From: Pseudomonadota bacterium
Lineage (GTDB): Bacteria; Chloroflexota; UBA5177
DNA: 42,963 nt
NCBI GenBank assembly: GCA_021324655.1
Contig: JAJPIP010000056.1
Span: forward strand, 1-42,963
Reading direction: 5' to 3'
Shown here: in pieces, positions 1-42,963 of the stretch
Numbering within the stretch: the first letter of the stretch is position 1
Layout: every line of letters starts with the position of its first letter
The notes under the pieces: generated by a model
What the model was told of the DNA's origin: nothing
Database searches by the model: none
Seen by the model: only the letters and a program-made list of their open reading frames with translations
Program-made: the position numbers and the translations under genes

Positions 1-36
1 GAACTCGGGTGGGTAGGGAGCATGACTTTTCGGCAT
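1..36 (-). CDS. IS3-family transposase OrfA, first 12 codons (runs off the window)
   Basis: Reading leftwards from an ATG at 36, the frame gives MPKSHAPYPPEF and leaves the window still open. This is the characteristic opening of many IS3-family OrfA proteins, the HTH-containing first half of the transposase made by frameshifting with OrfB. A GGAAGGA Shine-Dalgarno sequence lies about 6 nt upstream. A TGAAGC at 74-69 could be the outer end of the terminal inverted repeat, since IS3 ends usually start TGA. That is inference, because the other end is outside the window. Only 12 residues are visible, so identification rests on a short but distinctive motif. Confidence 0.5.
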   Translation of the reverse strand, partial: MPKSHAPYPPEF

Positions 37-358
37 CGGTGCATCCTTCCGGGATCTTCAGACCCCAAGCTTCAGAGTGTCTACCGAACCGGGTCAAGTC
101 CAGATCATCGCCACTGACAGCGTAGCGCGGGAGCGACTCAAACAAGATGATGAAGTCCGCACGCTCCTCACGCTGGGAGGCGAGGACAAGGTAGAGCTTC
201 ACGAGGTGGCCGCCATGCTCGCGGATACGTGCCCTTGCCCAGCCATCCAGCAAGCCAAGCGAGTTGGGAAAGGGAGACGGCAGCCAGCGAGGGCCAGACG
301 GGCGCACTCGTGCGAGGTATAGCGGCGGTTTGTCAAGCGTGAGCGGTGTGTCGTCCAT
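1..358 (-). CDS. hypothetical protein, probably interrupted by the IS at the left edge
   Basis: An ATG at 358 opens a frame that is still open at the window edge (119 codons). The first ~95 residues have a plausible soluble composition (PRWLPSPFPNS, GHLVKLYLVLASQ, RADFIILFESLP). I recognise no family. After about codon 95 the frame enters DNA that also encodes the IS3 OrfA start in another frame, so the genuine protein probably ends near position 75 where the IS begins. There is no convincing Shine-Dalgarno sequence. It could be a broken gene or chance openness in GC-rich DNA. Confidence 0.3.
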   Translation of the reverse strand, partial: MDDTPLTLDKPPLYLARVRPSGPRWLPSPFPNSLGLLDGWARARIREHGGHLVKLYLVLASQREERADFIILFESLPRYAVSGDDLDLTRFGRHSEAWGLKIPEGCTDAEKSCSLPTRV

Positions 359-459
359 ACGTGAACCTCCAGTCTCATGCCACGTTTGCGGCGCAGAGCG
401 CCTTTCCTTGCGGCCAGATCGGCGACGGTCCAGGCGGTCGGTCTTCCCTTCCCTACGGA

Positions 460-813
460 TCAAGTCGCCCCCGTGGCCGGCAAGGCGGCTTGCAACCCAG
501 TTAACGGCATGATCCCATTCACAAGGGCGTTTTCGGTATCGTACACCTGCCCCTGCAACCCGAGGAGAACCCCTGTCCCGTCTGGATGAACATAGCCTTT
601 GCACCCATACGCACCGGGCGGTGAGATTTGCTGACCGGAGATGCTCACCTGACCCGTGGGACTGTAGTTGTACAGGGCGAGCTCTTTGGCGGTGGCATCC
701 GTAAGAGCAGTGACGGAGCCGTCACTCCCGACCAGGGCATACTGCGTCTGGCTGACGCTGAAGGCATCGAGGAGCGTGTCATCTGGCAGCCTCTCCGCTC
801 GCTCAAGACTCAT
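460..813 (-). CDS. hypothetical protein, 117 aa
   Basis: The frame from ATG 813 gives a 117-residue protein with an even, protein-like composition. It has a charged start (MSLERAERLPDD), then a middle rich in Ser, Gly, Gln and Tyr (for example YNYSPTGQVSISGQQ, GLQGQVYDTENALVNG), and ends in LPATGAT. No signal peptide, membrane helix or known motif is visible. The Ala/Gln/Gly-rich body could be an adhesive or secreted domain missing its leader, but that is a guess. No clear ribosome binding site precedes the ATG. It lies in an accessory patch with other orphan fragments. Confidence 0.4.
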   Translation of the reverse strand: MSLERAERLPDDTLLDAFSVSQTQYALVGSDGSVTALTDATAKELALYNYSPTGQVSISGQQISPPGAYGCKGYVHPDGTGVLLGLQGQVYDTENALVNGIMPLTGLQAALPATGAT

Positions 814-827
814 CGAGGGGATACGGA

Positions 828-1037
828 GTGGACACTACGTTCCAGCGTCCCTGCTGCGGCCTGCAGACGCTTGGCGAGAAGCCCCCCAGCAGCGCGGCCT
901 CATCGGGTCCCAGCAGCATCCTTGAACCCGATGACGGCTGGGCGGTGCAGACGATCCGAGGAGCCACGAGATCGGCCCGCCGGCCGAGGCGGGTGGCACG
1001 GATGCTGCGCTACACTCTGGCTCGTCATCGAGGGTGA
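828..1037 (+). pseudogene. possible remnant of a cysteine-rich CPCC-type zinc-ribbon gene
   Basis: The frame starting at 828 reads MDTTFQRPCCGLQTLGEKPP and a little later EPDDGWAVQ. CPCC-family small proteins have the order CPCCGxxTL...PPG...CPVCxWEDDxVQ. Here the first Cys is Arg (RPCC) and the second CPVC pair is absent, so any such gene would be dead. The similarity is a by-eye pattern over a short stretch and may be coincidental. It sits just upstream of the hypothetical gene at 1039. Confidence 0.15.
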
Positions 1038-1038
1038 T

Positions 1039-1587
1039 GTGGCCGACCATCTAGACCCGCAAGGACGCGAGATCCACGCCCCCTGGCTCCGCCGTGCCCT
1101 CCTGGAGGACTTGCTGCCGTGGGATCAGGCCCAGGTTGTCGATCTCCCCCACTTCTGGCGCGAATACACGGTCCATGACTCCATCTGGAATGGACTCTGG
1201 CTCGTCCCAGGTCGAGATCTCGTGGCCCTCATCTCCTGGGACTTCGGTTGGGTCAATAACGATCGGATTCGTGCCGGAGAACCCGACCGCGTCGCCTTCA
1301 TGACGGATAAGGAATTGGCAGCACGGGACTCGCCCGGTGCCATCTATCTCCTGATGCACTTCATGCCCGTCTTCGCCGTCTTCCAGGATGGTGACGTGAG
1401 TGACCAGCACGACCAGACCTACATCGTGTATGCGTCGTCGCACTGGGACCGGGGGGCGCCTGATGTCATGGAAACGGTGTTTGTGAGTGCTGGCGATACC
1501 TATCGCCTCCGCATCCGGCACGGATCGCCCTCCCGTGTGCTCTGCATGAACCCGTTCGGGCGCATCATCCCTCTTCCGGACCTGTAG
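1039..1587 (+). CDS. hypothetical protein, 182 aa
   Basis: The coding-like part of a longer open frame begins near 1039. I chose GTG at 1039 because the frame upstream of it has an implausible Arg/Pro/Ala composition and because GAGG lies a few nt before it. The protein is acidic and rich in Trp, Asp and Tyr (LPHFWREYTVHDSIWNG, LISWDFGWVNNDR, YIVYASSHWDRGAPD) and ends NPFGRIIPLPDL. No membrane segment or known catalytic motif is seen. Alternating hydrophobic and polar stretches suggest a beta-rich soluble protein. It is not placed in a family. The minus strand is also open here, but its translation looks like an antisense shadow. Confidence 0.5.
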   Translation: MADHLDPQGREIHAPWLRRALLEDLLPWDQAQVVDLPHFWREYTVHDSIWNGLWLVPGRDLVALISWDFGWVNNDRIRAGEPDRVAFMTDKELAARDSPGAIYLLMHFMPVFAVFQDGDVSDQHDQTYIVYASSHWDRGAPDVMETVFVSAGDTYRLRIRHGSPSRVLCMNPFGRIIPLPDL

Positions 1588-1976
1588 ACCCACTGGGCGC
1601 TGCAGCTGGGTGTCGCACTTCTAGGCGGGAGCTATCAGGCGTTGCGCGCCGGCAGGTGGTCGTGATGGCAACCGGACATTGCATGGTCTCTGTTGGGGGT
1701 TGCATAGGAGGCGGAGCGCTGGCCAGGTAGCGGCCAGCGCCGCCCAGGGCGCCTAGCTCCGCACGTCAGGCGCCACAGCGATCGCCGGGTCATCGCTCCC
1801 AACGAGAGAGATGCGCGGGCCAGTGTATCAGCTGGCCACCCTAACCCAGTCGAGCGTGGTTCCGGAAGCGGTGTCCGCTCGCCGTGCCGGCGATTCGTCT
1901 GTGCATAGCATCCACTCCCGGACATCTCGCACGTTCACGCTAGGGGGACGGCAAGGCGGCTCCATGATTGACGCCG
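1588..1976. other. intergenic stretch with no supportable gene; one perfect hairpin
   Basis: No frame on either strand has convincing composition or a ribosome binding site. The one clear structure is a perfect 9-bp inverted repeat, GCGCTGGCC at 1716-1724 and GGCCAGCGC at 1732-1740, with a 7-nt loop and no T-tract. It could terminate the gene ending at 1587 (about 130 bp away) or the gene fragment ending at 1977 on the other strand. Confidence 0.4.
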
Positions 1977-2231
1977 TCACGCCCTCATTAGTTGGTCAAG
2001 CAGCACGTTGAGTGGGGGCAAAGGACCCTCCCCGAGCTGCACCCAGAGCGCAAACTGCGCATTCCCCGTCTGGGACTCAATGAAGTCGCCGACCGCATTA
2101 GAGTATGTGACGAGAGCGAAGTAGTATGCCGAACTATCAGTCGGGATCCAACCGCTGTCGGGTCCGTTTATTCTGCGGCGGCCGCCAATATAAGAGATGA
2201 CGCCGTCGTCGTCAAACGAAAGTAACCGCCT
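1977..2231 (-). pseudogene. C-terminal fragment of an unknown protein, no start codon
   Basis: On the minus strand the frame after an in-frame TAG (2234-2232) encodes about 84 residues to a TGA at 1979-1977. The composition is strikingly protein-like: LSFDDDGVISYIGG, GPDSGWIPTDSSAYYFALV, GNAQFALWVQLGEGPLPPL. There is no ATG, GTG or TTG near the beginning of the coherent part. It therefore looks like the 3' end of a gene whose 5' part has been lost or shifted to another frame. I do not recognise the family. Confidence 0.4.
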
Positions 2232-2333
2232 CTATGTCATGGCTGACGTGTCAAGTGACTGACAGGCGCGGACGGTTGGCGGCGGCGAGATCGACCCGAG
2301 CGATCAGATAGGTTCTGTGCTTTGGGTTCTGAT

Positions 2334-2372
2334 TCGACCAGGCAGGAGTCGTCTCGGCTCCCGCCTGGTCGG
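2334..2372 (-). terminator. long hairpin downstream of the ferritin-like gene
   Basis: The arms at 2334-2351 and 2355-2372 pair over about 17-18 bp (CCAGGC with GCCTGG at the base, GGAG with CTCC inside), with one A-C mismatch, two G-T wobbles and a 3-nt loop. It lies 40 nt beyond the stop of the minus-strand gene at 2412. There is no T-tract, so it may be a stem-only terminator. Confidence 0.5.
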
Positions 2373-2411
2373 CTTGCTCCCGGCTGTATGTGCCGGATCT
2401 TCCTGAGCCTC

Positions 2412-3284
2412 CTAGCTCCGTTCCCCGTTCAGACTGGCCGGCCCATGGACCGAGATACTCGACAGTGCATCGTTGGGCCTCTTTTGCAGGATGGCATCTG
2501 CCATCGGTCCCGCTGCCGAGAGAACCGCATCGCGGCCGGGGTAGCTCACCGGCGCGGCGCTCCCTCCGATGACCCCGATTGCCTTAAGAGCGCCCAGGGC
2601 GTCTCGCGTGTAGAGAAATAGATCGGTGGCAAAGGCCTTGTTGTTGGGAGGAATGTCTCCGGCGACGCCGTCCATGGCACGTAGCACGCGAAAGATCGCC
2701 CTCTGCTCGGCGACCTGCGTCCCCATCTGGTACATCCATTTGGCCACCATCGGCTGGCCGAGCTCGGCGAACTCCCGCGCCGCGGTCATGTGGACGGCGA
2801 CCAGCAGCGACGCGGATGTCTCGGCGGTTGCCAGTACCGCTGCCCGGCTGCTGAAAAACGCGGGAGGAAACGTGAACGCGGTGACAAGTGGCGTGGCGCC
2901 CAGTGAGGCGAGAAAGTCGATGTGATATTGCTCGCGGGCGGCGGCTGCCTGCTGCGTGGCGAGCTCCCACCCGGTCAAGCCAAGGGACGAGGCATTGGCC
3001 AGCGTCGTTGTCGCTCCCGTTGCTGCCAGGTAGTGGGGTGTTAGCACAGCGTTCAGGATGTCCTGGATTGACTCAGGGCTGTACGTCCCCGAGGTGATCG
3101 GGGGAGAAAACGGAAAGGAGAATTCCTGTACCCCGTTCGTTTGACCCGCCGCCGATGCCGGCAGAGGAAAGGCCGCCAGCACCATGCCGACTGCCGTGGC
3201 CTTCATGATGTGCTTTCGACTGATTGGTGACCGGAGAAGGTCGGCCACCGGGCTGGTCTCGGGAACCTGACCGTCATCGCTCAT
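2412..3284 (-). CDS. exported ferritin-like domain protein
   Basis: 290 aa. The N-terminus (residues ~20-47) has SRKHIMKATAVG followed by a hydrophobic stretch ending ASAAG. This resembles a degenerate Tat signal (RK instead of RR), so export is likely. The body fits a ferritin-like four-helix bundle: HYLAATGA, REQYHIDFLASLG and ETSASLLVAVHMTAAREFAELG, then an AEQRAIFRVLRAM helix. Scattered Glu/His residues could be metal ligands, but a full ExxH pair is not clear, so metal binding is uncertain. Related proteins occur as abundant exported proteins of unknown role in Chloroflexota and Actinobacteria. AAGGAG lies 6 nt before the ATG. It is divergent from the HTH-ATPase regulator, which may control it. 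Confidence 0.75.
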   Translation of the reverse strand: MSDDGQVPETSPVADLLRSPISRKHIMKATAVGMVLAAFPLPASAAGQTNGVQEFSFPFSPPITSGTYSPESIQDILNAVLTPHYLAATGATTTLANASSLGLTGWELATQQAAAAREQYHIDFLASLGATPLVTAFTFPPAFFSSRAAVLATAETSASLLVAVHMTAAREFAELGQPMVAKWMYQMGTQVAEQRAIFRVLRAMDGVAGDIPPNNKAFATDLFLYTRDALGALKAIGVIGGSAAPVSYPGRDAVLSAAGPMADAILQKRPNDALSSISVHGPASLNGERS

Positions 3285-3306
3285 CGTGCGCTCCTTACCT
3301 CTCCTG

Positions 3307-3354
3307 AGACTGGATGTCTGACATATCGAGGCGTCGACCTCTGGAGTCCAGTCT
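3307..3354. repeat. nested inverted repeat between the ferritin-like and regulator genes
   Basis: AGACTGGA (3307-3314) and TCCAGTCT (3347-3354) form a perfect 8-bp inverted repeat. Inside it GAGG (3328-3331) and CCTC (3338-3341) form a smaller one. The position in a divergent intergenic region just upstream of the ferritin-like gene suggests an operator or a leader hairpin. The binding protein is unknown. Confidence 0.35.
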
Positions 3355-3429
3355 GGGCATGGAGAGCCGATAGCACCACGTGCAACTCACGCACTTTCTC
3401 ACGCAATTAGCCGTGAGCTCGGCGCCGAG

Positions 3430-3472
3430 ACCTCCCGGAGGTGGTAGACCGGCCTCCGCGGCGGCGTATAAT
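3430..3472 (+). promoter_or_regulatory. promoter of the HTH-ATPase regulator with a palindrome by its -35
   Basis: A perfect -10 TATAAT lies at 3467-3472, with TAGACC (4/6 match to TTGACA) at 3445-3450 and a 16-bp spacer. A 13-bp palindrome, ACCTCC-C-GGAGGT at 3430-3442, abuts the -35 and could be an operator. Transcription would start near 3480, so translation must start after that. This supports GTG 3512 over upstream starts. Confidence 0.6.
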
Positions 3473-3511
3473 GCCCCCACACGTCGAAGCAAGCCGACCA
3501 GGACCGGGGCG

Positions 3512-5806
3512 GTGGCAATTCGAGAAGACGCGGCATTCGGCGATTTGTTACGCCGCTACCGGAGTCAGGCGGGGCTCACGCAGGAGGAGCTCGCGGAGCG
3601 GGCCGGCGTGAGCGCGCGAGCCATCAGCGATCTGGAGCGCGGCACTCGTTCCCGGCCCCGCCGTGACACCGTGGCGCTGCTGGCGGACGCGCTCGGATTG
3701 GACGCGGAGCAGCGCCGGCAACTGGCAGAGACCGTCACACGGACACGCGCGGTCCCCGTGGCGACCACCCGACGTGAGCTAAACACCCTGCTGGCTCTCG
3801 AATTGTCTCCCCTCATCGGGCGGGAGCACGAAGAAGCAGCTGTCGTGCATCTATTGCGAGGCCGTGATGTGCGGATCGTCACGTTGACCGGGACGGGAGG
3901 TGTGGGCAAGACACGGCTCGCTCTGCGCGTGGCGAGCGAGCTGAAGAGTGCGTACCATGACGGATCAGCTGTCGTGTCCCTCGCTCCGCTAAGGGATGCG
4001 GATCAGGCCCTGCCTGCCATTGCGTCGGCTCTCGATGTGGCGGCCGTCCCCCACAGCGACGTCAATGGCGTGCTTCGCGAGGCCCTGCGTGATCGTGAAA
4101 TGCTGCTGGTCCTGGACAACTGTGAACATCTGCCGGGCGCGGCCGAAGGGATCGAACAATTGCTGTTGGCGGTACCGCGTCTCACGGTCCTCGCCACCAG
4201 TCGGGCGCCCCTCCGCATACGGGGAGAACAAGAGTTCGCCGTCGCGCCGCTCGGGATTCCGGGGCCGGACGAGGTGAAAACGGAGACGGACCTGGCTCGC
4301 TTTCCGTCGTGCGTCCTGTTCCTGTCGCGCGCGCGTGCCATCGCGCCCGCCCTCGCGTTCTCCGACCGCGACGCCGTTGCGGTCGGCGAGATCTGCCGGC
4401 GGCTGGACGGCCTGCCTCTGGCGATCGAATTGGCCGCGGCACGGACGCGGGTCCTGCCGCCGCAGGCGCTCGCCGTGCGCCTCGGCCGCCGCCTACCGTT
4501 GCTGCAGGGCGGGCTCCGTGATAGTCCGCCGCGTCAGCGTACCCTCCGCGCTGCCATCGAGTGGAGTTACGACCTGCTGCCGCCCGATGCCAGGCGTCTC
4601 TTCGCTCGCCTCGCCGTCTTCCCCGGTCCGTTTGATGTCCCGGCCGCCGAAGGGGTGTGCGATGCCGACCTTGACAGTCTCGACCTGCTGCTCGCCCAGA
4701 ACCTCCTGGGACGGACAGTGGCCGGCCGCTTCTTCTATCTGGAAACCATCCGCGAATTTGCCGAGGAGAAACTGGAGGAGTCGGCTGACTCACCCGCGCT
4801 CAGACGCCGCCACGCGGAGTACTTTCTTGCTCTGGTACGCTCGGCCCACCTCACGCTGGAGGCAGACGGGCCGATGCGCCATGACCTGGTCGTGAACGAA
4901 TGGGACAACGTGCGTGCCGCGCTTGATTGGACGCGCGCCGCCGGCGAGCTGACCCTCGGCGTGGAGCTTGCTCTCGCCCTTGAGAACTTCTGGGTGACCA
5001 GCAACCCGTACGAAGGGTGGCGGCGCCTGGACGAGATGCGCCGCGATCTCGATCAGCTTCCCCTCCCTCTCCAGGCCCACGTGCTCCGCTCCTGCGGCAG
5101 CTGCCGGGTCATCGTGGGCGATCATGCGGGCGGTATCCGGTTCTTTGAGGAGAGTCTGGCGCTGTATCGGGCGCTGGGCGATGCGCGAGGCAGCGGTATC
5201 GTTTTGCAACGCCTCGGCTGGCAAGAAGCCGCACAGATCGCCCATCCCGGGCGTGTGCTCGCGCAGATTGAGGAGAGTCTCGCGCTCCATCGCAGCATCG
5301 GCTTCGCCAAGGGAGAAGCGATCTCGCTGGGCGCTCTGGCCGGTCTGGAACGTCGAGCCGGGAATCTGGACGACGCTCTCGCTCTATTGGAGAGAAGCGC
5401 CGTGCTGGCGCGCGATAGCGGTAACTTCTGGTGGCAGGGAAAGATGCTTATCGAGATGGCGGAGGTGCAGCTCGCAAGGGGGAACCTGGCAGAGGCGCTC
5501 GACGGAGTGTACGAGGCGCTTCCCGTCTGCCGCACGATCTCCGACCGGGTTCATATGGTGCGGGCGCTGGCCATTCTGGCCCGGATCGCCGCCGCTGCCG
5601 GAGAGTCGTCGCGAGCTGGGTATCTGTGGGGAGCGATCGAGGCGGAAGAGCGCCGCTCTCCCGTAGGCTGGTGGTCAGCCGACCGGCAGAGCTACGCGCA
5701 GCATGTGCTGGCATTGGGTGACCCACAGTTTGAGAGCAGCCGCCGGCGAGCGTGGCAGCTGCCGTTCGAGGCCGTCCTGGACGATGTGCTGGAGACCGCA
5801 CGGTAG
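3512..5806 (+). CDS. HTH regulator with STAND/NB-ARC-type ATPase and TPR-like tail
   Basis: 764 aa from GTG 3512. The frame is open from 3380, but the -10 box at 3467-3472 places transcription start after the earlier starts. Residues ~9-65 are an XRE helix-turn-helix (TQEELAERAGVSARAISDLERG). Then comes an NB-ARC-like ATPase: GREHE, Walker A TGTGGVGKTRLA, Walker B LLVLDNCEHL, VLATSRAPLRIRGE and GLPLAIELAAARTR. The rest is helical TPR-like repeats (LALYRALGDARGSG, LALHRSIGFAKGEA). This is the architecture of large ATP-dependent signal-sensing regulators (COG3903-like predicted ATPases), usually auto-inhibited until a ligand binds the repeats. The ligand is unknown. It is divergent from the ferritin-like gene. 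Confidence 0.85.
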   Translation: MAIREDAAFGDLLRRYRSQAGLTQEELAERAGVSARAISDLERGTRSRPRRDTVALLADALGLDAEQRRQLAETVTRTRAVPVATTRRELNTLLALELSPLIGREHEEAAVVHLLRGRDVRIVTLTGTGGVGKTRLALRVASELKSAYHDGSAVVSLAPLRDADQALPAIASALDVAAVPHSDVNGVLREALRDREMLLVLDNCEHLPGAAEGIEQLLLAVPRLTVLATSRAPLRIRGEQEFAVAPLGIPGPDEVKTETDLARFPSCVLFLSRARAIAPALAFSDRDAVAVGEICRRLDGLPLAIELAAARTRVLPPQALAVRLGRRLPLLQGGLRDSPPRQRTLRAAIEWSYDLLPPDARRLFARLAVFPGPFDVPAAEGVCDADLDSLDLLLAQNLLGRTVAGRFFYLETIREFAEEKLEESADSPALRRRHAEYFLALVRSAHLTLEADGPMRHDLVVNEWDNVRAALDWTRAAGELTLGVELALALENFWVTSNPYEGWRRLDEMRRDLDQLPLPLQAHVLRSCGSCRVIVGDHAGGIRFFEESLALYRALGDARGSGIVLQRLGWQEAAQIAHPGRVLAQIEESLALHRSIGFAKGEAISLGALAGLERRAGNLDDALALLERSAVLARDSGNFWWQGKMLIEMAEVQLARGNLAEALDGVYEALPVCRTISDRVHMVRALAILARIAAAAGESSRAGYLWGAIEAEERRSPVGWWSADRQSYAQHVLALGDPQFESSRRRAWQLPFEAVLDDVLETAR

Positions 5807-5832
5807 ATAGATCACATTTTCCTCGCGACCCT

Positions 5833-5861
5833 TTGACACGAGAGCGCCCCTATGGCACTCT
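5833..5861 (+). promoter_or_regulatory. candidate promoter for the ABC-F leader
   Basis: A perfect TTGACA -35 lies at 5833-5838. The best-spaced -10 (5856-5861, CACTCT) is poor, and TATGGC at 5851-5856 is too close (12 bp). The element is therefore only half convincing. It would start transcription just before the small leader ORF at 5870. Confidence 0.35.
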
Positions 5862-5869
5862 GAACCGTG

Positions 5870-5962
5870 ATGCAACGCAGGTTTGATCACCGCTTCTGGG
5901 GTATCAAGGCGTCTTCGAGCGGGCGCGTCGTTCCGCCGCGCCCAAAATACGTTGTATTGTAA
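5870..5962 (+). CDS. putative 30-aa leader peptide of the ABC-F gene
   Basis: ATG 5870 opens a 30-codon frame ending at TAA 5962. It starts MQRRFDHRFWG and ends PPRPKYVVL. It is Arg/Pro-rich with a PPRP stretch near the end. A 7-bp GC hairpin (GGGCGCG 5921-5927 with CGCGCCC 5937-5943) lies inside its 3' half. The stop is 19 nt before an intrinsic terminator, which is itself followed by the ABC-F gene. Many ribosome-protecting ABC-F genes are controlled by drug-induced stalling on such a leader, which prevents terminator formation. Function here is inferred from this order. No strong SD is seen, and the transcript could be nearly leaderless. Confidence 0.4.
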   Translation: MQRRFDHRFWGIKASSSGRVVPPRPKYVVL

Positions 5963-5981
5963 TTAAGTAGCTAGCAAAAGC

Positions 5982-6018
5982 AGCGGTCGGGCCGGTACAG
6001 GGCACGACCGCTTTTTTT
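5982..6018 (+). terminator. intrinsic terminator/attenuator in front of the ABC-F gene
   Basis: AGCGGTCG (5982-5989) pairs perfectly with CGACCGCT (6005-6012) around a 15-nt loop and is followed directly by a run of seven T (6012-6018). It is 41 nt before the ABC-F start and downstream of the leader ORF. It can act as the terminator of upstream transcripts, as an attenuator, or both. Confidence 0.75.
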
Positions 6019-6059
6019 GTGTCTCTGCACCGTCTCGCGCCGCTCGAAAGGAGCTTCGC

Positions 6060-7661
6060 GTGATTGATCTGCAATCCATCGGCAAGGCATACGGCGTCCG
6101 GCCCATCTTCTCCGACCTCTCGTGGACGATCGCCGACCAGGCTCGCATCGGGCTCGTCGGTCCGAACGGCGCCGGCAAATCGACGCTGCTGCGTATTCTG
6201 GCGGGATGTGAGGAGATTGCGGCCGGAACGACCGCGCGCCGGCGTGGGCTGCGGGTCGCCTACCTGCCGCAGCACGTCTCCGCGGGTCCGCAGACGCCGC
6301 TGCAGCTTGTCCTTGCCTCGCGTCCCGATCTGGTCGCACTGGAAGAGGAGTTGGCGTCGGTCGAGACGGCGATCGGGGAGTCGGCAGGGGATCTGACTCG
6401 CATGGAGCGCCTGCTGGCCCGGCAGGATACGCTGATCGGGCGTCTCGAGGCGGCCGGCGCGTCGGGGCTGGAAGGGGAAGCGCGGACCCTGCTCAGCTCT
6501 CTCGGCTTCACCGAGGCGGAGATCGGCCGGCCGCTGGCCGCGCTCTCCGGGGGACAGCGCAAGCTGGCGGCCCTCGCCGGATGCCTGGCACCGCGGCCCG
6601 ATGTCCTTTTGCTCGACGAGCCGGAGACGCATCTCGATCTGCCGCACCGCGAGCAGCTGGAGCGGCTGGTGCGCTCGTTCGAGGGTGCGGTGATCGTGGT
6701 CTCCCACGACCGCTACCTTCTCGACGAAACGGTGACCCAGATCGCCGAGCTGGAGGACGGAAAGCTGACGCTCTGGCCGGGAAATTACTCGGCCTACGCG
6801 GTGGCCAAAGAGATCGCCCTGGCGCGCCAACAGATGCTGTGGGTGAGCCAGCAGAAGGAGATCGCGCGGCTCGAGGAAGCGGTCAAGCGCTTCGAGCTGT
6901 GGGCCAGCATGGTGGTGAATGAACGCCACATCAAGCAGGCCCGCGTCAAGCAGCGGCAGATCGATCAGATGGAGAAGATCGAGCGGCCCGTGCTGGAGCG
7001 TCGCAAGATGGGGCTGCGTTTGCACAGCGAGATCCGCGGCGGGCAGAAGGCTGTCGAGCTTCGGGAGGTGATGGTCGACTTCGGCCACGAGCCGGTGCTG
7101 GTGGATGTTTCCCTGCTGGTGCGGCGCGGCGAACGCGTCGGCATCGTCGGCGCCAACGGCGCCGGGAAGACGGTGCTGGGCAAGGTGCTGATCGGCGAGA
7201 TCTCGCCGCCGGCGGGAGAGCGCTGGATCGGCCCTTCCATCCGGCCCGGCTACTTCTCACAGACCCACGACATTCTGCCGCCCGACGCCACGCCACTCGA
7301 CGTGGTCCGCCACGCCCGGGCCATGCGCGAGGATGAGGCGGTCGCCAAGCTCATGAAGTTTCTCTTCAGCTACGAACAAGTGCGTCAGCCGATCGGCACG
7401 CTCTCGGGCGGCGAGCGAAGCCGGCTGCAGCTCCTCTTGCTCATGCTGGGCGGCGCCAACTGCCTGGTGCTCGATGAGCCGACCAATCATCTCGACATCG
7501 CCTCCGCCGAGGTGCTGGAGCGGGCCCTGGACGAGTACGACGGCACGGTCGTCGTCATCTCGCACGACCGCTATTTCCTGGATCGGATCGTGGACCGGAT
7601 TGTCGAGGTGCGGGATGGAACTCTGTCCATGTTCGAAGGAGGGTATAGCGCCTGGCGGTAG
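6060..7661 (+). CDS. ABC-F family ATPase (ribosome-associated; possible antibiotic-resistance type)
   Basis: 533 aa, GTG start with AAAGGAG 6 nt upstream. Two ABC domains and no membrane segment. Domain 1 has Walker A GPNGAGKST (~34-42), signature LSGGQ (~162) and Walker B LLLDEPETHLDL, unusual for the normal DEPTNHLDL. Domain 2 has GANGAGKT (~364), LSGGERSRLQ (~448) and VLDEPTNHLDI (~469). The linker (~225-310) is rich in Lys, Arg, Glu and Gln (KEIARLEEAVKRFE, KQARVKQRQIDQM), as expected for the P-site tRNA interaction motif. ABC-F proteins bind the ribosomal E site and either dislodge antibiotics or rescue stalled ribosomes. The leader-peptide/terminator arrangement upstream favours an inducible resistance role, but sequence alone does not settle the subfamily. 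Confidence 0.9.
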   Translation: MIDLQSIGKAYGVRPIFSDLSWTIADQARIGLVGPNGAGKSTLLRILAGCEEIAAGTTARRRGLRVAYLPQHVSAGPQTPLQLVLASRPDLVALEEELASVETAIGESAGDLTRMERLLARQDTLIGRLEAAGASGLEGEARTLLSSLGFTEAEIGRPLAALSGGQRKLAALAGCLAPRPDVLLLDEPETHLDLPHREQLERLVRSFEGAVIVVSHDRYLLDETVTQIAELEDGKLTLWPGNYSAYAVAKEIALARQQMLWVSQQKEIARLEEAVKRFELWASMVVNERHIKQARVKQRQIDQMEKIERPVLERRKMGLRLHSEIRGGQKAVELREVMVDFGHEPVLVDVSLLVRRGERVGIVGANGAGKTVLGKVLIGEISPPAGERWIGPSIRPGYFSQTHDILPPDATPLDVVRHARAMREDEAVAKLMKFLFSYEQVRQPIGTLSGGERSRLQLLLLMLGGANCLVLDEPTNHLDIASAEVLERALDEYDGTVVVISHDRYFLDRIVDRIVEVRDGTLSMFEGGYSAWR

Positions 7662-7673
7662 GCAAGCCTGGGA

Positions 7674-7793
7674 GCGTAGTGGCAGACCCCCGGTTTGCCG
7701 CCTGTTCCGGCCGGCCGCGAGTGCTTGGGACTGAGGGCTTTCCCACGACCCTGCGCGCCCGAAGGCGGGCAGAGCGGAGCTCTGCCACTACGC
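7674..7793. mobile_element. MITE-like 120-bp element with 13-bp perfect terminal inverted repeats
   Basis: GCGTAGTGGCAGA at 7674-7686 is the exact reverse complement of TCTGCCACTACGC at 7781-7793. An 8-bp hairpin, GGCAGAGC (7768-7775) with GCTCTGCC (7779-7786), competes with the right arm. The same CAGAGC-N3-GCTCTGCCAC core recurs at 41258-41275. The right end supplies the stop codon (TAG, 7790-7788) of the minus-strand membrane protein gene. No transposase and no convincing target-site duplication are seen. It may also act as a bidirectional terminator between convergent genes. Confidence 0.45.
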
Positions 7794-8285
7794 CGCGGCG
7801 GCGGTATCGTCCTGCCTGGGTACCTTCGGCTGCGGACGGCCGCTGGGCAGCGGGAGGGCGGCAATGGCTGCCGTCCAGGCCAGGAACAGCGAGAGAACAA
7901 TCGTGGGCACCATCCAGGCGTACTCAGGTGCTTGCAGTATGGAGATGAACGGCAAATCAATCACGGTCCACGGCTCCACGAAATAGACGAGCACGAGCGC
8001 AGTCGACGCGCAGGCTCCGAGCCAGAGAAGGGGTACCCCGAGACGGTGACGGCGCAGGGTGTGAACGTACGCACCGACCGCGACCGCGATGATGGCGAGG
8101 GCGCTGCCGGCGAAATAGGGGCCGGAGCCGTTCACGCTGATTGGCTGTGCAATGTAATGCGACGGCGGAAACGCTCCCGACATGGTGAGCCAGAGCGACT
8201 GCAGGGCACTCACCTCGGCCACGAGCCAGATCAGACCGAGCGCCGTCGCCAAAAGGCCGGTCGCCAGTTCGATGTGGCGCTGCAT
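7788..8285 (-). CDS. four-helix integral membrane protein, unknown function
   Basis: 165 aa from ATG 8285, with AGGAG about 6 nt upstream. There are four hydrophobic segments: ATGLLATALGLIWLVAEV, PYFAGSALAIIAVAVGAYV, LLWLGACASTALVLVYFVE and WMVPTIVLSLFLAWTAAIA. They are joined by short loops, and an outside-type loop follows helix 1 (SGAFPPSHYIAQPISVNGSG). The C-terminus is short and polar. No family is recognised; it resembles small DoxX/DUF-type membrane proteins. It is the last gene of a minus-strand run behind the peptidase, MFS and GT4 genes (43-nt gap), so it is probably cotranscribed. The stop lies inside a MITE-like repeat, so the C-terminus may have been altered by its insertion. Confidence 0.7.
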   Translation of the reverse strand: MQRHIELATGLLATALGLIWLVAEVSALQSLWLTMSGAFPPSHYIAQPISVNGSGPYFAGSALAIIAVAVGAYVHTLRRHRLGVPLLWLGACASTALVLVYFVEPWTVIDLPFISILQAPEYAWMVPTIVLSLFLAWTAAIAALPLPSGRPQPKVPRQDDTAAAA

Positions 8286-8328
8286 TCTTTGCTCCTCTTC
8301 CGGCCGGAACAACGGCCGGTACCTCAGA

Positions 8329-9462
8329 CTACTCCCCCTGTCCACGGAATGCGACCGATCCTTCTCGCGCCAGGGCGACAACCTCACGGGCGAATCGGCC
8401 GGCCGATGCCAGTATCTGCCGGCGGCGCCGCGCCGCGGCGCTGTTGAGCGCCTGCGCCAGCACGCGTGTCCCGTCGTCCGGCCGCATGGGATCGGCAAAG
8501 AGGGCCGAGTCTCCCGCGACATCATGAAAGACCGGGATGTCCGAGCACACCAGCGGAACGCGCAGGGCCAGGGCCTCCAGAATGGGAAGACCGAATCCCT
8601 CTTCGAGAGAGGGCAAGAAGGCGACATCGGCGGCCAGCAGCAGATCGTGCATGGCGTGGCGGGTGAGCGCGCTCCGGGTACCCGGGATACCAAGCGGCAC
8701 CTGAAGCGAAGCGGCAAGCCCGTGGAGTTCGCCGGCCAGGCACGCCGAGACATCCTCTTCGTGTGGCGAGGCCGCTCCGGTGATGATGAGGGTGGGCGTG
8801 AAGTCGTCCGCTAAGAGGCCCGCCACGGCACGCACCGCGTATGGCAGGTTTTTGTGCGGCAGGAGCTTGGATGGGATGACGATCAGCGGCTCACCCGGTG
8901 CCCATCCCGCGCCGCCGAGAATCGATCGGGCATCGGCGCCAAGCGCCGGCCAGGGCGAACTGAGGGGAGGGGAAATGACTGTCACCTCGTGCTCCGGAAC
9001 GCCATGGTGCCGGGCGAGATCACGCCGCCGCTGGTCCGAGATGGCGACATGTCGAAGCCGCCGGGGGAGCAGCGGCGCTTCGCCGGACCAGAAGGCGCTG
9101 GCGGCGCTGACGTCCTCGCACCAGGCGACCCATCGGATCGGCACCTCCGCGGCGAGGCGGCACAGGGCCGCCGTCAGGGGTGGATGGAGATAGACGGTGA
9201 AGGCATTGTGGACCCAGCAGGCTGTGCATCCCGTCAAGGCTTCCCGGAGGAGACGATCGAGATCGGCGGGCTCTGCCGCGCGGGACGGATGCAGATCCGG
9301 GATGACGACGCGCTCGACATCGGGGAGGTTCGTCTGTTCTGCCGCGATGATGCGGACCGGAATGCCCGCGCCGCGGAGGGCTATTGCCTGCGCGGCGAGC
9401 ACGCTCTCTACACCGCCGATCGCCGGCGGCGCCGTGAAGTGGAGGATGGCGATGCGCTCCAT
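8329..9462 (-). CDS. GT4-type glycosyltransferase
   Basis: 377 aa. The N-terminal domain starts with ERIAILHFTAPPAIGGVESV, the glycine-rich acceptor-side loop of GT4 (GT-B fold) enzymes. The C-terminal domain has PSKLLPHKNLPYAVRAVAGL (nucleotide-sugar binding region), AADVAFLPSLEEGFGLPILE and AL. The E-x7-E motif (EGFGLPILE) is intact. These are retaining enzymes that move a sugar from a nucleotide donor to a lipid, glycan or small molecule at the cytoplasmic face. No membrane segment is seen. The start lies 6 nt after the MFS stop with ACGGAG as SD, so the genes are probably translated from one mRNA. The acceptor is unknown. Confidence 0.85.
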   Translation of the reverse strand: MERIAILHFTAPPAIGGVESVLAAQAIALRGAGIPVRIIAAEQTNLPDVERVVIPDLHPSRAAEPADLDRLLREALTGCTACWVHNAFTVYLHPPLTAALCRLAAEVPIRWVAWCEDVSAASAFWSGEAPLLPRRLRHVAISDQRRRDLARHHGVPEHEVTVISPPLSSPWPALGADARSILGGAGWAPGEPLIVIPSKLLPHKNLPYAVRAVAGLLADDFTPTLIITGAASPHEEDVSACLAGELHGLAASLQVPLGIPGTRSALTRHAMHDLLLAADVAFLPSLEEGFGLPILEALALRVPLVCSDIPVFHDVAGDSALFADPMRPDDGTRVLAQALNSAAARRRRQILASAGRFAREVVALAREGSVAFRGQGE

Positions 9463-9468
9463 CTCCGT

Positions 9469-10695
9469 TCAGGCCGGCTGTTCGTACGGCTTGACCGGGG
9501 AGCCGAGCAGCCGCCGGCGCCAGCGAAAGGCGCCGTACGCGGCGACGGAGGAGCCGAGAATCATGACGATGCCGGCCCCGACGAAGGGAACGGGATGGTT
9601 CTGATGGTAGAGCGGCAGCGCCAGGAACGAGGCAATGGCGCCGCCGATAGAGCCCACAAAGCCGGCAACTCCCTGCACGCGGCCCCGAGCCTGGACCGGT
9701 GAGGCGTCGGCCAGCAGACCCTGGGCGACGGGCTGCTGGAAGATGATGACGATGCCCTCGATGACCCCAACCACCGCGATGGCAATGAGATTGTGCATGA
9801 AGCCGTAGGCGGCATAGATGCAGCCGGCGGCGAGGCCGGAGACGAGCAGGAACGGCGCCCGGCCGAAACGGTCGGCGATGCGCCCGGCACCGGCGCCAAG
9901 GAAGATCTGGGGCAAGGCAAAGACGCTGAACGTGACTCCGATGTATGTGTAGGATCCGCCCAGGTCATGCACCCAGATGGCCCAGAGCGCGCCGAGCACT
10001 CCAAAGGCCACCTGCACCGCGAGAAATGAGGCGTAGACCGCGATCAGGACCATGCTGAAGAGAGCGCGCAACGGCGCACGCTCCTCGTGGCGACTCGCCT
10101 GGTGGGTCGCCGGCTCGTGGACGCTGGTGATGACCAGCGGAATGGCGAGCGCTTCCACCCCGACACTGATGACGAAAGCCGTCACGAAGCCGAAGTGCTG
10201 AGCGATCACGCCGCCGAACAGCGGACCGAGCAGCAAGCCGCCGTTGAGGGTGGCGCCGAGAGCCCCGTACGCCTCGGAGCGATGTTCCTCGGAGGTGACG
10301 TCGGCGATATAAGCGCTGGTCGAGGGCTGGAAGGCGGCGACCGTCATGCCTTCCAGCAGCCGCAGCACGATCAGCTCGTTGGGATGGTAGAGCGGGATGT
10401 AGAGCAGAGTGATCAGCGGGTGGGTAATCAGCCCGAGAAGAAAGACCGGCACGCGTCCCCAGTGATCCACCAACCAGCCCATCGGCAGCTGCGCCACCAG
10501 GGCGCCGACCATGAAGGCAGCCGCCAGAATGCCCAGCTGCGTGGGCGAGGCGTGGTGCGCCTGCGCGTAGAGCATGCGCAGGGGGAAGGTGATGGAGGCC
10601 GCGAGAAAGGAGAGGAAGGTGGCGGTGAACAGCAGGCGCAGGTCACGCCGCCGCCAGACATCGCCTCCCAGCAGCCGGATCAGACCGGCGAGCAC
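9469..10695 (-). CDS. MFS transporter (multidrug/sugar efflux type)
   Basis: 408 aa from GTG 10695, chosen because it begins 1 nt after the TGA of the preceding peptidase gene; a longer open frame upstream only reads through that gene. About 12 hydrophobic helices are seen. The motif-A-like loop GWLVDHWGRVPV between TM2 and TM3 and its second-half copy GRIADRFGRAPF are both visible, which is typical of drug:H+ antiporter-like MFS proteins. LRLLEGMTVAAFQPSTSAYIA fits TM4-5. No strong SD is visible, so translation probably depends on coupling with the upstream gene. Substrate unknown. The neighbours suggest export or uptake of a peptide or glycosylated small molecule, but this is speculative. 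Confidence 0.85.
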   Translation of the reverse strand: MLAGLIRLLGGDVWRRRDLRLLFTATFLSFLAASITFPLRMLYAQAHHASPTQLGILAAAFMVGALVAQLPMGWLVDHWGRVPVFLLGLITHPLITLLYIPLYHPNELIVLRLLEGMTVAAFQPSTSAYIADVTSEEHRSEAYGALGATLNGGLLLGPLFGGVIAQHFGFVTAFVISVGVEALAIPLVITSVHEPATHQASRHEERAPLRALFSMVLIAVYASFLAVQVAFGVLGALWAIWVHDLGGSYTYIGVTFSVFALPQIFLGAGAGRIADRFGRAPFLLVSGLAAGCIYAAYGFMHNLIAIAVVGVIEGIVIIFQQPVAQGLLADASPVQARGRVQGVAGFVGSIGGAIASFLALPLYHQNHPVPFVGAGIVMILGSSVAAYGAFRWRRRLLGSPVKPYEQPA

Positions 10696-10696
10696 G

Positions 10697-12637
10697 TCAG
10701 CCGGCCGGAGTGGGAGCGTTCTCGAGCTCGATGGCCTCGATCTCTTCCTGCAATGGAAGGTTGAAGACCTGGGCGTAGAACGAGAGCTCCCCGTCGAGGG
10801 TGCGCTTGATGTTCTCGGCCCTTCGGAAGCCGTGCCCCTCTCCCTCGTAGGCGATGTAGGCGAAAGGAGTGCCGCGGGCCCGCAGACCGTGCGCCATGAT
10901 CTCCGCCTGATTCGGCGGTACAACCTTATCGTCCAGACCCTGGAAGAGCAGGACCGGACTGGTCACCTGATCGATGTAATTGATCGGCGACCGTTCGCGG
11001 TAGAGCTCCTTCGCCTCGGGATAGGGACCGACCAGGCCATCGGTATAGCGCGACTCGAACTTGTGGGTGTCGTCCACGAACGGATCGAGGTCGGCAATCC
11101 CGAAGTAGCTGGTGCCGGCCGCGAACGCGTCGCGGAAGGCGAGAGCGGCCAGCGTGGTATAGCCGCCGGCACTGCCGCCGTGAATAATCAGGCGGTCCGG
11201 ATCGGCCACACCGCGCTCGACGAGGTAGCGGGCAGCGTTGACGGCATCGTCCACGTCCACCACGCCCCACTGCCCCTTCAGCCGGTCACGGTACTCACGT
11301 CCGTACCCCGTGCTGCCGCCGTAGTTGACGTCGATCACGCCGAAGCCGCGGCTGGTCCAGAACTGCGTGCTCAAGTTCAGTGTGCTGGATGCCGACCCGG
11401 TGGGTCCGCCATGGACACTGACGATGAGCGGAGGCAACTCGCCGGCGGGGGCGCGGTAGTCGGGGTTGTGGGGAGGATAGTACAGCGCATGCGCCGTGAG
11501 CCCGTTCTCGGTGGGAAACTCGATGGCCTGCGGTGGGGAGAGATACTCCGTGGGCACGGAGAGCCCGGTCGAGCGGCGCAACACCTGGACGGACTGGCTG
11601 GGGAGATCAATCTGCACGATGGACAACGGCTCGGTCGGGGAGCCGGCGAGAACGACCGCGCGCCCCGGTTGAGCGACAACACCGCCGATCGACGTGTAGG
11701 GGACGTCGATCATCCGAAAACTCCCGCTGTCGAGGTTCAGGGTGTACAGACTGTTGGTCCCGTGCCGGGACAGCGAGCCGACGACCGTGTTCCTGTCGGC
11801 AAAGGCATAGGTGGTCATGCCGAAGACCCACTGCGGCGCCCCAAACTCGGCGTCCATGGGATGGAGAGCCTCGATCTCGCCGTCCGTCAGTCGGTACAGA
11901 TTCCACCAGCCGGTCCGGTCGGACGCGAACACCAGGTGGCCGACGGGTGACCATTCCGGCTGGAAGATCGACTCGCCGGTGCCGCCGGCCACGCGGCGGG
12001 CATTCGCCGGCGATCCGTCGCCGGCCACGGAGGCCGTCCACAGCTCGGTTCCATCCCAGGGCATGTTGGGGTGGTTCCAGGTGAGGTAGGCGAGAGTGGC
12101 GCCGTCGGGGCTGAGACGCGGGTTGGAGTAGAAGTTGTTGCCGGAAATCAGCACCCGCTCGCTGCCGTCTAGATTGACGGCGACGATGGTATTGTCCGCC
12201 TCGGAATCCGGATGGCTGTGGTCCTCGCGAACACAGAGGACGCGCTGCCGCGCCTCGTCCACGACAAGATCGGCGTAACGATAGGCGCTCTCCGCCGTGA
12301 TCGGCTCCGGCTCGGAGCCCGGTGCCTGCCGATAAAGGCGGTTGTCGTCGAAGTTCGAGAAGTAGACGATGCCGCGCGAGACCGTATAGGCTCCGCCCCC
12401 GTACTCGTGGACGCGCGTCCGCACGTTGTATCCCGGTGGGGTGACATCAGACACCTCGCCGTTGGCGTGGCGGCGGACAAGAACCGAACGGCCCCCCTCG
12501 GAGGGGCGAGACTCGATCCAGTACGTATCGTCACCATCCAGCACGATCGCGGTAAGACTGACGGCCTCAGAGACGATGAGATCCGACGAAATCGGGGAGC
12601 GCCAGGTCCCGTACGGCGCCGTGCGAGTCACAGTCAT
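10697..12637 (-). CDS. S9 (prolyl oligopeptidase/acylaminoacyl peptidase-like) serine peptidase
   Basis: 646 aa. The N-terminal ~350 residues form a seven-bladed-propeller-like domain with repeated blades (SNPRLSPDGATLAYLTW, FQPEWSPVGHLVFASDRTG). The C-terminal alpha/beta hydrolase has VSVHGGPTG (oxyanion hole), the nucleophile elbow GGSAGGY (Ser ~489), LDDKVVPPNQ (Asp ~569/570) and GEGHGF (His ~602), so the triad is complete. No signal peptide is seen and it is likely cytoplasmic. The family trims short peptides, N-acyl peptides or esters. GGGAGGG lies 6 nt before the ATG, and a TATACT -10 is at 12673-12668. It is first in the minus-strand run that continues with MFS, GT4 and a membrane protein. 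Confidence 0.9.
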   Translation of the reverse strand: MTVTRTAPYGTWRSPISSDLIVSEAVSLTAIVLDGDDTYWIESRPSEGGRSVLVRRHANGEVSDVTPPGYNVRTRVHEYGGGAYTVSRGIVYFSNFDDNRLYRQAPGSEPEPITAESAYRYADLVVDEARQRVLCVREDHSHPDSEADNTIVAVNLDGSERVLISGNNFYSNPRLSPDGATLAYLTWNHPNMPWDGTELWTASVAGDGSPANARRVAGGTGESIFQPEWSPVGHLVFASDRTGWWNLYRLTDGEIEALHPMDAEFGAPQWVFGMTTYAFADRNTVVGSLSRHGTNSLYTLNLDSGSFRMIDVPYTSIGGVVAQPGRAVVLAGSPTEPLSIVQIDLPSQSVQVLRRSTGLSVPTEYLSPPQAIEFPTENGLTAHALYYPPHNPDYRAPAGELPPLIVSVHGGPTGSASSTLNLSTQFWTSRGFGVIDVNYGGSTGYGREYRDRLKGQWGVVDVDDAVNAARYLVERGVADPDRLIIHGGSAGGYTTLAALAFRDAFAAGTSYFGIADLDPFVDDTHKFESRYTDGLVGPYPEAKELYRERSPINYIDQVTSPVLLFQGLDDKVVPPNQAEIMAHGLRARGTPFAYIAYEGEGHGFRRAENIKRTLDGELSFYAQVFNLPLQEEIEAIELENAPTPAG

Positions 12638-12718
12638 GATGTCCCTCCCACCACAAGAAGCGATCTCAGTATAGAAGGGAACTGAGACGAGCCCACATCC
12701 CTCGGCTCTGCTCTCCCC

Positions 12719-12763
12719 TTGATTTTCTCGTTCTCCCTACTTATAATTTAGACGAGACTAATT
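12719..12763 (+). promoter_or_regulatory. mntR-type promoter and DtxR-family operator
   Basis: The -35 TTGATT (12719-12724) and -10 TATAAT (12742-12747) are separated by 17 bp. Overlapping the -10 and the start region is an 18-bp imperfect palindrome at 12746-12763, ATTTAGAC-GA-GACTAATT (6 of 8 positions per half-site symmetric). It has the TTAGnC half-site look of DtxR/MntR operators. Metal-bound regulator sitting here would block its own promoter and thus also the downstream transporter gene. Confidence 0.7.
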
Positions 12764-12779
12764 CTTGACTGAGACACTC

Positions 12780-13472
12780 ATGCGCTCGACGGCCGAACAG
12801 GACTATCTGAAACAGATTTACCTCCTCCAGGAGGGGAGCGGCCGTGCCACCACCCAGTTGCTGGCGGAGCGGCTTGGTGTCAAGCCCCCCTCGGTGACGG
12901 CGATGATCCGGCGTCTCGCCGAGGACGAGGATGGCCCCCTGGTCATGCATACCCCGTATCGGGGCGTCGAGCTGACGCCGCGTGGCCTGGCGGTTGCCCT
13001 CGAGATGCTGCGGCACCACCGCCTCATCGAGTTGTTTCTCAGCGAACTGCTGGACGTGCCGTGGGACCAGGTGCACGGCGAGGCCGAGCGGCTGGAGCAC
13101 GTCATCTCGGAGGAGTTGGAGGAGCGGATCGCCGCCAAGCTCGGCTATCCCACCGTCGATCCACACGGCGATCCTATCCCGTCGCGTGAGGGCATCATGC
13201 CGGTGCGGGACCTGTGTCGCCTGACCGACATGCCGGCCGGCGTGACCGGCCGGATCGCGCGGATCGAGCAGCAAGATGAGGCGGTTCTGCAATATCTCGC
13301 CTCCCTCGGCTTGACCCTGGACGCACTGGTTCGTGTCGTCGCGATCGCTCCATTCGGTGGGGTGGTCACCGTCGAGGTGGAGGGCTCGGACGGCTCACTC
13401 CGTCACGCCATCGGCGAAGGGCTGGCGGAGCGGGTTCTTGTTCAGCACAGCGAGAGCGATCTGCCGGCATGA
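12780..13472 (+). CDS. mntR: DtxR/MntR-family metal-dependent repressor
   Basis: 230 aa from ATG 12780; an in-frame TTG 15 nt upstream is the alternative. Residues 1-65 are the winged helix (AEQDYLKQIYLLQEGSG, TTQLLAERLGVKPPSVTAMI). Residues ~70-140 are the metal-binding dimerisation domain, with RHHRLIELFLSELLDVPWD and the ligand-type residues E-H in EAERLEHVIS. The C-terminus (~155-225) is an SH3/FeoA-like domain. The family binds Mn(II) or Fe(II) and represses metal uptake. The gene overlaps mntH by 4 bp (ATGA), so this protein most likely senses Mn and regulates that importer through the operator at its own promoter. No strong SD is present. Confidence 0.9.
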   Translation: MRSTAEQDYLKQIYLLQEGSGRATTQLLAERLGVKPPSVTAMIRRLAEDEDGPLVMHTPYRGVELTPRGLAVALEMLRHHRLIELFLSELLDVPWDQVHGEAERLEHVISEELEERIAAKLGYPTVDPHGDPIPSREGIMPVRDLCRLTDMPAGVTGRIARIEQQDEAVLQYLASLGLTLDALVRVVAIAPFGGVVTVEVEGSDGSLRHAIGEGLAERVLVQHSESDLPA

Positions 13473-14821
13473 GCGCGCGTGCGTATCGCTCGCTCGAACC
13501 GGCCAGTATCAGTGATCTCGCCCCGGAAGATGTAGCGCTCAACGCCGCGGCGCACGTGGCGCTGAGCGGAGGCGGCCCCGGCCTGCTGCGCCTCCTGCCC
13601 TTCTTCGGTCCCGCGTTCATCGCCTCGGTCGCCTATATCGATCCGGGGAACTTTGCCACCAATATCCAGGGCGGCAGCCAGTTCGGCTATCGCCTGCTCT
13701 GGGCCATCGTCATGGCCAACCTGATGGCGATGTTGATTCAGACGCTCTCCGCCAAGCTGGGGATCGCCACCGGCCGGAATCTGGCGGAGCTGGTCGGCGA
13801 GCACTTCTCGAAAGGGCTTGTTTACCCGATGTGGGCCTTCTCCGAGGTCGCTGCCATGGCCACCGACCTGGCCGAGTTCCTGGGAGCCACGCTCGGCTTG
13901 AATCTGCTGTTCCACATCGATTTGCGCATCGGCGTCATCATCACGGCGATTGCCACGTACGGGATCTTGATGCTGCAGCGCTACGGCGTCCGTCCCATCG
14001 AAGCCATCATCAGCGCCATGGTCGGCGTGATCGCCGCCAGCTACGTCATCGAGACGTTCTTCTCGCGGCCTAACCTGGGCCTGGTGGCTTATCACAGCGT
14101 GGTGCCCTATCTGGGAGGCAGCAGCGTCATCCCGGTTGTCGGCATCATCGGCGCCACCGTCATGCCCCACGTCGTGTACCTCCACTCGGCTCTCACGCAG
14201 AACCGCATCATTCCTCGCACCGAGCAGGAGGCCAGGCGGATCTTCCACTTCACCATCCCGGAGATTCTGATCGCCCTCGGGCTGGCCGGATTGATCAACA
14301 TGTCGATGCTGTACATGGCGGCGGCGACGTTCTATCAGCATCATTTGACGCGCATTGCCGACATCCCCTCGGCCTTCCATACGTTGACCCCGCTTCTCGG
14401 CCCCGCTGCCGGCATCGTCTTCGCCATCTCTTTACTGGCCTCCGGCCTCTCCAGCTCTGCCGTTGGGACCATGGCCGGCCAGATCATCATGCAAGGGTTC
14501 GTGGGTTTCACCATCCCCCTCTGGCTCCGCCGGATTCTCACGATGATTCCGACGATCGTGATCGTCTGGGCTGGGCTCAACCCCACGCAGAGCCTCTTCT
14601 GGAGCCAGGTCATTCTCAGCATGGTTCTGCCGCTCCCGATCATTGCGCTCATCTACTTCACGCGGCGTCGCGACCTGATGGGAAATCTGGTCAACCACAC
14701 GGCGACGACGTGGATCGCCGGCATCGTGGCCGGCGTCATCCTCGTGCTGAACCTCCTGCTGCTCTACGTATCGGCACACACCCTGGTGCCGGGCGTGCCG
14801 GCCCTTCCCGGTATCAATTAG
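13469..14821 (+). CDS. mntH: Nramp-family Mn(II)/divalent metal transporter
   Basis: 450 aa with about 11 membrane helices. TM1 carries the metal-binding DPGN (58-61, in SVAYIDPGNFATN), and TM6 carries MPHVVYLHS (~232-240), equivalent to the MPH motif. Both unwound-helix signatures needed for proton-coupled Mn(II)/Fe(II) import are intact. The N-terminal ~40 residues are a soluble extension, longer than in many homologues. The start overlaps the stop of the regulator gene, giving a two-gene metal-homeostasis operon. The stop codon (14819-14821) overlaps the stop of the convergent methyltransferase gene (14820-14818), so there is no room for a separate terminator. Confidence 0.93.
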   Translation: MSARAYRSLEPASISDLAPEDVALNAAAHVALSGGGPGLLRLLPFFGPAFIASVAYIDPGNFATNIQGGSQFGYRLLWAIVMANLMAMLIQTLSAKLGIATGRNLAELVGEHFSKGLVYPMWAFSEVAAMATDLAEFLGATLGLNLLFHIDLRIGVIITAIATYGILMLQRYGVRPIEAIISAMVGVIAASYVIETFFSRPNLGLVAYHSVVPYLGGSSVIPVVGIIGATVMPHVVYLHSALTQNRIIPRTEQEARRIFHFTIPEILIALGLAGLINMSMLYMAAATFYQHHLTRIADIPSAFHTLTPLLGPAAGIVFAISLLASGLSSSAVGTMAGQIIMQGFVGFTIPLWLRRILTMIPTIVIVWAGLNPTQSLFWSQVILSMVLPLPIIALIYFTRRRDLMGNLVNHTATTWIAGIVAGVILVLNLLLLYVSAHTLVPGVPALPGIN

Positions 14822-15465
14822 CCGCCGGCAAAGGTGTAGACTCCGGTCCGTCTGAGCTCGCGCTCCTCGAGCCCCGGCACGGTGCGGATGTCGTAGTCGG
14901 CGAGGTGGACCAATCCGGCCGGGCGATAGGCGCGGCCGGGATCGCCCATCAGCACCCGCGCGCCCCGGGACGCTGCCGCCCGGAGCCAGACGGCCATGCG
15001 CGATGCCATCGGCTGTTCATAAAAGACGTCGCCCGCCAGGATGACGTCGCGGCCGTGGGGTGTGTCGACCAGGGGATCACGGATCGTCACGGGAATGTGG
15101 ACGCCATTGGCGCGCGCGTTGAGAGCGATGACGTCGGCGCAGAACGGATCGGTATCGGCGGCCTCCACGGACGCGGCGCCGGCGCGCGACGCGGCGATGG
15201 CCGCCAGTCCGGAGCCGGCCGCGACGTCGAGGACGCTTTTGCCTCGAATCTCTTGAGGATGATCGGTGACGTATCGAGCCAGCGCCGCTCCCCCCGGCCA
15301 GACAAACGCCCAGAAGGGCGGCGGGGCATCGTCGTTATGCGTCGCCGTCTGCAACGCTTCCCAGGTTTCCATGACCTTGTCCGCCTGGTACAGACGGATC
15401 GACGGCAGATTGCGGACCGGCTGGAGCCGCGTGTGACGGAGGACGAAGTCGGAGGGCAGGGACAT
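14818..15465 (-). CDS. class I SAM-dependent methyltransferase (ETFB/nicotinamide N-MTase-like)
   Basis: 215 aa. Motif I VLDVAAGSGLAAIAAS (~85-100) binds SAM, EAADTDPF follows as motif II, and DVILAGDVFYEQP is the post-I/IV region. The early PPFWAFVWPGGAALARY segment is typical of the family containing ETFB-lysine and related protein methyltransferases. The substrate is unknown, with protein lysine the likeliest by family resemblance. The ATG at 15465 has only a weak SD (GGAAAC). The last codon overlaps the mntH stop on the opposite strand. The promoter should lie in the divergent gap towards the gtrA-like gene (15466-15587). Confidence 0.8.
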   Translation of the reverse strand: MSLPSDFVLRHTRLQPVRNLPSIRLYQADKVMETWEALQTATHNDDAPPPFWAFVWPGGAALARYVTDHPQEIRGKSVLDVAAGSGLAAIAASRAGAASVEAADTDPFCADVIALNARANGVHIPVTIRDPLVDTPHGRDVILAGDVFYEQPMASRMAVWLRAAASRGARVLMGDPGRAYRPAGLVHLADYDIRTVPGLEERELRRTGVYTFAGG

Positions 15466-15587
15466 GGCACAAACGTTTCCATGGTATTGTCCGTTCGACC
15501 TACTTCCGTCTCTCTCGATTCCTGATAGTCTCTATACGTGACTTTTTCTCCTGCCTCCCGTGTCCTGATAGGCGAGGGTCGTTCCTC

Positions 15588-16022
15588 GTGAGCCGGCTAC
15601 GCCATGTCCTTCCGCGTCCCCTCCGCTTCGTCTGCGCCGGTGGTGCCTCCGCGGTCGTTCAGCTGGCCCTGCTGGGCTTTTTCACGACGCACGGCCTGCA
15701 CTGGCTGGTCGCGGAGTTGTTGGCGCTGTTCGTGTCGGCTCAAGCCAGCTTCGGGCTCAACTCGACTCTGACCTGGCACGATCGGTGGGAGGGGGCTTCC
15801 TGGCCCCGCCGCTGGGTGCTATTCCACATGGCGATCGCCGGTACGACCGGCCTGAACCTCACGATTTTCCTGCTGGCACACCAGGTTCTGCCGCCGCTGC
15901 CGTCCTCGGCCCTGGGCATCGGCGTGGCGGCCGTGGCGAACTTCCTGATCGGCGACCATCTGGTGTTCCGCCTGGCGGCACCGGCGGTCGCGGCGCCACT
16001 GCCGGAGCTCGACGCCTCCTAG
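15588..16022 (+). CDS. GtrA family membrane protein
   Basis: 144 aa, GTG start, with GAGG about 11 nt and further purines upstream. Four membrane helices are visible: FVCAGGASAVVQLALLGFF, LVAELLALFVSAQASFGLN, WVLFHMAIAGTTGLNLTIF and ALGIGVAAVANFLIGDHLV. The closing NFLIGDHLVFR matches the family's conserved N-F-x(5)-W/V-F-R ending. GtrA-like proteins are proposed to flip or hand over polyprenyl-linked sugars during surface glycan synthesis. No glycosyltransferase gene adjoins it, so its glycan partner cannot be named; the GT4 at 8329 is 6 kb away. Confidence 0.85.
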   Translation: MSRLRHVLPRPLRFVCAGGASAVVQLALLGFFTTHGLHWLVAELLALFVSAQASFGLNSTLTWHDRWEGASWPRRWVLFHMAIAGTTGLNLTIFLLAHQVLPPLPSSALGIGVAAVANFLIGDHLVFRLAAPAVAAPLPELDAS

Positions 16023-16035
16023 ACTCGAGAACCGG

Positions 16036-16440
16036 CTACGCCGCACAGGCGGCGTGGACGGCCGGCACGAGATCGGTGGCGAGCCGTCTCTTGACGACGT
16101 ACGCGCAGGCGCCCGCTTGCTCCGCCCGGGCGATGCACTGCGGCTCGTCGTACACCGACAGCATGATCAGCCGTGTCTCGGGTTCGGTTCTGCGGATCCG
16201 TTTCGCCGCTTCCAGTCCCCCCATTCGTGGCATCGCGACGTCCAGAATCGCCACGCGGGGATGCAGCTCGGCGGCCAGTTCGTTGGCCTCGATTCCATCC
16301 ACCGCTTCGCCGATGACCGTGATGCCCATCTCGGCGAGAAGGGTGCGGACCGTTTCTCGCACGAGAGGATGGTCGTCGGCAACCAGAACGGTGATGTGAG
16401 TGACGTCGGACACCAGGATGACTCCGTATGAACGCTGCAT
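16036..16440 (-). CDS. single-domain response regulator (CheY-like receiver)
   Basis: 134 aa. The receiver fold is complete: ADDHP acidic pair (~21-22), phospho-acceptor Asp in VAILDVAMP (~67), Ser in IMLSVYDE and Lys in YVVKR. No output domain follows, so the protein ends shortly after helix 5 (LVPAVHAACAA). The sequence resembles the receiver half of NarL/FixJ regulators (ADDHPLVRETVRTLL) with the LuxR-type HTH missing. A start at the GTG of VTHITVLV would be closer to typical receivers than the ATG at 16440. No histidine kinase adjoins. It may act by protein-protein contact. A repeated ATAGGG motif lies upstream. Confidence 0.88.
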   Translation of the reverse strand: MQRSYGVILVSDVTHITVLVADDHPLVRETVRTLLAEMGITVIGEAVDGIEANELAAELHPRVAILDVAMPRMGGLEAAKRIRRTEPETRLIMLSVYDEPQCIARAEQAGACAYVVKRRLATDLVPAVHAACAA

Positions 16441-16490
16441 GCTTCACGGTGGGGCTACCTTAAGTGTGCCGGTGCCGACAAAGGCAGGTG

Positions 16491-16531
16491 AATAGGGTAG
16501 GGGCCCTATTTTCGCGCCGAGTGGACCCTAT
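16491..16531. promoter_or_regulatory. AATAGGG inverted repeat plus a third half-site upstream of the response regulator
   Basis: AATAGGG (16491-16497) and CCCTATT (16504-16510) form a perfect 7-bp inverted repeat with a 6-nt gap. Another CCCTAT follows at 16526-16531, 22 bp (two helical turns) from the second copy. The arrangement on one DNA face upstream of the response regulator gene suggests an operator. The binder is unknown. Confidence 0.4.
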
Positions 16532-16568
16532 ATCCTGGGCGCACCCGGCAGGTCGCGGCAACCCGGCG

Positions 16569-17429
16569 TCAATACGGGCAGTGAGCCGACCGCCCGGTCA
16601 AGAGGAGACGGACGATGCGAGCGGTGTTCTGCTCGACGATGATCGGATCACCGCATCTGTCGAGCGTGAGCCCCTGCGGGTTGGCGAGGCCGCCCAGGAC
16701 ACGGGTGGTGCCGGCATTGGTTAGACGCCACAGCCCGCCATCACCAAGAGACGTGACCCAGATAACGCCGTTACTCGAGACCGCGACGTCATCCGGCGTT
16801 GAGAACGAGCCTCGATATCTGATCCGGCCGCGCGGAGGAATGACAACGAGCGTTCCGAGATGCTCGTCCGGCACGAGAACATCTCCGCGCCGATCGACGG
16901 CGGCATCCACGGGACGCCCCAGGTTGCGGGCGATGATGCTGGAACGGAGTCCGTTCGCTGCGGTCCGGATAACGGTGCCGCGCGGCGAATCGGGAATGAG
17001 AAGGTCACCGGTCCGCGGGTCGCGGCCAATGCCGTCAACCCCCTCCTGGCCGGAGACGGGAACCAGCGCGACCAGGACTTGCACTTTTCGCCCGTGAAGA
17101 CTGACGACACGGTCCAGGCCCTGCTCCGCCACCACCAGATCGTGACGGCGCGGAATGACGCCTTCCGGCACCGAGAGGCCGCGCGCGATGGTGAACACGC
17201 GCCCACCCTGGAGGCGCTCGATCGTTCCCCGCGCCAGGTTTCCCCAGACGAGCCGGCCCGAGGTATCGACGGCAATGTCGTCCGGCTGTCCTCCCGGGAC
17301 TGCCAGCACCTGCAGCGCGCCGGCGGCAAGGGAGGGCGACGTGGAAGTCGGCGCCATAGCGGGCGCGAGCAGCGTCGCCAGGAGGAGCAGAGCGCGGCGG
17401 GTGGGCCGCGCCAATCGCGGGCAATGCAT
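16569..17429 (-). CDS. secreted NHL/SMP-30-like beta-propeller protein
   Basis: 286 aa. A signal peptide is evident: a basic start (MHCPRLARPTRRA), a Leu-rich core (LLLLATLLAPAMA) and a processing region near SLAAGA. The rest repeats NHL-like blades of about 40 residues with the pattern P-D-D-I/V-A-V-D: GGQPDDIAVDTSGRLVWGN, GRPVDAAVDRRGDVLVPDE, STPDDVAVSSNGVIWVTSL and ANPQGLTLDRCGDPIIVEQ. Such propellers occur in gluconolactonase-like enzymes and in binding scaffolds. The metal ligands of true SMP-30 enzymes cannot be assigned by eye, so a binding role is equally possible. A GGGAGA SD precedes the ATG. Operon membership is unclear. Confidence 0.75.
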   Translation of the reverse strand: MHCPRLARPTRRALLLLATLLAPAMAPTSTSPSLAAGALQVLAVPGGQPDDIAVDTSGRLVWGNLARGTIERLQGGRVFTIARGLSVPEGVIPRRHDLVVAEQGLDRVVSLHGRKVQVLVALVPVSGQEGVDGIGRDPRTGDLLIPDSPRGTVIRTAANGLRSSIIARNLGRPVDAAVDRRGDVLVPDEHLGTLVVIPPRGRIRYRGSFSTPDDVAVSSNGVIWVTSLGDGGLWRLTNAGTTRVLGGLANPQGLTLDRCGDPIIVEQNTARIVRLLLTGRSAHCPY

Positions 17430-17536
17430 CGGAATCTCCCTTTACTGTGCCACCTTCACTCTGCCGCGCCCGCCAGAGGTCCTGGTGGGGCATATATCCT
17501 GCACGACTTTCGGCATCCGGGAATGAGGAGATCACA

Positions 17537-17962
17537 ATGTCCGATACCGATATGCCGAACGTGGACATGACAGACGAGCCGGTGCAGCCGAGCACCGGCG
17601 ATCACCCTTTCTGGCAGGATCTCAATCCGGACTTCCTCGCCGGTGAGAACTATGGATTGCAAGGCCCGCATCCGGAGAAGGGTCCGCGTAACGCCTATGA
17701 CGTCAAAGGGGCGCACGACAAACTACAGGGCATGGAGGATGACGACCTGAAGAAGATCCCGATCATGCCCGTGGGCAGCCGCCTCGAGCAGGGCGCCACG
17801 TACCTCGATCTTCACCAGGCTCATCCGGTTGAGTTCACGGCCATGGGCAATATGACGGCCGGGTCCGACAACTGGTACGTCCCGAAGTCGGCCACGCCCT
17901 ACTGGCTGTGGAATCGGCTCATCGGGGTCGAGAACCCGTCGCGCCTGGACACCACCACCTAG
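17537..17962 (+). CDS. hypothetical acidic hydrophilic protein, 141 aa
   Basis: ATG 17537 is chosen because GAGGAG lies 6 nt upstream and the earlier part of the open frame (from 17447) has poor composition. The protein starts with an acidic, Met-rich segment (MSDTDMPNVDMTDEP) and contains HPFWQDLNPDFLAGENYG and KIPIMPVGSRLEQGATYLDL. It ends near PSRLDTTT. It has no signal peptide, no hydrophobic helix and no Cys. A segment such as HPVEFTAMGNMTAGSDNWYV may be a small beta domain. I do not recognise it. It is transcribed away from the propeller gene, and a GC hairpin follows its stop. Confidence 0.65.
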   Translation: MSDTDMPNVDMTDEPVQPSTGDHPFWQDLNPDFLAGENYGLQGPHPEKGPRNAYDVKGAHDKLQGMEDDDLKKIPIMPVGSRLEQGATYLDLHQAHPVEFTAMGNMTAGSDNWYVPKSATPYWLWNRLIGVENPSRLDTTT

Positions 17963-17970
17963 CTGCTCGG

Positions 17971-17998
17971 TCCTCCGCGCGCGATGGTCCGCGGAGGA
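17971..17998 (+). terminator. GC hairpin after the acidic hypothetical gene
   Basis: TCCTCCGCG (17971-17979) pairs perfectly with CGCGGAGGA (17990-17998) around a 10-nt loop, 9 nt after the stop codon. There is no T-tract. It separates this gene from the riboswitch-led transcript. Confidence 0.5.
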
Positions 17999-18133
17999 GA
18001 TGCCGGAGCGTCGCCCGCTCGCAGGACAAAAGACCAGCGCCTGCACGGTCCGAAGGACCATAGTCATGTAACACACTTTCCGCTTTACTCGTGGTGCTTC
18101 TCCACTCGAGAGAGCGGTAGCAAGCGAGACAAC

Positions 18134-18206
18134 CGACAAAGGCAAACCCGTCGTGAGGCGGGGACGCAAAGCCACGGGACTCCAGGGAGTTAGCCGGGTT
18201 GCCGAA
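18134..18206 (+). ncRNA. cyclic di-GMP-I riboswitch (GEMM-I aptamer)
   Basis: The GEMM-I consensus is directly visible. A-rich entry with AGGCAAACC (18139-18147) is followed by a stem capped by the GNRA loop GTGA, then GGGACGCAAAGCCACGGG with the tetraloop-receptor side, and finally the second arm ending GTTAGCCGGGTTGCCG. These elements form P1b/P2 and P1b/P3, with the GTGA tetraloop docking on its receptor; c-di-GMP binds at the three-way junction. The aptamer lies 235 nt upstream of the WxL-domain gene on the same strand, with no gene between. It therefore most likely makes the surface-protein cluster respond to c-di-GMP. Whether it switches on or off cannot be read from the sequence. Confidence 0.93.
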
Positions 18207-18222
18207 ATGACACGAACCTCCC

Positions 18223-18317
18223 GTCAAATCGCGCCCGATGACTCCCGGTTCCCGGAACAAGGAAAGGAGGAGTGATCGGGCGCTTGACGTGAGAGGGGTC
18301 AGTGGACAACCACTGAC
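18223..18317 (+). promoter_or_regulatory. structured leader (expression platform?) after the c-di-GMP aptamer
   Basis: Two hairpins follow the aptamer. The first pairs GTCAA (18223-18227) with TTGAC (18284-18288) and GCGCCCGAT (18231-18239) with ATCGGGCGC (18275-18283), then ACTCC (18241-18245) with GGAGT (18269-18273). That is about 19 bp with a 3-nt bulge. It buries a perfect AAGGAGG SD (18264-18270), which is followed by a very short frame from GTG 18272 (6 codons). The second hairpin is GTCAGTGG (18298-18305) with CCACTGAC (18310-18317) and an ACAA loop. No T-tract follows either. The next 120 nt up to the WxL gene hold no gene I can support. Confidence 0.5.
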
Positions 18318-18440
18318 GGCCCGACACCGGCGCCAGGCGTCGCGACGCCACATTGAGCAAAGCGGCCGGCTGCACCGCATGCCGGGCCCGCGGACTACCA
18401 GAAAGGACCGCCCCTTCCCGGGGGCCTAGAAAGGACCAGA

Positions 18441-19055
18441 ATGTTCAAGACAACTCGCATCCTCGCCGCTGCAGCGTTCCTGGGCCTTGGCGCCGTGTCG
18501 CTCGGCGGCGTCGCTCACGCGGCGGGTGGGGCGACGCAGGTCGCGCTGACCGGGGGCACCCTCGGCGTGACGGGGGGATCTCCCGGCACATTCAGCGCGA
18601 CGCTGACCGGCTCGAACCAGACCGCCGACACGACCCTCGGCACCTACACGGTGACCGATGCGACCGGAACCGGGCTCGGCTGGAACGTCACGTTCCAGGC
18701 GACGCAGTTCACCTGTACGGTTGGCACGGATGCCGGCTGCAAGACAGGCCTGACCACCCTCCCGTGGAATTCATTGAGCATCGCGCCGCCGTCCGCGGTC
18801 TGCGCGAGCGGTTCGCTCTGTACCGGCGCGCCAAGTGATTCGATCAGCAGCAACACGGCGATCGACACTGGTTCCGGCACCACCCCGGGGTCTGCGGTGA
18901 AAGTTCTCTCCGCCGCCGCCCTGAGCGGTATCGGCTCGTACACCGTGACACCCGGCACGATCGGCACCGGTCAGCTGGAGCTCGCCATTCCCGGCAACGC
19001 GCTCGCCACGACCTACCACTCCACCATCACCATCACCGTCAACTCCGGTCCGTAG
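18441..19055 (+). CDS. WxL-domain-like exported surface protein
   Basis: 204 aa, with AAAGGA 6-7 nt before the ATG. There is a clean signal peptide (MFKTTRILAAAAFLGLGAVS ... AHA, cut near AHA-AG). The mature part is Gly/Thr/Ser-rich and beta-type. GTYTVTDATGTGLGWNVTFQ and ATQF match the first WxL-domain block (GW-x-V near a TQF), and IGSYTVTPG plus a closing Y-H-S-T-I-T-I-T-V match the C-terminal block. The domain binds peptidoglycan non-covalently in Firmicutes. Two Cys pairs (CTVGTDAGC, CASGSLC) may form disulphides. The second W-x-L is not exact, so it is a divergent member. The gene is first behind the c-di-GMP riboswitch and directly followed by a DUF916 gene, its usual partner. Confidence 0.75.
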   Translation: MFKTTRILAAAAFLGLGAVSLGGVAHAAGGATQVALTGGTLGVTGGSPGTFSATLTGSNQTADTTLGTYTVTDATGTGLGWNVTFQATQFTCTVGTDAGCKTGLTTLPWNSLSIAPPSAVCASGSLCTGAPSDSISSNTAIDTGSGTTPGSAVKVLSAAALSGIGSYTVTPGTIGTGQLELAIPGNALATTYHSTITITVNSGP

Positions 19056-19062
19056 TTCGTTC

Positions 19063-19093
19063 GGGAGTCGCCGTCCGTGCGGCGGCGACTCCC
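19063..19093 (+). terminator. strong hairpin between the WxL and DUF916 genes
   Basis: GGGAGTCGCCG (19063-19073) pairs perfectly with CGGCGACTCCC (19083-19093) around a 9-nt loop, 7 nt after the WxL stop. No T-tract follows. It could be a partial terminator or a 3' stabiliser that makes the WxL mRNA more abundant than the downstream genes. Confidence 0.55.
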
Positions 19094-19116
19094 CTCTCCC
19101 TCAGGAAAGGATTCTC

Positions 19117-19980
19117 GTGCGCACCACACGGTTCTTCTGCCGGCCGCTGGCCGCTCTTCTGATCGGTGCGGCATGGCTCGTCCCGGCCGCAGCCGGCATT
19201 GTGAACGCGGCCGGCGCGACCGGTTTGCCGGTGAGCCTCCGGCCCTCTGACGCCGCCGGCAATCTCCTGCCCGGACCCGGATACTTTCGGTTCACGGCGG
19301 CAGCCGGCACCACCACCCAGCTCTACGCCCTGGTGGGGAATCCATCGCACCGGACCGGAGAGATTCGGATCGTGCCGGTGGACGCGGCGACCGGTGTGTA
19401 TGGCGGCGTCACAGCCCGACTCGCCTCGCAGCCGCGGCGACATGCCGGGCGCTGGATACACCTCGCGATGACCAGGGTGACGCTTCATCCCGATCGCGGC
19501 GAGGTCGTTCCTTTCACGGTCACGGTCCCCGCGAGCGCCCGTCCGGGTCAGTATGTCGCGGCCCTGACCGCCTTTACGCCCTCGCAGGACACGGCACGGG
19601 GACGTGACTTTGCCGTGACGGTGCAGACCCGTCTGGCGGACTTCGTGGTCATCACGGTCCCCGGCGCGGAGCATCGCGCGTTTCGTCTGCGGGGACTGAG
19701 CGTTCAGCGCCGGACGGCGAGCACCTATGTCATCGCCTACATTCACAACTCCGGCACCATGATGCTGCACGGGTGGGGATACCTCTGGGTCTGGGGGCCG
19801 CGCCACAAGAACCCGATCCTCTCGCGCGCATTAGCCATCGGTACGACTCTCCCGCATAGCACGGCTCAGTACCCCATCGAGCTGGGCGCCCACCCCCTAC
19901 GCGGCGTGTACAGCTACCATCTAAAGGTGTGGTGGCGCGGCGGCATGGTCACGCGACACGCTGCATTCAGGGTGTCATAG
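19117..19980 (+). CDS. DUF916-type WxL-interacting protein, without membrane anchor
   Basis: 287 aa, GTG start with AGGAAAGG 7 nt upstream. The signal peptide (CRPLAALLIGAAWLVPAAAG) is cleaved near VNAAG. The DUF916 region is recognisable: a YFRFTAAAGTTTQLYALVGN strand pair (normally 'G-YF-L...P-G-..-...V-N'), a V-D-A-T-G-V-Y-G-G block, then GEVVPFTVTVPASARPGQY and VAALTAF. A second Ig-like part follows (TYVIAYIHNSGTMMLHGWGY, LPHSTAQYPIELG). In Firmicutes, DUF916-DUF3324 proteins bind WxL proteins and are anchored by a C-terminal helix. This one stops at AAFRVS with no hydrophobic tail, so it must be held by its partner, another anchor or be released. Confidence 0.72.
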   Translation: MRTTRFFCRPLAALLIGAAWLVPAAAGIVNAAGATGLPVSLRPSDAAGNLLPGPGYFRFTAAAGTTTQLYALVGNPSHRTGEIRIVPVDAATGVYGGVTARLASQPRRHAGRWIHLAMTRVTLHPDRGEVVPFTVTVPASARPGQYVAALTAFTPSQDTARGRDFAVTVQTRLADFVVITVPGAEHRAFRLRGLSVQRRTASTYVIAYIHNSGTMMLHGWGYLWVWGPRHKNPILSRALAIGTTLPHSTAQYPIELGAHPLRGVYSYHLKVWWRGGMVTRHAAFRVS

Positions 19981-20050
19981 TACTGACCCTGGCACGTCGA
20001 GTCGCGACAGATATTGCCGCTGTTGAAAGGAAGTAATGACCCCGGCACGT
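19981..20050. repeat. 17-bp near-direct repeat between the DUF916 and unknown exported genes
   Basis: TACTGACCCTGGCACGT at 19981-19997 recurs as TAATGACCCCGGCACGT at 20034-20050 (15/17 identical, 53 bp apart). It could be a pair of regulator sites or a small duplication. A GAAAGGAAG with ATG 20036 inside the second copy looks like a start, but the frame it opens is poor. Confidence 0.4.
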
Positions 20051-20114
20051 TCCGTGCACACCGGACTTGCGTATAGGGCCGTTTCCGTCAACTCGTCAAT
20101 TCGGAGGGAGATCG

Positions 20115-20645
20115 ATGATCAAACGACAGCTTCTCGCCTTACTGCTCATTGTCGGTGTTTTGACCGCCGTCACCCCCGCGACCGGCGCGTCGGCGGCATC
20201 AATCCCGCGCGCGCACGCCGCCGTGGTCATGGACCACCCGCACTTCCTCGATAAGACGCGGTTCCTTCTGCATACGGGTGCCGCGTTCTACGCCTTTCAT
20301 CACTGGGTGATCCGCGTCTGGCAGCAGGGCGGCTTCAAGAAGGGAGCGAAGCACCGCGTCAGCAACATCATCAAAGCCGGCATCGCGACGCTTTTCGCCG
20401 CACACGAGTTGCAGGTGGCATACAACATCGCAAAGAAGAGCAACAGCAAAACGTTGCATGCCATCATTGCGCCGGTGCAGAAGCTGCTGAGCATCGCCCA
20501 GCGCGCCGGTAGCAGCCTGAGGCACGGCAATTACAACGCGTCGGATGTCCAGACGATGTCGCACGATGTATCGTCCCTGGCATCGACAGCGGCCAGTGCG
20601 GGCATACCGATCAGGGATATCGTGACGCCTATTGCCGGCCTCTAA
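20115..20645 (+). CDS. unknown exported helical protein, 176 aa
   Basis: ATG 20115 has GGAGGGA 4-5 nt upstream. The signal peptide (MIKRQLLALLLIVGVLTAVTP, cut near ASAAS) is clear. The mature ~145 residues are helical and basic, with HHWVIRVWQQGGFKKGAKHRV, IKAGIATLFAAHELQVAYNI, AKKSNSKTLHAIIAPVQKL and a Ser-rich tail. No Cys and no known motif. The alternating basic-amphipathic helices could bind an acidic polymer or membrane. I cannot assign a family. The same strand and a 134-nt gap from the DUF916 gene, plus a terminator just after it, suggest it is the last gene of the riboswitch-led transcript. Confidence 0.7.
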   Translation: MIKRQLLALLLIVGVLTAVTPATGASAASIPRAHAAVVMDHPHFLDKTRFLLHTGAAFYAFHHWVIRVWQQGGFKKGAKHRVSNIIKAGIATLFAAHELQVAYNIAKKSNSKTLHAIIAPVQKLLSIAQRAGSSLRHGNYNASDVQTMSHDVSSLASTAASAGIPIRDIVTPIAGL

Positions 20646-20669
20646 AGACGTAACCGGCCGCCAGCACGC

Positions 20670-20707
20670 TGAGGCCCTTCGTTCGGTCTAAAGGACGAAG
20701 GGCCTCA
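20670..20707 (+). terminator. 13-bp hairpin terminator after the WxL cluster
   Basis: TGAGGCCCTTCGT (20670-20682) pairs perfectly with ACGAAGGGCCTCA (20695-20707) around a 12-nt loop, 25 nt after the stop of the unknown exported gene. It lacks a long T-tract. It probably separates that transcript from the GH5 gene, so the GH5 enzyme may have its own promoter. Confidence 0.65.
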
Positions 20708-20794
20708 TCATGCCCGGGGCCACCGACCTTGCGTGCCGCCCAACTGCCTGTCTAGAGTGGCAAGATGAGTCTCCGTCGCCGGGACGGAGACACG

Positions 20795-22036
20795 ATGGGG
20801 ATAGGGCAAGGGATGATGATACGTCGTGTTGTGTCGGGCGTGTCCATTGTGATGATGGTCACCGTAGCCATGATCAGTTCTCTGCGCACCGGGCATAGTG
20901 CTCAGGCGGCCGCTGCCGTCACCGGACTCACCGTCCAGGGTAATCAGATCGTGAACGGGAGCGGACAGCCGGTGCGCTTGCTCGGCGTTGATCGCTCCGG
21001 GACGGAATACGCCTGTATTCAAGGCTGGGGCATCTTCGATGGTCCCAACGACGCGACCTCGGTGCAGGCCATCGCGTCCTGGCATGTGAACGCGGTGCGC
21101 GTCCCTCTCAACGAGGACTGCTGGCTGGGCATCAACGGCGCCCCGGCCGCCTACTCTGGGTCCAATTACCAGCAAGCCATCGTCAACTACGTCAATCTGC
21201 TCAACCAGTACGGCATGGCGGTCATTCTCGATCTGCACTGGAATGCGCCGGGCACGACGCAGGCGACCGGTCAGGAGCCGATGCCCGATCAGGACCACGC
21301 GCCCGCCTTCTGGCAGTCGGTCGCCACGACGTTTGCCGGCAACAGTTCGGTGATCTTCGACCTGTACAACGAGCCGTATCCTGACTCCAATCAAGACACC
21401 ACTGCTGCCTGGACGTGCTGGCTGAACGGCGGCACCTGTCCCGGCGTCTCCTTCCCGGCGGCCGGCATGCAGGAGCTGGTGAACACCGTCCGGGCGACCG
21501 GCGCCAAGAACATCATCATGCTGGGCGGCGTGGAATACTCCAACAGTCTCAGTCAGTGGCTCAGCTACGAGCCCTCCGATCCGCTGAACAACCTCGCCGC
21601 CTCCTGGCACTCCTACAACTTCAACGTCTGCAACACGTCGACCTGCTGGAACAATCAGGTCGCGCCGGTCGCGCAGAAGGTTCCGGTCATCACCGGCGAG
21701 ATCGGGGAGAACGACTGCGCCGACGGCTACATCGATCCGTTGATGTCGTGGATGGATAGCCACGGAATCAGCTATCTCGGCTGGACGTGGGATACCTGGA
21801 ACTGCTCGAGCGGACCGGCCCTCATTTCGGACTACACCGGCACGCCCACCAATTTCGGTCTTGGATTCCAGCAGCACCTGGCGGCTCTGGCCGGCGCGAG
21901 CCCAACGGCAACCTCAGCCGCCAGTCCGACCACCACGCCGCGTCCGACGTCGACGTCCACTCCGACCGCGACGGCTATCCCTCCGACGAAGACGCCGTTG
22001 CCGACCGCGACCCCCAAGCCCCACGGCCACAAGTAA
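20795..22036 (+). CDS. secreted GH5-family glycoside hydrolase (cellulase-like)
   Basis: 413 aa from ATG 20795, chosen for GGAG 5 nt upstream. ATG 20765 is the alternative, but a 7-bp hairpin (20771-20789) follows it and it has no SD. A signal peptide with core SIVMMVTVAMISSL precedes AQAAAA. The catalytic region is a GH5 (beta/alpha)8 barrel: VNAVRVPLNEDCW, AVILDLHWNAPG, DLYNEPYPD (acid/base Glu), WHSYNFN and ITGEIGEND (nucleophile Glu), then YLGWTWDTWN. The last ~45 residues are a Pro/Thr/Ser-rich tail (SPTTTPRPTSTSTPTATA) ending PHGHK, like a linker with no module after it. The substrate is likely a beta-1,4-glucan or similar. It follows the c-di-GMP-controlled cluster on the same strand. 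Confidence 0.88.
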   Translation: MGIGQGMMIRRVVSGVSIVMMVTVAMISSLRTGHSAQAAAAVTGLTVQGNQIVNGSGQPVRLLGVDRSGTEYACIQGWGIFDGPNDATSVQAIASWHVNAVRVPLNEDCWLGINGAPAAYSGSNYQQAIVNYVNLLNQYGMAVILDLHWNAPGTTQATGQEPMPDQDHAPAFWQSVATTFAGNSSVIFDLYNEPYPDSNQDTTAAWTCWLNGGTCPGVSFPAAGMQELVNTVRATGAKNIIMLGGVEYSNSLSQWLSYEPSDPLNNLAASWHSYNFNVCNTSTCWNNQVAPVAQKVPVITGEIGENDCADGYIDPLMSWMDSHGISYLGWTWDTWNCSSGPALISDYTGTPTNFGLGFQQHLAALAGASPTATSAASPTTTPRPTSTSTPTATAIPPTKTPLPTATPKPHGHK

Positions 22037-22103
22037 ACCCGACCGGCGCCGTCACGTCGGCCACCACTCCCTGCCGGGCGTGCGATAGCATGACGACGCG
22101 CAA

Positions 22104-22131
22104 CGGGCGAGATCCGGGCGCGTCTCGCCCG
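22104..22131. terminator. hairpin between convergent GH5 and rnc genes
   Basis: CGGGCGAGA (22104-22112) pairs perfectly with TCTCGCCCG (22123-22131) around a 10-nt loop. It lies 68 nt past the GH5 stop and just after the rnc stop on the other strand, so it may serve both. T is sparse on both sides (CCTTTC). Confidence 0.55.
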
Positions 22132-22138
22132 CCTTTCG

Positions 22139-22963
22139 CTACCCGGAGGCCCGCTCGCCCTGCTGGAGCTGCGCCAGGGCCTGCTCGGCGGCGGCTTGCT
22201 CGGCAGCGCGCTTGCTGCGTTCGGTGCCCCGGCCCAGGACCCGCGGTCCGACCCGCACTTCGACCCTGAATGACTTGGCGTGGTCCGGGCCCGACTCCTC
22301 GAGGACGTGGTAGGTCGGCGTCTGCTGCCATGTGCCCTGCACCAATTCCTGCAAGACCGATTTCGCGTTGCGGTGGGTGCGGGTGGCGACGACGTGCTCC
22401 AGCTCAGGCTCGATGAACCCGAGGGCGAAGCGTTCCGCGGTCTCATAGCCCTGATCCTCGTAAATGGCAGCCAGGACCGCTTCGAAGGCACAGGCAAGGC
22501 CGCCCGTGCGCTGCCGCCCCTTGCTCATCTCTTCCCCCCGGCCCAGGAGAAGGTACTCACCCAGGTTGATCGCCTGGGCGTAGCGAGCCAATGATTCCGT
22601 ACGCACCAGGGCGGAGCGCAGATTCGTCAGGTTCCCTTCGTCCCCTTCCGGGAAGCGATGAAAGAGGAATTTGGCGCTGACAATCCCGAGTACCGCATCG
22701 CCGAGAAATTCCAGCCGCTCGTTCGATGGCCACGCCTGCTCGATCTCGTTGAGGTAGGAGCGGTGCGTGAGCGCCTCGCGCAAGATCTCCGGATTATGGA
22801 ACCGGAGATCGATCGCCTGCTGAAAGGCCTCCACGCGTGCTTCGCTGCCCAGGCTTCGGGGCAGAGCCACCGGTGCCGGCGCCGGGGAAGGGGGGTCAGA
22901 TAGGGGACGAGAGCGTAGTCTGGTAAGTCGGGATCGAAGCGTCTCGGTCAGGCCACGTGTCAT
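22139..22963 (-). CDS. rnc: ribonuclease III
   Basis: 274 aa. The nuclease domain (residues ~45-170) has the signature NERLEFLGDAVLGIV with the catalytic Glu and Asp, ALTHRSYLNE at the start of the fold and FEAVLAAIYEDQGYE carrying the last acidic pair. The dsRNA-binding domain (~195-265) reads NAKSVLQELVQG ... KSFRVEVRVGPRVLGRGTERSKRAAEQAAAEQAL. RNase III cleaves double-stranded RNA in rRNA maturation and mRNA decay. The N-terminal ~40 residues are a Pro/Ser/Arg-rich extension. TAAAAT (22975-22970) lies only 6 nt before the ATG with no SD, which points to a leaderless transcript. It is divergent from the FmdB-like gene. Confidence 0.95.
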   Translation of the reverse strand: MTRGLTETLRSRLTRLRSRPLSDPPSPAPAPVALPRSLGSEARVEAFQQAIDLRFHNPEILREALTHRSYLNEIEQAWPSNERLEFLGDAVLGIVSAKFLFHRFPEGDEGNLTNLRSALVRTESLARYAQAINLGEYLLLGRGEEMSKGRQRTGGLACAFEAVLAAIYEDQGYETAERFALGFIEPELEHVVATRTHRNAKSVLQELVQGTWQQTPTYHVLEESGPDHAKSFRVEVRVGPRVLGRGTERSKRAAEQAAAEQALAQLQQGERASG

Positions 22964-22969
22964 CCGGTC

Positions 22970-22997
22970 ATTTTACCAGCGCGATCTGGCGTACAAT
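22970..22997. promoter_or_regulatory. divergent promoters of rnc (minus) and the FmdB-like gene (plus)
   Basis: On the minus strand TAAAAT (22975-22970) ends 6 nt before the rnc ATG, with TTGTAC (22996-22991) 15 bp upstream as the best -35. On the plus strand TACAAT (22992-22997) would start transcription near 23004, just before the GGAGGA SD of the FmdB-like gene. The two elements overlap, so only one direction is likely to fire at a time. Confidence 0.5.
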
Positions 22998-23015
22998 CGT
23001 GCCTGGAGGAATCCG

Positions 23016-23240
23016 ATGCCCCTCTACGAATACCATTGCTCCGACTGCGACACACGCTTCGACGCGCTCGTCCGCAACCTGGCGGTCGCCGATGAGGTCA
23101 GTTGCCGGCACTGCTCGGGTGACAATGTGCAGCGCCTCGTGTCCTCCTTTGGCACCGTCGGCGGATACGACGATCAGATGACGGCGGAGCAGGCCCGCAC
23201 CGGCGGTTGCTGCGGCGGAGCTTGCGGCTGCGGACACTGA
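23016..23240 (+). CDS. FmdB-family zinc-ribbon protein
   Basis: 74 aa, with GGAGGA 5 nt before the ATG. It begins MPLYEYHCSDCDTRFDALV and continues SCRHCSGDNVQRLVSSF, the standard FmdB layout with two CxxC knuckles for Zn. The tail is Gly/Cys-rich (TGGCCGGACGCGH), which is common in the family. The family was named from an operon regulator of formamidase/acetamidase genes, but most members are of unconfirmed function. There is no amidase gene nearby, so a regulatory role for that pathway cannot be inferred here. Confidence 0.92.
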   Translation: MPLYEYHCSDCDTRFDALVRNLAVADEVSCRHCSGDNVQRLVSSFGTVGGYDDQMTAEQARTGGCCGGACGCGH

Positions 23241-23254
23241 TCGCCGCGTTGCCG

Positions 23255-23761
23255 CTACCCCTCTCGCCCGCCGCCCGGTAGCTGCGGTCCCTGCCCCTGG
23301 CGCTGCTGGTCATCGGGCACCACACCCAGCGCCGTCGCCAGGTCGATCTGGTGATCCTGTTCTTGCGTGATAATCTCCTGCAGTGTTTCGGCCAGCGCAA
23401 ATTCGCCGAGCGCCTGTGCCTGGCGTATCCGGCCCCGATAGTTCTCGATCGTGAAATCTTCCGCTTTCAGGTCGAACCACAGCATGTCCTCGTTGCTTTC
23501 CGACGTCCAGATGTCCTGTGGCTGGTGGGTGGGATAAGCGCCGAAATAGTCGAGCTGCCGCGCGATCTTGAGGGCGTGGTCCAGTTCCTGGTGCGCATGC
23601 ACTTCCAGCTGCTCGGCAATGGACATGTATTTGGCGCGATCCAGCACCTGGCTGAAGATGACGTACTGGATGATCGCCTTGTACTCACGGGCGAGGTCTT
23701 CTTGTAGTCCCTGGACCAACTCGTCTCTCGTGACGTTTTCTTGACTTGGGGCGTTGCTCAT
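23255..23761 (-). CDS. bacterioferritin/ferritin-like protein
   Basis: 168 aa from ATG 23761, selected for GGAGG 6 nt upstream; the frame is open further, but the extra 37 residues are poor. The helices carry diiron-type ligands: REYKAIIQYVIFSQVL (helix 1 Glu), SIAEQLEVHAHQELDHALK with the E-x-x-H spacing (helix 2), GEFALAETLQEIITQEQDHQ with Glu and E-x-x-H (helix 4). All four ligand positions of a ferritin-like diiron site appear present. The C-terminus is Gln/Gly-rich (QQRQGQGPQLPGGG). It may store iron or protect DNA/cells from peroxide. It is distinct from the exported ferritin-like protein at 2412. It lies downstream of the DUF2344 gene. Confidence 0.82.
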   Translation of the reverse strand: MSNAPSQENVTRDELVQGLQEDLAREYKAIIQYVIFSQVLDRAKYMSIAEQLEVHAHQELDHALKIARQLDYFGAYPTHQPQDIWTSESNEDMLWFDLKAEDFTIENYRGRIRQAQALGEFALAETLQEIITQEQDHQIDLATALGVVPDDQQRQGQGPQLPGGGREG

Positions 23762-23864
23762 GCCGGCCTCCGTCTCAGTGATTGCGGAAATCTCTGTGCA
23801 AGTCTCTTGCCGAGGCGTCTTCTCCGGTCGCGGTGCCGTCTGCGACCCCTGCCCCCGGACTGCC

Positions 23865-24494
23865 TCATCCATTCAGCACGAGGCGTTCGCGTGTGATCAG
23901 CACGGTCGGGGGGTCTATGCCTACCGCGCGCAGGACGTGTTCGGGACGGACTCCTCCGGCCGAGCCCAGCGCTAACTCGACGTGAAGGTCCTCACCGTCG
24001 ACGGATGCTGACAGAATCAGGGGACGGATGTCGCGGCGGCGGATCCGACCCCCGTGATCCTCTTCGATCTCGATCGTTTGGCGCGACATCAGGTCGCGCA
24101 GACGCTGCTCCAGACCAGGAACGAGTCCGCATCGGATGCGGAACCGGGCACTGCGCAACTCGGCAGCTGCCGGATGCCGGCCGGCCGGCATCTCCTCGAC
24201 CTCGAGGATGGTAATGCCGTCGGGAACCGAGCGCTGCAGGAGTTCTCTGACGCCGGCCTGCTCGACACGATCACGCAGGGTGATCTCGAGAATCTCGCGC
24301 TCCCCGATGTGGCCGACGCCGAGTGGGGCGGCGAGCGACATGCGCGGACGCGGATTGAAGCCTTCCGACAGCTCGAGGGGAAGCGCGGCCCGACGCAGCG
24401 AGTATTGCAGGGTTGAAAGGAGATCGAGATGAGACAGGAAGCGCGCTTCGCGCCCCTTGCGGAAGAGGATCCGGAGACGTTGCCGCTCGCTCAT
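23865..24494 (-). CDS. DUF2344 protein (TIGR03936 family, radical-SAM-linked)
   Basis: 209 aa. The start SERQRLRILFRKGREARFLSHLDLL and the downstream RRAALPLELSEGFNPRPRMSLAAPLGVG are the hallmark of this family. It is usually encoded next to, or fused to, a B12-binding radical-SAM protein, with a suggested role in RNA modification. Here no radical-SAM gene is adjacent. Instead its ATG overlaps the mnmE stop by 4 bp, so it is coupled to a tRNA-modification GTPase. That context supports, but does not prove, a role in RNA modification. Confidence 0.85.
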   Translation of the reverse strand: MSERQRLRILFRKGREARFLSHLDLLSTLQYSLRRAALPLELSEGFNPRPRMSLAAPLGVGHIGEREILEITLRDRVEQAGVRELLQRSVPDGITILEVEEMPAGRHPAAAELRSARFRIRCGLVPGLEQRLRDLMSRQTIEIEEDHGGRIRRRDIRPLILSASVDGEDLHVELALGSAGGVRPEHVLRAVGIDPPTVLITRERLVLNG

Positions 24495-25858
24495 TTGCCG
24501 ATGCAGAACTCGCGGAAGATGCGGTCGAGGAGCTCGTCGTCCACGTTGTCGCCGGTGATCTCGCCGAGGGCATCGGCGGCGGCACGCAAATCGAAAGAGA
24601 CGAGATCGATGGGCGTTTCGGCGTCAAGAGCATCGCCGGCCAGCTGGAGGGCGGCGAGGGCCCGGCGAAGGGCGTCCGCATGGCGGACATTGCCCGCCAC
24701 GACCGCCTCGCGATGCCCGCCCAGCACGGCGTCGGCGAGGGCTTCACGCAGGCCGTCCAACCCTCCCGGAGCGACTGCGCTGCTCTCGACCACGGCGGCC
24801 GGGGCCAGGAGCCGCACGATGTCGGCGGCGTCCGCGGCGGCGGGGAGGTCCGCCTTGTGGAGGGCGATGACGAGCCGCCCTTCGGCGCCCGCTGCCGCGC
24901 GCACCGCCATCTCGTCCTGGGGCGCATAGGGACGGGAGCGATCGAGGACGAGGAGGATGACGTCGGCCACGGACAGCGCCCGGTGCCCCCGCTCGATGCC
25001 GATCCCTTCCACCACATCGTCGGTCTCCGTCATGCCGGCGGTATCGACGGCACGGATCGGGATGCCGCGGATCGACAGCGTCTCCTCGACCGTGTCGCGG
25101 GTTGTGCCGGGAATCGGAGTGACGATGGAGCGTTCCAGACCCAGCAGGCCGTTCATGATGCTCGACTTCCCGACGTTTGGGCTGCCGACGATCGCCAGAG
25201 TGGCTCCTTCACGGAGGATGATACCGCCCTCTGTTCCGTCGATGATGAGCTGGAGGCGGGTGGCGATGTCTTTGAGATGCCGGCGTGTCTCTCGGTCGGC
25301 TCGCGGCGGGATGTCGTCTTCCACGAAGTCGACCATCGCCTCGAGATGCGCCACGATCCCGACCAGCTCGTGACGCAGGGGGCCGAGCAAGCGCGTCAGA
25401 CTGCCGGCCAGACCGTCCATCGCCAGATCGAGACCGGCACTGCCGCGTGCCCGCACCACGTCCAGGACGGCCTCGGCTTGAGTGAGATCGAGGCGGCCGT
25501 TGAGGAAGGCGCGCAGGGTGAATTCGCCGGGCCGGGCGGGACGGCACCCGGCCCGGAGGCACAGGTGAACGACGCGCTCCAGAATGAGCGGATTGCCGTG
25601 GCAATGAAACTCGGCGACATCTTCTCCTGTGTAGCTGCGGGGAGCCCGCATCAGGCAGCCCATCGCGTCGTCCACGGTCCGGCCGGTCGCCGGATCGCGC
25701 ATCCTGCCATGACGCAGCCGATGGGACGGCCACCCGGCACTGAGCGTGGGGAAGAGGCGCGGCGGAAGGGAGGCCGCCAGCGGGCCGCTGGCACGCACGA
25801 TACCCACGCCGCCTTCGCCTGGTGGCGTCACCACCGCGACGATGGTGTCGCTCTCCAC
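24491..25858 (-). CDS. mnmE: tRNA uridine-5-carboxymethylaminomethyl modification GTPase MnmE
   Basis: 455 aa. The N-terminal folate-binding domain starts DTIVAVVTPPGEGGVGIVRASG. The middle helical domain is followed by the inserted G domain with G1 GSPNVGKSSIMN, switch residues TTRDTVEE, G3 DTAGM and a G4-like ALHKAD (in place of NKxD). The protein ends LLDRIFREFCIGK, the conserved C-[IV]-G-K whose Cys supports the modification chemistry. With MnmG it installs cmnm5U34 in tRNA wobble positions. The degenerate G4 (HKAD) is a minor oddity. The operon order jag-mnmE-DUF2344 is compact: 12 nt from jag, 4-bp overlap with the next gene. Confidence 0.96.
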   Translation of the reverse strand: MESDTIVAVVTPPGEGGVGIVRASGPLAASLPPRLFPTLSAGWPSHRLRHGRMRDPATGRTVDDAMGCLMRAPRSYTGEDVAEFHCHGNPLILERVVHLCLRAGCRPARPGEFTLRAFLNGRLDLTQAEAVLDVVRARGSAGLDLAMDGLAGSLTRLLGPLRHELVGIVAHLEAMVDFVEDDIPPRADRETRRHLKDIATRLQLIIDGTEGGIILREGATLAIVGSPNVGKSSIMNGLLGLERSIVTPIPGTTRDTVEETLSIRGIPIRAVDTAGMTETDDVVEGIGIERGHRALSVADVILLVLDRSRPYAPQDEMAVRAAAGAEGRLVIALHKADLPAAADAADIVRLLAPAAVVESSAVAPGGLDGLREALADAVLGGHREAVVAGNVRHADALRRALAALQLAGDALDAETPIDLVSFDLRAAADALGEITGDNVDDELLDRIFREFCIGK

Positions 25859-25870
25859 GGCCGTGCGTTT

Positions 25871-26617
25871 CTAGTGGGAGCGACGCGGCGCGATGACCAC
25901 GCGACGCGCCGGACCTTCTCCGATACTGTACGTCTCCACGTCACCACTGTCACGCAGCGCGAGGTGGATGATGCGGCGGTCGCCGGCCGGCATCGCCTCG
26001 AGGGTGAAGGGACGCCCGTTGCGGCGCACACGGTAGGCAACGCGGTCCGCCAGGGTACGGAGGGACTCTTCGCGGCGCGCTCGATAGTTCTCGACGTCGA
26101 TAACGATTCGCGGCCACTGCCGGCGGTTGCGCGAGAGGATCAGGTTGACCATGAACTGCAGCGCGGAGAGGTTGTCGCCACGCCGCCCGATGAGCACGCC
26201 TAGATTATCGCCGGAGATGGCGACCACGACCGGCTGCTCGTCTGAACGCACGGTGACATCAGCCTCGATGTTCATGGCATCGAGGAGATCATTGGTCACT
26301 TGCCGTGCCTCCTCGGCAAGGGCTTCCCGCTGTTGGGGGGTCTGGAGGACGGGAGTCTCTTCTTCGTCCTCGTCCCAGATCTCCTCGTCTTCGACGATCT
26401 CGACGGCACCCGGGCTCTCGCCGTACTGCTGGGCGCTTTCGGGTTGACGGCGCCACGCTCGAATGCGCGCATCTTCGGCCCCGATGCCGAATACGCCCCG
26501 ATTTCCGGGCGAGATCACGTCATACGCGAGGTCGTCACGGGGGACGCCGAGCGCGGCCGCCGCCTGCGCGACCGCGTCGTCGACAGTTTTCCCCGAGTAC
26601 TCAGCCGCGCCTTCCAC
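25871..26617 (-). CDS. jag: Jag/KhpB RNA-binding protein
   Basis: 248 aa. Residues ~1-50 are the Jag_N domain (EYSGKTVDDAVAQAAAALGV ... GVFGIGAEDARI). A Glu-rich linker (ENEEIWDEDEEE-like, ~70-95) follows. A KH domain with the GRRG loop (GVLIGRRGDNLSALQF, ~135-150) and a C-terminal R3H domain (IHLALRDSGDVETYSIGEG) complete the set. Jag (KhpB) binds RNA, partners with KhpA in several Gram-positives and is encoded with yidC. Here it overlaps the end of yidC by 17 bp, so the two are translationally coupled. No dnaA or origin is present nearby, although this cluster often marks oriC. Confidence 0.93.
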   Translation of the reverse strand: MEGAAEYSGKTVDDAVAQAAAALGVPRDDLAYDVISPGNRGVFGIGAEDARIRAWRRQPESAQQYGESPGAVEIVEDEEIWDEDEEETPVLQTPQQREALAEEARQVTNDLLDAMNIEADVTVRSDEQPVVVAISGDNLGVLIGRRGDNLSALQFMVNLILSRNRRQWPRIVIDVENYRARREESLRTLADRVAYRVRRNGRPFTLEAMPAGDRRIIHLALRDSGDVETYSIGEGPARRVVIAPRRSH

Positions 26618-27593
26618 TTCGTCCTCCTCTGGATCGGTTCACCTTCTTGCGCGCCCGTGCCGTGCCGCCGACGGTGCTGGTCGCATCGGTGTCGTCACCC
26701 GTCACAGAACCAGTTGAGGACGTTTTCGCAGCTTTGCCGTTGGAACTGCCCCCGTTCGGCCCGCTGCCGTTAGCACTCGGACGTGCCGGCACGGCGGGAT
26801 TCCGCGCCCAGGGAGTGGGGAGAAGACCCCACCCGGTGATCCGGTATTGAATGAGGATGCCAATGAGGGTAGATGTGACCCAGTAGAGGGAGAGACCGGA
26901 TGGATAGCGCGCGGCGAAGAAGATGATGATGAGCGGCATGAAGTTCATCAGGGAGTTCATCATCTGCTGCTGCGGATCGGCGGTGCGGGTGAGCATCATG
27001 CGAGACTGGACCCACTGCGTCACGCCGGCCAGGAGCGGCAGGATGAAAAGCGGATCGGGTTGACCCAGCCCGTGGCTCAGCCAGAGAAAGTTGGCGTGGA
27101 AGAGACTCCACACGTGCTGAGGGTTGCTCGCCATGTGCGTGACGCTGTAGCAGTGGTTCCACCACTGAGTCCAGTTCGCCGGATGGAAGTTGCCACAGGC
27201 CGATTTCGCCCAGACGGGTTTGTGGGGGTACCCGTTCGGGGCCGAGCCGAGGTGCATGAGCGCGTAAAAGAGGCCAAAGAGAATGGGAATCTGCAGGAGC
27301 ATGGGCAGACAGCCCATCGCCGGGTTGATCTTGTGCTCCTTGTAGAGAGCCATCGTGGCTTCCTGGAGCCGCTGCTTGTCCGCGCTGTGCTTCTTGCGCA
27401 ACTCCGCGATGAGCGGCTGAAGGCGCTGCATGGCCCGCGCGTTGCGGAGCTGAACGATCTGCAGGGGGGAAAGCACCAGGCGCACGAAGATCGTGAACAA
27501 GATGATGCCAATGCCGGCGCTTCCCACTGCGAGAGCGAGCCACACAACGCCCAGTTCCATGGGAGTAATGATGGGGCCGAAAATGTTTTGCAC
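26601..27593 (-). CDS. yidC: membrane protein insertase YidC/SpoIIIJ
   Basis: 330 aa. There is no large periplasmic domain, as in Gram-positive-type YidC. Helices: VVWLALAVGSAGIGIILFTI (TM1), then the coiled cytoplasmic hairpin (RNARAMQRLQPLIAELRKKH ... KEHKINPAMG), CLPMLLQIPILFGLFYALMH (TM2), a loop of about 60 residues with two Cys (CGNFHPANW ... HCYSVTHM) and three more helices. The tail (~280-330) is Ser/Gly/Lys-rich and basic (ARKKVNRSRGGRSGRRG), which helps ribosome contact. The conserved Arg in TM1 (IFVRLVLSP) is present. YidC inserts and folds membrane proteins with or without SecYEG. It is part of the rpmH operon. Confidence 0.95.
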   Translation of the reverse strand: MQNIFGPIITPMELGVVWLALAVGSAGIGIILFTIFVRLVLSPLQIVQLRNARAMQRLQPLIAELRKKHSADKQRLQEATMALYKEHKINPAMGCLPMLLQIPILFGLFYALMHLGSAPNGYPHKPVWAKSACGNFHPANWTQWWNHCYSVTHMASNPQHVWSLFHANFLWLSHGLGQPDPLFILPLLAGVTQWVQSRMMLTRTADPQQQMMNSLMNFMPLIIIFFAARYPSGLSLYWVTSTLIGILIQYRITGWGLLPTPWARNPAVPARPSANGSGPNGGSSNGKAAKTSSTGSVTGDDTDATSTVGGTARARKKVNRSRGGRSGRRG

Positions 27594-27608
27594 CTGAAGA
27601 CTCCAGTC

Positions 27609-27818
27609 TTACGGGACGGGATCGTAGCCGCCGGGATGGAAGGGGTGGCAGCGCGCGATGCGCCGGACACCCATCCATGCTCCGCGGGCCACCCCGTACC
27701 TCTCGATCGCCTGCCGCGCGTACTCCGAGCAGGACGGTTCGTAGCGGCAGGCGGGACCGAGGAGCGGCGAGATGAGCCGCTGATACACCACTATAAGGCC
27801 GATGACAACGCTACGCAT
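27609..27818 (-). CDS. yidD: membrane protein insertion efficiency factor YidD
   Basis: 69 aa from ATG 27818. The longer open frame (to 27920) overlaps rnpA and reads as nonsense, whereas [20 protein letters not shown] begins exactly like YidD. The conserved block [19 protein letters not shown] (three Cys counting downstream), [24 protein letters not shown] completes the family pattern. YidD is a small amphipathic protein of the inner membrane that assists YidC. The gene overlaps the 3' end of rnpA by 8 bp. Confidence 0.95.
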
Positions 27819-28170
27819 GCCGCGTTTCCTCCGCCCGAAGCGCGCCCGTTTTGCCGAGAGCACGGGCCATCGACGCGTCGAGATCGGCGTACGTTGCCTG
27901 CGCGGCAGCGGGGCGGGCAATGAAAACGAGATCCTGTCCTCGCCGCATCTTGCCCAGATCGCGCCTCGCGATCTCTCGCATCACCCGCTTGACACGATTG
28001 CGCGTGACCGCCTTTCCCACCCTCTTACTCACGGAGAAGCCCACGCGCAGATCGGGGGATCGAACCGGCAGCACATAGAGCACGAGCAGGGAATCACCGG
28101 CAGAGCGGCCGCGGCGCCGGACGCGCGTGAAGTCGCGCGTTCGCAGCAGACGATGCTGCTTGGGCAGCAT
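27811..28170 (-). CDS. rnpA: ribonuclease P protein component
   Basis: 119 aa. It starts [21 protein letters not shown] and carries the family signature [27 protein letters not shown], in which the RNRVKR (RNR) motif contacts the RNA subunit. The end [21 protein letters not shown] is normal. RnpA binds the catalytic RNase P RNA (encoded elsewhere) to mature tRNA 5' ends. It follows rpmH by 10 nt and overlaps yidD. Confidence 0.97.
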
Positions 28171-28180
28171 GTCGGCCCAC

Positions 28181-28315
28181 CTAGACGGTCAGGCGATAGC
28201 GTCCCTTCAAACGGCGGGCTTTGAGGACACGCCGGCCGCCCTTGGTCGCCATGCGTGCCATAAACCCGTGTTCCCTCTTGCGCGGGATGCGCTTCGGCTG
28301 ATACGTGCGCTTCAT
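28181..28315 (-). CDS. rpmH: 50S ribosomal protein L34
   Basis: 44 aa from ATG 28315: [20 protein letters not shown] and then [20 protein letters not shown]. These are the near-invariant start and basic end of L34. An AGGGAT SD-like run lies upstream (GGGAGGGATCCGG). It is the first gene of rpmH-rnpA-yidD-yidC-jag-mnmE-DUF2344. A promoter lies at 28439-28410 and a terminator-like hairpin between promoter and ATG. Confidence 0.97.
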
Positions 28316-28355
28316 GATCCGGATCCCTCCCAGTGACCGCCCGAACTCGGGCGTT

Positions 28356-28382
28356 AAAAACCTCAGCACACGGGTGCTGAGG
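28356..28382 (-). terminator. intrinsic terminator/attenuator in the rpmH leader
   Basis: On the minus strand CCTCAGCAC (28382-28374) pairs with GTGCTGAGG (28369-28361) around a 4-nt loop and is followed by five T (28360-28356). It lies downstream of the rpmH promoter and 40 nt before the rpmH ATG, so it should attenuate the operon. It may also end rsmE transcripts. Confidence 0.7.
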
Positions 28383-28409
28383 GACAAAAACACTCTATAA
28401 ATGCGTCCG

Positions 28410-28439
28410 ATTATAGGCACCGGTTCGGAGCACCGTCAA
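28410..28439 (-). promoter_or_regulatory. strong promoter of the rpmH operon
   Basis: TTGACG (28439-28434) and TATAAT (28415-28410) are separated by 18 bp, which is near-consensus sigma-70. Transcription would start near 28403, about 20 nt before the attenuator hairpin. Confidence 0.75.
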
Positions 28440-28445
28440 CGAGTC

Positions 28446-29165
28446 TTATGCGAACTCCCCGGCCCGTGCCAGCACCAGGGCCGACGTCACGATGGCTGCT
28501 GTCTCCGCTCGCAAAATGCGAGGCCCCAGTGTCACGACGAGAGCGCCGGCGCCTGCCGCCTGCCGTACTTCTTCCTCCGTCCAGCCGCCTTCCGGCCCAA
28601 TGAACAGGCTGACGCCGCTCTCATCGAGCGGCACGTCCCTCAAATGGCGGGTGTACTCGCCTTCCCAGGGAAAAATGATCGTCCCCTGCGCCATCGTCAG
28701 CGCGTCACCCAGACTGACGGCCTCACGGACCTCGGGCAGACGGCCTCTTCCGCTCTGCTCCGCCGCCTCCCGCACGATCGTCTCGTATCGCCGCTGCTTG
28801 GCCGCGCTGGGCTCGGCCGGCACTGCCCGCGCCGTCAACACCGGGACAAAGCCGGTCACGCCGATTTCGGTCCCCTTCTGGAGCACGAGATCCATGCGGG
28901 AGCCTTTGAGGAGAGCCTGGTACAGGGTGACCCGTAGACGCGGCTCCGCTTGATTGCGGCGTCGCTCCGCGATCCTCCCCGAGACGTCGCGCCCGACGTG
29001 CTCCAGGGTGACGACATACTCTGTCCCGCTCCCAGCGACCGCCGTTACCGTGTCGCCGGGACGGAGGCGCAAGACCTGGCGAATCTGGTGAGACTGCTCA
29101 GACGGGAACCGGACGGTATCGCCCTGCAGGCTGTCGGCCGGCACGAAGAAGCGATGCCTCGTCAC
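28446..29165 (-). CDS. rsmE: 16S rRNA (uracil-1498-N3)-methyltransferase
   Basis: 239 aa from GTG 29165, which overlaps the prmA TGA (GTGA); a longer frame to 29189 is less likely. It starts TRHRFFVPADSLQGDTVRF. The SPOUT knot appears in QALLKGSRMDLVLQKGTEIGV, FIGPEGGWTEEEV and LGPRILRAETA, which form the SAM-binding trefoil. It methylates U1498 in the ribosomal decoding region. Coupling to prmA is common in this order (hrcA-grpE-dnaJ-prmA-rsmE), although here other genes separate prmA from dnaJ. Confidence 0.95.
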   Translation of the reverse strand: MTRHRFFVPADSLQGDTVRFPSEQSHQIRQVLRLRPGDTVTAVAGSGTEYVVTLEHVGRDVSGRIAERRRNQAEPRLRVTLYQALLKGSRMDLVLQKGTEIGVTGFVPVLTARAVPAEPSAAKQRRYETIVREAAEQSGRGRLPEVREAVSLGDALTMAQGTIIFPWEGEYTRHLRDVPLDESGVSLFIGPEGGWTEEEVRQAAGAGALVVTLGPRILRAETAAIVTSALVLARAGEFA

Positions 29166-30058
29166 GAGCGGCGCGCCACCACGAGCCACCAGTCCTCTTC
29201 ATGGTTGCGACTTACGACCTGGAGTCCCGCGCGCTGGAAGGCATCGACCACCGGCGCCAGGCGCTCCTCGATGATCCCCGAGGCCAGCGCTTCTGCTCCC
29301 GGCTTCAACGCACCGGCCAGCTGGGGCGCGAGGTCGATCAGGACGGAGGCAATGATGTTGGCGAGGATGAGGTCGAAAGTTTGACCCGCGATCGCGTCGA
29401 TTGATCCCTCGTCGATCTCGATCGCTGCCTGCATTCCATTGGCCGCGACATTGGCGCGTGCCACCTCAACCGCGACATCGCTGATGTCGAGCCCCACGAC
29501 GTGCGCGCCCAGCAGCGCCGCCGCCATCGCGAGAATGCCCGAGCCGGTGCCGAGGTCGAGCACGCGCATGCCCGGCTTCACCCGCTGTTGTACAGCGTCG
29601 ACCATCAGCTTCGTCGTGGGATGAAGACCCGTGCCGAAGGCCATTCCCGGGTCCAGCTCGATGACCAGATCCTCCGGTTGGGCGTCCCATTCGCGCCAGC
29701 TCGGCTTGATGACCACCCGGCCAATGCGCAGCGGATGGAAGTGCTCTTTCCACCCATGCGCCCAATCCTCTTCGTCGATCACGCGGCGTTGCATCGGGCC
29801 GATGGGAGAGAGGTCGAAAGCCTGCAGATGCCAGAGAGCCCGTTCGATCTCCCGTTCGCGGTTCGGCGCCTCTGCATTCTCCGGGAGGTACGCTTTGATG
29901 ACGGGGTTGCCGAGGAAGCGAGGCGGCTCCTCGCCCTCGATATGGGACGAGACCGGTTGCTCGATGGCGACGCCGCCGGTTCCCTGGTCCTGAAACACGG
30001 CGGCCACCGCGTCGACGGCTTCCGGATGGACTTCGACGCTCAGCTCTATCCAGCGCAT
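29162..30058 (-). CDS. prmA: ribosomal protein L11 methyltransferase
   Basis: 298 aa from ATG 30058 (MRWIELSVEV, like most PrmA starts); in-frame ATGs lie at 30073 and 30091. The N-terminal substrate-recognition domain includes RVIDEEDWAHGWKEHFHPLR. The MTase domain has LDPGMAFGTGLHPTTKLMVD, motif I VLDLGTGSGILAMAAA, GLDISDVAVEVA and the catalytic-region LILANIIASVL (NPP-like N-I-I). It trimethylates L11. rsmE starts inside its stop codon. The start region faces the divergent hydrolase gene at 30090, so promoters must overlap the 5' ends. Confidence 0.95.
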   Translation of the reverse strand: MRWIELSVEVHPEAVDAVAAVFQDQGTGGVAIEQPVSSHIEGEEPPRFLGNPVIKAYLPENAEAPNREREIERALWHLQAFDLSPIGPMQRRVIDEEDWAHGWKEHFHPLRIGRVVIKPSWREWDAQPEDLVIELDPGMAFGTGLHPTTKLMVDAVQQRVKPGMRVLDLGTGSGILAMAAALLGAHVVGLDISDVAVEVARANVAANGMQAAIEIDEGSIDAIAGQTFDLILANIIASVLIDLAPQLAGALKPGAEALASGIIEERLAPVVDAFQRAGLQVVSRNHEEDWWLVVARRS

Positions 30059-30089
30059 GGTCGGCACATCCATTGAACCGTGAATCGCC

Positions 30090-30830
30090 ATGAGAGAGGA
30101 AACGGTACTGGTCGGCGGCGCGCGCGTTCGGTACAAAGTGGCGGGCGAGGGAGAGCCGGTCCTGCTCCTTCACGGTCTCTCCGGTTCCACTCGCTGGTGG
30201 CGTCCGGTTGTCCCGGCGCTGGCGGAGCGCTACCGCCTCTATCTGCTGGATCTCCCGGGTTTCGGGTCGCGGCGTCACCGTGTGCCGTGGCGGCCGTTTA
30301 ACGAGGTGTCTGCATGGATCGTCTCCTGGATGGACGCGGTGGGCATCGGACCGGCCCACGTCGTGGGACATTCCATGGGGGGCGCGCTGGCGGTTCGGTT
30401 GGCAGTGGACACGCCGCAGCGGGTGCAGCGTCTGGTTCTGGTCGATGCCGCGGTCGTGCCGATCAGCCCGTATCTGCCGGGCTATGCGCTCCCCTTCACG
30501 CGAGCGGTGCGCCGGCTGGCTCCCGCTTTTCTTCCCGTGCTCGCCTTTGATGCGATCCGCGCCGGGCCGCGCACGCTCCGCCGCGCCGCCGTCGATCTTC
30601 TCCAGCAGGATCTCCGGCCGGACCTGGGCCGGGTGCAGGCGCCCACCCTCATCATCTGGGGGGCGGAGGATACGCTCGTGCCGCTGCCCGTCGGCCGCCT
30701 CCTCCGGGATGAGATTCCCCAGGCGCGCCTCGTCGTCCTGCCCCATGCCGGACACGTGCCCATGTACGACGATCCGGTTGCGTTCGACCAGGCAGTACTG
30801 CCGTTTTTCGAGGAGGGGAAGATCAGCTGA
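30090..30830 (+). CDS. alpha/beta hydrolase
   Basis: 246 aa. Family landmarks are LLLHGLSGSTRWW (oxyanion loop), LLDLPGFG and the nucleophile elbow GHSMGG (Ser ~95). WGAEDTLVP (Asp ~194) and HAGHVPMYDDP (His ~222) complete the triad. It resembles MhpC/BioH-like esterases; the substrate is unknown. The start is uncertain because the SD is weak and the gene faces prmA closely. The tail overlaps the convergent hydrolase gene by 8 bp. Two hydrolases side by side on opposite strands may reflect an old duplication, but the proteins are quite different in sequence. Confidence 0.85.
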   Translation: MREETVLVGGARVRYKVAGEGEPVLLLHGLSGSTRWWRPVVPALAERYRLYLLDLPGFGSRRHRVPWRPFNEVSAWIVSWMDAVGIGPAHVVGHSMGGALAVRLAVDTPQRVQRLVLVDAAVVPISPYLPGYALPFTRAVRRLAPAFLPVLAFDAIRAGPRTLRRAAVDLLQQDLRPDLGRVQAPTLIIWGAEDTLVPLPVGRLLRDEIPQARLVVLPHAGHVPMYDDPVAFDQAVLPFFEEGKIS

Positions 30831-31551
30831 CGAACCGGAGGATCGTCTTCACAAACCGTGCGGGAGCACTGAAGTTGGCGGCATGCGGCGCGTCCGGAAT
30901 CACCGCGAGCCGGCTGTCGGGGAGGAGCTCCGCAACCTCCTCCGCCCATTGCAGGGGCACGATGACATCCTGGCTGCCCCGCGCCACGAGCACCGGCTGC
31001 CGGATGTGTGGAAGGCGGCATTCAATCCGGTCATTCATCATCACCCGCAGCGTCTCCAGGGCGCGAGGCACGCCCATCTGCGCCAGCCCCTGTACTTCGA
31101 GCGGCCAGAGAGATGGGGGCTCGCGCGTCATGTCGACAGCGAGACGCCGACCTTGCTCGGGAAGTGTTCGATGGTACGCGTCGATCGTCGGTCCCAGCAG
31201 CACGAGGCGGGACACGGCGTCCGGTCGGCGGACCGCGAGCTCGGTGACAATCTGGCAGCCAAAGGAATTCGCCACGTAGACGGGTTTATCAAGGCCGACT
31301 TCCTGCGACCAGCAGTGCAGAGCGTCGGCCAGGTGCGGCAGGGTCAGCGCGCGGGCCGGTTTATCGCTGTACCCCCAGCCGGGGAGATCGGGGACGAAGA
31401 CACGGCACCAGCGCGCCAGCAGACGGGCCGACGGCACCATATACCGTCCGGACACGATGAACCCGTGAACGAGAACCACCGCGGGTGCTTCGGGTGACGG
31501 CCCGGTGAAGTCGCGGCTGTAGATCCGATAGGGGCCCACCTGGCGTCTCAT
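30823..31551 (-). CDS. alpha/beta hydrolase
   Basis: 242 aa from ATG 31551 with GGAGG a few nt upstream; the frame is open further, but the next gene starts divergently at 31615. VVLVHGFIVSGRYM is the oxyanion loop, PDLPGWGYSDKP follows, and the elbow is ANSFGCQ (nucleophile Ser; usual G-x-S-x-G here N-S-F-G). SQDVIVPLQWAEEV carries the Asp, and PDAPHAANFSAP the His. The unusual elbow (A-N-S-F-G instead of G-H-S-x-G) is found in some meta-cleavage hydrolase-like members. Substrate unknown. It overlaps the 3' end of the other hydrolase. Confidence 0.83.
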   Translation of the reverse strand: MRRQVGPYRIYSRDFTGPSPEAPAVVLVHGFIVSGRYMVPSARLLARWCRVFVPDLPGWGYSDKPARALTLPHLADALHCWSQEVGLDKPVYVANSFGCQIVTELAVRRPDAVSRLVLLGPTIDAYHRTLPEQGRRLAVDMTREPPSLWPLEVQGLAQMGVPRALETLRVMMNDRIECRLPHIRQPVLVARGSQDVIVPLQWAEEVAELLPDSRLAVIPDAPHAANFSAPARFVKTILRFVS

Positions 31552-31614
31552 GGCACCTCCCTGGCATGTGGCGTTCCAGGTCCGGAACTTGCGCTGTTCG
31601 AGGCGAGGGACCTC

Positions 31615-32643
31615 ATGCAGCTGAAGCCAATCGAAGATCAGGTGGTCGCCGTGGTCGGTGCCGCCAGCGGGATCGGTCGCGAGACTGCTATCCGTTTCGC
31701 TCGCCGTGGCGCCGTGGTCCATGTCTTTGACATTGATGCTCATGGGCTGGATACACTCGCGGCCTATCTCAAATCCGACGGACACGCCATCCGGACAGCC
31801 GTCGGCGATGTCGCCGACAGCGAGGCCTTGCGGTCCTTTGCCGGTTCCGTGGTCGACGCATGCGGACGTCTCGATACGTGGGTCCACTGCACCGGCATCG
31901 GGCTCTATGCGACCTTTCGTGACACGACGATGCGGGAGTTCCGGCGTGTCATCGAGGTCAACCTCCTGGGGCAGGTCCACGGCGCCGATGCTGCCCTGCC
32001 GCACCTGCTGTCCAACGGCGGCGCCCTTATCCACGTGTCGTCCATCGAGGCAATCGTCGCCTTCCCGTACCACTCGGCATATGCGGCGTCCAAGCATGGT
32101 GTGCACGGCTTCCTGCAGACGCTGCGTGTCGAGTTGCGGCATGATGGTGTCCCGGTCAGCGTCACGGAAATCATGCCGGCGTCGATCAATACGCCGTTCT
32201 TCGAGAAGGCGATGACGAAGATCGGCGTCAAGCCAAAGGGGGTGCCACCGCTTTACGAGCCGGGTGACGTCGCGGAAGCGATCCTTTACGCCGCGGAGCA
32301 CCCCACCGCTCAGATCATCGTCGGCGGTGCCGGGAAGATGGCGTTACGGACGCAGCGCTTTACTCCTGGGCTCATGGAGGCTTTTTCCCGCCGCTTCGGT
32401 TATGCGCTGCAACGGACCAATCAGCCCAAGTCTGCCGATGCCCCCAACGATCTCTTCGGAGCGGTTGGTCAGTACGACACCGTCCGGGGCACGGAGGGAG
32501 GTCTGACCTTCCGGCACAGCCTGTCGACCTGGTTGGATACGCATCCTCGCGTCAAGCGCAGCGCCGAGATCGCCGCGCTCGGCGGGATTGGCGCGCTGGT
32601 TGCCCGACGGATGCGCCCCCGCATCACGGCCGGCAAGGGGTAG
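31615..32643 (+). CDS. short-chain dehydrogenase/reductase with C-terminal extension
   Basis: 342 aa, ATG with GAGGGAC upstream. The Rossmann motif VVGAASGIGRETAIRFARRG (~14-33) binds NAD(P), GDVADSEAL follows, and the catalytic set is N (EVNLLGQVHGADA), S (HVSSIEAIVAF), Y-x3-K (YAASKHG). The classical SDR is about 250 aa. The ~90 residues beyond (PGLMEAFSRRFGYALQ ... HPRVKRSAEIAALGGIG, ending in a basic tail) are extra and resemble those of SDRs with a weak membrane-anchor helix. Substrate unknown. Its stop is 2 bp from the dnaJ stop, convergent. Confidence 0.87.
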   Translation: MQLKPIEDQVVAVVGAASGIGRETAIRFARRGAVVHVFDIDAHGLDTLAAYLKSDGHAIRTAVGDVADSEALRSFAGSVVDACGRLDTWVHCTGIGLYATFRDTTMREFRRVIEVNLLGQVHGADAALPHLLSNGGALIHVSSIEAIVAFPYHSAYAASKHGVHGFLQTLRVELRHDGVPVSVTEIMPASINTPFFEKAMTKIGVKPKGVPPLYEPGDVAEAILYAAEHPTAQIIVGGAGKMALRTQRFTPGLMEAFSRRFGYALQRTNQPKSADAPNDLFGAVGQYDTVRGTEGGLTFRHSLSTWLDTHPRVKRSAEIAALGGIGALVARRMRPRITAGKG

Positions 32644-32645
32644 CG

Positions 32646-33737
32646 TTACCCGCCGAAGGCTTCTTTGACCTTGTCGAAGAAGCCGCCGCTCTCGTCTCCG
32701 CCCAACTCCTGCGCCAGCTCCTTGAAAAGCTCCTTCTGGCGGGAGGTGAGCTTGGTGGGGACCTCCACTTTGGTCACGACGTGCAAATCCCCCCGCCCGG
32801 TGCCGCGCAGCCGTGGAATGCCGCGGCCCCGGAATCGGAAGGTCTTGCCGTTCTGGGTTCCGGCGGGAACCCGCAATTCTTCGTCGCCTTCCAGCGTCGG
32901 GACGGTCACGTCCTCCCCCAACGCCGCCTGGGCCACATTGATCGGCAGTTCGTAGTAGATGTCGATCCCGTCACGCGTAAAGAGGGGATGCTCCTCGACG
33001 TCGAGGACGATATACAGATCGCCGGGGGGGCCGCCCTTCGGGCCGATCTCTCCCTCGCCCACCAGCCGAATCTGCTGGCCCCGATCCACGCCGGGCGGGA
33101 TCCGAACCGTCACTTTCTTCTCGCCCCGCACCCGTCCCTGACCGTGGCACACGGCGCATGGTGTGCCGATGAGATGTCCTTCGCCCCCGCACGTATCGCA
33201 CAGAACGACGCTCACGAACTGACCGAAGACGGATTGCTGGACGCGGCGCATCTCTCCGCTGCCGTGACAGCGCGAGCAGGTCGTGGACCCGCTACCCGGT
33301 TCGGCACCAGTCCCGGAGCACGTCCGGCACGCCTGTAATGTGGGGACTTCGATCTCCTTCTCGGTGCCGAATGCGGCCTCCATGAAGGTGACGCGCATGT
33401 CATACCGCAGGTCGGCGCCGCGTTGCGGAGCGTTCGGCGACGGACGCCGCCCGCCGAAGAAACTCTCGAAGATGTCGGCGAATCCGAAGTCGGCGAAGCC
33501 GTCGGTGGCCGAGGCCGTGCCCCGGTGCCCGTACCGATCGTACGCCGCCCGCTTCTGCGGATCGCTCAAGACCTCATACGCCTCGTTGATCTCTTTGAAG
33601 CGCATCTCAGCATCAGGTGACTTATTGACGTCGGGATGATACTGGCGGGCCTGCGCTCGGAAGGCGCGCTTGATCTCGAGATCGGTTGCCGATCGGGAGA
33701 GGCCAAGAATGTCGTAGTAATCGCGTTTCGTGACCAA
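32646..33737 (-). CDS. dnaJ: chaperone DnaJ (type I)
   Basis: 363 aa from TTG 33737 ([13 protein letters not shown]); AGGA lies 8 nt upstream and no ATG/GTG is nearer. The J domain has YHPDVNK (HPD) and [11 protein letters not shown] Gly/Phe-rich segment ([17 protein letters not shown]) is followed by four zinc repeats: [24 protein letters not shown] and CAVCHGQG. The C-terminal domains I and II follow, with [17 protein letters not shown] and [13 protein letters not shown]. DnaJ delivers substrates to DnaK and stimulates its ATPase. It lies 56 nt after grpE. dnaK is not between them or elsewhere in the window. Confidence 0.96.
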
Positions 33738-33793
33738 AAAATGAATCCTAGCGGGCGCGTTTGTCGCGTGTGTGGTGCATTGTACCGAACGGT

Positions 33794-34480
33794 TTAGGGA
33801 CCGACATTCTCCGTTTCCGCAGCGTTCGCGATCTCCTCTGCCTGGCTTGGCTCGGTGACCTCGGCCGCGGTGTCGCCGGCCTCCGGCGTTTGTTCGGATG
33901 GGGCCCGAGCGATCTCGACGAGGCTGGGCCGGATGACACGGCCGTGCATGGTGTACCCCGTCTGAAGTTCCTGTACGACCGTTCCGGGAGCCGCGTCGGC
34001 CGTCTCCTTCTCCGAAATAGCCTCGTGCTCGTACGGGCTGAAGGGTTTGCCGGCCGCCTCGATCGGTGCCAGCCCCTGACGCTCCAGGATGGCTTGCAGA
34101 TGACGCTCGATCAGGATGATTCCGTGGATCCAAGTCAGCCGTGCCAGGTCGCCGGGAATGGTGGTCAAGGCACGCTCGAAGTTGTCGAGGACGGGGAGGA
34201 GCTCGCTGACCAGACGCATCGTGGCAAAGCGCTCCATGTCCTCGCGCTCCGCCTCGGTCCGTTTCCGCAGGTTGGAGAGATCGGCGGCGGACCGGTGAAC
34301 GCGCGCCTCCAACTCCTTGATGCGCTCCTGCGCCTGGGTCAGATCCTGACGCAGGGTGGCAACGTCCTCCACCATGGCCGGCGCTTCGCGCTGCGGCCGC
34401 TCTTTCTTACGCCATTTGACCTCGATCTCGTCGCCGGGCGCGGATTCCTGGTCGGGCTGGGTGGGAGTCTCCTCAGTCAT
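33794..34480 (-). CDS. grpE: nucleotide exchange factor GrpE
   Basis: 228 aa. An acidic start ([17 protein letters not shown]) precedes a long coiled coil (~35-95, [20 protein letters not shown]) and the signature in [36 protein letters not shown]. The beta-wing region contains [19 protein letters not shown] and [24 protein letters not shown]. It dissociates ADP from DnaK. The Glu/Ala-rich tail (~205-228) is longer than in many homologues. It starts 9 nt after hrcA and is in the same heat-shock operon. Confidence 0.96.
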
Positions 34481-34489
34481 GGCTCTCTC

Positions 34490-35524
34490 TCAATAGGTAT
34501 GAGTCAAGTCGGACATCAAATGAGTCATGTAGCGCACGATCGTGACGGCCCGCGGGTACGCCATACGGGTGGGACCGATAACACCGAGAAAGCCGCCCTC
34601 ACCGCCGGTGCCGTAGCGGCCGAGGACAAAGCTGTAGTCGTGCATCAGGTGGCCGGCGGCGTCGCCGCCCACGACGACGTGGACGTCGCCGGGGGGCAGG
34701 CCCGCGAACAGCCGCGCGGCGGCGGCGGCGTGATCGAGGAATTCCACGACCTGGCGGATGCGCTCGTTCATGGCACTCACCGGCTCTCCGTGGCGCAGCT
34801 CCATGAACTCGGGCTGGCGAATCATGTCCCCAAGCCCCGCATGGTAGACCTGTGCCTCACGCTCCTCGCCGCGCCGGAGGAGGCGGGCCACCATCTCTAC
34901 AATCGGCCGTTCTGCCGGGACCGCCCGGTCCGCGACCGTCTCCACCTGGCGGGCATCCATTCCCTGACACTGATTTCCCAGACGCTCCGCAAGGTGCTTG
35001 AGATCGTGACTTGACCACGGCTCGCGCAGCGACATCGTCTCTTGCAACACGGTCCCGTCCCGCAGAACGACCAGCACCAGGACCACCGACGGTTGGAGTT
35101 CGATGAGCTCGAGGTGGCGCAGCTGGACCAGCGAGGGCCGCGGGGCGGCGACCAAACCGACATTGTGGATGCGGCGCGCCAGGACGGTCGCCGCCAGCTT
35201 CAACCAGTCCTCCAGGTCGGCAGCCTCACTGAGTTCGCGCCGAATGGTCATCGCCTCGACCGGCGACATCTCGCCCGTGACCATGAGTCTCTCCACGTAG
35301 TAGCGATACCCCGCGTTGGTGGGGACGCGTCCACCGGAGGTGTGGAGATGCTGGATGTAGCCGAGCTCGGCCAGGGCCGCCATCTCGTTGCGAATCGTGG
35401 CCGGGCTCACCCCAAGCGGAGCCGCTGCCAGGACCGCGGCCGAACCGACGGGCCGGGCCGTCCTGATGTACTCCTCGACGATCGTCTTGAGGATGCGTTC
35501 CTGTCGTTCCGTGAGCTCCATCAT
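34490..35524 (-). CDS. hrcA: heat-inducible transcription repressor HrcA
   Basis: 344 aa. The N-terminal winged helix reads LTERQERILKTIVEEYIRTA and GVSPATIRNEMAALAELGYI, followed by QHLHTSGGRVPTNAGYRYYV, the HrcA signature. The GAF-like dimerisation domain fills the rest. HrcA binds CIRCE operators and needs GroEL for folding. The GGAGG SD lies at 35533-35529 ahead of two adjacent ATG codons. A CIRCE element (35545-35571) sits in the promoter-to-gene gap, so this gene and grpE-dnaJ are autoregulated. Confidence 0.96.
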   Translation of the reverse strand: MMELTERQERILKTIVEEYIRTARPVGSAAVLAAAPLGVSPATIRNEMAALAELGYIQHLHTSGGRVPTNAGYRYYVERLMVTGEMSPVEAMTIRRELSEAADLEDWLKLAATVLARRIHNVGLVAAPRPSLVQLRHLELIELQPSVVLVLVVLRDGTVLQETMSLREPWSSHDLKHLAERLGNQCQGMDARQVETVADRAVPAERPIVEMVARLLRRGEEREAQVYHAGLGDMIRQPEFMELRHGEPVSAMNERIRQVVEFLDHAAAAARLFAGLPPGDVHVVVGGDAAGHLMHDYSFVLGRYGTGGEGGFLGVIGPTRMAYPRAVTIVRYMTHLMSDLTHTY

Positions 35525-35526
35525 CT

Positions 35527-35542
35527 ATCCTCCACGGAGGAT
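35527..35542 (-). promoter_or_regulatory. hairpin that pairs with the hrcA Shine-Dalgarno
   Basis: On the minus strand ATCCTCC (35542-35536) can pair with GGAGGAT (35533-35527); the end pair opens into a CGTG loop. The right arm contains the hrcA SD GGAGG. It ends 2 nt before the ATG. Such SD-masking hairpins act as RNA thermometers in some heat-shock genes; here that is inference. Confidence 0.45.
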
Positions 35543-35544
35543 CG

Positions 35545-35571
35545 TTAGCACTCTACCCCTCTGTCTGCTAA
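35545..35571 (-). promoter_or_regulatory. CIRCE operator (HrcA-binding site)
   Basis: TTAGCACTC (35545-35553), a 9-nt spacer and GTCTGCTAA (35563-35571) match the CIRCE consensus TTAGCACTC-N9-GAGTGCTAA in 16 of 18 arm positions (mismatches at the start of the right arm). It overlaps the transcription start region of hrcA. Confidence 0.9.
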
Positions 35572-35578
35572 CACCTCG

Positions 35579-35608
35579 AATGTATCACCCGTGAGGCGGA
35601 GACGTCAA
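35579..35608 (-). promoter_or_regulatory. hrcA promoter
   Basis: TTGACG (35608-35603) is followed 18 bp later by TACATT (35584-35579). Transcription would begin near 35572, at the edge of the CIRCE element. Confidence 0.6.
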
Positions 35609-35636
35609 CAGTTTGCGGACGCTACAATGCGCTGCG

Positions 35637-36605
35637 ATGTGGCAGATTATCGGGCATGAGCGAGTCGTGGCGGCTCTCCAGCGGCCGCTCGAAGCGGGCC
35701 GCTTACCGCACGCCTTGCTGTTCATCGGGCCGCACCGCATCGGAAAGACTCACCTCGCCCTGCAATTGGCCGCCGCCTTTAACTGTGAGGGAGACGACCC
35801 TCCCTGCGGCCGTTGCCTGCACTGCCGGCAGATCGCCGCCGGCACCCATCCCGATGTCACGGTTGTGGCGCCCGCCGACGGCAAGGAGAGCATCCGCATC
35901 GAGCAGGTGCGCGAACTGCGCGATGCCGGCGCCTTGCGGCCCTTCCAGGGGAAGCACAAGGTGTACATCATTACGGGCGCGGAGGCCCTGACCGATCAAG
36001 CGGCGGATGCCCTCCTGAAAACGCTGGAAGAGCCACAGCCTCAGCTCACCCTGATCCTCACGGCGAGTGACGAGACGGCCCTGCCCGCCACGATTGTGTC
36101 GCGGTGTCGCGTCATGCCATTCCAAGCGGTGTCCACAGACGTGCTGGTGGCAGCGCTGCGTGAGCGTGGGGAGGAGCAGGCGGCGGATCTGGCGCGTCTG
36201 GCGAACGGCAGCGCCGGATGGGCTCTGCAAGCAGCGGCACAGCCGGCGCTGGTGAAGGCGCGCCAGGATATGGTGGAGCGTCTGGCCGAAACGTTCAGTC
36301 TGGATCTGGAGGGGCGGCTCAAGCTTGCGGAATCGTTGGCGGCCGACCGCAAGGATCGGGGCGCCGTGCGCGCGGCCCTGGAAGTCCTCGCCTTGCTGGC
36401 GCGCGACCTTTTGCTCATCTCGCAGGACCTTCCACCGCGTCTCGTCACCGGCGACACGCAGACGCGCCTCGCCGCGCAGGCGACCCGGCTCACGCTGACC
36501 GAGATCCACCGTTCACTGGAGTCGCTTCGTCTGGCGATGGAGCGCATTGACCGAAACGTCGACGGGCGGCTGACGCTGGAAGCTCTGTTCACGGCCCTGC
36601 CGTGA
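35637..36605 (+). CDS. holB: DNA polymerase III, delta-prime subunit
   Basis: 322 aa from ATG 35637 (MWQIIGHERVV), the usual start of HolB; the frame extends to 35613 but only by 8 odd residues. Walker A-like GPHRIGKTHLA (~30), the zinc Cys set C-x6-C-x2-C-x2-C (CEGDDPPCGRCLHC) and GKHKVYIITGAEALTDQAADALLKTL are diagnostic, as is SRCRVMPF (SRC motif). It is part of the clamp loader. TACAAT (35623-35628) sits 8 nt upstream with no SD, so the mRNA may be leaderless. It is divergent from hrcA. Confidence 0.94.
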   Translation: MWQIIGHERVVAALQRPLEAGRLPHALLFIGPHRIGKTHLALQLAAAFNCEGDDPPCGRCLHCRQIAAGTHPDVTVVAPADGKESIRIEQVRELRDAGALRPFQGKHKVYIITGAEALTDQAADALLKTLEEPQPQLTLILTASDETALPATIVSRCRVMPFQAVSTDVLVAALRERGEEQAADLARLANGSAGWALQAAAQPALVKARQDMVERLAETFSLDLEGRLKLAESLAADRKDRGAVRAALEVLALLARDLLLISQDLPPRLVTGDTQTRLAAQATRLTLTEIHRSLESLRLAMERIDRNVDGRLTLEALFTALP

Positions 36606-36964
36606 ACGTGGCCGGCATCCGCCTCGGTGACGGCCGTCTCGTCTGGGTGGCCGCGGAGGGAATGGACCCGCAGCCGCTCGACGAGGCGGTGGTGCGCATC
36701 GGCGACCAGAGTCTGACGGGGGTCGTCGTCGTCGCTCCGGCTCAATTGAGCGGGAGCCCGGACGTGGCCGGCCATCTGGTCTCCGCACAGGCACGTGAGG
36801 TCCCGCCCCTCAGTTGCGATGACTTACCGGGCGCCGCCATGCCTCCGCTCGGGACGGAGACCCCGGAGGGCATCGTGACGGCGATCAATGCGGTGACGGG
36901 CATGGTGTCCTTGACGCGCCCCGACGGCGAGCGCGTGGAGTTTCCTTCCAGCCGATTGGAATAG
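36602..36964 (+). CDS. PSP1-like small protein (truncated relative to RicT)
   Basis: 120 aa, GTG 36602 overlapping the holB TGA. The start VAGIRLGDGRLVWVAAEG ... QPLDEAVVRIG and LTGVVVVAPAQL resembles the N-terminal part of PSP1/RicT proteins, which commonly follow holB. The usual C-terminal Cys/His-containing PSP1 domain is missing. Instead there is a short tail (PPLGTETPEGIVTAINAV ... GERVEFPSSRLE), perhaps a small beta barrel. It may be a shortened, divergent RicT-like protein or an unrelated gene in the same slot. Homology rests on a weak pattern. Confidence 0.55.
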   Translation: MNVAGIRLGDGRLVWVAAEGMDPQPLDEAVVRIGDQSLTGVVVVAPAQLSGSPDVAGHLVSAQAREVPPLSCDDLPGAAMPPLGTETPEGIVTAINAVTGMVSLTRPDGERVEFPSSRLE

Positions 36965-37123
36965 CGGTGTCGGGCGGCCGGTCGGTGGGCCAGTGACAAT
37001 CGCCACACGATGGAAACGCTCTCGCTGGATGAAGCCCTCGTGCTGGTATGGGGCGATGGCCCGGCGTGGAGGTGCGGCGCTGTTCTTGCAGCAGGCGGGT
37101 AGACCCAGCGTGAGGTGACGACG

Positions 37124-37483
37124 ATGAGTTTGCAGCATCAGATCGAAGACTTCCAGAAGGAACTGACAACGTTTCCGCTCAGCGAGGACCTGCCGGCGCA
37201 GGATCTCGAACAGCAGGCCCGACGGCTGGAGTCATTCATCGATAAGGTGGATGCCGTGGTACGGCAGGAGGTTCGTGCGGTTAACGACGGTGAGACCGAT
37301 GACGCCCTGGCGGCAATTGGTGAGGCGCGCGAGAGGGTCCGCGCCGCGCTGGACGGTCTATGCCGCGAGGGGCACGATCACCAGGGGATGTGTGTCATGT
37401 GCTTCAACATGGCTCAGGCCAGCGTGGCGGACGCCCTGGAGGACCTGTGGGCTGTCGCGAAAGCAGAGAAGGTCGGCAGTTGA
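37124..37483 (+). CDS. hypothetical helical protein with a C-terminal Cys pair, 119 aa
   Basis: ATG 37124 has GAGGTGA 5-6 nt upstream; GTG 37115 is in frame but lacks an SD. The protein is predicted all-helical: MSLQHQIEDFQKELTTFPL, LEQQARRLESFIDKVDAVV and a final helix (AQASVADALEDLWAVAKAEK). It contains REGHDHQGMCVMCFN, a C-x2-C with nearby His, which could bind a metal. It is soluble and acidic. I recognise no family. It is followed by a strong bidirectional terminator. Confidence 0.6.
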   Translation: MSLQHQIEDFQKELTTFPLSEDLPAQDLEQQARRLESFIDKVDAVVRQEVRAVNDGETDDALAAIGEARERVRAALDGLCREGHDHQGMCVMCFNMAQASVADALEDLWAVAKAEKVGS

Positions 37484-37488
37484 AATGG

Positions 37489-37519
37489 GGCACCGGCCGG
37501 AGATTCTCCGGCCGGTGCC
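37489..37519. terminator. 13-bp bidirectional terminator hairpin
   Basis: GGCACCGGCCGGA (37489-37501) pairs perfectly with TCCGGCCGGTGCC (37507-37519) around a 5-nt loop. It lies between convergent genes (hypothetical plus strand, glnA minus strand). There is no T-tract, but stem stability is very high. Confidence 0.7.
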
Positions 37520-37542
37520 GTAGCGGAGCAATCAGGCGACGG

Positions 37543-38886
37543 CTACAGGATCGGCAGGTAGCGCTCCAGTTCCCAGGGAGTGACCTGCATCCGGTAAGCG
37601 TCCCACTCCTCGGTCTTGGCTTCCACGAAGCGCTCGTAGACGTGCTCGCCCAGCGCTTCCTGGATCACCGTGTCGTGCTGTAGCTCGCGCACGGCATCCA
37701 TCAGGGAATCCGGCAGCGTGCTGACCCCGGCTTCTTTCCGGCGTTCCTCGGTGAAGTGGTAGAGGTTCTCCTCGATGGCCGGCGGGACCGGGAGACGGCG
37801 CTTGATGCCGTCGAGACCGGCGGCCAACATCACGGCGAACGCCAGATACGGGTTGGACGAGGGATCGGGGAAGCGGAGCTCGATGCGGGCCGACTTCGGC
37901 TTGGAGGGGGAGATCTTCGGCACGCGAATCAGGGCCGAACGGTTGGTCCGCGCCCAGGAGATGTACACCGGCGCCTCATAGCCCGGCACCAGCCGCTTGT
38001 ACGAGTTCACCGTGGAGGCGAGCACGGCCGACATGCCGCGAGCGTGGGCCAGCTGGCCGGCAATGAAGTGACGAGCCACATCGGACAGCCCGTATTCGTC
38101 GTTACGATCGCCGAAGGCATTCTCGTCAGTGCCGGCGTGGAACAGGCTCTGATGAACGTGCATGCCGGAGCCGTTGACCCCGAAGATCGGCTTCGGCATG
38201 AAAGTGGCATGTAACCCGTGGCGCTGCGCCACAGCCTTCAACGTGTACTTGAAGGTGACGGCATTGTCCGCGGTGTCCAGCGCGTGGCCATAGCGGAAGT
38301 CGATCTCGTGCTGCCCGATGGCCACCTCGTGGTGCGACGCCTCGACCTGGATACTCATGTCCTGCAGGGCGTTCACCATCTCCTTGCGGACCTCGATGGC
38401 GAGATCGGTGGAGAGGTCGAAGTACCCGCCGTAATCGTGCGGCAGCGGCTTATCGCTCCCGTTCTGACCCGGCATGAGGAGGAAGAACTCCAGCTCCGGT
38501 CCCGTGTAGTAATCGAATCCCATCTCGTTCGCTTGACGCAGCAGCCGCATCAGCACCTCGCGCGGGTCGCCCGGGAATCCCTCGCCATTCGGGGTCATGA
38601 CTCGGCAGATGACGCGTGCCGTCGTGTTGGCGCCGCGCTCCCAGGGCACGATGCGGAAGGTCTCGATCTCCGGCTGCAGGTACATGTCCGATTCGGCAAT
38701 TCGGGCGAAGCCTTCGATGGATGAGCCGTCAAACCAGGTACCGTGTTCAACGGAGTCCGGGAACTGGTGGATGGGGATGGTGACGCTCTTGACGGCACCA
38801 TTGATGTCGGTGAACTGGAGGTTGACGAAACGGACACTCGCCTCCTCCGCCTGCTTCATCACGTCATTGAGAATCGCCTCAGACAC
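37543..38886 (-). CDS. glnA: glutamine synthetase, type I
   Basis: 447 aa from GTG 38886, which lies 9 nt after GGAGG; GTG 38895 would touch that SD. Motifs include WFDGSSIEGFA, ESDMYLQPE, GPELEFFLL, HHEVAIGQHEIDFRY and the ATP/Glu loops NRSALIRVPK and ARIELRFPDPSSNPYLAFA. Length and order fit GSI. The adenylylation Tyr context is NLYHFTEER, not the NLYDLPPEE of enzymes controlled by GlnE, so it is more like the Gram-positive GSI-alpha type regulated by feedback or a repressor. Upstream, GATAC-N7-GTATC (38916-38932) overlaps TATCAT (38919-38914), a candidate operator and -10. It makes glutamine from glutamate and ammonia. Confidence 0.95.
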   Translation of the reverse strand: MSEAILNDVMKQAEEASVRFVNLQFTDINGAVKSVTIPIHQFPDSVEHGTWFDGSSIEGFARIAESDMYLQPEIETFRIVPWERGANTTARVICRVMTPNGEGFPGDPREVLMRLLRQANEMGFDYYTGPELEFFLLMPGQNGSDKPLPHDYGGYFDLSTDLAIEVRKEMVNALQDMSIQVEASHHEVAIGQHEIDFRYGHALDTADNAVTFKYTLKAVAQRHGLHATFMPKPIFGVNGSGMHVHQSLFHAGTDENAFGDRNDEYGLSDVARHFIAGQLAHARGMSAVLASTVNSYKRLVPGYEAPVYISWARTNRSALIRVPKISPSKPKSARIELRFPDPSSNPYLAFAVMLAAGLDGIKRRLPVPPAIEENLYHFTEERRKEAGVSTLPDSLMDAVRELQHDTVIQEALGEHVYERFVEAKTEEWDAYRMQVTPWELERYLPIL

Positions 38887-38960
38887 GAACGCCACCCTCC
38901 ACTTGTTTTCAAGATGATACCAGCGTAGTATCGGCTCGCGCCGGGTTAAAATACCGGGCG

Positions 38961-39605
38961 ATGAACGCCCTCATTCCCCTCCATGAAGAGATCCTGGCGT
39001 GCCGCCGCTGCGAGGCAGAGGGCTTCATTTTGCCGGCTGCGCCCGTGGTTTCCGGCCCCGTGATGAGCCGCATCATGCTGATCGGCCAGGCGCCGGGACG
39101 CGTCGAATTGGTCGAGCGCCGTCCCTTCCAGGGCAAGGCGGGACGCGTTCTTTTTACCTGGCTGCGCTCGGTGGGGATCCATGAAGACGAGTTCCGGGAG
39201 AGCGTGTACATGACGGCGATCACCAAGTGCTTCCCGGGACCGGCGGCCGGTGGAAATGGGGACCGCCGGCCCTCCGCCCGCGAGATTGCTCTCTGCCGGC
39301 CCTTCCTCGATCGGCAATTGGAGATCGTGCGCCCCGCGGTCATCCTGCTGGTGGGCGGCCTCGCGATCGAGCGCTTCCTCCCCAAAGCGCCACTTGCCGA
39401 CCTCGTCGGGCGCCGCATCGAGCAGGACGGCCGGATGTACATACCGCTTCCCCACCCTTCGGGCGCCTCACGCTGGCTCAATCATCCGGAGCACAAGGAA
39501 TTGCTGGCCCGGGCCATGGAACAGGTTCGCGACGCGTGGACCGGCCTGGGCGAGAGTCGCGGCGAGGATGTGAGACAGCGCACGGTGGTCGCAGCCGGCG
39601 CGTGA
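38961..39605 (+). CDS. uracil-DNA glycosylase superfamily protein (Fe-S type)
   Basis: 214 aa. An early Cys pair (ACRRCEAEG, ~14-17) with two later Cys (TKCFPG, ALCRPFL) supports a [4Fe-4S] cluster. Motif A is GQAPGRVELVERRPFQGKAG and motif B-like HPSGASRWLNHP is intact. The family removes uracil from DNA or plays a less defined repair role; GQAPG members are not all shown to be active. TTAAAAT (TAAAAT 38947-38952) lies 8 nt before the ATG and no SD is seen, so it may be leaderless. It is divergent from glnA. Confidence 0.85.
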   Translation: MNALIPLHEEILACRRCEAEGFILPAAPVVSGPVMSRIMLIGQAPGRVELVERRPFQGKAGRVLFTWLRSVGIHEDEFRESVYMTAITKCFPGPAAGGNGDRRPSAREIALCRPFLDRQLEIVRPAVILLVGGLAIERFLPKAPLADLVGRRIEQDGRMYIPLPHPSGASRWLNHPEHKELLARAMEQVRDAWTGLGESRGEDVRQRTVVAAGA

Positions 39606-39687
39606 AGGGTTAGTTCCTTTACGGTCATGCTTCCTGCGCCTACACTTGATTGACGGCGCTATAGTGAGGCCTGACGAGGTGACGCCC

Positions 39688-40095
39688 ATGATTGATGAGG
39701 GAATGGAGCCGATCGGCGAGGGATCGGCGCGATCATCGGACAACCCGGCGCGCAAGCTGTTCCTCGCGTGGCTCGGCGCCATGGCCACCGCCTATGACAC
39801 GACCGAGGACACCTTCGAGCGCTTCGTTCGCCGTGGCGAGCAGGTTCAGGACGAACTGGAGCACAGGACGCAAGACGTCACGGGTGGGGCGGAAAGCGCC
39901 AACATGCGCATGCGCGATTCGATCCAGATGCTCTCGCAGACCATCCGCGATCAATTGAACGTTCCCAGCAAGACGGAGATCGACGCCATCAATGTCAAGC
40001 TGAACATCGTGCTTCGCAAGCTGGACGACCTCTCCATGGCGCAGACGATGGGAGTCACGCCGCCCCCGGAACCGCCCTCCGATATCGTCCCCTAA
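39688..40095 (+). CDS. phasin-like coiled-coil protein
   Basis: 135 aa from ATG 39688 with GAGGTGA 7 nt upstream; TTG 39646 is in frame. FLAWLGAMATAYDTTEDTFERFVRRGEQVQDELE and a later helix ending LNVPSKTEIDAINVKLNI resemble PhaF/PhaI phasins, whose helix 2 has the 'VPTRKDIEALNxKID' pattern. Phasins coat polyhydroxyalkanoate granules and can also act in stress. There is no PHA synthase or depolymerase in the window, so it may be a phasin-fold protein with another task. A TATAGT (39660-39665) could be its -10. A terminator follows. Confidence 0.6.
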   Translation: MIDEGMEPIGEGSARSSDNPARKLFLAWLGAMATAYDTTEDTFERFVRRGEQVQDELEHRTQDVTGGAESANMRMRDSIQMLSQTIRDQLNVPSKTEIDAINVKLNIVLRKLDDLSMAQTMGVTPPPEPPSDIVP

Positions 40096-40099
40096 CGAC

Positions 40100-40125
40100 G
40101 AGGCCGGTCCTCATGGACCGGCCTC
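40100..40125. terminator. 11-bp hairpin terminator after the phasin-like gene
   Basis: GAGGCCGGTCC (40100-40110) pairs perfectly with GGACCGGCCTC (40115-40125) around TCAT. It lies between convergent genes (phasin-like plus, BtuF-like minus) and may serve both. Confidence 0.7.
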
Positions 40126-40133
40126 ACTGTATT

Positions 40134-41165
40134 TCACGGCCGAACGTTCGGGTGGATGAGATGCAGTAGGCGCCGCACGCCGATCATGATGCGGGGGCCG
40201 GCCCGGCTGATCAGATCATCATTGAAGGGGTAGATGCGTCCGGTCTGGACGGCCGAGATGGACTCCCAGCCCGGACGTGCCTTCACGTCGGCCGGCTTGG
40301 TGCCGTAGTTGGAGTCACCCAGAACGATGATCTGCGGGTTCATTTGCACCAGTGATTCCAGCTCGAGCTGCGGATAGCAGAGGGTCCCGCGGCATGTCGT
40401 GACCGCATCGGCGACATTCTTGCCGCCCGCCAGTGAGATCGCGTCGTCTATGAAGGTTCCCGGCCCCGCGGTATAGGGCGCGGTGGGATTGGTGGCATCG
40501 ATCTCGTAGTACACGCGTGGCCGGTTCTTGACGTGCCGCACGGCGTTGCGGACCTGGCGCATCTGAGCCTTGAGCGTCTGAACAAGTCTGTGTGCCGGCG
40601 AGATCGCGCCGGTGGCGCGGCCGACCAGCGTGATGTCGTGCAGTATCCCGTTGAGCGATGCCGGGTCCAGGATAATGACCTTCAGTCCCAGTTCGCGCAT
40701 CTTCTGATACGTGCCGAGCTCGGTCTGGATGTACGGTGCGAAGACCAGATCGGGATGGACACTCTCGATCGTCTCGAGGTTGAAGTCGGTGCCGCAGCAC
40801 CCGCCCTCGACATGGACGAGGTTGGGAGCCTTCACCGGATAGTCACGCCCGAGCTTTGAGGGCCACTCCGAGGGATAGCGGAAGTCGCGCGACTTCCCGT
40901 CCGGAGCGGCGATGTCGGTCGCGCCCTCGACATATTTGCTGCCGTCGGCGACGATGCGGTTCTCCAGACCGAGAGCAAAGAGGATCTCGGTTTGCCCGGG
41001 GAAGAGCGTCACCAGCCTGTTCGGCCGCGTCGGAATGCGGACATGGTTGCCGTGATCGTCGACCACGGTGACGGGGAAGAGTGAGTGGTGGGTAGATCGC
41101 GCCCGCGCGGCGCCGGGGGCGGCCAGCGTCAGGACCGTGAGGATGACGAGGAGCAGTCGTTTCAT
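40134..41165 (-). CDS. BtuF-like ABC-transporter substrate-binding protein (cobalamin/corrinoid?)
   Basis: 343 aa from ATG 41165 with AGAGG upstream; the open frame continues further but only through the repeat element. The signal peptide (LLLVILTVLTLAAPGAARA) is clear. The mature protein has the fold of class III binding proteins: RLVTLFPGQTEILFALGL, LETIESVHPDLVFAPYIQ (domain joint) and VIILDPASLNGILHDI, ending in a WESISAVQTGRIYPFND region. The Cys pair GGCCGTDF and CRGTLCYPQ are unusual. A cobalamin riboswitch lies upstream on the same strand, so the likely ligand is B12 or a precursor; haem or siderophore are alternatives. No permease or ATPase genes adjoin. Confidence 0.82.
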   Translation of the reverse strand: MKRLLLVILTVLTLAAPGAARARSTHHSLFPVTVVDDHGNHVRIPTRPNRLVTLFPGQTEILFALGLENRIVADGSKYVEGATDIAAPDGKSRDFRYPSEWPSKLGRDYPVKAPNLVHVEGGCCGTDFNLETIESVHPDLVFAPYIQTELGTYQKMRELGLKVIILDPASLNGILHDITLVGRATGAISPAHRLVQTLKAQMRQVRNAVRHVKNRPRVYYEIDATNPTAPYTAGPGTFIDDAISLAGGKNVADAVTTCRGTLCYPQLELESLVQMNPQIIVLGDSNYGTKPADVKARPGWESISAVQTGRIYPFNDDLISRAGPRIMIGVRRLLHLIHPNVRP

Positions 41166-41200
41166 GGGACCTCTGAACAGGTGATGGATTGGTCGGGATG

Positions 41201-41435
41201 GAGTGGGCGGCCCTCGCCCCGCCCTCTCCCCCACGGCGACGGGTGAGAGGAGAAGGACAGAGCAGGGCTCTGCCACGACAAGACCGTGGGGACCGAAGAT
41301 TACACCTTCGCGGTCTGTTTCCCCTCGCCCGCCGCGATGGGAGAGCAACGGGTCAGATCAGGGCCCGCCATGGGATTCACAGGCCAAGCTCCGATCGAGC
41401 ACGTTGTCGGGTGAGAGGGTGAGGGCCGTCCACGC
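41201..41435. mobile_element. MITE-like element between the cobalamin riboswitch and the BtuF-like gene
   Basis: GTGGGCGGCCCTC (41203-41215) and the reverse complement of GAGGGCCGTCCAC (41421-41433) match at 12 of 13 positions. Extending by 2 bp leaves a 4-bp direct repeat GATG on both sides (41197-41200, 41436-41439), a possible target-site duplication. The interior contains CTCTCCC/GGGAGAG runs and CAGAGC-AGG-GCTCTGCCAC (41258-41276), a core shared with the element at 7674. No transposase is encoded. It lies in the 5' leader of the BtuF-like gene, after the riboswitch terminator. Confidence 0.45.
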
Positions 41436-41470
41436 GATGAGCGCGGCGCCCCGTCGGTGACCGGTAGCAC

Positions 41471-41503
41471 CAAAATCGAAACCCCTGCTACCAGGCAGGG
41501 GTT
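41471..41503 (-). terminator. riboswitch-associated intrinsic terminator
   Basis: On the minus strand AACCCCTGC (41503-41495) pairs with GCAGGGGTT (41488-41480) around a 6-nt loop, then TTTCGATTTT follows. This is a typical rho-independent terminator, positioned after the cobalamin aptamer. It predicts that B12 binding turns transcription off. Confidence 0.7.
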
Positions 41504-41529
41504 ATTCGGAAGGCTTGACCATGCCGTCC

Positions 41530-41675
41530 CCCTTTACCGACGAAGGTTGTACGGGCGTCGGCGGGGAGCGGTTTTCTGGCTTGACTGACGTCTCACAGTA
41601 GCGTGGACTGCGCCGGTTTCACACCGGACTTGCCCGGACTCTCCGCCGTTTGCGAGTGCGCCTCAGACTAGCACG
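41530..41675 (-). ncRNA. cobalamin (B12) riboswitch
   Basis: Minus strand. The core GGCAAGTCCGGTGTGAAACC followed by GGCGCAGTCC and CGCTACTGTGA matches the B12 riboswitch core (G-G-G-A-A-x-x-CCGGTG-x-A-A-x-CCGGCGCxGxCCCGCxACTGT). The B12-box-like AAGCCAGAAAACCG follows at about 41583-41570. It lies upstream of the BtuF-like gene with an intrinsic terminator between them. Boundaries are approximate (left at the Cys-Gly-rich stem near 41530, right near 41675). Confidence 0.9.
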
Positions 41676-41740
41676 TCGCGCGCGACGGAACGGAAGCCGT
41701 ATTATGTGCATCAAAATGTCTTGCAGGTGAAGGGAGTGTC

Positions 41741-42181
41741 ATGATCGAGACGTACACGGATTGGTCGGCCGAGGATCTCTGGCAACATCAGCAGGCCAAT
41801 TTCAGCGCGCATCTGGCGATGATGTACGCGTACCTGTCCGATCACGATTTATCACCGGACGACTTCATCCAGTACGTCGGCGAGCGGGCGGCGCCCGGCT
41901 GGCGTGACTGCCGCGACCCGCACGACATGCTGAACGGCATTCTCCTCAACGTTCAGGCCAACGGCGGTTCGGTGCACCGCGCGTCGTTCAACGGTGACCA
42001 CGCCGAAGCCACCGTGGCGGCGCCGGTGCGGCTGGAAGTTATGCGCTTTTACGGCGTGCCGCAGGATCTGGCGGAGCGGACCTGGGAGAAGTATCGCCCG
42101 ATCGCCGAGGCGCTGGGCCTTGCGTTTTCGTGGGAGAGCGCCGGAAAAGACATCTACCGGATCGCGATCAGTCGCGCCTAG
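41741..42181 (+). CDS. hypothetical protein, 146 aa
   Basis: ATG with AAGGGAGTG 4-5 nt upstream. A TATTAT (41700-41705) could be its -10. The protein starts with IETYTDWSAEDLWQHQQANF and contains helical stretches (SAHLAMMYAYLSDHDLSPDD) and a Gly/Ser/His-rich middle. DLAERTWEKYRPIAEALGL and SAGKDIYRIAISRA close it. Composition suggests a small alpha/beta soluble protein, perhaps a bacterial regulator or SnoaL-like fold, but no motif identifies it. It is divergent from the riboswitch and its stop overlaps mnmA by 14 bp on the opposite strand. Confidence 0.6.
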   Translation: MIETYTDWSAEDLWQHQQANFSAHLAMMYAYLSDHDLSPDDFIQYVGERAAPGWRDCRDPHDMLNGILLNVQANGGSVHRASFNGDHAEATVAAPVRLEVMRFYGVPQDLAERTWEKYRPIAEALGLAFSWESAGKDIYRIAISRA

Positions 42182-42963
42182 CGGCCTCGATCGCTCCGCC
42201 GCCGATCACCCGATCGTCGTCGTAGAAGACGGCAAACTGGCCGGGAGCCACACCCCACACCGGCTCGGCAAACTGAACGTGCGCGCGGTCGCCGTCGACG
42301 GTGATCGAGGCAGCGCGCTCCGGTGATCGATAGCGAATCTTCACGGCGCACGCGAAAGGATTCTCCGGCGGCTCGTCCGTGAAGGCGAGCTGAGAGCAGG
42401 TCAATCCGGTGGCCGCAGCGTCCGCCCGACTGCCGACCACAACCTGGTTCTCACGCGGACGCAACTCGATCACGAAGCGCGGGTCGGGAGCCGGGATACC
42501 CAGTCCCTTGCGCTGACCGACCGTGAAGCCGGAGATGCCGTCGTGCCGGCCCAGCACATTGCCGTCCCGATCCACGACGTCGCCGGCGCGCACCGCCTCC
42601 GGCACGCGCTCCTGCAGAAATTGCCGGTAGTTACCCCCGGCGACAAAGCACAACTCGACGCTGTCCGGCTTCTCGGCGACCGGGAGAGAGAGATCCCGTG
42701 CGATCTGGCGGGTCTCCGGCTTGGTCAGGTCGCCGAGGGGGAAGAGAATGCGCGCCAGATGCGCCTGGGTCAGGGTATGCAGCATGTAGGACTGGTCCTT
42801 CTGGGGATCGACGCCCTTGAGGAGATCGTACCGGCCGTTCTCCCTGTCATAGCGGACACGGGCATAGTGACCGGTCGCCACATAATCCACGCCCAGATCG
42901 TCGGCCAGCCGGATGAGGCCATCGAAACGCACGAACTGGTTGCAGCGCACGCAGGGATTGGGC
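42168..42963 (-). CDS. mnmA: tRNA 2-thiouridine synthase MnmA, 3' part (5' end outside the window)
   Basis: About 264 residues, entering the window at PNPCVRCN, the family's catalytic-region motif (TPNPCVxCN). Further conserved blocks are VDYVATGHYARV, DPQKDQSYMLHTL, LFPLGDLTKPE, RQIARDLSLPVAEKPDS and ELCFVAGGNYRQFL with the second catalytic Cys. GQRKGLGIP and a closing GQFAVFYDDDRVIGGGAIE end the protein. The N-terminal PP-loop ATPase domain lies beyond 42963. MnmA thiolates U34 of tRNA(Lys/Glu/Gln), in the same wobble position modified by MnmE, but the two genes are 16 kb apart. The protein is otherwise intact. Confidence 0.95.
   Translation of the reverse strand, partial: PNPCVRCNQFVRFDGLIRLADDLGVDYVATGHYARVRYDRENGRYDLLKGVDPQKDQSYMLHTLTQAHLARILFPLGDLTKPETRQIARDLSLPVAEKPDSVELCFVAGGNYRQFLQERVPEAVRAGDVVDRDGNVLGRHDGISGFTVGQRKGLGIPAPDPRFVIELRPRENQVVVGSRADAAATGLTCSQLAFTDEPPENPFACAVKIRYRSPERAASITVDGDRAHVQFAEPVWGVAPGQFAVFYDDDRVIGGGAIEAARRD

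What the first reader, a model, noticed from the sequence alone, without database searches (positions are those of the whole stretch)
18134..20645. c-di-GMP-I riboswitch directly upstream of a WxL/DUF916 surface module
A near-consensus GEMM-I aptamer lies 235 nt upstream, same strand, with no gene between it and a WxL-like exported protein, a DUF916 partner and an unknown exported protein. All three have signal peptides. WxL/DUF916 systems are known mainly in Firmicutes as non-covalent peptidoglycan-bound surface proteins. This one is in a high-GC, Chloroflexota-like genome and appears to be tied to c-di-GMP, the sessile/motile signal. The GH5 enzyme follows on the same strand, although a strong hairpin separates it. 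The link between riboswitch and module is inference from order.
Basis: partly seen in the sequence, partly recalled or inferred. Interest (0 to 1): 0.82.

Follow-up and report, generated by a model that had tools for sequence, protein, structure and literature searches.

The report
c-di-GMP riboswitch heading a WxL operon
In a soil-type Chloroflexota genome, an RNA sensor for the signal c-di-GMP lies directly before genes for a two-protein cell-surface module; the sensor is real and is predicted to switch the genes off, but no relative examined shows the same pairing, so it may be a recent re-targeting of a standard riboswitch.

Summary
A c-di-GMP-I (GEMM-I) aptamer lies at 18132-18207 (Rfam RF03167, 73.4 bits, E 1e-15), 233 nt upstream of a WxL-domain protein (PF13731, above cut-off). 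Next comes a WxLIP (DUF916/DUF3324) homologue: weak by single-sequence Pfam, secure by profile and fold match to E. faecium WxLIP structures 9i1y/9i25. The phylum is Chloroflexota.

Three corrections. (1) The third exported protein is not part of the WxL module: its homologues stand alone in genomes without WxLIP. GH5 lies behind a -30 kcal/mol hairpin and a promoter-like site. (2) The linker is a real expression platform: an anti-aptamer strand, then a -43 kcal/mol hairpin (reversal reached by 0 of 200 shuffles), in the order of the C. difficile Cd1 OFF switch. Four of six other leaders in this family behave alike. Prediction: c-di-GMP lowers expression. (3) The pairing is singular: no other WxLIP-positive genome checked has GEMM-I beside WxLIP. 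In sister genera GEMM-I precedes a GH5 orthologue, transglutaminase-like genes or other exported proteins; here also GH16 and a GGDEF operon. The transglutaminase gene is missing here, and the linker may hold its remnant.

A new gene context for known parts; control of WxL is inferred.

The parts
17971..17998 (+). hairpin (TCCTCCGCG/CGCGGAGGA) after the upstream small gene 17537-17962; likely 3' end of that gene
   Evidence: inverted repeat; hairpins mark 3' ends in this genome
18132..18207 (+). c-di-GMP-I (GEMM-I, GGC subtype) aptamer
   Evidence: RF03167 73.4 bits, E 1.1e-15; RF01051 72.6 bits
18185..18197 (+). strand A: 3' side of aptamer stem P3, also able to pair with the platform
   Evidence: inverted repeat I3; folding by transcript length
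18231..18246 (+). strand T: switching strand; pairs with A (anti-aptamer, using 18234-18246) or with H (hairpin, using 18231-18245)
18269..18283 (+). strand H: 3' arm of the hairpin; carries a Shine-Dalgarno-like run
   Evidence: hairpin 18218-18293 -43.0 kcal/mol
18218..18293 (+). long hairpin of the expression platform, U-poor, attenuator candidate
18272..18292 (+). GTG ATC GGG CGC TTG ACG TGA: six-codon frame resembling the MIGRL.. start of riboswitch-controlled transglutaminase-like genes in G002; possible gene remnant
   Evidence: tentative
18441..19055 (+). small WxL-domain exported protein, 204 aa (GWNV and YHSTITITVNSGP in place of the two WxL motifs)
   Evidence: PF13731 35.7 bits; alignments
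19063..19093 (+). perfect hairpin between WxL and WxLIP, -26.6 kcal/mol
19117..19980 (+). WxLIP (DUF916+DUF3324) homologue, 287 aa, no C-terminal transmembrane helix
20115..20645 (+). exported 176-aa protein X, stand-alone family in sister genera; not a WxL component
20670..20708 (+). strong hairpin between X and GH5 (core of 20656-20721), about -30 kcal/mol
20729..20758 (+). promoter-like TTGCGT-N18-TAGAGT before GH5
   Evidence: consensus match only; the stricter scan did not report it
20816..22036 (+). exported GH5 glycosidase (start could be 20765); its orthologue in G002 lies directly behind a GEMM-I
   Evidence: PF00150 120.5 bits

Best explanation
The leader is a c-di-GMP-sensing riboswitch of the Cd1 type (strand order P-A-T-H) that lowers expression of the WxL gene, and through read-through of WxLIP, when c-di-GMP is high. 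With c-di-GMP bound, the aptamer keeps strand A (18185-18197), so T (18231-18245) pairs with H (18269-18283) and the long U-poor hairpin forms and attenuates the transcript. Without ligand, T pairs with A first, delaying the hairpin, and RNA polymerase reads on into WxL. The products are exported: a small WxL protein expected to coat the cell wall and a WxLIP partner that binds it. X and GH5 are neighbours rather than module parts; GH5 probably has its own promoter but may receive read-through. Shown: aptamer, protein families, non-random platform. Inferred: ligand, direction, termination, protein function.
For: Aptamer far above threshold; its letters at 18140-18143 are A-G-G-C, and by my own alignment to the Vc2 riboswitch 18141 is the G20 position, whereas G20A is the change linked to cGAMP binding (PMC6274999). 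Folding growing transcripts: between about 18249 and 18279 the aptamer costs up to 17-18 kcal/mol because A pairs with T; at 18285 the T-H hairpin forms and the aptamer returns. This reversal of 15.1 kcal/mol was reached by 0 of 200 dinucleotide-shuffled linkers (mean 3.5, sd 2.6). Four other leaders of the family (GH16, G004 transglutaminase, G002 GH5, G002 L059) show the same behaviour, each 0 of 60 shuffles, and in the short ones the H strand contains the Shine-Dalgarno, so both kinds read as OFF. The P-A-T-H logic and OFF outcome are established for Cd1 (PMC9262584). In 632 kb of this genome, hairpins of -18 kcal/mol or stronger follow 33% of convergent gene ends against 5% of divergent starts and 3% of coding stretches, mostly without U-tracts, so a U-poor hairpin can plausibly end transcripts here. 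The genome has c-di-GMP signalling: its third GEMM-I heads an operon with a PAS-GGDEF cyclase.
Against: No homologous leader exists for covariation, so the platform rests on thermodynamics alone. The hairpin has no U-tract. It ends 147 nt before the WxL start and does not cover the WxL Shine-Dalgarno. Two of six other leaders (G002 TG1, TG2) did not show the reversal beyond shuffles. The association is not conserved in any relative. No promoter-like site was found upstream of the aptamer.
Confidence: 0.5

Rival explanations
1. Orphaned riboswitch: the leader once controlled another gene (most likely a transglutaminase-like exported protein) that was lost in this genome. What remains upstream of WxL is a relic or a recently captured regulator, and WxL is transcribed independently or by unregulated read-through.
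For: Transglutaminase-like genes stand directly behind GEMM-I in G002 (twice) and G004 and exist in G001, but none is found in this 96%-complete genome. The linker at 18272 reads V-I-G-R-L-T-stop, like the MIGRL/MIGRC starts of those genes, and aligns colinearly with G002 TG2 (0 of 500 shuffles; 10 of 1491 random genome segments). No relative has GEMM-I next to WxL.
Against: The alignment is significant against one of three transglutaminase leaders only, and about 0.7% of genomic segments score as well. No promoter-like site lies between 18208 and 18440.
Confidence: 0.27
2. The riboswitch belongs with GH5: the ancestral unit is GEMM-I followed by GH5, as in G002, and WxL, WxLIP and X were inserted between them, so the switch now controls a longer operon ending in GH5.
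For: The G002 orthologue of the window GH5 (76% aa identity) lies directly behind a GEMM-I. Both leaders are long, with strong hairpins and the anti-aptamer reversal.
Against: A strong hairpin and a promoter-like site precede the window GH5. The linker sequences of the two leaders are not detectably similar.
Confidence: 0.13
3. ON switch: c-di-GMP raises WxL expression, fitting a sessile-state surface protein.
For: C-di-GMP often promotes adhesins (general knowledge); the hairpin is U-poor, so it might act other than by termination, for example by shielding a Rho entry site.
Against: The P-A-T-H order gives the hairpin when ligand is bound, as in the Cd1 OFF switch (PMC9262584); family leaders with Shine-Dalgarno in H also read as OFF.
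Confidence: 0.1

Closest known systems
c-di-GMP-I riboswitch (GEMM-I; Rfam RF01051, subtype RF03167 c-di-GMP-I-GGC)
   Same: Aptamer sequence and structure far above the gathering score.
   Different: Heads a WxL/WxLIP pair; a search for papers naming c-di-GMP, riboswitch and WxL together found none in the held library.
Clostridioides difficile Cd1 c-di-GMP riboswitch (transcriptional OFF switch, PMC9262584)
   Same: Strand order P-A-T-H; A-T anti-aptamer fold competing with a T-H hairpin.
   Different: The hairpin here lacks a U-tract; no experimental data.
WxL / WxLIP gene clusters of Bacilli (csc clusters; PMC1534035, PMC9772566, PMC10599100)
   Same: Small WxL protein next to a DUF916-DUF3324 protein, both exported; fold match to E. 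faecium WxLIP 9i25/9i1y.
   Different: No large WxL protein and no LPxTG protein seen in this cluster; second Trp motif absent; WxLIP lacks the C-terminal transmembrane helix; Chloroflexota host.
WxL triad of relative G005 (same order; contig JAJPKF010000025.1, Centralia_MAG_67, titled Proteobacteria in the record)
   Same: Small WxL and WxLIP in the same order, 37-54% identity.
   Different: Has a large Kelch-Fn3-WxL protein and a WxLIP with transmembrane helix; no GEMM-I.

Membership tests
c-di-GMP-I riboswitch (RF01051/RF03167) | Covariance-model score above gathering threshold | tested here: met
   73.4 bits vs 59; 72.6 bits vs 35
c-di-GMP-I riboswitch (RF01051/RF03167) | G at the G20 position (c-di-GMP) rather than A (cGAMP) | tested here: met
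   18141 is G in AAAGGCAAACC; mapping to Vc2 numbering by my own alignment; meaning of G20A from PMC6274999
c-di-GMP-I riboswitch (RF01051/RF03167) | Binds c-di-GMP and changes expression | not testable with these tools
   needs in-line probing, ITC or a reporter
Cd1-type OFF switch | Aptamer, anti-aptamer and hairpin strands in P-A-T-H order | tested here: met
   0 of 200 shuffles reach the reversal
Cd1-type OFF switch | Hairpin followed by a U-tract (intrinsic terminator) | tested here: not met
   tail AGGGGTCAGTGG; but U-tracts are rare at gene ends in this genome
WxL domain protein (PF13731) | Profile above curated cut-off, signal peptide, C-terminal position | tested here: met
   35.7 vs 25 bits, residues 61-204 of 204; signal peptide by reading the sequence
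WxL domain protein (PF13731) | Two Trp-x-Leu motifs | tested here: not met
   first is GWNV, second YHSTITITV without Trp; the relatives compared also lack the second Trp
WxLIP (DUF916-DUF3324-TM) | PGBD (DUF916) profile match | tested here: inconclusive
   23.2 vs 27.3 bits alone; profile hit to EfmWxLIP1 E 1.5e-5, relative L061 36.7 bits, Foldseek top hits 9i25/9i1y from a low-confidence model
WxLIP (DUF916-DUF3324-TM) | HBD (DUF3324) domain | tested here: inconclusive
   E 0.03; C-terminal beta domain predicted at pLDDT 56-83 per block
WxLIP (DUF916-DUF3324-TM) | C-terminal transmembrane helix | tested here: not met
   sequence ends ..GMVTRHAAFRVS; the C13 paralogue also lacks it; L061, L062, L063 have it (by reading)
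Complete WxL cluster | Small WxL + large WxL + WxLIP together | tested here: not met
   no large WxL in the window cluster; the C13 cluster of the same genome has one

The most novel reading that the evidence does not exclude
A c-di-GMP OFF riboswitch lost its original exported transglutaminase-like gene and was captured by a WxL/WxLIP surface operon, giving non-Firmicute WxL proteins direct second-messenger control and leaving the old gene's start codons inside the leader as a fossil of the re-targeting.
Probability: 0.22. Interest if true: 0.55.

Novelty: new member of a known kind. Interest (0 to 1): 0.4.

Why it matters
WxL proteins are described almost wholly from Bacilli and discussed as host-binding surface proteins (PMC9772566, PMC10599100). 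Finding small WxL-WxLIP pairs in Chloroflexota, one of them behind a c-di-GMP sensor, would link this coat system to the sessile/motile decision. The wider pattern, GEMM-I before exported glycosidases, transglutaminases and other secreted proteins with a predicted OFF platform, suggests that these bacteria secrete such enzymes when c-di-GMP falls, which is directly testable.

Tried and rejected
Conserved GEMM-I/WxL linkage: rejected for this phylum sample. X as a WxL component: rejected. A promoter inside the leader from homology to the G004 WxL upstream region: no similarity; G004 WxL has its own TTGACT-N17-GATACT by reading. Equilibrium folding of full leaders did not separate bound from free states at the Shine-Dalgarno; only folding by transcript length did. 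AlphaFold of WxL with 3 sequences failed (mean pLDDT 41.6); of WxLIP with 2 sequences was poor except the C-terminal domain. Paper searches for GEMM-I or WxL in Chloroflexi gave nothing specific. A DosR-like box upstream of aptamers was chosen after seeing the sequences and is absent at the window, so it is not claimed.
Full report
CHECK OF THE OBSERVATION. The Rfam scan of the window gives RF03167 (c-di-GMP-I-GGC) at 18132-18207, plus strand, 73.4 bits, E 1.1e-15; the older model RF01051 gives 72.6 bits. The gene caller finds no gene between the aptamer and the ATG at 18441. The first gene (204 aa) matches PF13731 WxL above its cut-off; the second (287 aa) matches WxLIP_PGBD (DUF916) at E 7.7e-5, below the cut-off, and WxLIP_HBD at E 0.03. 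The second is nevertheless a WxLIP relative: a paralogue in the same genome is 38% identical, a seven-sequence profile hits E. faecium WxLIP structure 9i1y at E 1.5e-5, and the predicted model, though poor (mean pLDDT 48.6), has E. faecium WxLIP as its three best PDB matches. The phylum is Chloroflexota, because it includes single-contig 1.4-1.7 Mb genomes with 21-28 reductive-dehalogenase matches.

WHAT ELSE THE GENOME SHOWS. The genome (3.8 Mb, 96% complete) holds three GEMM-I aptamers. One stands 36 nt before an exported GH16. One heads an exported small protein followed by a PAS-GGDEF diguanylate cyclase. The third is the window's. A second WxL cluster on contig C13 contains a 1904-aa subtilase-like/Ig-like/WxL protein, two small WxL proteins and the WxLIP paralogue, without an aptamer.

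RELATIVES. RF03167 occurs in 27 of 151 genomes searched as relatives; WxLIP in 7 of 151 and in 27 of 400 phylum members, the two samples overlapping. Among the WxLIP-positive genomes only this one has a GEMM-I on the same contig as a WxLIP close by, and a model built from the family aptamers finds no convincing match near the WxLIP loci held. In the same family, G004 has WxL-WxLIP with 381 nt of upstream sequence and no aptamer, behind what reads as its own promoter. In G002, GEMM-I precedes a GH5 orthologous to the window's (76% aa; 74.6% DNA over 980 bp), two transglutaminase-like exported proteins and one long exported protein. In G004 it precedes a transglutaminase-like protein. Across the phylum sample many of the downstream genes that could be called also look exported, several of them protease-like by eye. 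So GEMM-I here generally goes with secreted proteins, and WxL is one client, seen once.

PROTEIN X. The third exported protein has homologues in G001, G003 (three) and G006, single genes in unrelated neighbourhoods, and those genomes have no WxLIP match. It is not part of the WxL module.

THE EXPRESSION PLATFORM. The linker contains arms 18231-18245 and 18269-18283 of a long hairpin (18218-18293, -43 kcal/mol), and 18234-18246 is also complementary to 18185-18197 inside the aptamer. Folding transcripts of growing length shows three phases: aptamer; anti-aptamer (aptamer penalty up to 17-18 kcal/mol at about 18249-18267); hairpin with aptamer restored from 18285. The size of the reversal (15.1 kcal/mol) is not reached in 200 dinucleotide shuffles. 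Four of six other leaders tested behave alike, 0 of 60 shuffles each; two do not. In the three short leaders among these four the hairpin's 3' arm holds the Shine-Dalgarno (read). This is the P-A-T-H order of the C. difficile Cd1 OFF switch, where aptamer and terminator coexist and compete with an anti-terminator (PMC9262584). The predicted sign is therefore OFF. The hairpin has no U-tract, but in 632 kb of this genome hairpins of -18 kcal/mol or stronger follow 33% of convergent ends and 22% of tandem ends against 5% of divergent starts and 3% of coding controls, while U-tracts are rare. The same class of hairpin lies between WxL and WxLIP (-26.6) and between X and GH5 (-29.8), the latter followed by TTGCGT-N18-TAGAGT.

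A POSSIBLE HISTORY. Transglutaminase-like genes, frequent GEMM-I clients in the family, are absent from this genome. The linker at 18272 reads GTG ATC GGG CGC TTG ACG TGA, like the ATG ATC GGA CGA CTG and GTG ATC GGT CGT TGT starts of the G002 genes, and aligns colinearly to one of them: none of 500 shuffles but 10 of 1491 random genome segments score as well. The two other leaders do not align. I treat this as a lead, not a result.

HOW IT PROBABLY WORKS. Low c-di-GMP: anti-aptamer, read-through, WxL made, some WxLIP. High c-di-GMP: hairpin, less WxL. WxL and WxLIP are expected to assemble on the wall as in Bacilli (PMC10599100), but the WxLIP lacks the membrane helix and the WxL lacks the second Trp motif, so anchoring may differ. 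Ligand, direction, termination and assembly are inferences.

COMPARISON AND VERDICT. The riboswitch is an ordinary member of a known class by every test available. The proteins belong to known families with degenerate or missing defining features. The new element is the gene context, for which a literature search returned nothing. It is unconserved, which lowers its weight: either a lineage-specific capture or an accident.

Noticed in passing
L012 (G000 C38): aptamer 5574-5655 -, genes 5593-5132 and 5125-3560 -: A GEMM-I riboswitch (RF01051, 55.5 bits) heads an operon that ends in a PAS-GGDEF diguanylate cyclase, so the signal's maker is itself under a c-di-GMP sensor.
   Followed up: partly
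G000, 632 kb sampled (window, L010-L012, L133-L172): Strong U-poor hairpins are about sevenfold enriched behind convergent gene ends over divergent starts, and U-tract terminators are rare; this Chloroflexota lineage may use U-less terminators.
   Followed up: partly
L010 (G000 C13) 8762-17112 -: A second WxL cluster with a 1904-aa S8 protease-like/Ig-like/WxL protein, two small WxL proteins and a WxLIP without transmembrane helix, no riboswitch.
   Followed up: partly
G010, G022, G079, G111 (family f7 of the phylum sample): Five to seven GEMM-I aptamers per genome, several in tandem pairs or triplets (for example G010:C1:2991442-2991705).
   Followed up: no
100-150 nt upstream of GEMM-I aptamers in L011, L054, L057, L060: DosR-like GGGACC..GGTCCC boxes appear more often than before other genes (P 0.0006, but the consensus was chosen after looking; not present before the window aptamer).
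   Followed up: partly
window 41550-41658 -: Cobalamin riboswitch (33.6 bits) upstream of a periplasmic binding protein of the Peripla_BP_2 family (40134-41165 -).
   Followed up: no
L132 / JAJPKF010000025.1: The record is titled Proteobacteria, but its contig has the same length as G005 C23 (199,367 bases), which the tool places in the same order as this Chloroflexota genome; the title is probably a mislabel.
   Followed up: no
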